Assembly: GCF_025698545.1 (NCBI RefSeq)
Contig: NC_068566.1
Coordinates: 48,029,192-48,093,191 of the forward strand
Length of the DNA: 64,000 bases
Direction: 5' to 3'
From: Gossypium raimondii
Taxonomy: Eukaryota; Streptophyta; Magnoliopsida; Malvales; Malvaceae
The translations under genes and the position numbers were made by a program. The notes below the pieces were generated by a model, which did no database searches, was not told the origin of the DNA, and saw nothing but the letters and a program-made list of their open reading frames with translations. Numbering within the stretch: the first letter of the stretch is position 1; each line of letters starts with the position of its first letter. Positions 1 to 64,000 of the stretch are shown piece by piece.

Positions 1-672
1 GCTGAAATCTTGAAAAGGGTTGATTCGCAATTTGTTGTGAAATGCTTCGCGGTGTTCGATACTATTGGAGGAGAGCTTTGTTTCGTAATGGAACATATGG
101 AAAGAGGATCGTTATACGACGAACTTCGGGTGAGGGCAAATTTGCCTGAAGATGTAATTTCGGGGATAGCCCGAAGTGTCTTGCGAGGGTTACAATACCT
201 ACACGGAATGCAAATCGTGCATGGTGATATAAAACCATCGAACCTATTGATAAATGGGAAAGGAGAAGTGAAGATTGCAGATTTTGGAGTGAGTAAGATT
301 GTCGTAGGCACACGGAACGCCTACGATACGTTCATGGGAACATGCGCTTACATGAGCCCTGAAAGGGTCGATCCTGAGAGGTGGAATGGGGGTAATGCTG
401 ATGGTTTCGTTGGCGATATTTGGTCGCTAGGCGTGGTGGTGTTGGAATGTTGTGTCGGTCGTTATCCGTTAATTGGTCTCGGAGAAAAACCCGACTGGGC
501 AGCATTGATGTGCGCTATATGCTTCGGAGAAAGGCCGCAGATGCCGGAAACGGTTTCGCCATATTTTAGGAGCTTTGTAAGAAGGTGTCTGGAGAAAGAT
601 TGGAGAAACAGAGGGACAGTGGATGAGCTTCTTCATCACCCTTTTGTGAATGGCACTTTTGAATTGCGGTGA
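1..672 (+). CDS. MAP kinase kinase (group D, MKK7/8/9/10 clade), 3' part
   Basis: C-terminal part of a dual-specificity MAP kinase kinase, which phosphorylates MAP kinases in stress and hormone signalling. The frame is open to base 1, so the 5' end (glycine loop, ATP lysine, docking site) lies outside the window. Visible motifs are the hinge FVMEHMERGSL, catalytic loop HGDIKPSNLL (about bases 220-250), DFGVSK, then a T-RNAYD-T spacing that fits the plant MAPKK T/S-x5-T/S activation loop, GTCAYMSPER, and DIWSLGVVVLE. The tail RPDWA-like segment (KPDWAALMCAICFGE) and the ending HPFV are typical of MKK7/9. The catalytic loop reads HGD instead of HRD, so this is a non-RD kinase; the catalytic Asp and metal-binding DFG remain. 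No intron is seen, as expected for this intronless clade. Which of MKK7, 8, 9 or 10 it is cannot be settled from the C-terminus alone. Confidence 0.9.
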   Translation, partial: AEILKRVDSQFVVKCFAVFDTIGGELCFVMEHMERGSLYDELRVRANLPEDVISGIARSVLRGLQYLHGMQIVHGDIKPSNLLINGKGEVKIADFGVSKIVVGTRNAYDTFMGTCAYMSPERVDPERWNGGNADGFVGDIWSLGVVVLECCVGRYPLIGLGEKPDWAALMCAICFGERPQMPETVSPYFRSFVRRCLEKDWRNRGTVDELLHHPFVNGTFELR

Positions 673-2244
673 AGGATTCGTCCATTTTGAGGGCCTTTTT
701 TTTGTAGTTTTAGGGTTTCTCCAATCGTTTGATCAGAGGCTTATTTTGGGGGTTTTCAAATTAACAAGTTTTTTCAATTTGCATCGAAAATTAAGAGCAC
801 TAATTTGCATTTGTGACTGCAAATCTAAACCCTGTATTTAACTTTTTTACTTGGAGAAATAAATTACACCTAAATAGGTTTTAGTTGAGCACTAACAAAG
901 AAGAGATATATTGTAGAAAAGTTAAAATCAAAGTTTTTTATTCAAATTATTTGACTATCAATCTGTTTGTTTCAATTAAATAAATTGAAATACAATATTA
1001 AAAAAATTATCAAAATAATTTAAAAATCAATTGAGCTTTTAATTAAACAGTACATCAATCATGACAGTTGACTTTTTAAAATTTTGATGATGTGACAACT
1101 AATATAGCAGTTAAAGTGAAAGAACTTTGAGATGGTTAGCTTAACTTTTTTTTTTATGATTTTACTAGGGTTTAACAGAATTTTTAATTTGGCTTAATTT
1201 GTGATTTGACTTCCCAAGTATATTTATTTTTCACTTTGATACCTAAGCTTTTTTATCCCAATTTGATACTTAAAATATTCTTCTATTATGATGGTTAGTC
1301 TAAAAGTTAATTGACGTTAAAAGAAATTTCCAACAAATTAGAGAATGCCACATGGTGGCTTATATATTTTCATAAAAAATATTTTTTCACTTTGGTTTTC
1401 GATGTTTATATATTTTGTTAATTTAGTCTTAGTTTTAAAAAATTAATAAATTTAATCTCGCATTTACAAAAACATTATGAAAAATATTAACGATGTGATT
1501 AATTATCCTTAACTACTTACTTTTGAAATTGACAGGGACTGAATTGCTTAGATTTTTTAAGAGGAACTGATTTGCTCAATATCGAAATTGATAGGGACTG
1601 GAAAGATCTTTTTACCTAAATTACATATTTATTTGAAATTGGTTAAGTCTATCAATTCAATTATAAAAATTCATGACTGATAACTGACTTACATAAAAGA
1701 TTATCTTTAACTATCGTAACTGACTGAACCGACTTAACCAAAAACCACGGGTTAAACCGGTTTGAACCAACTTTTGCTCACCCTATGTCTCAAGGTGACC
1801 CAAAAGTAAATAAACATGATGTCAATTTCTACTTGATAAAATTGTTCTCTAGGTATCATTAAGTTAAGAAATATAAAAAAAGGTAGCACAATCACAATTT
1901 CATGGAAATAAGACACTATGCAAATGCATATATGTATGTATGCATATTGACATGAAAACCAAGAATTAAAACTCTTACCACGGTAAATATCAGAAGAAGT
2001 GTAAAACAAAAGGGTAAAATACACAAAAAGTCTACAAACCCAAACACCAACTTTCAGAAAAGAGACACACTGCCATCCCAAAGAACAAACACATGATGAT
2101 AATGGATGATACAGCTACCCGCAATATAGTATACTAAGACTAGGAGTGAACTCCTGTTGGCCATCATTTCTCATAGAACAACATAATCAAATACATAGGC
2201 GAAGAGATCACCGTCTCGTTGCTGAGATGATCTTTAGCTTCCGA
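673..2244. other. Convergent intergenic region, MAPKK / syntaxin
   Basis: AT-rich spacer between two genes that converge. It will contain both 3' UTRs. Bases about 1200-1620 resemble decayed MITE sequence (phrases of the type 'tttagtc ... ttggtatc'). I see no coding region; the minus-strand open frame at 1752-2081 has no recognisable content. Confidence 0.5.
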
Positions 2245-5200
2245 TTAGACTACTAGTAGTATGACCACAATCAGAATCACGATTCCAAATATCACCATAA
2301 GCAAGCAGGTCTGCCCAAAAAAACGAGTAACGAATTAAGTTCTTGGATGGATTTGATTATGGGAGCTTTCGATGATGAAACCAACGTAAAAGTACTATTG
2401 AGCCCCATGTACTAGAATTCAGATTGCATTTTTCTCCCTCTACTCAGAAAATAGATAAATTAGTCTTTATACATCGGATCAAAAAGCAAATTAATCCTTC
2501 GGCTAAAAATTCCATTCATTTCTACTGTTAAAAACTAGTCTTTGTACATTATCGTAAGATACACGTGGTACACCATGTCACTATTTGATTATTCTGTTAA
2601 CAACATTAGTTTTTAACAGTGTAAATTGATGAAATTTTTAATAAAAATGATCGATTTACTCATTGATTTAATGTACAGGAATTAATTTTCCCATTTTTTT
2701 TATTTGAAGGGACAAAATATAATTTAACTCCTACTACATGAGCCTCCATGATACTTTTACCCATCGGCAGTTTACTAGACAACTCAGGTGTGCAATCAAT
2801 AGGGATTCACATGCCCACCAAAGGAAAGAAGCCATAGACTAGATCCATCAGATTGGTTGTGGATTGGTTAATCTTAGTTTGGAACAATTGGGAATTTTAA
2901 AATTTTCAGGTCATTTCGCATTCAGGTTGTTTCATGTTCAAACCATTTCAAGTTAAGATCATTCAAGAAGGCCACTTGAGTTTTTCGGGTTAGATCATCT
3001 TGACTTCATGTCATTTTGGTTTACTTGAAAAGTCATTTCGGGTTTGGATCATTTGTTTCAGATTCAAGCTATTTCGGGTTTGAGTCAAATCATATTGAAT
3101 CGAGCTTGAATTTGGGTAAATCAAGGTTGAAACTTTTTGGTTGAGATCACAAGTCGACCGCACACTATGTCCAATGGCCCCCAATAAAAGGGGGACAAAC
3201 AAAGTGGGTATGTTAGTCATGATGGTGCTTTACATATTGTGCAAAATTTTAGAATCCAATAAAACATAAAAATCAGAGCATTGCATGTTACCAGGGAAGA
3301 ATTTGATCTCTGAGTCTTTGCAGCTTTCGCAAGTTGGGATTTAGCCTGTACAGTGGCAGCCCGTGAATTCTCGATATGAGTCCCAATGTCATCTGCAGAA
3401 TAGATTGAGTTTCACTACTTTTAAAAACATAACCTAAATGGTCAGAAAATTCATCGTGATCTAATGCAAAAACTGAAATGCTTTACCAATCATAGTTCCT
3501 TGCTCATGTACTAGCACTGCGAGATCTTTGAAGATCTCATTCACCTCACCAATTTGCTGCTGAATTTCTTGAATTCCTTGTTCTCTTTCTTCAATGACAG
3601 CCTCATTAAATGTGATCTCATTATCCAACAGCAAAACCTTCTGTCTGCAAGAAGAAGATTTTCAAAACTAAGGCCATGGTGTGATAATACATTCATAAAA
3701 ATAAATACTATGATAACAAAACAGATAAACGGTCTACAAACAAATAGCACGGTGGATCACATAAAGTTTTTCCAAAAATCAGGGAACAAATCATAGGAAA
3801 CCTGTATTGAATCTATAAATGGCTTGAAGGAATGAATATGAGAAATTGCCCTTCCTAAGTATTTAGAATCCTTCATTGTATTGCCCTTCTATATTGATTA
3901 TGATGCTCTAATCTAATACATGCATATATAGATAACAAACAGGAAAAAAGTGCACGTACACAAACAAACACATACCCGGAAAAATAACTGGCCTGGACTA
4001 TGGAGGATTCATATAAGTCCAGAATCTATATAAAAAACTGAACCAAACTGCTTAATGACTATGAACAACAAATAGGAACAAAAAAACAAGAAAATCCATC
4101 TCCAGATTCCAGAAAAAAGATAAAGTCTGCATGATATATGTAAAGGATGATTCACAAGAATTTATAAAGAGAACTTACCTTCTTGATTCCAGAAGAAAGG
4201 CTTGCTGTACAGCCCCTCCATCTGAACCTACATCTACCTCATCAGCCGAGTAACTGTGTATAACGGGAACAAACATCGAGCATAAGAATAACATGCAAAC
4301 GCTTAAATCATGATTAAAGTGTAACACAAAAGTGACCACCATATCCTTTGTATTTGCAACCGTTAAATTGCAGAAAATCAATAATAAATATGGATGTTTT
4401 ATAAGTAATTTGTTAAAAATGACTTTATTTGTTCATGTATGCCATGAACACCAAACATTGAATGCACTACAATCCATCTATTTACGGATAAACCTTCCTA
4501 CATTTAGATACCTTGAAGGAAGAACTGCCTTGGGAACAGATGGAGCGTATGATGTTTCCCTTTCAGCTGCAAGTCGTTGAGCCTTCTGAAACTCTTTCAA
4601 AACTGCTTGAAAATCTTTTGCAAGTTTAGCATCTGCTACCTTCTTGCTGGCCTATAATTAATTAAAGGAATTAAAAGGCATCAAGCACTTCCTCAAGAGA
4701 AATGGGAGGGAGAGAAAAGAGGGGCAGGCAGGGTCCCTGGCCCCCTCTAAAATGGAAAATTTGCACTTGCAAACACTACAAAATCTATAAGATTATAAGT
4801 TAATACATGATAAAATTACATTTTGGCCCCCCGAAAATCCTAAAGTTTATAAAGATATAAGCTAATACAATGGTAAAATTGGATTTTAGCTCTCATAAAA
4901 TATAATAACTTAATTTCAATCCAAAATTTTTTTTGGTTTTGACCCTGATCAAGCGATTTAGGCAATAAGTTCATTAATCTATGCATGAATTGCCACAAAC
5001 ATAATAGAATGAATATATATATGTATGTGTGTATATGAATGGAAAACACCAAGTTTATCATCCTGAACTTACACTAATTCCGGCACTGTGATCTGTTTCA
5101 CTAGCTTGTTTAAGTTTAGCCGAAGTGTCCTTCACTAATTGCCCAATATGTAGCCTTGTTTTATGCCTGCCAAGTTAACCATATCAGCTACACTGAACAC

Positions 5201-5679
5201 TGATAATCTAATTAGCATATAGTAAAAAATCACTTAAGAAATTCGAAAGAAAGAACTACTTGCCCACGCAATACAAGGAAGTAGTCTGCTAACTGGCAGT
5301 ATATATAAAAAAACAAGTGAATCATCCGTAATTGAATCTTTCAAATAGAAGATCGAAGCTAAGCTAAGTGCAATTGAACAAAATTAAACTAAAATTTCGT
5401 GTATTCTGAATCAAAATCAGAAGACTATGAAGATTGAAATCATGTGATCACTTAAAAATTGCAATGGCAATTGAATTCGGCAAGAACTCACAGCTTTTCT
5501 CGGAGCTCAGGCGTATCCTTAGGAGTACCGAGAGCGTTGACGAGCCGCTGAAAGGTGGAGACTGCTGTGTTGATCTGGAAAATGCCAGAGGCCACTGCTT
5601 GCGTGGCGTCTTGCTTGCCGTTGATCAGGTTTTGCCTCGACACCAATGGCCGTCTGGCTTCCAGATCTCGAAAGCTCAT
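2245..5679 (-). CDS. SYP22: Qa-SNARE syntaxin of plants, SYP22/PEP12 type
   Basis: Syntaxin of the prevacuolar/vacuolar membrane that drives vesicle fusion. Seven exons on the minus strand, all GT-AG and in phase: 5679-5492, 5166-5073, 4651-4512, 4253-4179, 3644-3487, 3392-3292, 2310-2245. They give 822 bp, 273 residues (Arabidopsis SYP22 is about 268). The start is the ATG opening [12 protein letters not shown], the family N-terminus. Residues about 20-140 form the Habc region, with [16 protein letters not shown] inside it. The Qa-SNARE motif spans about 170-235 ([20 protein letters not shown]), with the zero-layer Gln at 214 in [14 protein letters not shown] and KTQRSNSS lead into a C-terminal membrane anchor at 253-273 with a two-valine tail and no lumenal domain. 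Intron 6 (2311-3291) carries a MITE. Convergent with the MAPKK gene. Identity is secure; SYP21 and SYP23 are close paralogues that I cannot separate from it. Confidence 0.93.
2388..2763. mobile_element. Long-TIR MITE, family 1, copy 1 (in syntaxin intron 6)
   Basis: About 375 bp. It begins gtaaaagtactattgagcc and ends cctccatgatacttttac, the inverse of its start. Both arms carry the landmarks 'cagattgca', 'aaattagtc' and 'aaagagcaaatt', and a centre 'acacgtggtacaccatgtc'. The same sequence occurs seven more times in this window. It has no coding capacity, so it must be mobilised in trans. Confidence 0.75.
4740..4945. repeat. Short dispersed repeat in syntaxin intron 2
   Basis: Segment with 'ggccccctctaaaatgg ... 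aaaattacattttggccccc ... ggtaaaattggattttag'. The same phrases, in altered order, occur at 10055-10245 in the first intron of the BPA1-like gene. Probably two decayed copies of one non-autonomous element. Boundaries are approximate. Confidence 0.45.
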
Positions 5680-5779
5680 GATTACTGCTCCACTATATAG
5701 CTGTGTTTGTAATAAACCCTCGCTTTCCCGAGAAAATTTTGAGATTAATTTTTTTCGGGAAAGAGGGTGGGAAAATAAC

Positions 5780-8700
5780 AAACACGGCGAGAAGGCTGTT
5801 AAAGAAAAAAAAGAAGACTACATATATACTAATTTCTTAGCTGAGTTTATGTATGAATTAAAATATATTAAATTATTTTATTGATATTATAAATAAATTT
5901 TAATCATTGTAAATTTTCTTTTATATATTTTGTAAATAAAAATAATGTTTTAAACCATTTTATTTCCTAAATTAAATATAGATGAAAAAGTGATTTTGGA
6001 ATACATTAATTTGTTATTTATAAATTCCATTTATAATAAATGTTTTAAGTTTTAAAAAAATATTTTTTATTTTCTAAAATTCCAAACCTATAAATAATCT
6101 TTATTATAATAAAATCCAATTAACATAAAAATCCTTATAATTAAAAATTTCTAATTAGCATAAAGTATTACATAATAAACATTAATTTTTAAAATTTGTT
6201 TCACATTTTAACTTTTAAAAATATATATTTAATATAAGTAATTAAAAATATATATTAATAAAAAATCATAAAATGGAATAAAATTGGAATAAAAATTCAT
6301 TTAGGATGAATTATGATGAAATCAAATTTTTATTTATTTGCTATTTTAATTTATTATTTTTCAATATATTTTAATCTTTTCCAATAAATTACACCAAATG
6401 AATGTTAGAAAACATTATTTATTTTTAACTTTGTAAAAATATTAGTTATATATTTACCTTACCATGTATTTTTAAATAATAATTTTTTTATTTTGTGAAA
6501 ATAATATTTTTATTAAAATATTCTAAAATGGGTAATAGATATTTTATTTAAAATTATTTTAGAAATATGTAATAATTTTATATTTGTTTTTGTTACTTAA
6601 GTGGTATATGTATTTAAAAGTAACAAATTTTTGTTCAGCTGATAGTCACAAACCGATCTAGAATATTCCCCAATAGAAAATAAAGATACATACCAGAGAG
6701 AATAAAAGTTTACAGTCAAGAAGCTTAAAAATCGGATTTTATAATGAATATGTTTAACTAAAAAAATGAATATTTGTTTATAAAAAAATAAATAATAATT
6801 TTAATTATTATGTATTATGTATTATAAGAAAATATTTTATATGAGAAAATTGAGTTTTTATTTATAAAAATTAAATAATTTTAAATTAATATTTATTTTA
6901 AATTGCATACTCATGCAAATCAAGCATTTATTTAATTATTATTGTCTATTATTAAAAAATTAAATGAAAAAAAAATGAGAGAGTGTCACTTGTCGCATAT
7001 ATAGCCTATGTAGTTTGTTATATTTTATCTATCTATTTATCTATCAATCTATATATATGATATATGATTAGGTGAAAAAGAATAAATGTAACATGAAAAT
7101 CATATGGTGAAATTTGGAGGGGCAGTGACACATGGGTGATATAGATAAAATGAGTCAATGTTGTTGCTTTATTGATTCGATTCAAAGGATTTGATTAGGA
7201 ATTTATTCGCATATCAGTTTAAAATAAGAGATTAGTTTGGTTGATCGGTTATATTTATTCATTTAAATTAGACAAATCGATCAAAATGAGAATTGATGGT
7301 TTGACAAGTTTGATCACCAATTTTGTCTTAAAAACTTGAAGTTGACTTGAACCAAGTTCATCTTAATAAGCGGATGGTCATTGAGGCGAATTTTTAAAAA
7401 TTTTGATTATACTCTTAAATTTTTTTGAAACTTTTAATTAAATCGTCTAATATATTTAGAAAATCGTATTAAACCTTTCAAAATTTTTAAAAATTTGAGT
7501 TGTACACACTTTTTTTTAAAAAATTTTGTTAGGTTTATAAAAAAATTTTAAAACCCTCAATCCTCCAAAATTTAATATCAAGATTAGGCACTTATGGTTC
7601 TCTTATCCAAGACACTAGTTTATAGTGTTGGATAGAAGTGTCCATGGGTCGGGCCAGATTCGATCCAACAAAAAGTTTAGGCCCATTTGTTAGGCATGAC
7701 CCGAAATGGGCCTAAAAGTTTGTCCAAGCCTGACCTAGATAAAAATATCAAAACCCGAGTCCAATCCGTCCGTATTAATTTATATATATTTTAAAAATAT
7801 ATAATATATCAAAAATGTTAAAAACATTCAAATAAATATCTCCCAACAAACTGAAAATAAATTAAAAATATATATATACTTAAATAATACTAAGATAAAT
7901 GTAACTTAACAAGCAAATGCGAAGGATAATAACAAAATTAACAATAAAACGAGAGTTATACAATATCCAAATAATAATAATAAAATAGTAGCAACATAAT
8001 TGTGAAATGGTAACAAAATAGGAAAAAAAGAAGAAGAGAATAGTAAGAAAATAATAAAAAAGCAGGGTTTTATTTCATATTTAGGTAGGGTCGAACCAGG
8101 CTTGGGCCAAAAGCCTTACCAAGACCTAGCCCGTTTTCTAAACGGGCATTACTTTTTGGTCAAAGCCTATTTTTGGGCCTATAATTTAACCAAAATCCTC
8201 TCACTTTTCAATTGAGTTTTCGGACCGAACCGAAAAACAATGAACAGGTCTAGTGTTTGATTCCTTTTTAGGTTGTTTTTCCACTTTAAGCTAGGAATGA
8301 TGATAGGTGAATCATGAAATCCACTTTGGATGGCGAATGGTATTCGGGTCATTGGTTTTTTTTTTTTTATCTCAAACCTTGCTCATTTTGAGAAGAGATA
8401 AATCCATTTAATCTCTAAATTTGGATTCCATTCAAAAGTAATAACATTATGATACTCTAGATTATACCATATTATCACTTAATTTTTTTTTAAAATATAT
8501 AATATATATTTATTTAAAAATTCCAATATTAATAAATTCCGAGTGCAAAGACCAAATTAGAAAAACCTTGCAAAATTCACAAACAAATGTGAATAAAAAA
8601 TTACTAAATCTAAGTACTAAATATTTGCAAAGGGTTCAAACTTTACTTTGGACTCAGATTTTTAACATTAGTAACCAAAAGCAATTTCTCCTATTTTTGG

Positions 8701-8837
8701 TGGTTACTAAATTATTAGTTAATTTTTTTATCACTATGGAAAATTATAAAATAGTTACTCAATTATTACTATTTATTTAAAAAATTTTCAATTATAAAAG
8801 TTAGTTTTGTCTTTTTATCACTAAGAGGGACAAATTT
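5780..8837. other. AT-rich intergenic region
   Basis: Very AT-rich spacer upstream of the syntaxin gene, with runs of A and T and a short 'tctatctatttatctatc' repeat near 7026. Bases 7637-8253 are a GGCCC-ended element listed separately. No coding region recognised. Confidence 0.5.
7637..8253 (-). mobile_element. GGCCC-ended non-autonomous element, copy 1
   Basis: About 620 bp in reverse orientation relative to the copies at 24288 and 36675. It contains the reverse of the landmarks 'aggcccattt', 'gtcgggcttgg', 'taacatttttatct' and 'tgttgagaaatattta'. Its ends are GC-rich inverted sequences (ccatgggtcgggcc at the left; a diverged partner near 8220-8250). The AT-rich middle codes for nothing. 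Confidence 0.65.
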
Positions 8838-9228
8838 TAAAATTGACGTAATAGTAACTTTAACCCTCAATATTTATATATTATGTCAATTTAGTCTTGA
8901 ATCTAAAAAATCTAATCCTCAATATTGTGTTTTGTTTCAGTTTTACTTTTCTTTATAATACTTTCACTTAAAAAGCTAAAAAATTAAAATTATTAACTAA
9001 ATTTGATTGAAAATAGACAAAAAGAGAAACACCCAAAAACCTAAGATAATAATTTTAATCTTTTTCAGTCTTTTAAAATTAACCCTCAATGTCGTAAATA
9101 AAAGCAAAATTAAAAAATAAAACAAGTTATACAAGATGTAAATGTTGAGGGTTATTTTTTTAGAATCAAGACTACATTGATATAATTTATAAATTTTGAG
9201 GGTTAAAGTTACTATTATGTCAATTTTA
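8838..9228. mobile_element. Palindromic MITE-like element
   Basis: Bases 8838-8920 ('aaaattgacgtaatagtaac', 'tttaaccctcaa', 'gtcttgaatctaaaaaa') reappear as the reverse complement at 9142-9228 with only a few mismatches. This leaves an 85-bp inverted repeat around a 220-bp AT-rich loop. Weaker inverted similarity may extend out to about 8690 and 9325. No coding content. Confidence 0.6.
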
Positions 9229-9356
9229 AATGTTGCTATCTTCAACTAACTAATAATGTGATATTTTTGTGACTTTTTATAATTAAATAATTAAAAAAAA
9301 TTACTAATAATTAAGTGAGTACTAATGGAATTTAGCTTGTTTCTTTTTCTCTCGGG

Positions 9357-9450
9357 CACGTGCAACCATTTTCCGGCGGGCAAGCAATGCATTGGCATTT
9401 CCTTTCCCTCCCATTTAGCCATTGTTTTCTCTCCCACGCCCTGTCACGTG
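9357..9450. promoter_or_regulatory. Two G-boxes upstream of the BPA1-like gene
   Basis: CACGTG at 9357-9362 (context gggcacgtgcaa) and at 9445-9450 (context tgtcacgtgcccc), 132-225 bp upstream of the ATG at 9582. Paired ACGT cores of this kind are bound by plant bZIP and bHLH factors (ABRE or light response). Function is inferred from motif and position only. Confidence 0.5.
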
Positions 9451-9581
9451 CCCCAAACCCCCCTTGCCTCCCAATCTGCTTTCCCCCCTATGGCTTATGC
9501 CTTAAAGTAAAAATCCCTCATTTTTTCCATTCTTAAGACAGACTTCATTCATTGACCCAACTTTATCATTTTTCTTTGACC

Positions 9582-12500
9582 ATGGCCTCGGTTAGTTCTT
9601 CTTTTTCTTTTCCTTTATTTTTTTAATTGATTTATCCATTTGCAATATGATTTTTGTTCATAGTTTCTGCTGTTTCTTTTGTTCCAAACTTTGGGTTTTT
9701 CTTCATTTCTTTGTTGATCCAACAATTGGTGTAACTTTCTGCTTAATCTAAGGCTGAGGTTAATTGGATCCTTGGGAAGTACTTAATTAGTGATGGATTT
9801 TTTTTTATTAATGAGCTAATACTGCTGAAAAAATTGACTGTTAGATGTTTGATAAAGAATGGAGACTTGAATTTATGGGAACAAAAACCAAGAAGATTGA
9901 TTGTAGTTTGCCAACATTAATAGCAAATTAGCAATTATAGCTTTTAATCCTTCTAGGATTTTGATAGTAAGCCAGCTTGTTGAATGCACTTGTATTATTG
10001 TATAGCTAAAAGAGTGATTTAAGGAAGCTTAAGTGTTCTGGATACGAAGCCAAAAATTTGCTTTAGAGGGGCCAGAGATGAATTGTAAATGATTGGGGGG
10101 CCAAAATGCAAATTTACCATTATATTAACTTGTAATTTTATAATAATTTAAGGGGTTAAATGACAAATCTACCATTTTTTTTGGGGGGGGGGGGTGGGGA
10201 GGCTAAATCCACTGCCCGCCCCTTGTGTCTTCGTCCCTGGTTCTGGCAGTAAGAAATTGGTGATTTCTTGTTCACCATAGCATCAGTTGAATCATTCTAG
10301 ATTTGCCCACTTAATTTCTTTATACTTATTTTTAGTTTATGTGCATGTGATTGCTCCATTGTATTCTACAAGTAAGCTTGTTGAGGTTGAATTGTACTTT
10401 ATATAGCAATGGATTTCATACTTGGAGATAGACATGTCAATTGGGCTGTTTAGGTTGGTTTTGGGTTGAATTAGTTTGGAATTTTAAAATTTTCAATTCA
10501 TTTTGTTGCCTGGAGGTCGGACTCGCATTTGGAGAAGTCTTCGAAGTGTTGTCCGTTGAGAGCTGACAAACCTCTCAATGGTGGAGGTATTGTGACCGGA
10601 GTGTCTGTGCTCGGTTTTATTCTTGGGTTTGTCTCTCAATTCCGTGGAGAGCCCTCGACGGGTTCACCCCACCAAGGAAATGTGAGCATTTGGCCTTGAT
10701 GGGGTTCAAAGACTTCACCCATTGTGAGTCCGACCTCCCCTCAACACATTTCTATTCAGGTAAATTTTGGGTTTAGGGTCATTCAAGTTTGAGACTCGAG
10801 GTTTCCAATTCGGGTCATTACAAGTTTGGATCCTTTCAAATTCATGTTATTTTGGGTTCATGTCAGTTTTGGTTCAAGTCTTTGGGTTTGTGTGATCAAG
10901 TTGGGTTTAGGACTGATTATCAGATCAGGTTTTTGGGTTCGAGTTTTGTTAGTAATTGATTAATTTAGGTTGATAACTGTTATTTCTCTTAGCCTAGTTA
11001 TTATCAGGATTCAATAAGTCAATGTTTTCTTTTGTCATTGCAGATTAAGACCATTAAAGTCAGCAATATTTCTTTAGAAGCAACCGAGCGAGACATCAAA
11101 GAGTTCTTTTCCTTTTCTGGTGATATTGAATATGTTGAAATGCAGAGGTTGGTTTGCTCTTTTAGTTCCTATCATCTTTTTTCGTAAATTACCGTTCTAT
11201 GGGTATAAAGCTTATTATATGCTTATGCAGAGGTGATGAAGTGTCTCAAATTGCATATATTACTTTCAAGGATTTGCAAGGAGCAGAGACCGCTGTTCTT
11301 CTTTCGGTAATTCAACTTCATACTATCAATTATTCCAATATAGCCCATCTTGTTTCTTGTTTGATTGTTTGGAAATGATTGCCTTTGGTTTCTTTATGGA
11401 TATTCATAACGTAAGACAATATGCAGTGTGACTCTTGTGCAAATATTTAACAACGATCAATCTATTTATAGCTTGTATTTTTTATATCGAATAGCAGACT
11501 TTCCTTTTTGGAGTCATATTTTTACCATTTGGTACCGCAGAACCCACAAAACTTACGAGAAAAAGCATCGAAACTCTAAAAATGTGCTGCAGTAGGTTTC
11601 TCCTAAAACTATACCAAGTCAACAGCTAAGCCGGATATCGATTTCGAGGGAAATAGTAGTATTGTTACGTTACTCTGAAGTATAGAATTTTTACCATGCA
11701 ATGGTATTAAGTTATAAATGATTGCTTGACTGACATGAATTCATGGGTGGACGTATTTGCTAAGTCCTTCTATTATATAGATAGGATCAAATTAGTCCCT
11801 TTACTATTAAATAGATCAATTTAGTCCTTGTATTATAAAAGGAATCAAAAAGGCCAAGTTATAATAGAGTTAACATATACAGTTTAAAAATGACATGAAA
11901 ATTATATTTTCCATTTGTAGTTCTTCTCCAAACAAAAGATTCAATTTATAGATCCATAAAAGCTTTGTTGAAATTGGTCTTATTTGATTCTTTTTTTACA
12001 GTACTGAGACTAAATTGATTCATTTAATGATAGAGGGACTAATCTAATTCGTTCCTTATAATAGAGGGACTTGCTAGGTACTTTCATTTGTATTCTTGTG
12101 TTGATTGTCTTGCCAACTTTTTCTCTATACTACACGAGTTAGGTAAGTGATTTAAGTACTTGTGTTTCAGGGAGCAACGATAGTTGGTCTATCTGTTAGC
12201 ATTTCTTTATCTCCAGATTACAAGCTGCCTCCGGCCGCTTTCGCACCGCCCCCTGTAAGTATCATGCTCTATTAATAGTTCAAATGCCGAACCAAAACCT
12301 TAAAACATTTTTCTCCACAGGCAACACAAAATAAAACTGCTGATTCGACTATTAGAAAAGCCGAGGATGTTGTTACCGGCATGCTTGCTAAGGGCTTCAT
12401 CTTAGGCAAAGATACAATCAACAAGGCAAAAACCTTTGACGAGAAGCACCAATTAACATCAACAGCCTCAGCAAAAGTTGCATCTTTCGACAAGAAAATT

Positions 12501-12884
12501 GGGTTCACCGAGAAGATACAGGCTGGCACTACCGTTATTACCGACAAAGTAAAAGAAATGGATCAAAAGTTCCTCGTTTCGGAGAAAACAAAATCCGCAT
12601 TTGCCACTGCTGAGCAAAAGGTCAGCGGTGCAGGATCCGCCATTATGAAGAACAAGTACATATCCGCCGGAGCTACATGGGTAACGGATGCTTTCAATAA
12701 GGTTGCAAAAGCAGCGGGAGACGTTGGCCAGAAGACAAAAGAAAAAGTGGGAGCAGCTGAAGAAGAACGAAAACGGAAAGTGGTTGATGACTTTGCGCAG
12801 ATTCATTTATCCGAGTCCCCGAAAGATTCTGCCTCGAGTAAACAACCATCTAAGCCTGCACCTGCACAAGGTTTGATCCTTTGA
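9582..12884 (+). CDS. RRM-containing protein, BPA1 (binding partner of ACD11)-like
   Basis: Member of the plant family of ACD11-binding RRM proteins, linked to cell-death and defence control. Five exons: 9582-9590, 11044-11147, 11231-11306, 12171-12254, 12321-12884, all GT-AG and in phase, giving 837 bp and 278 residues. Exon 1 is only nine bases (Met-Ala-Ser), followed by a 1.45-kb intron; the donor gttagt is not ideal. Residues about 4-75 make one RRM (IKTIKVSNISLEATERDIKE, then the RNP1-like strand QIAYITFKD). The rest is charged and helical: MLAKGFILGKDTINKAK, repeated DKK/EK segments, SAGATWVTDAFNKVAKAAGDV, a basic stretch EERKRKVVDDF, and a serine/proline tail. RNP1 lacks the usual aromatic-Gly-aromatic core, so RNA binding is doubtful and a protein-binding role is more likely. 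The small first exon is the least certain part. Confidence 0.85.
10055..10245. repeat. Short dispersed repeat with poly-G run, BPA1-like intron 1
   Basis: 'ggggccagagatgaattg ... ggggggccaaaatgcaaat ... aaggggttaaatgacaaat' ending in a long G run at about 10183-10193 and 'ccactgcccgccccttg'. Related to 4740-4945. Non-coding. Confidence 0.45.
10512..10738. mobile_element. Foldback element FB, copy 1 (BPA1-like intron 1)
   Basis: 227 bp. The left end ggaggtcggactcgcat...gaagtcttcgaa and the right end match as inverted repeats over about 35 bases (right end reversed: ggaggtcggactcacaatgg). The interior holds 'aacctctcaatggtggaggt', 'attgtgaccggagtgtctg' and 'tgctcggttttattc', shared with the larger foldback at 18060-18365. 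It sits inside a repeat rich in 'gggtcatt' phrases (about 10430-10980), so it is a nested insertion. Confidence 0.65.
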
Positions 12885-13826
12885 TTTGCTGCTTCAGTAA
12901 ATAGTTGTGGAGGCCAAATTCTATACCTTAGCATTTCATATATTTACTTATCTTCTTGGCATCACATTGTTGTTGATGTTTTCCTTTTATTTTTTGGTTT
13001 TTGGGATTTGTTTTGTTTTTATTATGGCAAATTTTCACCTTTTGATTGGATTTATATAATGTCACATTGTATGAATATTTGTATTCGTTTGGATTACGTG
13101 TAGGCAAGTTAGTTTGAGTTGAGTTTGTTATTAGGTTTAATGTTTATTTGTTCGGTTAAAATATGCTATAAGTCCTTGTACTTTTCGAATTTTCGAAAGT
13201 GAAACATTTAATAGTAAAATTTCTTAAAATATAATATTTTTATTTCAAAGAAAAATAAAATGTTAGTAGCCACTTTTTTGGTTAAATTTGTTAATGTGAT
13301 ATTTTAAAATAAAAAAATTCCCATTTAGTAGTTATGTAATTAAAAAAATTGTGTTGTAATGGATTTAAATTTAACAAAATAATTTAAGGTTAGGGGTCTA
13401 TTTATTAGGTGAAATAATTTCATGTTTTGATTATTTGAGCTTGAATTATTTTGAAATGCTTTTTCGAGTTTAAATCATATCAATCCAATTTAGTTTAGTG
13501 TTTAGATTAAATATATTCAAGTTCATGTCTTTTAATACTTAAATTAGTGTCGTTTGAATCATACTGAATTAGTTGGACTAGGAATCAATCGACTTACCGA
13601 ACAAGTGAGAGGCGTAGAATTGATTGAGCCGCAAACCAATATGGACAAAGCTAAAAAAACCTATTGAACTGTTGTTGAACCTTTATATATATATAATTTT
13701 TAAAATATTTTTATTTTTGATAATTTGTTTCCTTTGAACCACTTGAATTAATTAGATCGGTCGAACCGAAAATTGATGTTCTGATCGATTTGGTTCCACG
13801 TTGTTCAAATCAAGTCGCATATAATA
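12885..13826. other. 3' flank of BPA1-like gene and AT-rich spacer
   Basis: Probable 3' UTR to about 13080, then AT-rich spacer with short phrases like 'tttcgagtttaaatcatatc' that recur in other spacers of the window. No gene seen. Confidence 0.4.
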
Positions 13827-14329
13827 GGTTAAATTCTAGTTTTTATCCTTGTACTTTTCAAAAATTGTGGATTTAGTCCATGTACTTTTCAAATGTTGAA
13901 ATTTCACTCCTAACCCCAATAATAGCATTTAAATTCGTTTGGTTAAATTCAATTACTAGTTATGTACTATGCATACGATTGTAGATTTAGTCAATATTCT
14001 CCAATTGGATAACTTTAAGTCCCTATATTGTTTGAAATTTGAAATTTTGGTCTTGACACAAATGATTTTCGTTAACCTACTAATCGAATTTTTAATGAGT
14101 AATATGTGGAAATAACAAAGATGACATGACATTACATATATGATAATATGTTTCTGGAAAAAAATTTAGAAATAGTAGAACTTAACTTAATGAAGTTAAT
14201 AATTATTATTTGGAGAGGACTGAAATTTTAGAATTTGAAAAATATAAGCATTAAAAATGATCAAATTAAAGTATAGGGACTAAATCCATAACTTTCTCAA
14301 AGTATAGTGACTAATGGCAGAATTTAACC
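13827..14329. mobile_element. MITE with ggttaaattct ends, copy 1
   Basis: About 500 bp. It starts ggttaaattct and ends cagaatttaacc, the inverse. The inner arms share 'cttgtacttttcaaa' / 'aaagtatagtgac' and 'ggatttagtcc' / 'gggactaaatcc'. A second family site lies at 26519-27754. It ends about 140 bp before the ribosomal protein start, so it makes up much of that gene's promoter region. Confidence 0.65.
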
Positions 14330-14467
14330 GAAAGAAAACTAAGGCCGAACCTTAACATTTTCGGCCCATTTTCCTTAAACCCCCAAAATTTTCAGCCATC
14401 GAACACGAAAACCTCCCTTAACCCCCCCACACCCTAAACTCGGCCCCTCTTTTTGCAGTCACCGGTT

Positions 14468-16459
14468 ATGGCTACGTTAATCCACCGTACACTATCCCAT
14501 TCCCACAAAACCCTTCATCTCCGTTTCTTCTCTCAAGCCGCTCTTGCTTTAGACCAATCATCTTCACCATCTCCATTAACCTACCTTGAAGGGTTCCCCA
14601 AACCTGACCCTAAATACGCCGAGACTATTCTCGCCATTCCACGTTCTACCTCCGGCAAAAACATCTCTGCCAAAGAAAGGAAAGTGGGTCGAGTCCCAAG
14701 CATCGTTTTCGAACAAGAAGATGGTCAACATGGAGGCAATAAGAGACTCATATCTGTTCAAACTAATCAGATCAGAAAACTGGTTAAGCATCTGGGTCAA
14801 TCGTTTTTTCTCTCTAGGCTTTTTGATCTTGAAGTTCGATCGGAGTTTGGGACTGGTGATTTGATTGAAAAAGTTCGGGTTCTTCCTAGAATGGTAATGG
14901 CATTTTTGGGTTTTTTTTATTTTCTTCTTTAATCGGCTGTGTTTTCCATTGAATTTGAATATGTATATATAACTTCGAATCGATTTTTTAGCTTCATTGG
15001 GATTTTTGGGTTCTTTTTCTTCTTTAATCGGCTGTATTTTCCATTGAATTTGAATATGTATATATAACTTTGAATCGCCTTTTCAGCTTCATTGGGATTT
15101 TTGGGTTTTTTCCCCTTCTTTAACCGGCTGTATTTTCCATTGAATTTGAATGTATATATAACTTTGAATCGATGTTTCAGCTTCATTTGCATGCGGGGAC
15201 TGATGCACCTCTTAATGTAACCTTCATACGGGCACCTTCCAATGCTTTGCTGAAAGTGGATATTCCTCTTGTGTTTAGAGGAGAAGATGTATGCCCTGGA
15301 ATAAGGAAAGGTAAAAATATTGCAATGAACTTCATTGGATTAGATACTTGAATCTTAAATGTTTCGATTATGTGGACTGTAAATGTGAAATGTTAATTGC
15401 ATTTTTTTTGGTATTTGTTTTCGCCTCTATCGACCAATTTTACTTCAATTGCTAAAAGTTTGGATTTAAGTGTATGTCCAAGTGCGAACTATGAGTGGCG
15501 AGATCGAAGGGCTTAGGTGTTAGTTTTTCATATTATCTCGGGTTTCTATTAGCCCTTTATGATAATGTATAGGTATATTAAATTGTAAACTTCCCCTAGT
15601 ACGTATGAGTAACGTTCATGTTAATTCTGATCATCCTATGTAAGGATGTTCGGTTAGACATTCGGAGATTGTTCAATGCGATAACTTGCTAGTATGTACG
15701 AGAAACGTTGCCTCGCTCTTTAGTGGTGTGCTCAGTGCTCACACTATTGTGGTTAGTAGTTTTAGATGGAACGAGCGAGTGAAGCATTTTGTTTGATGTA
15801 CCATTAAATATTTGTCTCAAAATCTTAGGTTGCCTTTAAGTAAATCCTTACTTCAAAGGTTAATATGTTTCAGATAATTTACTTTGTCCATATGAATCTT
15901 ATTTTGGTAAAATTATCATGGAGGCCCTTGTACTAGGAGTCAGATTGTATTTTGCCCGCTTTAATAAAAAATGGACAAATTGGTCCCTACACATTAGATT
16001 AAAGAGCAAATTGATCCTTTTTGTGAAAATTTATATCCATTTATACTATTAAAAACTAGACAATTACGTGTACCTCATGCTAACGTACATGGACCAATTT
16101 TTTGACTAAAGAGAACAATATGCAATCTGACTCCTAGTACAGGAGCCTCTATAGTACTTTTACCATCTTATTTGTTGCATTCCCATATTGTTGTAACTAA
16201 TATATTTCTTTCATGCATATATTTTAAATATTTTTCAGGGTTGTTCTTGAATACTATCAAGAGAACCGTTAAGTTCCTATGCCCGCCAGACATTATTCCT
16301 CCATATATTGATGTTGATTTAAGCGAGTTGGATGGTGGTCAGAAGTTATTAGTAGGAGACCTCAAGGTTCATCCTGCTCTAAAGTTTCTTCGGTCGAAAG
16401 ACGAGCCAGTTTGTAAGATTATGGGAGCTAGAGTTTCGGACCAACAAAGGAAGAAATAA
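14468..16459 (+). CDS. Ribosomal protein bL25 family, organellar type
   Basis: Large-subunit protein of the L25 / Gln-tRNA synthetase anticodon-binding-domain family, expected in mitochondria. Three exons: 14468-14893, 15181-15310, 16239-16459; 777 bp, 258 residues, phases agree. Start chosen at MATLIHRTLSHSHKTL, whose next 30 residues are rich in R, S and H with no acids until Asp, like a mitochondrial presequence. Then comes the family motif ILAIPRSTSGKNISAKERK and VGRVPSIVFEQ, a beta-barrel region, and in exon 2-3 IPLVFRGEDVCPGIRKG, VKFLCPPDIIPPYIDVDLSEL and the VGDLKVHPAL turn. The C-terminus is basic (DQQRKK). The upstream in-frame TTG at 14453 is not a credible start. Intron 1 consists almost wholly of three tandem units that each carry a copy of the 3' splice site. 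Intron 2 holds a MITE. Mitochondrial location is inferred from the presequence. Confidence 0.88.
14900..15190. repeat. Three tandem copies of a ~95-bp unit with 3' splice site
   Basis: Units begin around 'ttcttctttaatcggctgt' (aatcgg at 14931, 15026; aaccgg at 15122), period 95-96 bp. Each runs through 'ttccattgaatttgaat', 'tatatataactt', then a polypyrimidine-AG and cttcatt. The AG copies are at 14990-14991, 15085-15086 and 15179-15180. Only the last continues into the coding exon; after the first two, the frame meets a stop (within 12 and 19 codons). Confidence 0.9.
15906..16164. mobile_element. Long-TIR MITE, family 1, copy 2 (bL25 intron 2)
   Basis: Begins ggtaaaattatcatggagg and ends cctctatagtacttttacc. 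It carries the family landmarks 'aggagtcagattgtattttg', 'aaattggtccc', 'aaagagcaaattgatcc'. At about 260 bp it is shorter than the 380-bp copies, lacking most of the second inner arm. Confidence 0.75.
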
Positions 16460-18059
16460 GGACTCGGATTCGGATTTTGGAAAGCCTAGTATTAATAATA
16501 TTTACCTCCGCTTTTTGAACTGGGCATTGAGTGAGCTTAAAATCAATGCTCTCATCTTTATCATTGTTAATGTCCCTTTGTAGCTTTTTAATACCAGTGG
16601 AGGACCAAGCATTGCAATGGAGTGACTTGAGGATTGAAATTTTGCAAAAAGTGAAATCCTTTTGCATTATATGCCCCTTTGAATTTGTTGTTTTTATTCC
16701 ATTTACTCAGGTAAGCACTTCCAATTGAACTGTAGTTCTTAGAAACGATGATTTAGGGTCTATTTATAAGGTACTTGAAATTGGTGTTTAAATTTTAAAT
16801 GTGTACTTTATTATAAAATTATTGAAGGTTCATGATAGATGTAGTGTCCATTGATATTGATTTGGAGATTGTCTCTTCTGTTTCTTAGTCTTCTCTCTAG
16901 TTTATTTTTATGGTCTTTTTGAGTTTGAAGCTTTGGTTTTGGGTCGGTTTAGGTCATTTCGGGTTTGAGTTGAACGACGGAGTTTGGCACTTATTTAGCT
17001 TGCTCTTGTAATAACAGCAATCCGACAGTAGTCAGGGGTGAAGTTAAAAATTTTGTATTAAAAATGTTTAAATTAAATTATTAATTTTTAAAAGTGCTTA
17101 AATAAACTTTTTTTCATTTAATTAAAGGTTAAAAGGACTGAATTGAATCTTTTAATTTTAGGGAAGGGTTATAAAGCAATTTTCTTATTGAGCCAATGGA
17201 GCCGATGCCTGCCCTCTAGCTATGCCCTTGACCCAAGGCCTGGCCTTTATCTACGCTTTGACGGTGGCCACCAATGTTGTCGCTGGTGCCAAGCTTACAT
17301 GTTACACTCATGCAGGTTTTGGGTCATTTTGGGTTGGAATTTGAGTTGTTTTGTTGATATTTAGATCATTTCGGGTTTACAATATTCAAATTTTTAAATT
17401 CCATTTAAAATTAATAGGTCTAAAAGAAAGCATTAGTCAAGATAATGATATATGACTACTTCTCTAATCAAAATCAATTTAAATCTAAAATAATTCGAAA
17501 ATTTTAAATTATTTATCTGACCTAAATCGATAGCTTTGCATATATGCAACACATATGATAACAAATAATATAAGATGCAATAGGTAAATAAAACCAAAAA
17601 AGAAAAAAGGAAAAGCCCATACTTTGGGGTTGGTGGAGGAATCTTCATTCAAAAGCTTAAATTTACTAATTAATATGGTCTAATTGTGCCATTGGTTCCT
17701 CTACTCTTCTAATTTTTAAAATTTAATCTGTTCTTTTGTTAAAAAAATATTAACCCACTTTTATTAAATTTGAATATGTATTTTCAATTGTACTTTAATT
17801 TTAAATACAAAACTTTTAATATTAAAATATCACATATTAAAATTTTAAATAAAATTCCATTAATAATGTTATCAATTGGACTTTTAAATATTATCAAATT
17901 AAATAGAGGGATTACATTCTTGAAAATAAAATAAAAAATTAAATTTCAAAACTTTGAAAAATATAAGGTGTAACATACAAGGATTGAGGGCATAATTAAA
18001 CTGATTAATGATCGGTAATATTTAGGTTTGATTATTATGATCCTAAAAAGTTGCCCTAC
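16460..18059. other. Spacer with two related unidentified fragments
   Basis: Bases 16460-16760 are probably the bL25 3' UTR. Around 17255-17315, 'acggtggccaccaatgttg ... acatgttacactcatgc' resembles 18550-18610, 'acggtggtcaccaatgtcg ... acatgttccgctcatgc'. A third weak match is near 16995-17035. The fragments may come from one decayed element or gene; I cannot name it. The rest is AT-rich. Confidence 0.35.
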
Positions 18060-18365
18060 AAGTGTAGTTTAACAGTGGAGCCGTGGAGGTATTGTGCCGA
18101 TTGACCCCTCAACAATGGATGTATTGTGCTCAAGGTGTCTATGCTCGATTTTATCTTCGGGTATGGTACCATTCTTACCCACTAATGCCATATAAAGGCA
18201 ACGGTTCAAGCCCCATCAAGGGTTCTCTACGGAGTTGGGAGATAAAATCCGGGGATAAAACCGAGCATAGACACCCTGGGCACAATACCTTCACCGTTGA
18301 GGGGTCTATCGACTCCCTGGACGACACTTCAAAGACTTCTCCCAAAGCAAGTCCAACTTTCTCTT
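18060..18365. mobile_element. Foldback element FB, copy 2
   Basis: Left arm about 18099-18165 ('ttgacccctcaac', 'ggtgtctatgctcgatttta') pairs with right arm about 18241-18311 ('ataaaaccgagcatagacac', 'ccgttgaggggtc'). These form a 65-bp imperfect stem around a 75-bp loop. The right flank 'cttcaaagacttctccc...agtccaac' matches the terminal repeat of copy 1 at 10512-10738, whereas the left outer repeat is lost. The open frame across it is not a gene. Confidence 0.6.
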
Positions 18366-19084
18366 AACAAAAATCATATTTTTTAAACCCTAATCTTCTG
18401 ACATTAGAATGAGTTAATTGAATTGAGTGATCAATTGCACATGTGGTATGGTTTTTTGAGTGCAGGTACTTTAGTTCAGGCAGAGTTTTATTGCAAGCAT
18501 GTCCTTGTCCCCTCGCACTTTGTTTTCGCGGTAGCAATAATGTCAATCCGACGGTGGTCACCAATGTCGCTGTCGTCGACGAAGCAACTACATGTTCCGC
18601 TCATGCGGAATGTGGTAATACGCTGATTTGGCCATAACTTACCTTATGTGCTTCTGGCAATTGAAGAACATGTTTGTGTGTTCCCTTGCTAATATCCCTT
18701 ATAAACTATGTTTGTTTGTTGGTCTAATTCTATTTTTAGTCCCTCTACTATGCTAAAATCTGACATTCAGTCCCTCTACTTAAATTTAGTATGATTTGAA
18801 TGAGATTTTTAACCTAATAGAAAGAGTAAAATCTTGTTTATTTTAACCTATATATTTCAGACATTGAGCTTAACAAATTTAAACCAAGAAAATGAAACTA
18901 AAAATTGAAAGTGTCCCTAATTAGAATTTGGGTTTAACTTAATCAAATCAAAATTTCAGATTCGGATTAAAATTTAGTTACAAAAGAATGCTAATGATAC
19001 GAGCATAATCAGGCAGTCAAACTTTTAAACTTTTATTTTAGCCCCAAGAATAAATTGCGGTTTTCGCCTTTGACAATAATAATA

Positions 19085-19525
19085 AGTTTAATATATCATT
19101 TTGTACTTAAGTTTGATATTTTTTTAATGTGATATTTATGTTGTTTTTGGTTCAATTTGGTACCGTTTTTTAACAAAAGTTATACATTTTGATACTTAAA
19201 AGTAACGGTACTAACTTTTAGTGTTTAATTTAAGCTTTAGAGTTGATTTGATGAAAGTTACTTGCTAATATTATTAGCTTTAATTTTCATATTTTTTAAT
19301 AAAATAAATTTAGTATTAGTTGTGACTTTGTTTAACTTTAAGTTTAAATTGTCAAATACAGTCCTATGAATATGATTTAATTTGGATTTTAGGGTAGATT
19401 TGATGAAAGTTAATTGCAAATATTATTAGTTGATTATGAATTTTATCGATCAACTCTAAAACCCGAATTAAACACTAAAACATTAACACGGTTATCATTA
19501 GATACCAAAATATAATACCATATTT
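19085..19525. mobile_element. Palindromic MITE-like element, copy 1
   Basis: The left arm has 'ttttagtgtttaattt', 'tttagagttgatttgatgaaa'; the right arm has the reverse complement ('atcaactctaaaacccgaat', 'taaacactaaaa'). Outer parts carry 'ttggtacc' / 'gataccaaaa'. Related to 34860-35047. Edges are approximate. Confidence 0.5.
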
Positions 19526-19829
19526 GATATACCGTAAATATTACTATATGGAGACAGTGTCTTTGAGGACAATCGTGACGGCGGGGTCCACTAGCAACCT
19601 ACCAAACGCACAACATTATCTATATTTAAGTCATTGAAAAGAAAGGTTAAGAAAATGAGGATCAAATCCACAAGGTGTGGGCTGCTACAATTTGGGTGTT
19701 AGATTACAATAGGTTGCCTCTCAAGTTTTGTAATCATTGCCTCAATAATTAAACTCAATTAAAAACATCCAAAACTAATAAACTTTGTACTGATTATGAC
19801 AACAAATGTTGCACAAGGACTTTAGGGTG

Positions 19830-20060
19830 CACATATTGTTGTATGTGCCGATGCTGCCCATCTAGCCCATTATTGCAAAACGGGAAGCACATAGTGGAGA
19901 TGTGCTCAAGCTTAGACTTAGATGTTGTTTGGAGGACAACCGAGAGGAAAGGAGCGTGCGGGGTAATCGTGCGCGACTCCGACGGCATGGTTGTGCTCGT
20001 CTTCTGTCTCGAGTCTTTAATCCTCTTTCTACCGAGGCATATGTGGATGTAGACCATAAT
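19830..20060 (+). pseudogene. Possible RNase H-domain remnant of a plant retroelement
   Basis: An open stretch contains WRTTERKGACGVIVRDSDG. The GACGVIVRDSDG part resembles the core of plant RNase H-type domains ('A-C-G-G-V-I-R-D-x-x-G'), which are common in LINE-derived genes. The upstream conserved Asp segment and downstream catalytic residues are not visible, and the frame ends soon after. Best read as a fragment, with low confidence. Confidence 0.35.
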
Positions 20061-20593
20061 TTTCGTCACCTCAATTATTGAGAACCACTGTTGTACTCCT
20101 ATTTCTAAGCTTAATAGTCAAACTTTAGACATATGATTGTATGAAGTCTTTGGAGACGCCCATGCATTGTATTAGTTGACATTTTTTTCCTTTTAATTAT
20201 GATTCTAAGTTAGTCAATGGAGTCTCGCCTATCGATCACTAGGTGATAATTGCTCTTTTGATTTTGAATTTGGATTACACGATTTTTCTTAAAAATTAAT
20301 TTTAAATATTAGCTCAACAATATTATTATTGCAATAATATGAAAAACGTGATTTCGAATATGCATAAACATCTCCAATTATGGATTTAAAAATTTATAAA
20401 TTTTATAAAACAAGAAACTTTAAATATTACCCAAAAATCAACCAAACCAAAGACGTAATAACAAAACTAATAATATCAAGCTTTTAATTAACACTAATTT
20501 TAAATTTAAACATTAAAAAATTCAAACATGCTGATCAAAACCCCAGAAAGTAATCACCATTTCGTATCAACCCTGCATTGCATGGCAGACACG

Positions 20594-20734
20594 TATAAAT
20601 AAAACCATACAAAGCATTGCATTTCTAACTTACTTTTCGTTTCATTTTCACGACAAACACAAAAAGAAAAGAACAAAAAAAAAAGAGAAACTATGGGATC
20701 CGAAGACGTTAATTTACGGAATATCGAAGTGTGA
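20594..20734 (+). promoter_or_regulatory. Orphan promoter-like segment with 13-codon reading frame
   Basis: TATAAAT at 20594-20600 is followed, 93 bp on, by an A-rich leader of the kind seen in plant 5' UTRs and an ATG at 20693 in context aaactatggg. The frame reads MGSEDVNLRNIEV and stops at 20734. It looks like the start of a gene whose body is lost or whose first intron I could not place. No downstream exon was recognised. Confidence 0.3.
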
Positions 20735-22258
20735 AAAGAAAAAAAAAGAAACCCATTTTCACTGTTAAAACTAATTATGTTTCTTTTTACCAAACCGTAA
20801 AGTCAATAGCGAAAGCAAGGAATACAAGGTAATTTGAACCAATTGGATTCTTGGGTAACCACCGACAATTTTTGTGGCTTGTTGTTGACGTAACATCATG
20901 ACTCTACTTTTGACATGTGTAACCCCTATCGTTCTAATCCATACCACCATTGCTTTCTCCATCACTCATAAAGCAGCCTAAAATTTATCAATAAACCCCC
21001 CCACCAACTCCAAAGTTTTTAAATATTTTAAACCCTAAACACACTTTAACTATACTTAGAGCTGGTAAATTAATAATAACAATAATTGCAGATATTAAAG
21101 CAATTTTTTTTACAGGATTTCGATATTCAACAATTTAATTTCTCTATAAATTCAAAGTAATTTAACTTTTGTCAATTTTGAAAAATAAATATTAAAGTGA
21201 TGTTTTCCAATGAAAAAAAATTAGAGTATTTTAATTTCTATCAATTTCGATAATGTTAATCACAATGTTTATATTTTTCGTAATTGTACATGATTTTAAT
21301 TTGTATAATAATAAATTTAACCCTCAAAGCTTACAAATTCTATTAATTTAATTTTAATTTAACAAATTTTGACCACAAAATTATACATTCTATATATAAA
21401 CATCAGTGGCTAAATATGATATTATACCAATTAAAATTATGTACAATAGACAAAAACAATAACATCGTGATCTTTTAGAATGTCCAATTTAGTTAATATC
21501 AAAACAAAAAGAAAAAAGGGACGGAGAGCTTTTTTAATCTAATTTTGTATTATTAGAAAATTCAATGAACCATTCAACAATTATTTAAAAGATTCCATAT
21601 TAAATTAACAATAGCTATTGACAACAAAACCTCATGATAACAATATAAAAGAAGATCAAATTATATTAAATTAAAGTGAGGGGATTAAATCTTAAATTTC
21701 AGCATAATGAAAGGACTAAAAATTAAATTAGACCCAAAAAATCACTGAATCAAATAGTAGGATTATCCTCGTTAGAGCAGTTAATAGGTTCCTGCGATTA
21801 GTACAACTTTCTAGCTGGCATCCCAACCGAAACACGAGGAGTAATAACGGTCTGAATTTTCCAGCTGGATTCCACCCTATGCTCCTTCACTAACTTATGC
21901 CCACCACTCCCAAGAGGCGCACATTAGCCGATTTGAAATTTTTAATTTGAAGTATTTTATTTCAAAAGTTTCTTCCATTTTATTTTTATTTTTATTTTTT
22001 ATTAATTTATATACAAAAATATATAAATTATATGTTTTTATGTGAACAAGGATGATCAAGCCCCACACACGTAGCGCCAGCTAAGATATTTGCCTCACAC
22101 AAGCTAACAAATTAACATGCAATTTAAATTTACATGTGCAAACAAAAAAATGCCTCGCACGTGCAAGTATGACCGGCACGTGTGGACTTATAGTTAGCTA
22201 GAGCATGAAACGAAACAACGGCGGAAAGAGAGAGAGAGATGAACCGACGGTACGCCGC
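20735..22258. other. AT-rich spacer with G-box pair
   Basis: Mostly AT-rich DNA without recognised genes. CACGTG occurs at 22158-22163 and 22177-22182, 19 bp apart, within 110 bp of the 3' end of the next (minus-strand) gene. It may serve an unrecognised transcript or be chance. Confidence 0.4.
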
Positions 22259-22869
22259 TTAGAAATCGGCGACTTTCCGGTGTGGCCGAGACTTGACGAT
22301 GTACTTATCGAGTTCTTGCAAGTTCCTTTGGCTTCGAATCGCCAAAACATCGCCTCTCCGGAACTCCATAAATCGGCTTACCTCGCCGATTTCACGTGAA
22401 TCTGGAGAAAACGATGAAGATTAAACCGAAAATTTCAAGAAAAAAAAAAGCGATTTGAAGCTGCATTATACCTAAATGCTTTGAGGAATGCTTGAATCCA
22501 TTAAAAGCTGCCAAATCTGAAACATAAACAAAATAAAATAAACGAACGACGAAGATTAATCGAGTAACCTCGAGTCCTAATCTTGAGAACCGAAAAGAAC
22601 GTACCAGATTGCGAAGGACTGTGAGAATTTAAGTAAAGTATGAGGAAGCAAAGGAGAGTAAGAACAGGAATGAGATGAATGAGCTTCTCAGACTTAGGAG
22701 ACGACGGCAACAACAACGGCGACGACGAAGAAGAAGAAGCCGAAAACGTCAATCGGCGAGACTTGCTGTCTTTGCGGCGGTCATCGTCGTCGACGATTGC
22801 TCCGGTAATCTCTTCTCCTCCATGGCTATGGAGCTTAGAGGTAGGCGAGCCTAAGGATTGTCTTTGCAT
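22259..22869 (-). CDS. Plant single-pass membrane protein, function unknown
   Basis: Three exons on the minus strand: 22869-22605, 22516-22472, 22401-22259; 453 bp, 150 residues, all GT-AG and in phase. Start at MQRQSLGSPTSKLHS; the in-frame upstream start MYRF is possible but lies in the likely 5' UTR. Residues 27-30 are four Asp; 31-60 are basic then Ser-rich (SASSSSSSP, PSSPKSEK). A hydrophobic segment at about 63-80 (LIPVLTLLCFLILYL) predicts one membrane span. The C-terminal part ends EFRRGDVLAIRSQRNLQEL then IVKSRPHRKVADF, a block I recall as conserved in an uncharacterised plant family; it probably sits on the far side of the membrane. The 45-bp middle exon is the least certain. No function assigned. 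Confidence 0.78.
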
Positions 22870-23227
22870 GTTCTCAGTGTGAGAGAAAAAATAATTGAAA
22901 GAGGTGAAGCGATACAAAGGATGTATATTTTGAGTATTTTCTTGAAGGAAAATGACTATGTGTGACAGTCGGCTTTAATAATTTAGGTTTTTTCTTAAGC
23001 CGTCGTTGTTTAGCAAAGAGTGTATTAGCTTAATTAAGCATTAATTGATTAATTATCGGGTATTTTAAGGAAAAAAGGAAAGAATAATTCTAAAATTAAT
23101 TAATAAATCAAAATAAAGATACTAATTAATAATATAGAATCAATTTTATTTATTTTTAAAAGATTGTAAGGACGAAGGATATGCTAAAATATTGGGCATA
23201 CATGTTTCCAAAAATATATAAATTATT
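22870..23227. other. 5' flank of the membrane-protein gene
   Basis: Probable promoter and leader of the minus-strand gene, then AT-rich DNA. No motif stands out. Confidence 0.4.
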
Positions 23228-23610
23228 GTAAAACTATCGTGAAGGTCCCTGTATTATAAGTCAGATTGCATTTTATCTTATTTACTTAAAAAATGAGCAA
23301 ATTAGTCATGTACATTAGATTAAAGAGCAATTTGGTCATTTCTATTAAAAATTTCATCAATTTGTATTGTTAAGAATTAGCGTCGTTGACGGAATAACAA
23401 GATAGTGACACATGGCATGTCATATGTACCTCATGTTAATGCATAAGGATCAGTTTTTAATAGCAAAAATAGATGAAATTTTTTAACAAAAAGATCAAAT
23501 TGCTTTGTCCTTCAATCTAATGTATAGATACTAATTTACAATTATTTTGAGTAAAGAGAACAAAATGAAATTTAACTAATAGTATACGGGCCTTTAGGTT
23601 AGTTTTACCA
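23228..23610. mobile_element. Long-TIR MITE, family 1, copy 3
   Basis: Begins gtaaaactatcgtgaaggtc and ends cctttaggttagttttacc. Both arms carry 'cagattgcatttta' / 'aaaatgaaattt' and 'aaagagcaatttggtc'. The centre has 'gtgacacatggcatgtcatat'. Full-length family member, 383 bp. Confidence 0.75.
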
Positions 23611-23696
23611 TAATTTGGGGCACATGGACAGAATTGTTGAATAAAGAAAATTAATACATGAATAGGATAATAATTCAAAAATAAAGTTTCAAGTTG

Positions 23697-23800
23697 ACTA
23701 AGTCTTAGTTTAACTAGCACTGCTGCTATTGCAGCAATTAAGAGGATGTCGATTCAAGTGCATTTAAACCCACTTTTCCTCTTAGGCAGTTTGAATTAGA
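23697..23800 (+). repeat. SINE-like fragment, copy 1
   Basis: 'cttagtttaactagcactgc' resembles a tRNA-type A box, and 'gatgtcgattcaagtgc', about 45 bp on, resembles a B box (ggttcgannc). Compare 28750-28815 and, in reverse, 36165-36256. Probably a tRNA-derived SINE; ends not defined. Confidence 0.4.
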
Positions 23801-24287
23801 TATTGGTTGATATATTGGTTTAGATAAAATGATTGAATCAACTTTTGAGTGAATCATTCAAAATTGATAAAAGACGAAAATCTAGACATAAAATTGTCTA
23901 TTGAACCAGTTGAGCCAATTTATAATTTTTTAATTCTATAAAATTTTAATTATTTACTTAATTATTATCGAGTTAATTGAATCGAGAATTAATGATTTAA
24001 TTAATTTACAGTTTCTAAAGTAGTGCATTCATCACTAATAGAGTAAAAAGTTGAATTTTTATTTTCGACATAGATAGTTTTTTCTTTGTCAAGATTTGTC
24101 ATCAATTGCTCGTGTAATTGTATCATCTTCAGAACTTAATTGTTAGAAACTTAGTTTTTAAATTAATAAAATTAATAAAATTTAAATTGTAAAATTTTTT
24201 TAATATAAACTGAATCTTAAAATTTTCAAAATTTAAGGACTAATAACATATTTTAACCAATAATATGTAAATGAATTAGATAATGAG

Positions 24288-24934
24288 TAGACCTGTTTAT
24301 GGCTCGGGCCACCCGGCCTGGCCTGGCCCGAAATGTGAGAGGTTTGGGCAAAAATATAAGCCCGAAAAATGGGCTTGGACAAAAACATTAAGGCCCGTTT
24401 AAGGCATTTTTGGCCCGAGTCCGCCCGACCTGAATTCACTAAAGGACAAAAAAAATATGTTTTTCTTAATATTATTTTCTTATTGTTTTCTCTCTATTTT
24501 GCTACTATTTTACTATTATGTTGCTATTATTTTGTTGTTATTGTTTGGATATTGCATAAAACTTATTTTATTGTTAATTTTATTATTATTTTAAAGACAT
24601 TTGTTAAATTTGTTATTATTTTAGAGGCATTTGCTAGTTAAGTTGCATCTATCTTAGTGTTATTTAAGTATATATATATTTAAAATTTATTTTCAATTTG
24701 TTGAGAAATATTTATTTTGATATTTTTAGTATTTTTGATGTATTATATATATTTTAAAATAATACAAAAATTAATATGAGCGGACCGGATTGGGCATGAG
24801 TTTTAACATTTTTATCTGGGTCGGGCTTGGGTAAAATTTTAGGCCCATTTTTCGAACCAGGCCAGGCTCAAGCCTAACAAACGTGTATAAATTTTTAGTT
24901 GAGCCCAGCCCGGCTCGACCCATGCGCACATCTA
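24288..24934 (+). mobile_element. GGCCC-ended non-autonomous element, copy 2
   Basis: 647 bp. Left end tagacctgtttatggctcgg; right end reversed reads tagatgtgcgcatgggtcga, so the ends form an imperfect terminal inverted repeat of about 35 bp rich in ggcc. Interior: 'gggcttggacaaaaac', an AT-rich core with repeated 'ttgctattatttt', then 'tgttgagaaatattta', 'gggtcgggcttgggtaaaat'. Clearest of the three copies (others at 7637 and 36675). No protein coding; the open frames inside are by-products. Confidence 0.7.
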
Positions 24935-24946
24935 ATCATAAGTGAT

Positions 24947-24983
24947 CTCTTTTTTCTTTTTCTTTTTCTTTTTCTTTTTCTTC
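24947..24983 (+). repeat. (CTTTTT)n microsatellite
   Basis: Five to six tandem six-base units of c plus five t just after the GGCCC-ended element. Confidence 0.85.
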
Positions 24984-25091
24984 ACTGCTTTGTTTATAAA
25001 TTAATATTAAATGTTCATGTCATAGAAACGTAAGTTTAAATCTTAAGGATTAAGAAATTTTGGCACTATTGAATTAATATCATATACTTTG

Positions 25092-25463
25092 GTAAAATTA
25101 CCATCGGGATCCTTATATTAGAAGTCATATTACATTTTGCCTCCTCTAACAAAAAATAGACAAATTAGTCCATTTACGTTAGATTAAAGAGCGAATTGGT
25201 CATTTCTGTTAAGAAATTCATCCATTAGTACCGTTAAAAATTGGCATGGTTGACAAAATAACTATATAGTGACATATGACATGCCACATGTATCTCATAT
25301 TGATATATAGGGGTCAGTTTTTAACTATAGAAATTGATGGAATTTTTAACAGAAGGGTCAATTTGCTCTTTAATCTAACGTATATGGACTAATTTGCTCA
25401 TTTTTTCGAGTAGGGTAAAATCCAATCAGACTCTTAGTATAGGGCCTCCATGATACTTTTACC
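25092..25463. mobile_element. Long-TIR MITE, family 1, copy 4
   Basis: Begins gtaaaattaccatcgggatc and ends cctccatgatacttttac. Arms: 'aaattagtccattta' / 'tggactaatttgctc', 'ttagattaaagagcgaattg' / 'caatttgctctttaatctaa'. One of the best-preserved copies, with near-perfect arms around a 90-bp centre. Confidence 0.8.
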
Positions 25464-26518
25464 CATATACTTTTTGTTTTTCTTTTTTACAAATTATTGT
25501 GTTTCATGCTAATCATTTATAGACACGTCACAATCTTGAAAAGACGCTCAGAATATTATCCACAAAATAATTAAAAAAATATTTTGTATTGTTCAGAATA
25601 AATAAAAAGCATATAACTTTTTGACCCTTCAATTTTACAAAAAATAATTTTAACTTTCTATTTAATTTTTTGCCTCTTTTAGTCTTTAAACTTGTATTTT
25701 TCTCAAATCACCCCAAAATAGATGAAAAAGTTAATGTTTGTTCACTTTGTAATGTGGCATATATGAATTGTCACGTAGATGACACATCAACGTTTAATTA
25801 CTTTTATAAATTTAAAAATATTACAAAATATTTTTTAATTTTTAATAATTTTAATAATTTTAAATTTCAAAATAGTTATATATTTTTAAAATTTTAAATT
25901 TAAAAATTAATTAAATGCTAATGTGTTATCCACGTGTATGCAAGACCAGCAAAGTTAAAACAAGTTAACTTTTACATTCATTTTGGAGTGATTTGACAAA
26001 ATTACAAGTTTAATAGCTAAAAAAGCAAAAAATTAGATGAGGGATAAAATAACTTTTTTTTATAAAGTTAAAGGCCAAATAAAAATTATGGATAAATGAG
26101 AATTCACTGTAAAGCTTAATTACTAATTATGATCCTAACTTCAAAATTTTTTTTTAAATTTTTTTATTAAATTTTACGTTAAATTTTTTATTTTTTTAAG
26201 TAAAACATGAATTCCAATAAAATAAAACTGGCAAAAAAACAAACCAAATCAAACTAAAGTAGAAGGATGACTACACCGAAACCAGTTGGTTTACTTCGTA
26301 AACTCAGATTTATGTCTATCAATACTATTGGCGCCACCCAAATAAGCTCCTAGCTATTTATTAACAGATTGTCGTGTCTACAGGAAGGATTTCAGAAAAG
26401 ATTAAAAAGAAACTCTAAAATTTGGCCAAAAAAGTCAAATATTGTCAACGGCCGTGATCGGTGTTTCGGTGATGTTAGCAGTGAGCTCAACTCAAACAAT
26501 TAACAAAAATAAGGATAA
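25464..26518. other. AT-rich spacer
   Basis: AT-rich, with phrases such as 'aattttttgcctcttttagtc' that hint at further decayed MITE sequence (25610-26080, with weak inverted similarity between its ends). No gene. Confidence 0.4.
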
Positions 26519-27754
26519 GGTTAAATTCTGTTATTAGTCTCTATATTATGAATAAATTATCAATTTAGTCTTTGTTTTCAATTTGGTCATATTTAGTCCT
26601 TATACTTTTCGAAAATTTGAAATTTTAATTATAAGATAGGTCATTAAATCTATTAACTAAAATAAAATGATATTTATATGAATATTGTTTGGAAATAGCA
26701 AGCAAACGTGGTATTACACATGTGTTGATATGTTTGTTACATATGATTTTATAAAAGTTAAATTATGCTATTAGTCCTTATACTTTTTGAAAGTTATGGA
26801 TCTAATCCATATACTTTAATTTGATCAATTTTAGTCATTGTACTTTTGAACCAATCAATTTTAGTCATTTTACTTTTGAATTTTGAAATTTTAGTGCTTA
26901 CCTAAAAGTAGCAATCAAATCGCATCGATTTTGGAAATAATAGAACTTAATGAATTTATCGGTTATCGTTTAGCGAGGATTAAAATTTAAAATTTAAAAA
27001 CATAGAGACTAAAATGACCAATTTAAAGTACAGGATTAAACCCACAATTTTCCAAAAATATATGGACTAATAACGTAATTTAGCCTTTTATAAATAATAG
27101 AATTCAACTTAACATTTAACAACTACAATTTAGCCAATACTGAAATTTCAATATTTGAAAAGTACAAAGACTAAAATGACCAAATTAAAGTATATAGATT
27201 AAATTCACAACATTCAAAGTAAATGGACTAATAGCAGGATTTAACCTTTTATAAATGATAGAATTTAGGGATAAAAATTAAAACTATACACGAACTTTGA
27301 TCCAATATGTAATGTCATACATAAACTTTGGTTTTCGCAATTGTATAAATGAAAAATTGATTTTATTCAAATTTCACAAATTACTAACAACATTATCGAA
27401 TTAGCACCGTTTTACCATAATATCTGCATACACAAATAATTATATTAATCCAATATGAAACTAAATGTCTATATCCATTTTTTAAGTATGTAAAATTGAA
27501 TAGAAAACAAAGTTATATGTACACATATGAACCACAAATCAAGTTTCGAGTGTATAATTGCATGAAATTAAAGTTCATGTATAAATTTGATATTTATACC
27601 TAGAATTTAACTTAATATTTAACTGCTACAATTTGATTTGGCCAGGACTGATATTTCAAAAATTGAAAAATGCAGGGATTAAAAATATCAAATTAGAGTA
27701 TAAGGACTAAATCCATAACTTACGCAAATTAGGGACTAAGAGCAGAATTTAACC
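26519..27754. mobile_element. Compound of MITEs with ggttaaattct ends
   Basis: Starts ggttaaattctgttattag and ends gcagaatttaacc. It contains internal ends of the same kind at about 26757 (gttaaattatgctattag) and 27245 (gcaggatttaacc). A different MITE, 'agggataaaaattaa...tatttatacctagaattta', lies at about 27258-27605 and is similar to 38517-38900. It looks like repeated insertion of related elements into one another. Confidence 0.5.
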
Positions 27755-27952
27755 TAATAATAATAAAAAGAAACCGTCGTCAGTGCGAGATCGAAGATTC
27801 TGGCGGCTCCTAATACCAGAAAACGAACAAATTTCAAACTTGCGGCAAAAGCAAAAAATAAAAAAATAATTTCCATTGACGAAGATTTATAAAGAATAAA
27901 GCTGTTGATAAACAGAGATTTTGATTTTTGAGGGGTAAAAAAAGAAGCAAAA

Positions 27953-30668
27953 ATGGTGCTGTGGGAGATCGCATTGGGAACGGCTTATTTCTTGGGGCTT
28001 AAACGAAGTTACAAGCTTGCTTTGAAGATTCAGCGACGGATTATTAGTCGTAACCAGCCACGGCTTCAACAATTTGTTCAAAGGTGCAGAGATTTCTCGC
28101 TTTTTTATTTGTTTATTGATTTTTACTTCTTCTTTTTTAATTTCTGTTTGGTTTATATATTTCTGGCATTGATTGATTTTGCATTGTATGAAGAAGAATC
28201 TGCTTTGATTAATTTTTGGAAGTACTTAACCGTGAAATACTGTTAGTTCTCTGTTTGTTAATGAGCGTTTGAGGTTGAGTAGGTATTAGGCTGTGATGAG
28301 GCACCTTGAAGAATCTTTCGTTTTCTGAGCATTCAATGAAATTCAGGGAAGATATCACACTTGATAAACTAACTCGGATTAAATTAGTTCATTTATTATT
28401 AAATTAATTTTTATACTGAATCAAATAACTTTAACCTCCAACGTCTTGTAGAAATTAGATTAAATTAGTCCATCTGTTATTAAATAGGTTAATTTAATTT
28501 TATATAAATCAAATAAGTTCAAATGTAACATATATGGTTAATATTTATGGTTTAAAAAATATCTTAAAAACAATAAATGTTAACTATATTCTAATTTGGT
28601 TTTATTTGATTCTTTTTAATAGAACGACTAAATTGATCCATTTAATAATGAGAGACTAATTTAAGTAGGTCCCTATAATAGAGGGATCTCTCAAGTACAT
28701 TCATCAGTAATTAACCGTCATTGTGAGTAAATTAGGACTTGGTACTGATTGGATCTTAAGTCAAGTAGTATTGTTGCTTATTGCAACAATCAGGAGGATA
28801 TAAATTCGAGCAAATGCATATTGTTCTCAAATTTAAAGGTTCAGGGTTATGCGTAGTAGTAAGAGTTGTTAGTACTTTCAACAGGGGAGAGTAATTGGTC
28901 TAATTCATTGGTTCAGTTAAAAAAAACTAAAAGTTGACTTAATTGATTAATCTAATACTTTAACTCACTTAACATTAGTCGGTTCAATCGGTCAAGTCTA
29001 TCAATCTACTTTTTCTTTTTCTATTGGTGAGTTTTGATTAAAATTTTATATATTATTATGAAAATTTTTAACTGATAATCGATCTACTTCACCTATTTTA
29101 ACCACCGAATCAACTGTCATATTTGACTTGGCCGAAGGTTACTTGTATTTGATTCCTTTTCTGTGATATAGTATGAATTTAGTTTTGAACATTTCTTATG
29201 AGTTAGATCATAGATGTATTTGGTTTTCAACTGTTAAATGAGCAAGCAAAGGTGGTTTCAGTTTGGGGTAATTATGTGAACACTCTGTATTCTTAGTTCT
29301 GTTTAGCATAACTTCACCCAGCACACATGTCTTGCGTTTTAACCAAGCATATGAACGCTAAGTTTTCCTATGCATTTGAAAGATCCTTAGAGGTCATATT
29401 CTCATATTCATATGTTGGACACGGGTACTTCAATAAAACTGAAGAGTCCGAGCAGGACCGTATGAATGTGCTACATGAAGTCACAGTTCCATAACTATCT
29501 AAGTTTTTCTTTAAGTTGCTGAAGTATGAGAGGAAAAGAAGCCTATCATATCTGTACATAAATCAACCCCCCCCCCCCTTTCTTTTGCCTTTCCAGTTAG
29601 GTACAGTTATGTTACTCGAGTGTGAAACACATGAACTCGTTGTAATGTATGATTCATTCCCATATTTTCCTTCCGTATTGTGTTGCAGGATCGTTTATTC
29701 TGTGATCTTGTTGTTCCTCCATGCTTTTTATTCGATTGAATTCTTGCCCGTTTTATACGGGGGAATCAGCCTTGCCTAGCTACTTACTCGAAGCTATTAA
29801 GGTAGAACCCTTCTTACTATGTAACCGTTAGTAGTTGATTCACCGATCTGTAGTGATCTTGTTAATTTACTTTTGGATCATTTCCTAGATTTCCATCGGT
29901 GTTGTGTTGCAGGAACTTTAATTTTGTCATCTTGTTGTTCCTCCATGTTTTTATTCGATCCAATTCTCGCCCGTTTTATACGGGGGCATCAGCCTTGCCT
30001 TGCTACTTACTCGAAGCTACTAAGGTAGAACCTTTCTTACTACGTAAACCGATTTGTAGTGAGCTTCATTTCCAGGGGAAACCATGGTCTTGAATATCAT
30101 ATGTTTGGTTAACGTTGCAAAAGATTAGGACTCGAAACGACATTCGCTAACTCTTGTTTTCTTTCGGAAACTGTTACCTATTTCCGCAACCAGAAGAACG
30201 CGTGTTGTATTCGACATAGCACTCAAGGTTCACAGGAACATACAGCATAGAGACTTAGAAGTTGGTCGAAACCTTGGTGATTGTATCCTCCGCTGGCTCC
30301 ATAAAATAAAACCTTCAGCTCAAATCCGAGGTCCTCCGCCTCATCAAGAGCCCAACCACGGTACTGGCAAAGCAAACATGAACATGCCAAAGCAAGTGAC
30401 AAACACATCTTCACCGAAAACTCCACGAAGCAACCAGTCACCTCGAAACCATGATGCTGGTAGACATCTTTTTAGTTCATTAACAAGTACATGGTCTAAG
30501 TCCTTCCCTACTACCATTGCAATGATGATGCAACCACCAACTGCTACCGGAAACATGACTCGGTGCCGGCATTTGAGCATTAACGGACCCGACGCATCGA
30601 GGCTGAACTACACGAGAGACCAGGGAGTTGTTAGAAAGGACATAATGCAATGGATGGTGCGCAAGTGA
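27953..30668 (+). CDS. Plant protein of unknown function (N-terminus VLWEIALGTAYFLGLKR)
   Basis: Two exons: 27953-28083 and 30194-30668, joined in phase through gtgcag...cag, giving 606 bp and 201 residues. Exon 1 encodes MVLWEIALGTAYFLGLKRSY then ALKIQRRII and ends QFVQR; its first 18 residues are hydrophobic and could be a membrane anchor or targeting signal. Exon 2 continues RTRVVFDIALKVHRNIQHRD, LEVGRNLGDCILRWLHKIKP, then a Ser/Pro/Asn-rich linker and a C-terminus SRLNYTRDQGVVRKDIMQWM. I recall this arrangement from an uncharacterised plant family. The splice choice is supported by the continuity QFVQR-RTR. The 2.1-kb intron contains a tandem duplication (29671-30060). No biochemical role can be given. 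Confidence 0.72.
28745..28815 (+). repeat. SINE-like fragment, copy 2 (intron)
   Basis: 'atcttaagtcaagtagtatt' (A-box-like) and 'gatataaattcgagcaaatg' (B-box-like), with 'attgcaacaatcaggaggat' between; parallel in order to 23697-23800. Located in the intron of the unknown-function gene. Confidence 0.35.
29671..30060 (+). repeat. Tandem duplication (~220-bp unit) in the intron
   Basis: Two units with the same landmarks: 'gtgttgcagga', 'cttgttgttcctccatg', 'cccgttttatacggggg', 'atcagccttgcct', 'tacttactcgaagct', 'aaggtagaaccc/tttcttacta'. First at about 29671-29865, second at about 29891-30060. Each begins near a good pyrimidine-AG, so the units contain cryptic 3' splice sites. Confidence 0.8.
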
Positions 30669-30817
30669 AGATGAAAGACCTCATCTGTTTGCATTTATGG
30701 AGTTCCAAAAATATGAAACTTTCCTGAGAACCACTAAACTGGGTTTACTTAGGATAATAATCCATGTTTTTGGTCATAATTATGTCATTATTTTCGTGTC
30801 GAGTTAGTGTAAGGTGT

Positions 30818-30842
30818 TATATATATATATATATATATATAT
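30818..30842. repeat. (AT)n microsatellite
   Basis: About 12 at units in the 3' flank of the unknown-function gene. Further at runs occur at about 35803-35827, 47347-47363 and 49808-49822. Confidence 0.9.
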
Positions 30843-31379
30843 TCATATTTTGAATTATTAATAATTTATATAATGATTTTAATACATGTGAATCATTGTT
30901 GTAAGGCTCTTATTTTAATGCAGCACTACTTTCTCATATGTAACATTGACATTCGAAATCATTGCTAATTGGAACCATCTCAACCTTTGAAACAATTTTA
31001 CATAATTTGTTGTTAATAAATGGATGAATGATATATGAATTAGTTGTTAATTCTTGATCAAATTTGAGATATAATTTTATGCTTTAAAATTTAAATTTTA
31101 AGTTTCATTTTTTATTTGAAAATTTTAATCTAATCATTAAAATCATAAATATTTTTATCAAAATTTGTCAACGTAAATTTTAATTATGTTGCTTCCATAT
31201 GATTGAAAAAATTAACAGATTAACAAATCCTGATAGAAACTACATAATGATTAAATTAAAGATTTTAAATAAAAAAATAAAAGAATTAAATGTTTAAGTT
31301 TTAAAATAAAAGAACCAAATACCAAATTCTATACAAATACAACCACTAACATCATACTTTACCCTATATGCATTCAAAA

Positions 31380-32130
31380 CATTACTTAAGGATCATCCAA
31401 CTCGTAAGGGGTAAAGCACAAATAAAAAAGAAAAAAGGATATGAGTATCGACATCCAAAGATTACAAGGGTCCAAAAGTCTAGAAAATAAAACATGAAGT
31501 ACAAGAGTTGAAATGACCAAACCCAACACGAGAGGAGACAAACCTTAGTCTCACCACTTCCAATCTGTCACCGTATGCAAACGGGGACCACAATCTCGGT
31601 GAAGCTGTCGTACTCTCGACGTACAAGTCTACTAACGAGGATCACCATTGACACCGTAGAGCACGTCGGGGCCACCGAATACTGTAAATCCTAAGCCTTT
31701 GAGAGGACATCAGCATTCGAAACACACAGATCCAGAGCAGCTCAATCGACATCACCATGCACAAGCCTTCAAGACAAAAGGTCAATGGTGCTCAACCCCG
31801 CATAGTCTTCTTGCCAAAACAAACAAAAACGACATCGAGAAAGCTACCGACTAGATAAAGGGAGACAGGCTCTTGGAAGAGAGCCATGGAAAGACCACAG
31901 GGAAGTTGAGGGTCTCTCCTCCACCTTTCTGGAGGCTGAAAGCCGAGTGGAAGAGGGAGAGACCAGGTTATTTTGTCGAAAAAGAGGAAAAGGAAAGGAA
32001 GAGGATTGAGAGGAAGATGGGAGAAGGAGAGAGTAAAGGGTAAAGGGAAGAGAGGGAGATAGGAGAAAGGAGAGTAGGGCTGACGGCTATTGGCTTTTAA
32101 AGATTGCAAAATGTGAGAGAAACAAAATAT
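31380..32130. other. Unidentified GC-richer segment, purine-rich on + strand
   Basis: Base composition differs from the surroundings. Read on the minus strand it begins with a long pyrimidine-rich stretch (about 31900-32080, many 'ctctcc', 'cttccc') followed by less biased sequence. This resembles a 5' UTR or a retroelement leader, but no convincing protein follows; the minus-strand frame 31792-32109 has no recognisable domain. Could be a retroposed fragment. Confidence 0.35.
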
Positions 32131-32401
32131 TTATACAACACTAAAAAAGGTACCCACCGTAAATCGTATAACAGGAGATGCCTCCGGAGATCTTAATCCA
32201 ACAAACCGATACTACTATGCAAGATCTATGATTATCATGCATACAAGTTCATCTATTATCTGAAAAAACACTATAATAAACACCAAAAATAAAATTAAAA
32301 ATTCTCCATTATTAAACTACACAAAATAACCAAAAAAAAAAAAAAACCATAAAACGAAGCCGAACATAACAAAAATAACTCTATATTTTTTTCACCATCA
32401 A

Positions 32402-32896
32402 TCAACCCCAAGAATTATCAAAAGCAGCTGAAGTAATCGCATTCGAGAATTCTTCAAAGCTAATCATCCCATCCCCATCGGTATCGGCTTCCTTAATCAT
32501 CCCCGTCAATTCCTCCGCCGTCAACGCATGTCCCAACTTCGCCATCGAATGAGCCAACTCAGCGGCGGTGATATATCCATTACCATCCCTATCGAACATC
32601 TTAAACAATTGTTTCAATTGTTCTTCACTGTAAGGCGATTTCTCCGATAACAGTTCCGGCGCCATCAGTGAAACAAACTCCGAGAATTCAACTAACCCAT
32701 TATTGTTCGTATCGGCTTTGTGTATTAACGCTTCAACTTGATCGGAACTCGGGTTTAGACCCAAAGATCGTAAGAGTGAACCGAGTTCGAGTTGAGTTAA
32801 ACTACCGTCGTTGTTTCGATCAAATGAACGGAAGATTTCACGTAGTTCACCGATTTGTTCGTCGTTTAGCTTGGTTGGTTCTTCCTTGTCGCTCAT
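32402..32896 (-). CDS. CML18: Calmodulin-like protein CML18 type, four EF-hands
   Basis: Calcium sensor of 164 residues, intronless, on the minus strand. Start at MSDKEEPTKLNDEQI, the family N-terminus. The four EF-hand loops are at residues 26-37 (DRNNDGSLTQLE), 62-73 (DTNNNGLVEFSE), 102-113 (DRDGNGYITAAE) and 138-149 (DTDGDGMISFEE). Each has Asp at position 1, Gly at 6 and Glu at 12, so all four should bind calcium. Loop 2 has Asn at positions 3 and 5. AELAHSMAKLGHALTAEELT links hands 3 and 4, and the tail ends AAFDNSWG. There is no CaaX box or N-myristoyl site, so it is likely soluble. Very close in memory to Arabidopsis CML18 (165 residues); related CML15 and CML16 are alternatives. Confidence 0.93.
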   Translation of the reverse strand: MSDKEEPTKLNDEQIGELREIFRSFDRNNDGSLTQLELGSLLRSLGLNPSSDQVEALIHKADTNNNGLVEFSEFVSLMAPELLSEKSPYSEEQLKQLFKMFDRDGNGYITAAELAHSMAKLGHALTAEELTGMIKEADTDGDGMISFEEFSNAITSAAFDNSWG

Positions 32897-34859
32897 GTTC
32901 TAAAAACCTTAAAAGAAAACAAGAACAAAGAAAGTCAAACTAGGTGGAAGAACATGAAAGAGTGTTGTAAGAGAATTGAAGATTGGTTTTTGAAAATCGA
33001 TATTAATGTTGTTCCTCCATTTTTGATGGATCTGCTTTTACTTTGCTCACCGGTGACTAACCCAAATACCGGATCATAATAAAACTAACAGAAAAATTAT
33101 TGGAATAAATGGAAAAGCCTTTCTAGGTCAATCTTTATTTTTTTATTATTATTAAAATTTTGAGATAATTCTACCAAACATCCTCAAAATAAGATCTTAT
33201 TTTAAATTGTTCTCTAAATTTTAGAATATTCTAATTACATCCTTAAATTATCGATGTTATATTAATCATGTCATTTTGTTTTTAAATTTGTTTTTGAACG
33301 TTCAATGACATGTCAAATTTTATATTGTATAATTTAAAATGAATTTTTAAAAAATTTAAAACTCTTTTGCATAACTTTTAAAAATAAACACTAAAATTAA
33401 AAAGAGAGCATGACTAAAAATTTTTATATTCTATTAATGATTAAATTAACGATTTTAATAATGAAAGAACCCGATTGACATTACTTCAATAATTTGATGA
33501 TGTAAATCGAATGTTTTGAAATTTAAGGACTAATTTAAAATGAGGGTAATAGTTTGATGATTCGTAGTGCAGTTAAGTACTCTTTTTATAAGCCAAATGA
33601 GATTATTTAGGAAAAATCTACTTTAATATTTTATTTAGAATAGTTAACTATATTACTTATTTCAACTAATTAATAAAATTATAAAAGTAGATCGAAACTA
33701 TGCGAAATTAAAGTATATATATTCTGTTTACTCATTCTTGAATCTTGTTAGGGTGAAAATGAGACATCGGTACTTGTAAGTTATTTGAGTTTGACTTGAA
33801 AAAACTCGAACTTGATTCAGTAATTATTGAGTCGAGCTTTAGCTATTGATTTAGTCGAATTTGAGTTTAGTGATACTCAGCTTGAACGACTGGTGAACCT
33901 TATCGAACTTTTCATTTTTAATATATATTTTAAATATTTTATAGGGTAAACTACATATTTAGTCACTTATGTATGGTTTAGATTACATTTTGGTCATTGA
34001 ACTTTAAAAAGTTACGATATAATCATTTCATCAATAACCCTCAACCTTTATCAGCTTCAATCATCAAAATATTCACAAATTCCTTCCTTCTTTACCCTAA
34101 TCATCGTAACAGGCGGTAACAACTCAGTTATCAAGATGTAACAAATCAATAACGTTAGTGACCATATCATAACTTTTTAAAGTTCAATAACCAAAACGTA
34201 ATTTGAACCATACATAAGTGACTAAACTTGTAGTTTCCCCTATTTTATATTATTAAATTACATTATTTCCCTTAAAATATTATTAACTTTAAGCTTAAGT
34301 ATTGAGTCTATCTCGAGCTTGAATACGTATGAGCTTAATTAGCTCAAACTTGTCAGTATTCGGACTCGACTCGAGTACACTCCTAAATCTTAAAGTCACG
34401 AGAAGATTTAACAATATAGATTTTCAATTTTAATTTCAAATTCGAATATAATAAAATGAGAAAAATAACATAGACATTCAATTTTGAAATTTGAGTATAA
34501 TAAAAGGACTGAAATCATAATTTGACCCTTTAGAAGAAGGATGAAAAAGTCCACACACCACACCGTGGAGACAAAATATTAATTATAAAAAAATTGATAA
34601 TTGAAATCATCCTCCTAAAGCCTTTGATTTTCAATTTGTAGTAGAAAATTTGGAGAGAGAGAAAAAATTACCTGAAAATTGGAGCAATTCCGTGATTGGT
34701 GCACGTAATTCTTGCTGCCTTAAGAATATTATCATCAACCGTTACGGCGTTATCCAAGCCCAGCAGTGTTTTTCGGAAAAAGAAAGATGGAAATAATTTA
34801 GTGATTTAAATAAAAATTTTGAGTAATTAAGGGATTAATTTGTAATTTTTTTAAATTAA
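32897..34859. other. Upstream region of CML18-like gene and spacer
   Basis: The first ~200 bp are the likely leader and promoter. Bases about 33950-34245 are a decayed MITE: 'gtaaactacatatttagtcacttatg' at its left matches 'cataagtgactaaacttgtagtttcc' at its right in reverse. Similar arms occur near 55330 and 55880. No gene. Confidence 0.45.
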
Positions 34860-35047
34860 TTGATTAATATTGTTAATTATCTTTTATCAAATCAATCCTA
34901 AAACCCAAATTAATCACTAAAATATTAATATTGTTATTTTTAGATTTTAAAATATATAATTTTTGTTAAATACAGATGTCAAGTTGTACCAAAAAATAAT
35001 ATAAATTTTATATTAAAAAATATCAAACTCGAGTACCAAATGATACG
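34860..35047. mobile_element. Palindromic MITE-like fragment, copy 2
   Basis: 'atcaaatcaatcctaaaaccc', 'aattaatcactaaaata' and 'agtaccaaatgatacg' match the right half of the element at 19085-19525 in the same strand. Only part of the element is kept. Confidence 0.4.
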
Positions 35048-35190
35048 TTGTCACTTGAACCCATAAATAAGAAGATAATGTGCTTCAACGCACTTGAACC
35101 CACATCTTCTTATATTGCCATTCGTAACCCACAAATAGGAAGATAATGTACTTCAGCTCACTCAAGCCCACATCCAGTGGCGTATGACCC
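35043..35190 (-). repeat. SINE-like fragment, duplicated 3' part
   Basis: Two successive pieces, each with 'acccataaataagaagataatg' and 'acttgaacccacatcttctt' or close variants. In reverse these contain a B-box-like 'gggttcaagtgc'. Same family as 36165-36256. The A-box part is missing. Confidence 0.4.
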
Positions 35191-36164
35191 CTTAAAATAG
35201 AAAATTATCTATTTAGGCCCTTTAGAAAATTTTAAAATTTTAAAATAGTAAAAGTAACCCCTTAAAAATAGTAAAAATATGATTTAATCATTTAAAAATT
35301 ATAAAAATATAAGATTTAATTTCGAACCCTTGTAGATTTCTGAATTCACCCAAAGTCTTATACTCTTAAATAAGTGTTGAATGGGTTATGGGCAGAGATG
35401 ATGGCATTTGGTAACAGAGAGTGGTTTTGGTTTAATTAAAGTAAGGACGGTGGTGGCATGTTTCGTTGGCCTGCCTTCATTAAATTATTTGCTTTCACTT
35501 TTGGCTTATTTCACACTTTAATCCCTAAAGTATTCAAATCTCAATTCTGAGTTGATTTTGTTATAATCATTTTTATCAATTGATTTTAATTAGCATGATT
35601 TGATTTCACTACCTTACTTACGATAATTGCTCTCCATGGTTGAATTTTTATTCAAAGATGATCTAACCACAACAATATTTAAGAATTAAAATGTTTATAT
35701 TATTTAATTATTTTGGTTTAGTTTATAAATTTTAATATTTCATATAGGTAAAACCTTTAGTATATTTTTATATGTGTAATATTTTAATGCTCTGTTCCAT
35801 TCATATATATATATATATATATATATATGTCAAATTTGACGTAAATTTAAAAAATCCAACCATCTAATAAATACCAATATATGCAATATCTTAAATCGAT
35901 ATGATAGAGATATCGAACCGGTTCAAAAATTTACATACATAACAATTACAAAGGATAGATTCAATGGTTAGATCGTTAAAATATAAATCATACAAAAATA
36001 TATGAAAAGATGTAAAACAATGTAAGTGAGTCCCTCCCTTTAAATTTTATATATTTTAAATTAACTTTTGTATTTATTCTATAACTCACTAATTTTTTTC
36101 TGTGAATAATTTTATTATAGGTTTTGATCATATCTGCTCTTTTTGATATCCATGGCCTCTCCCC

Positions 36165-36256
36165 AATCCATAAATAGGAGCATAATGCGCTTCAACATAC
36201 TCGAACCCTCATCCTCCTACATTGCCCATACCAATCGAATTAAGACTCAATCGATC
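36165..36256 (-). repeat. SINE-like element, copy 3
   Basis: On the minus strand: 'gagtcttaattcgattggta' (A-box-like), then 'ggatgagggttcgagtatg' (B-box-like ggttcga), then 'ttgaagcgcattatgctcct'. Spacing fits a tRNA-derived pol III promoter. The 3' tail is not clear. Confidence 0.45.
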
Positions 36257-36674
36257 TTTTCTCTTATAATGCCACATTCATGCTTAATAATATCAAACAA
36301 AATGAGAGAGGGACATAAGTGAGTTCAAAATTATTCTTTTTTTTTTTCCTCTCATTTTTCAATTTTACCGAGTAATGAATGAGCCTAAAAGTTTGGCAAC
36401 GCAATGCAAAAGCTTATTTACAAAGTGAATAATGATAATGATGATAGGTTGTTTACAACATTTTGTACTAAAATAAGTCCTCACTCGCATTATCTTAAAT
36501 AAGCATATAGTGACTTGCAAAATTACAATCAATGTGAATGTTATCTCTTTAAATTTAGCTCAATAAAGCATTCAATATAGAAAAGAATTAGTAGAGATGT
36601 TCTCTAAGTAATATTAATTCTTAAGGAAATAAATCTCTTCAAATAAAAAAAAAAAACTTTGACCACATTGAGAG

Positions 36675-37303
36675 TAGATTTGTCTAGAGGCTGAGTCGAG
36701 TGGTCCGGCCTGAAGGCTCGCCCAAAAAGTGGGAGGGTTTGGGCAAAAATATAGGCTTGAAAAATGAGCTTAGACAAATAAATAAGGCCTATTTTCTAAA
36801 TGGGTCAGACCTCGAGTAAGCTTTTTGGCCCAAGGTTGGCCCGAATTTGTAAAAAAAAATGTTGCTATTTTTTTACTGTTTTGCCTTTTTTTTTTCATTG
36901 TTTTGTTATAATTTTGCTATTATATTGTTACTATTTTTTGTTATTATTTGAATATTGTATAAATCTTGTTTTGTTATTTATTTTACTATTATTTTAGATG
37001 TATTTGCTTGTTAAGTTGCATTTATATTAGTTATTTAAGTATATTTTTTTATTTTTTTCATTTATTGAGAAATATTTATTTTAATGTTTTTAGTGTATTT
37101 GATGCATTATATTTTTAAATTTATTTTTATATAAAAAATAATATACAAAAATTTAATACGGGTGGGCCGAACCGTGTTCAAGTTTTAGCATTTTCATCTA
37201 GGTCGGGTTTATACAAAATTTTAAACCCATTTTTCTGATCAAATCCAAGTGTAAATTTTTTGCTTAACCCAACTCAAATCAACCCAGTCCATAGACAACT
37301 CTA
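36675..37303 (+). mobile_element. GGCCC-ended non-autonomous element, copy 3
   Basis: About 630 bp, same order as the copy at 24288: 'gggtttgggcaaaaatatagg', 'gagcttagacaaat', the 'ttgctat' AT-rich core, 'ttgagaaatatttattttaat', 'ggtgggccga', 'taggtcgggttt'. More decayed than copy 2. The open frame at 36800-36997 lies inside and is not a gene. Confidence 0.6.
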
Positions 37304-37802
37304 ATTGAGAGTCTTCAAAAGATCTTGCTTGACTCTATTTCCATCACATTTTGACTTCAATAAAGTCTTCAAAGATTTGCTTAAAGACTCCGATGTTTTT
37401 CGATAAAAAAATGCCAAATAAACATGACAAGTTACATTACGTGTCAGAAACAAATTGAGTTAGATTAACATGTATAAACAACCAATGATTATTGATCGTT
37501 GCTATAGAATCATGCTGACTAACCCCATTAGGCAATGATCCATTTTTTGTCGGAGCAACCCTTTTGACCATTAGTATTGTTGGCATTTAGCCTTTATATC
37601 AATAAATTTGGAAGCTTATAATGATTAATCTCTTTCGTCAGTATATGACAACCACATATCACAAATGAAATTACAACTACAAGGATGTGTAAAAATACCA
37701 CATTTCTTTAAATTTCTCTACAGCCCTAAATTCCTTCCTTAAAAATCACATATATTTGTCCTTGTATTGAGGTGAAGCACTTGAAAAACAAATTCCATAA
37801 CC

Positions 37803-38222
37803 ATGTTGGTCGGTAACCATAAATTCATAGGTTTCACATTCTTAATTACCTTTCAACTTTTGTCATTTTCAATCCGATCATCGGCGTTCCTTGATAGTAT
37901 TTTCCCCACGGTGACTGTGACCTTAATAAACGAAGCCAGCCACAGCGTTTACCTAAAGTGTGGATTCGACGAAGGCGGGGAATACAAGGGATTGCAAAAG
38001 ATGGAACCAGGGGACAGCATAACGTGGTCGTTTGTGGAGTTAATTTTCCCGCTCCGCTGGTGTTACGTTCACATCGACGAAGAAACCTATGGCGCTTTCT
38101 GGGCGTTCACGGTGTTCTTGCAATGCCATGATTGCAAATGGATCATCAGAGATGACGGTGCCTACCATTTCAATCATTTCTATGACGTTTGGAAAAAGAC
38201 TAGACTTTTTTTCCAGTACTGA
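37803..38222 (+). CDS. S-protein homologue (plant self-incompatibility S1 family)
   Basis: Small secreted protein of 139 residues, single exon. Residues about 8-28 are hydrophobic (FIGFTFLITFQLLSFSI) and end near SSAF, a likely signal peptide. The mature part follows the S1 fold pattern: VTVTLINEASHSVYLKC, LQKMEPGDSITWSF, LRWCYVHI, FLQCHDCKWIIRDDGAYHF. Cysteines 53, 86, 107 and 110 are the four conserved ones expected to form two disulfides. In poppy the founding S1 protein is a pistil recognition signal; most plant homologues (SPH) have no known role. The length is typical. No second SPH gene lies nearby although these often cluster. Confidence 0.88.
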   Translation: MLVGNHKFIGFTFLITFQLLSFSIRSSAFLDSIFPTVTVTLINEASHSVYLKCGFDEGGEYKGLQKMEPGDSITWSFVELIFPLRWCYVHIDEETYGAFWAFTVFLQCHDCKWIIRDDGAYHFNHFYDVWKKTRLFFQY

Positions 38223-39680
38223 AAAACCTTACAATCTCGAAATTTATTTTGGATGAAAAATCATGTATCTATATTCATTCTCCTTTAGATTTGTGAATTC
38301 AACAGGTTTGATTGCTTCTAATTTTGTATATTTTGAATTTAGGTCCTTTTAGATTCCATAGTTTTTTTCTGTAAACCTAAGCAGGGTCTTTGGGGAAAAT
38401 AGTGCTTTTCTCTAACTTTCAATTGAATTTTTTATACAACATAGAATTTATTTTCTTGTAGATTAATTATGTAAGAAATAGTTTGAGACATAGATTCACT
38501 TACTCCCGTGTAAAATTAGGGATAAATATTAACTTCATATATGAATTTTGATTCAATATTGTGCAATTTAATACATGAACTTCGATTTGGTGCTATTATA
38601 TATATGAAACTCAATTGCAGTTCATTTGTATATATAAAACTTTGATTTCGATTCAACTGCACACATTTAAATAAATGAACTAATGTAAAATGATTTGTGA
38701 AAATTGCATCAAATCAAAATTTCATATATAAAATCGTTACGATCGAGTTCACTTAAAACTAATATTGTTTTAAATATTTCCGTTACATTTTCTGCTATTA
38801 ATATTTTAATAAACCAATCGTTGAATTTATCAAAATAATTGTACTTGTCATTCATATAAAATTTTGATTTGGTTTAATATCTCAATTATGTCGATCTAAA
38901 ATACTGTTTATATTAATGTACATTTAACGATTAAAGGTTTTTACATTAAACAAATAGTTCATTTTTATTCTTTACTCTAAACTTGACATGCATGATGTAT
39001 ATAAATAGAACAAAAAAATAAGATGACTAAATTATTAAAATAAAATTCGTAAAAATATTATTGAAGTGTGTAAAACCATACTAATTAAATATCGATATAA
39101 GGGATTGATATATTTTGAAGTACAATTTTAATTTTTGTTGTACAATGGTCCAAATTGATAGTAGCAATATTGTAAAAATTCAATTAATAATTTTTTACTA
39201 AAGACTTTATCGGTTTGAACCTACTGATAACTTTATATAAATAAGACACAAGATATCCCTAAATTATGATCTTTATCTTAAATTGGTTCTCAAATTTTAA
39301 AATATTCGTAACATAATTTGAAATTAAAATTTTAAAGAAAAGTAAAATGTTCCCACATAACTATTAAATAATACGTAAAAATATTATGTAACATAATTTG
39401 AAATTAATATTTTAAAGAAAAGTAAAATATTCCCACATAAATTTTAAAATTAAAAATTAAAGATAAAGTAAAATTGAAAAAAGGAGAGTGAATGATAATT
39501 TTTGTAACGATTTTAGTAATTATTAACCATTGAGATTTACAAGGAGGAGGAGTTGGATGCCGTGGCCGTGGTTCACCCTCGATTGGGCGAAGAGCCATTG
39601 GATGGTGATAAAATGTCCTAGGAGATTGGTCTTAATAGGAGGAGAACGAGGGGGAGGGAAAGGTGATTTCTCTCTCTTGG
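38223..39680. other. AT-rich spacer with MITE-like and direct-repeat pieces
   Basis: Bases 38517-38900 contain phrases ('agggataaatattaactt', 'catgaacttcgatttggt') shared with 27258-27605. A direct repeat of about 53 bp, 'gtaacataatttgaaattaa...', occurs at 39308-39361 and 39389-39441. No gene recognised. Confidence 0.45.
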
Positions 39681-42579
39681 CTTGTTCTCATATGTTATGG
39701 TGGGCTTCTATATAAGAAATAAAGATGTTCACGTGCCCTGAGCTCACTGGCAGTGGAGTTATAGCTTATTCCGTCACAGTGGCGATGAAGTAATGTTCTA
39801 GGATATGACTTCTTAAAACAACTGGGTTATCAATAAGTTTGAGATCCCATGTGCATCTAGCGATGGTGAACTGATCCATAAGTGTTCAACATGTTGCGAT
39901 GGTTCAAGATTCTCCAAGTTCACTTGATTAGGAGATTCGTTATTATGGGCACGTTGAGCTTGTGGATTATGACACGTGGGAGGACACATAGAGGTATATT
40001 AGTAAAAGAAAAAAACTTTATTGATATAAGATTGATAATTTGAATTTAGAATTAAAATATTTTAAAATTTAAGGACGATATAATTTAGAAATGTTTAGTA
40101 CAATTAACTTTAAATAAAACTGATAAAGACTATGATCTAAAACCATAATTAGACATGCACAAATGATTAAGTCAAATACTTAGGTTCATTATAGCTAAAA
40201 AATTTAACAAAAAAGGGCAAGAAAGCTGAAGTCAATACCCGAACCACCCACCCTCGCTAATTGGTGGCCTTTACCATTAAAAGCAAAGGGTCACAATTGG
40301 TGCGCTCTTGACTTCACCTATACTCCCCACAAGTTTTCAAATTTAACCCTCCATCATCATTACACTCTTTATTTACCACATTAAAATTACTACAAATCCC
40401 AGTGCATGATTTTCAGTAAAATTACCAATAACTTCCTCAATTAGTTAACAAAATTAAGGATGTTATGGGTAATTCACCAATCACCAACACACTATTTTTC
40501 TTTACCATTGTCACCATCATTGCAATACCCGATGCAGTTGCTACTCAAAGCACTGCTGATTTGTTGAACGGTGGTGCATAAATGATTGTTAATGGCTGCA
40601 ATGCTCGACAAATTGATCTTTGCCGATGGTATTGTGCTGGCTAGAACTTGAAGTCCAACGGTGAGTAAACTTCCTGTTGTAATATTATGCCCATTTGCTT
40701 CGTCTTTACACCCACCATCATTCATCAGTTCCATTGGGGTTATAAAGAAGCCTAAGGGAAGCAATGGGATACACGACGGGTCCTCGCCACTCATCGCCAG
40801 CTGAACGGAATCGACGTCTACGGTTGAGTACACGACAAGGCTGCCGGATTTGTCGGTGCAGCTCTCTTGTAGCATTAGGTCTACGTGTTGTGATGAGTTG
40901 CTGGCAACCTGTGCATTTGAAGCTTATAGGGTTTTAATTCCATGTCGAAAAGGGGGGGGGGGGGGATTGTAGAAAATTGAAGTGAATTACGTTGATTCTA
41001 AGGAGTGAAATGCAATTTCCAGGATGGGAACCATTAGCAATATGAGCCACTTCATGTAAGGCATTCCCATTTGATAGCACCTCCAGCTGCATCATAGTAT
41101 ACTACCAAGTTTAGCATCATAATATAACATACCAAAACACCTATATTTATAAAAATATATATGAAGTAAAATGGGTGTTTTAATCTTTTATTTTTTTACA
41201 TCATCTTAAATGGAACACATTTACTAGGAAGTGTTATCAGTTTTATTTTAATAAATAATATAAATGCATAGAGTGAAATTTAAATTTGGAAAATGAGTAT
41301 TGTAGAGCAAAATTAAACCATAGAAAAAGTAAATGGAACCTGAGCACGGCGGCGTTCATCCCTCAAAAGATCGAAGACATGGTGGTGAGGATAAGGCAGC
41401 CAAGTGGTGGAAACAGCACAAAGAATGAGACCATTGGGTTGACCTGCTTCACTCACTTTCCTTGTGGTGATTCTAACAGTATCATCGGAGGAATCAGGAA
41501 CAGCTGTCCAAACCTGACCACTGCAACTGCTGATGTTCACACAGAATGTTCTTATCATCCTTTGGGACAGTCTCATTAGATTCTTCCTTGCCTCTGGTGA
41601 TGGTATCACTGTTTGTGACAATAAAATGGGTGTAATGTGAATCTCATGGTATTGGAAACCCAAAAAAAAAGACATGACAATTTATTAAGAACCTCCAATG
41701 TCGGGGATATTAGTGGCCATGAGACTAGCAATCCTTTCGCATTGTCTCTCTAAAACAGCTAACCAACGATTTGCTCCAAATGCCATCCCACTGTGTACGA
41801 AGTGACTGAATATTTGATGGATTGGTTTCTCTTCTATCTCTGCATGTTCTACCCACGTCACCTGCACTTTTTTATTATTATTTTCAGTATGCAAAAGTAA
41901 TTCAAGTTTTAAAAATTGAATGGACGCACCCTTGAGTAGCCATTAGGCATGTCTTGAATCAAACAACCAGAAGGCCTTCTTTTGTATAAAGGAAATGATG
42001 TTTGTAAACTGTTATGAAAGCCATCGAGTGGGAAATCAACGATTGCCCAATATGTTTCATCTTCCACATTTTGTTGTTGGCAATATCGTAGGAAATATGC
42101 CTCTCGCGTGGGCACCAATGGCGACAGCACATGCAATTCAGCATACATCTGCACAAATAAAACAATATTAAGACGGATTATTACAAATAAAATTGAATTA
42201 ACCTTCTGATACGAGTTGATACCAATTGAAGGCAACCGTTGGTTCCCGAAACACCTTGTGATATAACTTGAACACATTTGGCTCTAGCTACTATTGAAGG
42301 AAACAGCTCCATCCATTTGTTCTACAAGGAGAAAACACACATTTTAAAGCGATATTGTTGCAATTAACCATAGTATTATATGAAATTATAAGGAAATGGG
42401 AAGCTTACGGCATCCACAAATGCGTCTACCAAAGTAATGCTATTCATTATAACCACTGAACTATCACGGCTAGCTTCGGTCCTGAATTCACTTGAGCGTT
42501 GCTTCAGATTTAGTGGCCAGTGGAACATTCAGGAATGTTCGTCGAGGTTAAGCACTTCCTTCCTGGTTTCGTTGTTACG
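39681..42579. repeat. Tandem segmental duplication, unit 1 (2,899 bp)
   Basis: The sequence starting cttgttctcatatgttatgg at 39681 starts again at 42580, and the two stretches stay nearly identical to about 45470. Unit 1 holds a 3' flank and HDG5-like copy A. Unit 2 continues into the rest of copy B. The differences I noticed are mainly indels in single-base runs plus a few substitutions near the unit end. Confidence 0.92.
40492..42579 (-). pseudogene. HDG5-like copy A: 5'-truncated HD-ZIP IV gene
   Basis: Minus-strand 3' half of the gene at 43391-47265. Exons match copy C: partial exon 5 (42579-42409), 42321-42223, 42148-41930, 41861-41693, 41608-41340, 41086-40991, 40908-40492. All junctions and frames here are intact. 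It encodes most of the START domain ([47 protein letters not shown]) and the conserved C-terminal part to the stop. Homeodomain, zipper, start codon and promoter are absent: at 42579/42580 the coding sequence switches abruptly from '..gtttcgttgttacg' to 'cttgttctcat', the tandem-duplication junction. A protein could arise only by read-through from copy B or from a new promoter. Confidence 0.9.
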
Positions 42580-45469
42580 CTTGTTCTCATATGTTATGGT
42601 GGGCTTCTATATAAGAAATAAAGATGTTCACGTGCCTCGAGCTCACTGGCAGTGGAGTTATAGCTTATTCCGTCACAGTGGCGATGAAGTAATGTTCTAG
42701 GATATGACTTCTTAAAACAACTGGGTTATCAATAAGTTTGAGATCCCATGTGCATCTAGCGATGGTGAACTGATCCATAAGTGTTCAACATGTTGCGATG
42801 GTTCAAGATTCTCCAAGTTCACTTGATTAGGAGATTCGTTATTATGGGCACGTTGAGCTTGTGGATTATGACACGTGGGAGGACACATAGAGGTATATTA
42901 GTAAAAGAAAAAAACTTTATTGATATAAGATTGATAATTTGAATTTAGAATTAAAATATTTTAAAATTTAAGGACGATATAATTTAGAAATGTTTAGTAC
43001 AATTAACTTTAAATAAAACTGATAAAGACTATGATCTAAAACCATAATTAGACATGCACAAATGATTAAGTCAAATACTTAGGTTCATTATAGCTAAAAA
43101 ATTTAACAAAAAAGGGCAAGAAAGCTGAAGTCAATACCCGAACCACCCACCCTCGCTAATTGGTGGCCTTTACCATTAAAAGCAAAGGGTCACAATTGGT
43201 GCGCTCTTGACTTCACCTATACTCCCCACAAGTTTTCAAATTTAACCCTCCATCATCATTACACTCTTTATTTACCACATTAAAATTACTACAAATCCCA
43301 GTGCATGATTTTCAGTAAAATTACCAATAACTTCCTCAATTAGTTAACAAAATTAAGGATGTTATGGGTAATTCACCAATCACCAACACACTATTTTTCT
43401 TTACCATTGTCACCATCATTGCAATACCCGATGCAGTTGCTACTCAAAGCACTGCTGATTTGTTGAACGGTGGTGCATAAATGATTGTTAATGGCTGCAA
43501 TGCTCGACAAATTGATCTTTGCCGATGGTATTGTGCTGGCTAGAACTTGAAGTCCAACGGTGAGTAAACTTCCTGTTGTAATATTATGCCCATTTGCTTC
43601 GTCTTTACACCCACCATCATTCATCAGTTCCATTGGGGTTATAAAGAAGCCTAAGGGAAGCAATGGGATACACGACGGGTCCTCGCCACTCATCGCCAGC
43701 TGAACGGAATCGACGTCTACGGTTGAGTACACGACAAGGCTGCCGGATTTGTCGGTGCAGCTCTCTTGTAGCATTAGGTCTACGTGTTGTGATGAGTTGC
43801 TGGCAACCTGTGCATTTGAAGCTTATAGGGTTTTAATTCCATGTCGAAAAGGGGGATTGTAGAAAATTGAAGTGAATTACGTTGATTCTAAGGAGTGAAA
43901 TGCAATTTCAGGATGGGAACCATTAGCAATATGAGCCACTTCATGTAAGGCATTCCCATTTGATAGCACCTCCAGCTGCATCATAGTATACTACCAAGTT
44001 TAGCATCATAATATAACATACCAAAACACCTATATTTATAAAAATATATATGAAGTAAAATGGGTGTTTTAATCTTTTATTTTTTTACATCATCTTAAAT
44101 GGAACACATTTACTAGGAAGTGTTATCAGTTTTATTTTAATAAATAATATAAATGCATAGAGTGAAATTTAAATTTGGAAAATGAGTATTGTAGAGCAAA
44201 ATTAAACCATAGAAAAAGTAAATGGAACCTGAGCACGGCGGCGTTCATCCCTCAAAAGATCGAAGACATGGTGGTGAGGATAAGGCAGCCAAGTGGTGGA
44301 AACAGCACAAAGAATGAGACCATTGGGTTGACCTGCTTCACTCACTTTCCTTGTGGTGATTCTAACAGTATCATCGGAGGAATCAGGAACAGCTGTCCAA
44401 ACCTGACCACTGCAACTGCTGATGTTCACACAGAATGTTCTTATCATCCTTTGGGACAGTCTCATTAGATTCTTCCTTGCCTCTGGTGATGGTATCACTG
44501 TTTGTGACAATAAAATGGGTGTAATGTGAATCTCATGGTATTGGAAACCCAAAAAAAAAAAAGACATGACAATTTATTAAGAACCTCCAATGTCGGGGAT
44601 ATTAGTGGCCATGAGACTAGCAATCCTTTCGCATTGTCTCTCTAAAACAGCTAACCAACGATTTGCTCCAAATGCCATCCCACTGTGTACGAAGTGACTG
44701 AATATTTGATGGATTGGTTTCTCTTCTATCTCTGCATGTTCTACCCACGTCACCTGCACTTTTTTATTATTATTTTCAGTATGCAAAAGTAATTCAAGTT
44801 TTAAAAATTGAATGGACGCACCTTGAGTAGCCATTAGGCATGTCTTGAATCAAACAACCAGAAGGCCTTCTTTTGTATAAAGGAAATGATGTTTGTAAAC
44901 TGTTATGAAAGCCATCGAGTGGGAAATCAACGATTGCCCAATATGTTTCATCTTCCACATTTTGTTGTTGGCAATATCGTAGGAAATATGCCTCTCGCGT
45001 GGGCACCAATGGCGACAGCACATGCAATTCAGCATACATCTGCACAAATAAAACAATATTAAGACGGATTATTACAAATAAAATTGAATTAACCTTCTGA
45101 TACGAGTTGATACCAATTGAAGGCAACCGTTGGTTCCCGAAACACCTTGTGATATAACTTGAACACATTTGGCTCTAGCTACTATTGAAGGAAACAGCTC
45201 CATCCATTTGTTCTACAAGGAGAAAACACACATTTTAAAGCGATATTGTTGCAATTAACCATAGTATTATATGAAATTATAAGGAAATGGGAAGCTTACG
45301 GCATCCACAAATGCGTCTACCAAAGTAATGCTATTCATTATAACCACTGAACTATCACGGCTAGCTTCGGTCCTGAATTCACTTGAGCGTTGCTTCAGAT
45401 TTAGTGGCCAGTGGAACATTCGGGAATGTTCGTCGAGGTTAAGCACTTCCTTCCCGGTTTCGTTGTTAC
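42580..45469. repeat. Tandem segmental duplication, unit 2
   Basis: Second unit of the 2.9-kb duplication, slightly shorter because of a shortened G run (43851 region) and single-base losses. It carries the 3' part of copy B and its 3' flank. Its end, at 'gtttcgttgttacg' near 45470, runs on uninterrupted into the remainder of exon 5. Confidence 0.9.
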
Positions 45470-47265
45470 GAACCCAAAGGGGTTCGTTCGTTCGACACAT
45501 CTTCGCGACTTCATCGGTGGCGGACATAGCGAGTTCCATTGCAATAGTTTTCTCCTCTTCCATTAAGATGAGGTTGTTATTGTCGGGATAAGAGGGTGTT
45601 TCGGACAAGGTAGGAGGCATAGGTTCAAGGAATTGTCTTGGATATATGTTCATGTCCAATTCTAATGAAGGTGGCATCAATGCACCCATTGTTTGAATTG
45701 GCCGACCAATGTAACGAGAAGCTATGGCACACACACGTTCCAACTGTCCAAACATATATTATATTGAGGGATAATATGTATAATAGTAAAAGTTTCAAGG
45801 ACACCCTTATAGTAGGAGTTCTATTCTATTTTATTCACTCTATTTAAAAAATAGACAAATTAATCCTGGTACATTAGATAAACATATATTATATTAACGG
45901 AATAATGAAAGCACATGCTTCATGCTGACCAGTTTTTAATAGTAGAAATGAATGAAATTTTTAACAAAAGAGTTAATTTATTTTTTAATCTAATATATAT
46001 GGACTAATTTTCTCATTTTTCAACTAGCGGGAGCAAAACGCAATCCAACTTTTATGTACATAAAAAAGAGAAAAGTAGAAATGTTGATGAAATAACCTCT
46101 TCACCGAGCCGAGCATTCTCAATACGAAGTTCATCAAAAGAAACCCCACCAGGCACAGGTGGACCACCACAATTAGGACAAACGAGTTTACTGAGTTCAG
46201 CTTGTAGCCTGTAAAACTCGCTCTTCAAAGACTCATTTTCAGCTCTAAGTATCACATTCTCCGATCTATCTTGTTGAGCCTAAGCATTGAAAAACCAAAA
46301 GAGTGATAATATGGTTAAGAGGTTGATTGAATGAATTTAGGCATTAACTGCAGTGAGAAGCACATTAGCAGGTAAAGGAGTTTAATGATGAAATCCCAGT
46401 AGTCCATATTAATGGATTACAGACTGTATAGTTTACAGATATACAAAGACTAACACAGCAGTACTGGAGTGGCCCCAAATTAAATAACATCCTTCCTTTT
46501 CTGCTCCTACCATTTTTCTCTAATAAAAGGGTATAGCTGTTTAGGGTTTTAACTGGTTTTCATGCAAATGCCATCAATGCTTTTTCCTCGGGACTCGTTT
46601 TTTTCTGTTTTGTGTTAAATAAAGATTAATTATGATGTGCTTACCATTTAAAACAGCAACGCTAAACAAAACACGGTTTTACCTTCATCTGAGTACGCCG
46701 GTTTTGAAACCAGAACTTGACTTGTCGTGGTTTCAGGCCAAGTTCTTGACTTAGTTTCATCCTTTGTTTGTCATCTGGATGAGGACATTCCTTAAAAACA
46801 CTGCAAAAAACACCAACACCAACATTCTTCTTTAAAAACACAAAGATTTCTTAGAATTTGATATATATTTTTTAAACAAAAATGAATTTACGCTTCCAGT
46901 TCTTGGATCTGATGAGCAGTGTGTCGATGGTAACGTTTCTTCTTCAACGGCTGCTCAGTGGTTTCTTGTAATTCACTTTCGGAACCACTTTTCATCTCCT
47001 CTTTTCCTCTCAACAATGACCCATTTTCTTCTTTCTATTCAATAATATATAATAAAAACATAAAATAAATGGTTTTTTGTTTCTGTGTGTGTGAAATAAC
47101 ATGAAATAACAAAAAAAAAAAAAAACTTACAGGGATCATAGGAGGTAAAGGCTCCAAAGGCAAGTAAGTGAAATTAGGGTTTTGAAATGTTGATGTAAAT
47201 AAAGTTTCTGAAGACACCACCATATTCCCTCCCATTGATGAAATAGCTTCACAATCTCCATACAT
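43391..47265 (-). CDS. HDG5: HDG5-like HD-ZIP IV transcription factor, copy B (two frameshifts as given)
   Basis: Minus-strand gene with the same 11 exons as copy C: 47265-47131, 47034-46892, 46800-46683, 46279-46097, 45743-45300, 45212-45114, 45039-44822, 44753-44585, 44497-44229, 43975-43881, 43807-43391. Homeodomain, zipper-loop-zipper and the first part of START are open. At the exon 7 end one G is missing (TCAAG|gtgcg against TCAAGG|gtgcg in A and C), which shifts the frame and meets a TGA at once in exon 8. Exon 10 lacks one base (ATCCTGAAATT against ATCCTGGAAATT), a second -1 shift. As given, the product is about 446 residues. Both changes are in single-base runs, so sequencing error is possible. 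Against copy C, exon 5 is one codon shorter and exon 6 begins AAC instead of CAC. Confidence 0.85.
45786..46055. mobile_element. Long-TIR MITE, family 1, copy 5 (HDG5 copy B intron 4)
   Basis: Decayed member with 'aaaaaatagacaaattaatcc', 'taatctaatatatatggac' and 'gagcaaaacgcaatccaac'. The same intron in copy C holds a further-decayed version (58885-59103), so the insertion predates the duplication. Confidence 0.6.
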
Positions 47266-47796
47266 TTTTCTCCCTCTTTTTGTTTCTCTCACAGTCTTTG
47301 CTTCACTTGAAACACATTACATATAAGAATATATGTATTGCTCCATATATATATATATATATAAACAAAGAATTATTGGGAAGAAGAAGACAGTAACATA
47401 TAATAAAAGAGCAAATTATATAGTCTAAAATTAAGTGCAAAAAAAGGTAAATGATGTGATCTTTTCCAAAATGAAAAAGACCACTGCTTCAGCTTCAAAA
47501 AAAAAACACCAAAAATATAAATTAAATTAAAGAAAAAACAACCCAAAAAAAGTCGAATGAAGGTGGCTTTACAATATACAATGAAAACCCACCATGAACC
47601 AAAGCTTGAGAAATTAAACCAAACACAAGAAAAAAAATGAAGAGTAAAATAATAAATACCACAACTAATGTTGTCGGTGTTTTCTTCTGCAGAAGAAGGT
47701 GAAGAAGAGAAAAAGAAATCTCTCCCTCTATTTCTTTTCTTTTCTTTGCTTTTTTACTTTGATTTGTATACCTAAAATAGACACTCACAGCTCTGT

Positions 47797-47799
<3 letters not shown>

Positions 47800-47839
<40 letters not shown>
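47800..47839. repeat. C run and (CT)n microsatellite in copy B leader
   Basis: A run of about 9 c followed by some 16 ct units, about 540 bp upstream of the copy B start. Read on the gene strand it is (GA)n-GGGG in the probable 5' leader or promoter. In copy C the same place (57090-57125) has only a few broken ga units. Confidence 0.85.
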
Positions 47840-47841
<2 letters not shown>

Positions 47842-48039
47842 CTTCTTCAAATCATATTTTGTTCTTAATTGCAATGCACATCCTTTATTTTACTCTCCAT
47901 ATTTTGATTTTATCTTAGAATTCCAAAAAATAATTAATTAAGATCGCAGTAATTCTATCATCAGCTCATAAGCCTTGTTGTTGGCTTGGATTGGATGTTA
48001 AACTGAAACTAAAAACATGATAGTGGAGTATGTTGAAAA

Positions 48040-48365
48040 CATGTGGATCAAATTGTAAAGATTCTGGAAGTTCTTATACTAGATTAAAAAGTAAAACGGT
48101 CCTTTATGTTAAAATTACATCCATTTCTACTCTTAAAAACAAGCTTAGTTGATGGAATAATCAAGCAGTTACATTAGGCGTGCTATGTGTACCTCATGCT
48201 GATATATAGGGATCAGTTTTTAACGGTAGAAATAAGTGAATTTTTAAACCAAAAGCACCAATTTACTCTTTAATTTAACGTCTATGGACTACTTTGCCCA
48301 TTTTATGAGTAAAAAGAGCAAATTGCATATAACTCATAGTACAAAGGCCTTCATGGTATTTTAAC
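48040..48365. mobile_element. Long-TIR MITE, family 1, copy 6 (left arm)
   Basis: 'actagattaaaaagtaaaac', 'cattaggcgtgctatgtgtac', 'ggatcagtttttaacggtag', 'aaggccttcatggtatttt'. Upstream of copy B. The mirror copy in the right arm is at 56525-56870. Confidence 0.6.
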
Positions 48366-49255
48366 TTCAACTCCAAACTGCAATTTAAAACCTAAATTGA
48401 TAGCTAAACTGTGAGAAGGACTTAATTGATATAAAACATAAAACTTAGAAAACTGAATTGAAATATTTAAAATCTAAAGTACAAATTAGAAGACATTTAA
48501 TGCAATTAAATACAAATTTTAATACAAGGATATTGTAACTGCGGTTTCAAATAAATCCAAATTTTATTACAGTCTGGTCCTCTCTTCCATACGTTTCCCA
48601 AAATGAAAAAAAAAAAAGGTAATAGAAAGTCAAAACATTTTTTAAATTTAAATTTCCTTAATACACGCGCATGCCAATATCGTGAGTTTAAAGTTCCTCT
48701 GATTTTGATTCCTTACTTTCACGCTCTCTTTTCGCGTGCGTTATTTTTGCTATGGTAAATGTTTTGTCAAATTCCACCCTAACTCACTAAACTATTAGTA
48801 TGTTTATATTTTAGTTATTAACTTTAAAATATTATAAAATAATCATTGAACTATTCAAAAATTTCATGTAAGTCATTAAACTATTCAAAATTTGTTAATT
48901 TAGTCACTGTTCTATTAAGTTTTTTTTAAAAGTATAAGTACATGTTTACAATTTGATCAGTGTCGAGATTGGAGATGAAAACTGTTTAGATTTTAGTTTG
49001 TTAATTCATGACATTCAAAGTTTTTTCATGAAAAAAATAAATTGTAAAAAAGATGAGGAATAAGACATTTCAATTGGGGTAGACAATGCGAATAAAAAAT
49101 GTCATACAACAACAATTTCAACCACTCAATAGCTTAAATGAAAACTTTCAAATTTCCATTAGGAATTGCTGGCTGAAAATGTCAAACGCTAAATGGATCA
49201 AAGCCGTCCGTTTCTATTAGAAGTGGGCCTCCCAGAAGAAATATTGAAGTGTGTG

Positions 49256-52200
49256 ATATTTTTAAAATTTTATTATTTTCATATATATATTTAAAAATCA
49301 ATTTAATTAATTGATTTAATAACTATAGTTTAAATATGACTGAAATTTCAAATTTTAAAAAGTACGTAAGTTAAGAAGGATTAAATTGAAAATAATAACT
49401 AAAACCACAAGTTATATATAATAGAAATTAATAGCAGAATTTGACTTAATAGATTTAATCGAAAACCCAAAATTTAAAATATAGAGAGAATAAGATAAAT
49501 CAATAATTTATGTCTTATTAGTTTATTAAATATAAACATATTTAAGACATCAAAATGTCAGTGAAGAATCTTAAAGGATACAAACTTGAGTAGATTTAGG
49601 TGAGTAATGTACTCCTCCTTACAAGTATTAATTAATAGTTTGATAGTTTTTTAGCAAAATTTTAAGGAATGTTTTAAGTAATGCATTAATATTATATATA
49701 TATATAACAACACATTTAATATATATGCTATATAAAATATATCTCAATTTAATTAAGAAATTATTAAAATAATTTATAAAGTAATAAATATTATTTTGAG
49801 GTGGTTTATATATATATATATAAATTTACATAAAATATAAGTTAAATCAATATAAAGAAAGATTTGAACATAAATCATCATTTTTTTTTTCTAAAGGTTT
49901 AATTTTACCAATTTAACTAAAGCTTTATTTATTTTTAGGGATAATCTAATTTTTGTCCCTTGAAACTTTTTATTAGGTCCATTTTGGTACATGAACTTGA
50001 CAACTAGATCCATTTTTGTCCATAAACTTGGATTTCATCAAGCTTTGATGATGTAACCAGTATTCTTGGAACATGACTTGATTGGTTAGTTGAACTGATT
50101 AGACTGAGAACCTACTAAATCGAAAACTGAGACAAAAAACAATAATTGAACAAGCTGAACTATGTTAATATTTAAAAAAATGATTTTTTTTATTTAATCA
50201 TTATTGATATAACTTTCGAATCAATCAAACTGACTAAATCAATAAGCAATGGTCTGATCGGTTCAACCACTAATCCGACTATTAGAAAACCATATGTGAC
50301 ACTCTAAGGTTGTACCATGTCATCACCTGAAAAATTATGTAATTTTTTTAATTTTTAAGTGATGGTGTGATATAATCTCGTAGTGTCACATCATTAAACT
50401 TTTTATATTTTTCAAATTTAGGGACCAAAATAAATATAATTGTCAAATTTTGAATATCAAAGTGAATAAAAGATAGAAATACCCAAATAGAAGTAATTTT
50501 GTAAATTGAAGGTTCAAAAATTATATTCTACCTCTAAGATATAATAATCATCATATTTATACATCACAAGTATATACACAAATTATTAAATCTAAAGGGA
50601 AGGGAGACTTTGGCATAAATGTGAAGACATAAATGGGGTTTTGACCATTTGTGCTAAAATCCAAGGGTGTCTTCATCACAAGGACCACCTCTTTCTTACA
50701 TTGAATTTACTAAACAACTTCATTAAAGCAATAGCTACTACACTTTTTTTCTTTTTAGGTATCTAGTAATCATATTGGATTTTATTTAAAATCGAAATTA
50801 ATTCGAATCAAATTCCTTAATGAAAGATTTTTTCATTTATAAAATCCAACATTAGACATTTTAATTAATACTTTTGATTCAAAAGTTGGGCAAATGAATA
50901 ATTGCTTTCATGTATTAGATTGTTGATTACACGTAACATTTTTGTAATTACTGTCATTTTTTTTTGATGAAAAGGATGTTGGATTTAAATGATGAGAGTT
51001 ATGAAGCTCAAAACCAAATGAGGAAATGGTAATACCACCTTGGGTGTTAAAAGACAAACATGGTTCCTTTTATGAATAAACTTGACCATCAAAATATCAA
51101 TGATTTGAAGTTGAAAAGATTACTAGACTCAAATAGGTTAAGCTCAAAATGACTTTCACAAAAAAATACCCAAACCCACAATTACCCAGAAATCTCAAAT
51201 TTTATATTAAGTAGAGCTTCACGTACCACTTTTAATCAATAATTCAACTCAAATAAAAAAAATGTTAAAAAATTCGGATATAAATATGAATTTAAAGCTT
51301 CAAATGTTGGAAAGTACATTGAGACCATATTTACTGTTAACACTTGGGGGGTGGATGTGTACGTGTGTTGCTATTATTATATAATAATAGAGGAGGTAAT
51401 TGATTATATATTCAATGCTAATGCATGTATTAAATTAATTAATGGCATTGATGATATCATATGACCTGAGAATGAGAAATGTGGAGTGTTGGACACAAAT
51501 TAATTTATTATTTTCTAAGTGGACAATTATGGTGGTGTCTAATTAATTACTATATAATATATTCTGATACAAAACTATATCTTATATTTGCTTGTACAAC
51601 ATAAACAAACTATGAATGAGATTCACTTAATTAACATATCCAACTTATACCTTATCGTATCATATATAACTGCAATAAATGAGTAGCAAACTGTGTAGTT
51701 ATACCCTAAAATTAATGCACTCAATGTAAGGGGAGTAGAGGGTGCCACCCTCTAACCTCACTTTTTTACGTTCAGGGTTCGTAACTACTCCTCCTAAAAA
51801 TATCGTCTTTAATATTCAAACTTGTGTTGCCCCTTGGGTGCAATAGTAATGTACATTGTCTTCATAAGTTTTTATCTTTTTATTAATAACAAGTGTTGAG
51901 TGCAATAGCAATGTGCATTGTTTTCATAACGAGAGGACATCACGGGAGTACTGATCATAAACCATTAAATTAAACTATAAAACCGACATGAAAAATATCA
52001 AATACATATGATGGCAAATGGGGGTGATGAAATGGCCCACAACTGTGACATTTCATGGGCTGTTGCTTTTTGCTGACTTTTGGTTCCAACAAGCACCTAT
52101 ATATTCAATTACAGTTCCCCCTCGCCACCCCTAACATTTACTTTGGTACAGCATTTCTCACCCACTCCACTTTCACCCTTTGTGTATTTATTCAAATCAG

Positions 52201-52749
52201 GTACTGCTACTCTTTTCTTTTCTTTTTCTGTTCAATAATTACTATTACTCTAATACTCCTACAATTATGGATTATCTTTATCTAGTCATTACCTCAGCAA
52301 GCTAGAGACCAACCTATTTGCATGACAATAATTTTCTTGGTTAGTTGGGACAACACCCAATTTTATGTATAATATATGATTCAAAGCCTTGGATCAATAT
52401 AAATGGTCGCTTGGGATTGACCATATACTCTAGGGTCAAAGCCCATCACTTCTTAACACTATGACTTCTAGTTGGTTAAAATACGTTATAAGTTTATGTA
52501 TTCTTTACAAATTTAAAACATAGTCTTTGTACTTTCATTTTTAGAAATTTAGTCCATTACATTTCAGATTTCAAATTTCAAGTCCAATTGTTAACCTTGT
52601 TAAAATTATTTTGTTAAATTTGGATTCATCACAATATTTTTTTTTATTTTTTTGGATAAGTGAACATTTCAATTCAACCATGAAAAAATAGCAAAGTTTT
52701 ATATAATAGGTAAAATAAAGCACACCACTAGCCCTCAAACCCTACATAA
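49256..52749. other. Spacer between inverted arms, AT-rich part
   Basis: AT-rich DNA with several at repeats and decayed MITE phrases ('ttttggtacatgaacttgac' near 49985; 'taagtcctt'-like near 52490). Open frames here are short and not recognisable. No gene seen. Confidence 0.4.
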
Positions 52750-54600
52750 ATTTTAATCTAATTAAAAAGAGTTTGAATTTGCCTTGATGACTTTCCATGC
52801 AATCTTCCATTCCTCTCTTGCCAAACATAGTAAATGAAAGCATTCCAAGAAACCTTTATAATAGTGGCTTCTAGGGACTTCCTTTTCCCATACTCCAAAA
52901 CCCAGTTCAACATATTAGCACAAGATTCATGCCACAAAAACTCCCCACATTCTAGCAAAATTCTCACCTAAAGCAAGTTAGAAAACAAATAAGACGCAAA
53001 TAAATGATTGCTCGACTCATCCTCAATGTCACACAAACAACATAAAGTATCAATTTGACTGTGTAACTTGTCTTGGACTATGCTAGGTGTCAATTGCAAG
53101 GAATGAGACATGGATCCCATATAGGAAAATAAAGGATTTCCTAGTGGGGTTTATATTGACCTAGGCTCTTAAACCACAATAGGTAGCTTTTGGGGTGCGG
53201 TTCTTCAAAGGTTTATATCACTTGGTATCAGAGTCAGTCATCATGTTTCTCAGTTACAATCGTGTGGTGTGAGTGGTGACGACGAAGTTACCGTGTTCAC
53301 TTGAGGCTAGCTAGCATAAAGCTAGTTCGTGTGGGTGACGAGGCTGCGAAGCGTGGTGGATTGTTATATGCCAATTGCAAGGAATGAGACTTGGATCCCA
53401 CATAAGAAAAAAAGGGATTTCCTAGTGGGATTTATATGGACTTAGGCTCTCTAACATCAATAGCTAGCTTTTGGCATGTGGTTCTCCAAAGGTCTATATA
53501 ACCATATGATGAATGCATGTCATGGAATTGTAGGGCTCCCTTATACCACTATATGCCAAGAACTTTTGTCAAGTTGTTGTCTAGTTCTTTCCTAAATTCT
53601 ATTAGCTTTGTATGGCTCTGGTAGATCCCATAAATTCAACGTAACATCCTTAAGCTTTAAATTCTATAGGCTTAGGTAGAGACTGCACTTGCCAAATATT
53701 TGGACTCTTGAGAACATATAGCTTAGACCAAGCCACCCAAAGAGAACCAACCTTGATTAGGATAAGCCACAAACATCTCATAATGAAATCTCTGTTCCAA
53801 ATTGGAAGTTTCTTAAAACCGAGACCACCTTCGGATAATATACCTTATCCCAACTAACTTTGGCACCTTTAGCAAAAAGCTCATGCCCTTTCCAAATAAA
53901 GGAATTACACAACTTATTCACCTTTTTAATAACTTTAGAGGGAAAAAGAAAAATACGACACCAAAATTTTTGCATACTAAACAAAACATATTAAATAAGT
54001 TGGAGTCTATCAACATAAGATAAGCATTGAGAAGCCCAACTTTGAATGTGTTTAGTAATCTTTTCCACTAAAGAATCACAATTCCCACTGTTCAAGTTTT
54101 GTGTAAGAAGTGAAACCCTAAGATAATGCACTAAGAGTGTTCCAATCTTTATCCCAGTAATTTCCACAATTGAAAGCAACTCATCTGAGCCAACCCCTCC
54201 ACTATATAACTTACTTTTGAAAAAATTCACCTGAAACCCCTGGTATTTTATAGAACAAATCCAATGCATTTCCAATTGGCAAGATAAATTCTGAGTTGCC
54301 CTTAGTGAATACCAAAAGGTCATCAACAAAATTGAGTTAAATATAGCTTCTGACACATAGGATGATAGCCAAACACTCCATGAAGACCTGTCAAGTTCAA
54401 TAATCCAAATAATACATTCATCACCAGGCATAAAATTTTGTTGAAAACCCATCTGGCCTAGGAGCCTTACCACCAATATTCATCAAAAAAATTGAAGCTT
54501 TAATCTCCTCTCGATTTATAAGCTAAACTAGGGAATTTTTCATGCTCTCTGTTAGTTTAACATCAACTACATCTCTAATCAATTCATCAGAAAACTATTG
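52750..54600 (-). pseudogene. Degraded LINE (non-LTR retrotransposon) ORF2
   Basis: Minus-strand fragments in the expected order. 54480-53991: reverse-transcriptase remains, with PDGFQQNF-like start, a decayed active-site region (MTFWYSLRATQ where FADDL-type is expected) and QGFQVNFFKSKLYSGGV. 53984-53778: NKLCNSFIWKGHE and AKVSWDKVYYPK, typical of the thumb/connection part of plant LINEs. 52967-52758: the C-terminal block SWNAFIYYVWQERNGRLHGK. Stops, frameshifts and a missing RT core make it inactive. A mini-LTR element interrupts it at 53088-53504. The element lies wholly inside the spacer between the two HDG5 arms. Confidence 0.8.
53088..53504 (+). mobile_element. TRIM-like mini-LTR retrotransposon
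   Basis: Two direct repeats of about 133 bp, 53088-53220 and 53369-53504. Both have '(t)g(t/c)caattgcaaggaatgagac', 'ggatccca', 'gatttcctagtggg', 'tttatat', 'taggctct', 'tagcttttgg'. They flank about 148 bp that begin cttggtatcagagtca (53221), the usual primer-binding site complementary to initiator tRNA-Met, and end with a purine-rich stretch near 53341-53360. No coding region. Total about 417 bp fits terminal-repeat retrotransposons in miniature. The two repeats differ at several places, so insertion is not recent. Target-site duplication is not clear. Confidence 0.8.
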
Positions 54601-55959
54601 GAAAAAATTTCGGTCTGAAAACGGTTTTCTTGCACAACGAAAAATTAAAATTTTGAAAACTGATTTGTGATATTTTATAGCAAGAAACCCTAACCGAATT
54701 CATACATGTGTTTTCAGCTTAGCAGACGTTCGTTGTTCTCAACTTTCAACCAAACGGTCTTCTCTGTTATTCTTGTTCCACGAACTGCTCCGTTATTTTA
54801 TAGCAATATATCATTTACCCTTATCTTGAGCTATGAATTCCACTGTTGTGAATGATGCTAAATACTATAGAAGTCATACACCAAACACACTGGCTTTCGA
54901 TTCCTTTTCTATTCGAACTCAGACTTTCACTTACATCAAAGTGTATGAGTTACACATACATAGTCTGCCATCCACTCAGGATTTAGGTATGTCACACTAT
55001 AAACGTCACAAGTGATTAAATTCATAAACAAATATAGCAAGCTGGAGTGACATTATACATGTGATATGTTTGTCACGTAAGATTCTAGAGAGAACAAATT
55101 CAACAACTATTTGGTCAAGATTGGAATTTCGAAATTCAAAAAATATAATAACTAAATTAGAGCACAAAAACTAAACCCTCAAAGGAACTAATAACAAAAT
55201 TTGACAAAAAGACTTCATTTTCAATAATACTTCACCGCTTTCATATTTGATGCACTAACCATGTATAAATTTATAAGCTATCAATAAACCACAAGATATC
55301 ACCTAGTAAAATATAATAGTTATATATTTTTCTCGTAAACTACACTTAAGGTCATTAAATTATTAGTAAGTATATGTTTTAGTCATTCAAGTTCAAAAAG
55401 TTACAAAATGGTCACTAAACAATTCGAAAGTTTTCATTTAAGACATGAACTATTTAAAGGTTCTTTTATTCAAGTCACTAAGTTGTTACTTTTTTTTTTA
55501 AGAAGTTTGGCTAGCGAGCTCCAAATGACGATTGGGATAGTGGATTAGTACCTAATGACAAGTAAAAGAACATACCTTAGATCCAAGTCGATCTAATGGT
55601 TAGTATCAGAGATCGAAGAAAAAAATTATTTGGATTTTAGTTTACAGATTTGTGAAATTCAAAAGTTTTATAAAAAAAAAAACTAAAGTGTAGAAGAAAA
55701 GGGAAAGGAAAGCTTTTGATTGGTGCATGTGATGTAAACAGAGAAGGTTGTACAACGACGATTTTAACATCCTAGTGATTTAAATGAACATTTTCGAGTA
55801 GTTCAATGGCCATTTTATAACATTTTGAAATTGAATTATCAAAAGTAAACATATTGATAGCTTAGTGACCTTGAGTGTAATTTATTCTATTTATTTTAAT
55901 AATTTTTAAATTTATTAACTCGTTAATAATATTTAATATTATGCACTAACTTTGAGATT
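54601..55959. other. Spacer between inverted arms, right part
   Basis: 54600-55020 has higher complexity and an open frame at 54833-55015 without recognisable domain; it may be part of another retroelement. 55330-55890 is a MITE-like element: 'aaggtcattaaattattag', 'tggtcactaaac' at the left, and 'tggccattttataac', 'gatagcttagtgacc' at the right in reverse. Confidence 0.4.
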
Positions 55960-56524
55960 TCTTTTGGGGGTCCACTTCTAAAAGAAACGGACGGCTTTGA
56001 TCCTTTTACGTTTGACATTTTCTAGCCACAATTCCTAATGGACGGCTACGATCATTTGACAACATTGACTTTTTACTTCCTAAATTTTTCTTTTTGACTG
56101 TGTTTTTAACCCAAGTAAAAAAACACTACAACAGCAAAAATAACGTCCGCGAAAAGAGAGCGTGAAAGTAAATAAGGAATCAAAATCAGAGGAACTTTAA
56201 CTTCACGATATTGGCATGTGCGTGGATTAAGGAAAACATCAATTTTAAAATTGTTTGACTTTCTATTACCTTTTTTTTTTCATTTTGGGAAACGTATGGA
56301 AGAGAGGACCAGACTGTAATAAAATTTGGATTTATTTGAAACCGCAGTTACAATATCCTTGTATTAAAATTTGTATTTAATTGCATTAAATGTCTTCTAA
56401 TTTGTACTTTAGATTTTAAATATTTCAATTCAGTTTTCTAAGTTTTATGTTTTATATCAATTAAGTCCTTTTTTTCAGTTTATCTATCAATTTAGGTTTC
56501 AAATTGCAGTTTGGAGTTGAAGTT

Positions 56525-56870
56525 AAAATATCCCGGTTACCCCATGCCACAAGTATAATAACAATATCACTGTGAGTTAGATTGCAATTTGTTTCTTTTA
56601 GTCATAAAATGGGAAAATTAGTCCATAGACGTTATATCAAAGAGCAAGCTGGTTCTTTTGGTTTAAAAGTTCACTTATTTCTACCGTTAAAAACTAGTCT
56701 CTGTATATCACTATGAGGTATACATGGCACGTCACGTGTAACTGCCTGATTATTCCATTAACTAAGCTAGTTTTTAATAGTAGAAATTGATGGAATTTTA
56801 ACAGAAAGGACTAGTTTATTCTTTGATCTAATGGATTAATAGAGGGACCTCCAAAGTCTTTACAATTTGA
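56525..56870. mobile_element. Long-TIR MITE, family 1, copy 7 (right arm)
   Basis: Mirror of 48040-48365: 'aaagagcaagctggttc', 'tctaccgttaaaaactag', 'acatggcacgtcacgtgtaa', 'aatagagggacctcca'. Upstream of copy C. Confidence 0.6.
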
Positions 56871-57680
56871 TCCACATATTTTGAACATGCTCCACTATGA
56901 TTTTTTTAGTTTCAGTTTCACGTCCAATCCAAGCCAACAACTAGGCTAATGAGCTGATGACAGAATTAATAGGATACTCATATTTTAAGGACTTAATTAC
57001 TTATTTTTTGGAATTCTAAGATAAAATCAAAATTTGGACAGTAAAATAAAGGATGTGCAATGCAATTAAGAACAAAATATGATTTGAAGAAGCAAAAGAG
57101 AGAAGAAAGAGAGAGAGAAGGAGGGGACATAGCTGTGAGTGTCTATTTTAGGTATACAAATCAAAGTAAAAAAGCAAAGAAAAGAAAAGAAATAGAGGGA
57201 GAGATTTCTTTTTTTCTTCATCTTCTTCTGCAAAAGAAAACACCGACAACATTAGTTGTGGTATTTACTCCTACATTTTTATTTTTTATTATTTACTATT
57301 TTACTTTTCATTTTTTTTCTTCTGCTTGGTTTAATTTCTCAAGCTTTGGTTCATGGTGGGTTTTCATTAATGTATATTGTAAAGCCACCTTCATTCAACT
57401 TTTTTTGGGTTGTTTTTTTCTGTAATTTAATTTATATTTTTGGTGTTTTTTTTTTTTTGAAGCTGAAGCAGTGGTCTTTTTCATTTTGGAAAAGATCACA
57501 TCATTTACCTTATTTAGCACTTAATTTTAGACTATATAATTTGCTCTTTTCTTATATGTTACTGTCTTCTTCCCAATAATTCTTTGTTTATATATGTATA
57601 TGGAGAGATACATATTTGCTTATATTTAATGTGTTTCAAGTGAAGCAAAGACTGTGAGAGCAACAAAAAGAGGGAGAAAA

Positions 57681-60600
57681 ATGTATGGAGATTGTGAAGC
57701 TATTTCATCAATGGGAGGGAACATGGTGGTGTCTTCAGAAACTTTATTTACATCAACATTTCAAAACCCTAATTTCACTTACTTGCCTTTGGAGCCTTTA
57801 CCTCCTATGATCACTGTAAGTTTTTTTTTGTTATTTCATGTTATTTCACACACTCAGGGAAAAAAACCATTTGTTTTATGTTTTTATTATATATTTTTTA
57901 ATAGAAAGAAGAAAATGGGTCATTGTTGAGAGGAAAAGAGGAGATGAAAAGTGGTTCCGAAAGTGAACTACAAGAAACCACTGAGCAGCCATTGAAGAAA
58001 AAACGTTACCATCGACACACTGCTCATCAGATCCAAGAACTGGAAGCGTAAATTCATTTCTGTTTTAAAAATATATATCAAATTCTAAGAAATCTTTGTG
58101 TTTTTAAAGAAGAAGGTTGGTGTTGGTGTTTTTTGCAGTGTTTTTAAGGACTGTCCTCATCCAGATGACAAACAAAGGATGAAACTGAGTCAAGAACTTG
58201 GCCTGAAACCACGACAAGTCAAGTTCTGGTTTCAAAACCGGCGTACTCAGATGAAGGTAAAACCGTGTTTTGTTTAGCGTTGCTGTTTTAAATGGTAAGC
58301 ACGTCATAATTAATCTTTATTTAACACAAAACAGAAAAAACGAGTCCCGAGGAAAAAGCATTGATGGCATTTGCATGAAAACCAGCTAAAACCCTAAACA
58401 GCTATACCCTTTTATTAGAGAAAAATGGTAGGATCAGAAAAGGAAGGATGTTATTTAATTTGGGGCCACTCCACTGCTGTGTTAGTCTTTGTATATCTGT
58501 AAACTATACAGTCTGTAATTCATTAATATGGACTACTGGGGTTTCATCATTAAACTCCTTTACCTGCTCATGTGCTTCTCACTACACTTAATGTCTAAAT
58601 TCATTCATTCCACCCCTTAAACACATTATCACTCTTTTGGTTTTTCAATGCTTAGGCTCAACAAGATAGATCGGAGAATGTGATACTTAGAGCTGAGAAT
58701 GATTCTTTGAAGAGTGAGTTTTACAGGCTACAAGCTGAACTCAGTAAACTCGTTTGTCCAAATTGTGGTGGTCCACCAGTGCCTGGTGGGGTTTCTTTCG
58801 ATGAACTTCGTATTGAGAATGCTCGGCTTGGTGAAGAGGTTATTTCATCAAAATTTCTACTTTTCTCTATGTATACTATGTAGTAGTAAGAGTCAGCATT
58901 TTACTCTCAATACTTGAAAAAATAAGAAAATTAGTCCATATACATTAAATAAGAAAATAAACTACTCCTTTTGTTAAAATTTTTAATTCATTTCTATTGT
59001 TCAACATAAAAGTCTAATTTGTTCTTTCATCTTATGGACTAATTTGTCCATTTTCTTTAATAGAATAAGTAAAATCTATAAGAGTGTCATAATACTTTTA
59101 CCATCATATGTATTATCCCTCAATATAATATATGTTTGGACAGTTGGAACGTGTGTGCGCCATAGCTTCACGCTACATCGGTCGGCCAATTCAAACAATG
59201 GGTGAATTGATGCCACCTTCATTGGAATTGGACATGAACATATATCCAAGACAATTCCTTGAACCTATGCCTCCTCCTATCTTGTCCGAAACACCCTCTT
59301 ATCTCGACAATAACAACCTCATCTTAATGGAAGAGGAGAAAACTATTGCAATGGAACTCGCTATGTCCGCCACGGATGAACTCGTGAAGATGTGTCGAAC
59401 AAACGAACCCCTTTGGGTTCGTAACAACGAAACTGGGAAGGAAGTGCTTAACCTCGACGAACATTCCCGAATGTTCCACTGGCCACTAAATCTGAAGCAA
59501 CGCTCAAGTGAATTCAGGACCGAAGCTAGCCGTGATAGTTCAGTGGTTATAATGAATAGCATCACTTTGGTAGATGCATTTGTGGATGCCGTAAGCTTCC
59601 CATTTCCTTATAATTTCATATAATACTATAGTTAATTACAACAATATCGTTTTAAAATGTGTGTGTTCTCCTTATTGTAGCACAAATGGATGGAGCTGTT
59701 TCCTTCGATAGTAGCTAGAGCCAAATGTGTTCAAGTTATATCACAAGGTGTTTCGGGAACCAACGGTTGCCTTCAATTGGTATCAACTCGTATCAGAAGG
59801 TTAATTCAATTTTATTTGTAATAATCCGACGTAATATTGTTTTATGTGTGCAGATGTATGCTGAATTGCATATGCTGTCACCATTGGTGCCCACGCGAGA
59901 GGCATATTTCCTACGATATTGCCAACAACAAAATGTGGAAGATGAAACGTATTGGGCAATCGTTGATTTCCCACTCGATGGCTTTCATAACAGTTTGCAG
60001 ACATCATTTCCCTTATACAAAAGAAGGCCTTCTGGTTGTTTGATTCTAGACATGCCTAATGGCTACTCAAGGGTGCGTCCATTCGATTTTTAGAACTTTT
60101 AAGTTTAGATTTTTTTAAAATTGAATAACTTTTGCATACTGAAAATATGCAGGTAACGTGGGTAGAACATGCAGAGATAGAAGAGAAACCAATCCATCAA
60201 ATATTCAGCCACTTCGTACACAGTGGGATGGCATTTGGAGCAAATCGTTGGTTAGCTGTTTTAGAGAGACAATGCGAAAGGGTTGCTAGTCTCATGGCCA
60301 CTAATATCCCCGATATTGGAGGTTCTTAACATATTGTCATGTCTTTTTTATTTTTTTTGTCAATACCATGAGATTCACATTACACAAATATTGTTGTCAC
60401 AAACAGTGATACCATCACCAGAAGCAAGGAAAAATCTAATGAGACTGTCCCAAAGGATGATAAGAACATTCTGTGTGAACATCAGCAGTTGCAGTGGTCA
60501 GGTTTGGACAGCTGTTCCTGATTCCACGGATGATACTGTTAGAATCACCACAAGGAAAGTGAGTGAAGCAGGTCAACCCAATGGTCTCATTCTTTGTGCT

Positions 60601-61534
60601 GTGTCCACCACTTGGCTGCCTTATCCTCACCACGATGTCTTCGATCTTTTGAGGGATGAACGCCGCCGAGCTCAGGTTCCATTTACTTTTTCTATGGTTT
60701 AATTTTGTTCTACAATACTCATTTTCCAAATTTAACCCCTATACTTTAAATTTCACTCTATGCTTTTATATTATCTATTAAAATCAAACTGATAATACTT
60801 GCTAGTAAATGTGTTCCATTTAAGATGATGTAAAAAAAATAAAAGATTAAAACACCCATTTTACTTCATATATTTTCTATAATTATAGGTGTTTTGGTAT
60901 GTTATATTATGATGCTAAACTTGGTAATATACTATGATGCAGCTGGAGGTGCTATCAAATGGGAATGCCTTACATGAAGTGGCTCATATTGCTAATGGTT
61001 CCCATCCTGGAAATTGCATTTCACTCCTTAGAATCAACGTAATTCACTTCAATTTTCTACAATCCCCCCCCCTTTTTTCGACATGGAACTAAAACCCTAT
61101 AAGCTTGAAATGCACAGGTTTCCAGCAACTCATCACAACACGTAGACCTAATGCTACAAGAGAGCTGCACCAACAAATCCGGCAGCCTCGTCGTGTACTC
61201 AACCGTAGACGTCGATTCCGTTCAGCTGGCGATGAGCGGCGAGGACCCGTCGTGTATCCCATTGCTTCCGTTAGGCTTTTTTATAACCCCAATGGAACTG
61301 GTGAATGATGGTGGGTGTAAGGACGAAGCAAATGGGCATAATATTACAGCAGGGAGTTTACTCACCGTTGGACTTCAAGTTCTAGCCAGCACAATACCAT
61401 CGGCAAAGATCAATCTGTCGAGCATTGCAGCCATTAACAATCATTTATGCACCACCGTTCAACAAATCAGTAGTGCTTTGAGTAGCAATTGCATCGGGTC
61501 TTGCAATGAAGGTGACAATGGTAAAGAAAAATAG
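57681..61534 (+). CDS. HDG5: HDG5-like HD-ZIP IV transcription factor, copy C (complete)
   Basis: Epidermal/reproductive-type HD-ZIP class IV factor. Eleven exons: 57681-57815, 57905-58047, 58139-58256, 58656-58838, 59144-59590, 59681-59779, 59854-60072, 60153-60321, 60407-60675, 60943-61038, 61118-61534. All are in phase: 2,295 bp, 764 residues. Start [17 protein letters not shown]. Homeodomain about 76-135 ([23 protein letters not shown] at 123-128). Zipper-loop-zipper about 133-215 with the class IV CPNCGG loop (Cys166, Cys169). START about 257-480 ([65 protein letters not shown]). Then the conserved C-terminal region ([45 protein letters not shown]). The order matches what I recall of Arabidopsis HDG5. 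Class members bind the L1 box; no clear TAAATGYA site was found upstream. Confidence 0.93.
58885..59103. mobile_element. Long-TIR MITE, family 1, copy 8 (HDG5 copy C intron 4)
   Basis: Strongly decayed: 'gaaaattagtccatatacatt' on the left, 'ggactaatttgtccattttc' and 'tcataatacttttacca' on the right. Same intron position as 45786-46055. Confidence 0.55.
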
Positions 61535-61875
61535 GGTGTTGGTGATTCGTGAATTACCCATAACATCCTTAATTTTGTTAACTAATTGAGGAAGTTATTG
61601 GTAATTGTACTGAAAATCGTGCACTGGGATTTGTAGTAATTTTAATGTGGTAAATAAAGAGTGTAATGATGATGGAGGGTTAAATTTGAAAACTTGGGGG
61701 GGTATAGGTGAAGTCAAGAGCGCACCAATTGTGACCCTTTGCTTTTAATGGTAAAGGCCACCAATTAGCAAGGGTGGGTGGTTCGGGTATTGACTTCAGC
61801 TTTCTTGCCCTTTTTTTGTTAATTTTTATATATAGTTATAATAAACCTAAGTATTTGACTTAATCATTTGTGCTG

Positions 61876-64000
61876 GTCCTATTATGATTTTAGTCCTTTT
61901 ATTATGCTGAAGTTTAGATTATCAATAAAACTGTCATATACTAATAGAAGATATCCGTTGGTCTGCAGGATCCTATAGCAACCATAAATATCCATTGATA
62001 TATACATGTTATCCTATAAATTCTAATATAGTAAAGGTATTTATATTTGTATTAGTGAATTTTTTAAAAAATATATGTTGGGATTTAACTTTATTTTTCG
62101 ATGTAACTTAATAAATACTAACATAGAGGAGCAAGTAGCATAATCCATTGGCAGAATGTTTATAGAGTTAATGACTTTGGGATCTCCTTGGAGATTCTAT
62201 AACTCAAGTCATCTGAATTGAGTTAATAAATTGAGTAATTAAAAAAGTTATATTAGCAAATAAACCATTTTTAAATTATGACACATGATTAATTATCAAT
62301 ATTGTCATCATTTTCCATTAACTAATCTTATGCTTTAATTAACCATTGATTAGTGAAATAATTAAGTTAAACATTAGGCTAATCATGCATGTAAATATGA
62401 AAGTAGTAGGATGAAAGAGAAATTCAATTCTCTTCTTCCTTGTTCAGCTAAGACAACAAACAATAGAAAGAAAGAAAATATTCCTTCATCAAGCCACCAT
62501 TGTCGCACCTTGCATCAAGTATTAGTGAGTTCTTTTCCTTAAAATTTCAATAGGATTTTTGTTAGTAGTTAGTCTAGTGAATTAGTAAGTATTTATATGA
62601 AATTTCCATTGATGAAAGCTTGGGAAAAATTAAAGGTTAGAGATTAAAATTCATACATGTTTATAATAGATTAGATTATAATAGAATATGTTGAAATTGT
62701 TGTAAAATGTGTTAAATTAAGCTTGAATCAAGCTTAGATTATATAGTTAAATTAAGCTTAAGTAGGGACTAATTTGTAAAGAATAAAAACTTTGAGGATT
62801 GGTAATGAATAACGATAGTAGGAGGCCTGTAGTATATTTATTAAGCAAGATTTAAATTTGACCGGGAAAATTGTGAGAAACAAGTATTTTGTATATTTGG
62901 GGTTTACAGGGACAAAATTGAATAAGATACATTTATGTTTAATTAGAATGTTTTTATGTTCAAATTGTAGAAACTAATGAATTTGTGCATCTAAATTTTC
63001 CGTAAGTAACTAAAGATGAAGCCAGGATGTCGAAAAGCAAAGGGAAAGCTAAAGTTGTCAAAGAATAGCTAATTTGGTTTGTGCTCTCAAAGTTTGAGTT
63101 CATTAAATATCTAAATGTATTTGTTTGACTTGTTAAGTGATCAAAAATAGTAAACTATCAAGATGATTATGTTTGAAAGGTACATATTTACTGGATTAAG
63201 TGATTTGTGATCATAGGCATATGATTTGTATGTATAAATGCTTGTTTGAGGATATACAAAAATTAGTAACGAAATTTTCCCTATTAACATTGTCGGATAA
63301 AGTTACTGGTGTAATTGGCATGCCGTAGGGTCCATTTGATAGGTGGGAGTTTCAGCGCTTTACGCGTCGCATATTTAGCGCCTTACGCGTGTTACATTCA
63401 ATTACCATATGCATATTATACTAGTGTGGTTGGTGGGATCGATGCTTTATGCCTGACTAGCACTTCGATGTGTATTTGGTGTAATGGTGGATTGATCCGA
63501 GCATCCGTTCTTATATCTAACTCGGTTAATAACCGCACCTACTGTTTTAACCTAACATTGACAATTATGCCCTTAAATTAAAAGTAACTTAAGTTAGTTT
63601 GGACAAAAAATTGTCTTTGCAGTTTTTCACCCGTCAAGCTCCGGTTTCTCGACCCCCTTGTCAGTTGGCTTCGAGGGTTGTTTGGGAGCTTCAATGCCAT
63701 GGCCATGATCTTCTGGTGTCGCTACTTGGCACTCATGTGACTTAGCTTCCTCACTTTGGTGTCTAGGCTTGAGATTGCGACTTTGGTATGTCGTGACCAT
63801 GTACAATATCGTATTTCAACACATATGTATTTGAATTGAGATATTAATGCTAGTATGAAATATTATTGTAATATGATTATTCAAATGCAAATATCCTAAG
63901 GGTGCATGGAGAATCTCATTATATGAACGAGCATCTAAATGAAATGAATAAAATCAAATAAAGAATTATTTGATTTCATGGTATATGCGTGCTAATGAAA
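61876..64000. other. AT-rich region with probable LTR-retrotransposon fragment
   Basis: After the inverted arm ends, bases to about 63290 are AT-rich with no gene. About 63325-63545 ('agcgctttacgcgtcgcat', 'agcgccttacgcgtg', 'gactagcacttcgatgtg', 'gatccgagcatccgttc') and 63620-63665 ('cacccgtcaagctccggt') look like phrases from Gypsy-type LTRs of cotton, from memory. No matching second LTR or coding domain is in the window, so the identity is tentative. The open frame 63315-63581 is not a gene. Confidence 0.35.

Follow-up and report, generated by a model that had tools for sequence, protein, structure and literature searches.

The Gossypium raimondii window analysed here (64,000 nucleotides) contains a head-to-head pair of HDG5-type HD-ZIP IV genes, A and B, together with a partial copy, C, that abuts A. 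The best overall reading, to which we give a probability of about 0.6, is that A and B form a real, retained pair of divergent paralogues; that a false duplication is the likeliest source of C; and that two one-base losses in A are probably consensus errors. (That the three copies belong to the HDG5 clade is presumed from sequence features.)

Organization of the locus

Comparison of the window with itself by BLAST detected a direct repeat, 39680-42579 with 42579-45470, that is 99.38% identical over 2903 columns. It also detected inverted matches between 43036-45812 and 61893-59076 (94.2% identity), between 45943-48765 and 58996-56120 (89.8%), and between 49155-49275 and 56042-55924 (85.4%). 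Together with exon models, this self-comparison bears out the three-copy structure of the original prediction, in which one HD-ZIP IV gene had undergone both a tandem and an inverted duplication. The coordinates held as well, as did the dimensions of about 6 kb for the arms and about 6.7 kb for the spacer. The features are as follows:

43036-49275, - strand: left arm of the inverted duplication, 6240 bases, with gene A and about 2 kb upstream
55924-61893, + strand: right arm of the inverted duplication, 5970 bases, with gene B and about 1.8 kb upstream
49276-55923, no strand: spacer between the arms, 6648 bases
47265-43391, - strand: gene A, full-length copy, 11 exons, two one-base losses (exon model)
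57681-61534, + strand: gene B, HD-ZIP IV of HDG5 type, intact, 11 exons, 764 aa (exon model)
42579-39680, - strand: copy C, 3' part, comprising the last stretch of exon 5, exons 6-11 and 3' flank, abutting the 3' flank of A
42579, no strand: A/C join, with substitutions at 42531, 42564, 42637 and 42638
39513-39872, - strand: dispersed repeat in the 3' flank, unbroken across the outer edge of C at 39680

A and B are thus head to head and divergently transcribed, and C lies beside A on the same (-) strand. In the window plus 100 kb on each side, a 264-kb stretch with 0 N, a self-search at word size 28 turned up a single further repeat that reaches 400 bp and 85% identity, a 431-bp pair; at this word size, repeats of greater divergence would escape detection. 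Since that pair stands alone in 264 kb, the A/B/C structure is far beyond chance.

The two arms differ by 3-6% along most of their length (identity mostly 94-97%). Faster divergence is seen in intron 4 (21%) and in the upstream stretch 47942-48420 (16%). Both stretches overlap sequence that matches elsewhere in the window, and they were read as decayed elements.

The three copies

Gene B is intact. Its spliced exon model has GT-AG boundaries at all 10 introns and a single open frame that encodes 764 aa. The Pfam domains Homeodomain, START, and PDF2_C follow one another in the protein, all above cut-off, so protein B has the Homeodomain, START, and PDF2-like C-terminal domain that define HD-ZIP IV. 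By comparison with other HDG5-like proteins of this class it is ordinary; the paired arrangement alone sets it apart.

Gene A had been described as a near-full copy. Its position and - strand stand, but it is better called full-length: all 11 exons are present, with two one-base lesions. One G is missing at the exon-7 splice donor (44823), which leaves GT-AG boundaries at nine of the 10 modelled introns, and another is missing in exon 10 (43910). Both of these G residues are present in B and in C. Copy C lacks exons 1-4; its six introns all have GT-AG boundaries, and it carries an in-frame stop at 42531, near its broken end.

Exon 5, used as a DNA query against all 281 contigs of the genome (750.8 Mb), matched three places, namely A, B, and C, and nothing outside the locus. 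A search for the PDF2_C family gave 45 exon-level matches, nine in the window and 36 elsewhere; the latter are expected, because this is a gene family with distant members.

A and B as probable retained paralogues

Over 762 codons, A and B differ with a Ks of 0.091 and a Ka of 0.0114, for a Ka/Ks of 0.125 (Fisher p 1.5e-15, from rounded counts). The corresponding ratio for C and B is 0.14 over 477 codons. Free drift of one copy since the duplication would, in our judgement, give a much higher Ka/Ks. The low ratio for A and B points to purifying selection on both genes, each of which seems to have been constrained for most of the time since they were duplicated. If plant substitution rates of 2.6e-9 to 1.5e-8 per site per year are applied, the A/B Ks translates into about 3-17 million years. 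The inverted duplication looks genuine and not young.

Exons, together with introns other than intron 4, contain 118 substitutions and 15 indel events between A and B. These introns have diverged by 0.045, about half as much as the synonymous sites (0.09).

A Ks of 0.091 is, as a general judgement, high for alleles. This weighs against an origin of the pair as a haplotype or homoeologue artefact, in which one allele was placed inverted beside the other. Moreover, the arms end sharply, the 100 kb on each side are unduplicated within the 264 kb examined, and exon 5 matches no other place in the genome. Such an origin was set aside on account of the flanks and the Ks; it is hardly credible, even though assembly errors of this kind exist, according to PMC9516828.

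On the preferred reading, the pair arose as follows. An inverted duplication of an HDG5-type HD-ZIP IV gene, which took in about 2 kb upstream of it, would have generated the divergent paralogues A and B. Purifying selection would then have retained both, presumably as ordinary epidermis-type transcription-factor genes (a function taken from the family). The intactness of A and the expression of both genes are inferences within this account.

The A/C join

Across the 2903 columns of their alignment, A and C show four substitutions and four indel events. All four substitutions lie within 60 bp of the join (15 to 59 bp away), and none is found elsewhere in the 2.9 kb. The chance that four independent substitutions would all fall within 64 bp of the join is 4e-6; if the adjacent changes at 42637 and 42638 are counted as one event, leaving three, it is 9e-5. 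Every indel alters the length of a single-base run (T once, C once, G twice). Given the A/B ratio of substitutions to indels, the odds of four indels and zero substitutions away from the join are about 1 to 2 in 10,000, although this figure ignores the fast mutation of long runs and becomes 0.01 when the two G losses alone are counted.

Three of the substitutions can be polarised. At two, B matches A and differs from C. At another, the dispersed repeat copies (4/4) match the outer copy, at 39739; at the fourth substitution these copies split 2 versus 2. In all three polarisable cases the derived base is the one beside the join, and such bases occur on both its sides.

The dispersed repeat also shows which edge is new. 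Its genome matches on C13, C1, and C6 cover both sides of 39680, and the repeat is interrupted at about 42585, near the join. Because other copies of the repeat are unbroken across 39680, the outer edge of C represents the original sequence, and the new junction is the one at 42579. The two units share one base at most where they meet. No N gap occurs there or anywhere in the 264 kb.

Differences that resemble sequencing errors and cluster at a join, as those between A and C do, are what a false duplication would leave. C would then stem from two sequence ends that overlapped over 2.9 kb and were set side by side, unmerged: one end would stop in exon 5 and the other in the 3' flank, with poorer bases near each. 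The two one-base losses in A would then be consensus (base-calling) errors. False duplications arising from sequencing error are documented in PMC9516828. The homotype class described there resembles the A/C tandem in its adjacent, near-identical units and in differences that look like sequencing errors. According to the same paper, however, a gap lies between the units of a false duplication in most cases, and unsupported sequence sometimes connects them. That no N gap is present at 42579 is therefore a point of difference, and one that somewhat favours a real duplication.

A real and very recent tandem duplication would mean that the 3' half of A was copied in place by repair, with mutations at the join, and that A later suffered its two frame-breaking losses, so that only B is still intact. 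Continuous sequence across the join, without N, agrees with such an origin, as does the near absence of shared bases, which is usual in end-joining repair; error-prone repair at the join could also cluster substitutions there, and a fresh duplication of this kind would leave nearly the pattern that is observed. The two lesions of A, absent from B and C, likewise agree with losses that followed the copying. Yet this history requires zero substitutions away from the join in 2.9 kb alongside two coding one-base losses in A, a gene that was strongly constrained until those losses. A false C, by contrast, would explain the oddity of two disabling losses in A that are common to neither B nor C. A real tandem is accordingly possible but doubtful, and we put the odds for C at about two to one in favour of artefact. 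If C is false, the lesions of A are probably base-calling errors, and the locus consists of two intact, divergent HDG5 paralogues. The original prediction had itself named a copy artefact, collapsed or haplotypic, as grounds for discarding it; given the pattern of A/C differences, such an artefact is a live possibility for C but is unlikely for the A/B pair.

The inverted pair as a proposed silencing locus

The original prediction had also suggested, while marking the step as inference, that a head-to-head inverted gene pair can yield double-stranded RNA and silence family members, with Arabidopsis PAI and soybean CHS as precedents. This part fares less well than the structure. A and B are transcribed apart, so both RNAs represent the same strand of the gene and double-stranded RNA does not follow from the layout; the PAI precedent is tail-to-tail. 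Silencing would instead require read-through of the spacer to make a hairpin, whose small RNAs would damp HDG5.

The inverted arms are long, and their identity (mostly 94-97%) is no objection, since an inverted repeat of 86% identity makes small RNAs in Arabidopsis, according to PMC3203196. A gene in the spacer that might drive read-through, however, was not recognised among 10 frames scanned with Pfam. One of the 10 gave a sub-threshold match to zf-RVT (E 9e-4; score 20.3 bits, below the cut-off of 27.5), and the frames at 52761-54479 (-) look like a decayed LINE, a reading that is partly our presumption. Nor were separate target genes of high identity found by the genome-wide search with exon 5 DNA: its three matches are all at this locus, and therefore no further close target is seen. 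Purifying selection on both A and B also speaks against silencing.

Transitions offer little help in either direction. They are somewhat raised at CG sites in the gene (21/350 versus 85/2606 at non-CG sites, p 0.014). Upstream, CHG transitions (12/105) are more frequent than CHH transitions (57/745), though not significantly (p 0.18), and in the gene CHG transitions are not raised (12/427 versus 73/2179 for CHH). A methylation scar of past silencing was considered and set aside, as none is clear; such counts, made without an outgroup or a single-copy control, are weak either way.

The two precedents share some features with this locus. Arabidopsis PAI1-PAI4 likewise consists of inverted duplicate genes with high arm identity. 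In PMC3203196, however, the PAI1-PAI4 repeat is tail-to-tail and is transcribed through from a heterologous upstream promoter, and it has unlinked targets, PAI2 and PAI3. A and B are head to head, with no outside promoter recognised and no other close target by exon 5. The soybean I locus (CHS1-3-4) is similar in having inverted gene clusters and a spacer of comparable size. According to PMC6710647, that locus has two identical 10.91-kb arms and a 5.71-kb spacer, and acts on CHS7 and CHS8 elsewhere; the arms here are diverged, and a distant target was not found.

Orientation, selection, and the lack of another close target in the exon 5 search make silencing by the A/B pair quite improbable. 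A variant of this idea supposes that C is real and A only just disabled, with read-through that starts in the spacer or farther out making the A-B pair a young, self-targeting source of small RNAs that tunes the surviving HDG5, at an early stage. This would be more improbable still.

Repeats and neighbouring genes

The motif GCATTAAATG occurs once per strand in the window, at 48503 (-) and 56383 (+), which are matching places upstream of A and B. It presumably resembles an HD-ZIP IV binding site. It may be a shared autoregulatory site, or possibly a chance occurrence in one ancestral sequence.

A MITE-like repeat family with palindromic copies is present at 25151-26074, 23222-23607, 48080-48363, 56606-56831, and 45927-46061. 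Among these are copies in the upstream part of each arm and in the fourth intron of gene A.

The remaining genes recognised in the window are the following, the first three being ordinary plant neighbours:

1-669, + strand: protein kinase fragment
14438-14929, + strand: ribosomal L25-like exon
32405-32899, - strand: calmodulin-like EF-hand gene
37785-38219, + strand: member of the plant self-incompatibility S1 family, small and secreted (PF05938; score 28.2 bits, cut-off 24)

The last of these lies a short way to the left of copy C.

Implications

Among titles and abstract openings on HD-ZIP IV/HDG5, tandem duplication, and cotton, none describes this locus. One tandem STARD pair each is reported for G. 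arboreum and G. raimondii by PMC12295190, in a passage that leaves the genes unnamed.

On the ordinary reading, the locus holds two divergent HDG5-type paralogues that have been retained, and the partial third copy is best left out of any count until reads confirm it. An annotation of three HDG5 genes on this assembly, or of A as a pseudogene, would probably be wrong. More generally, the orientation of inverted gene pairs should be weighed before they are named as silencing loci. If both copies work, A and B would neatly illustrate how an epidermal regulator, once duplicated and transcribed in divergent directions, is kept under selection.
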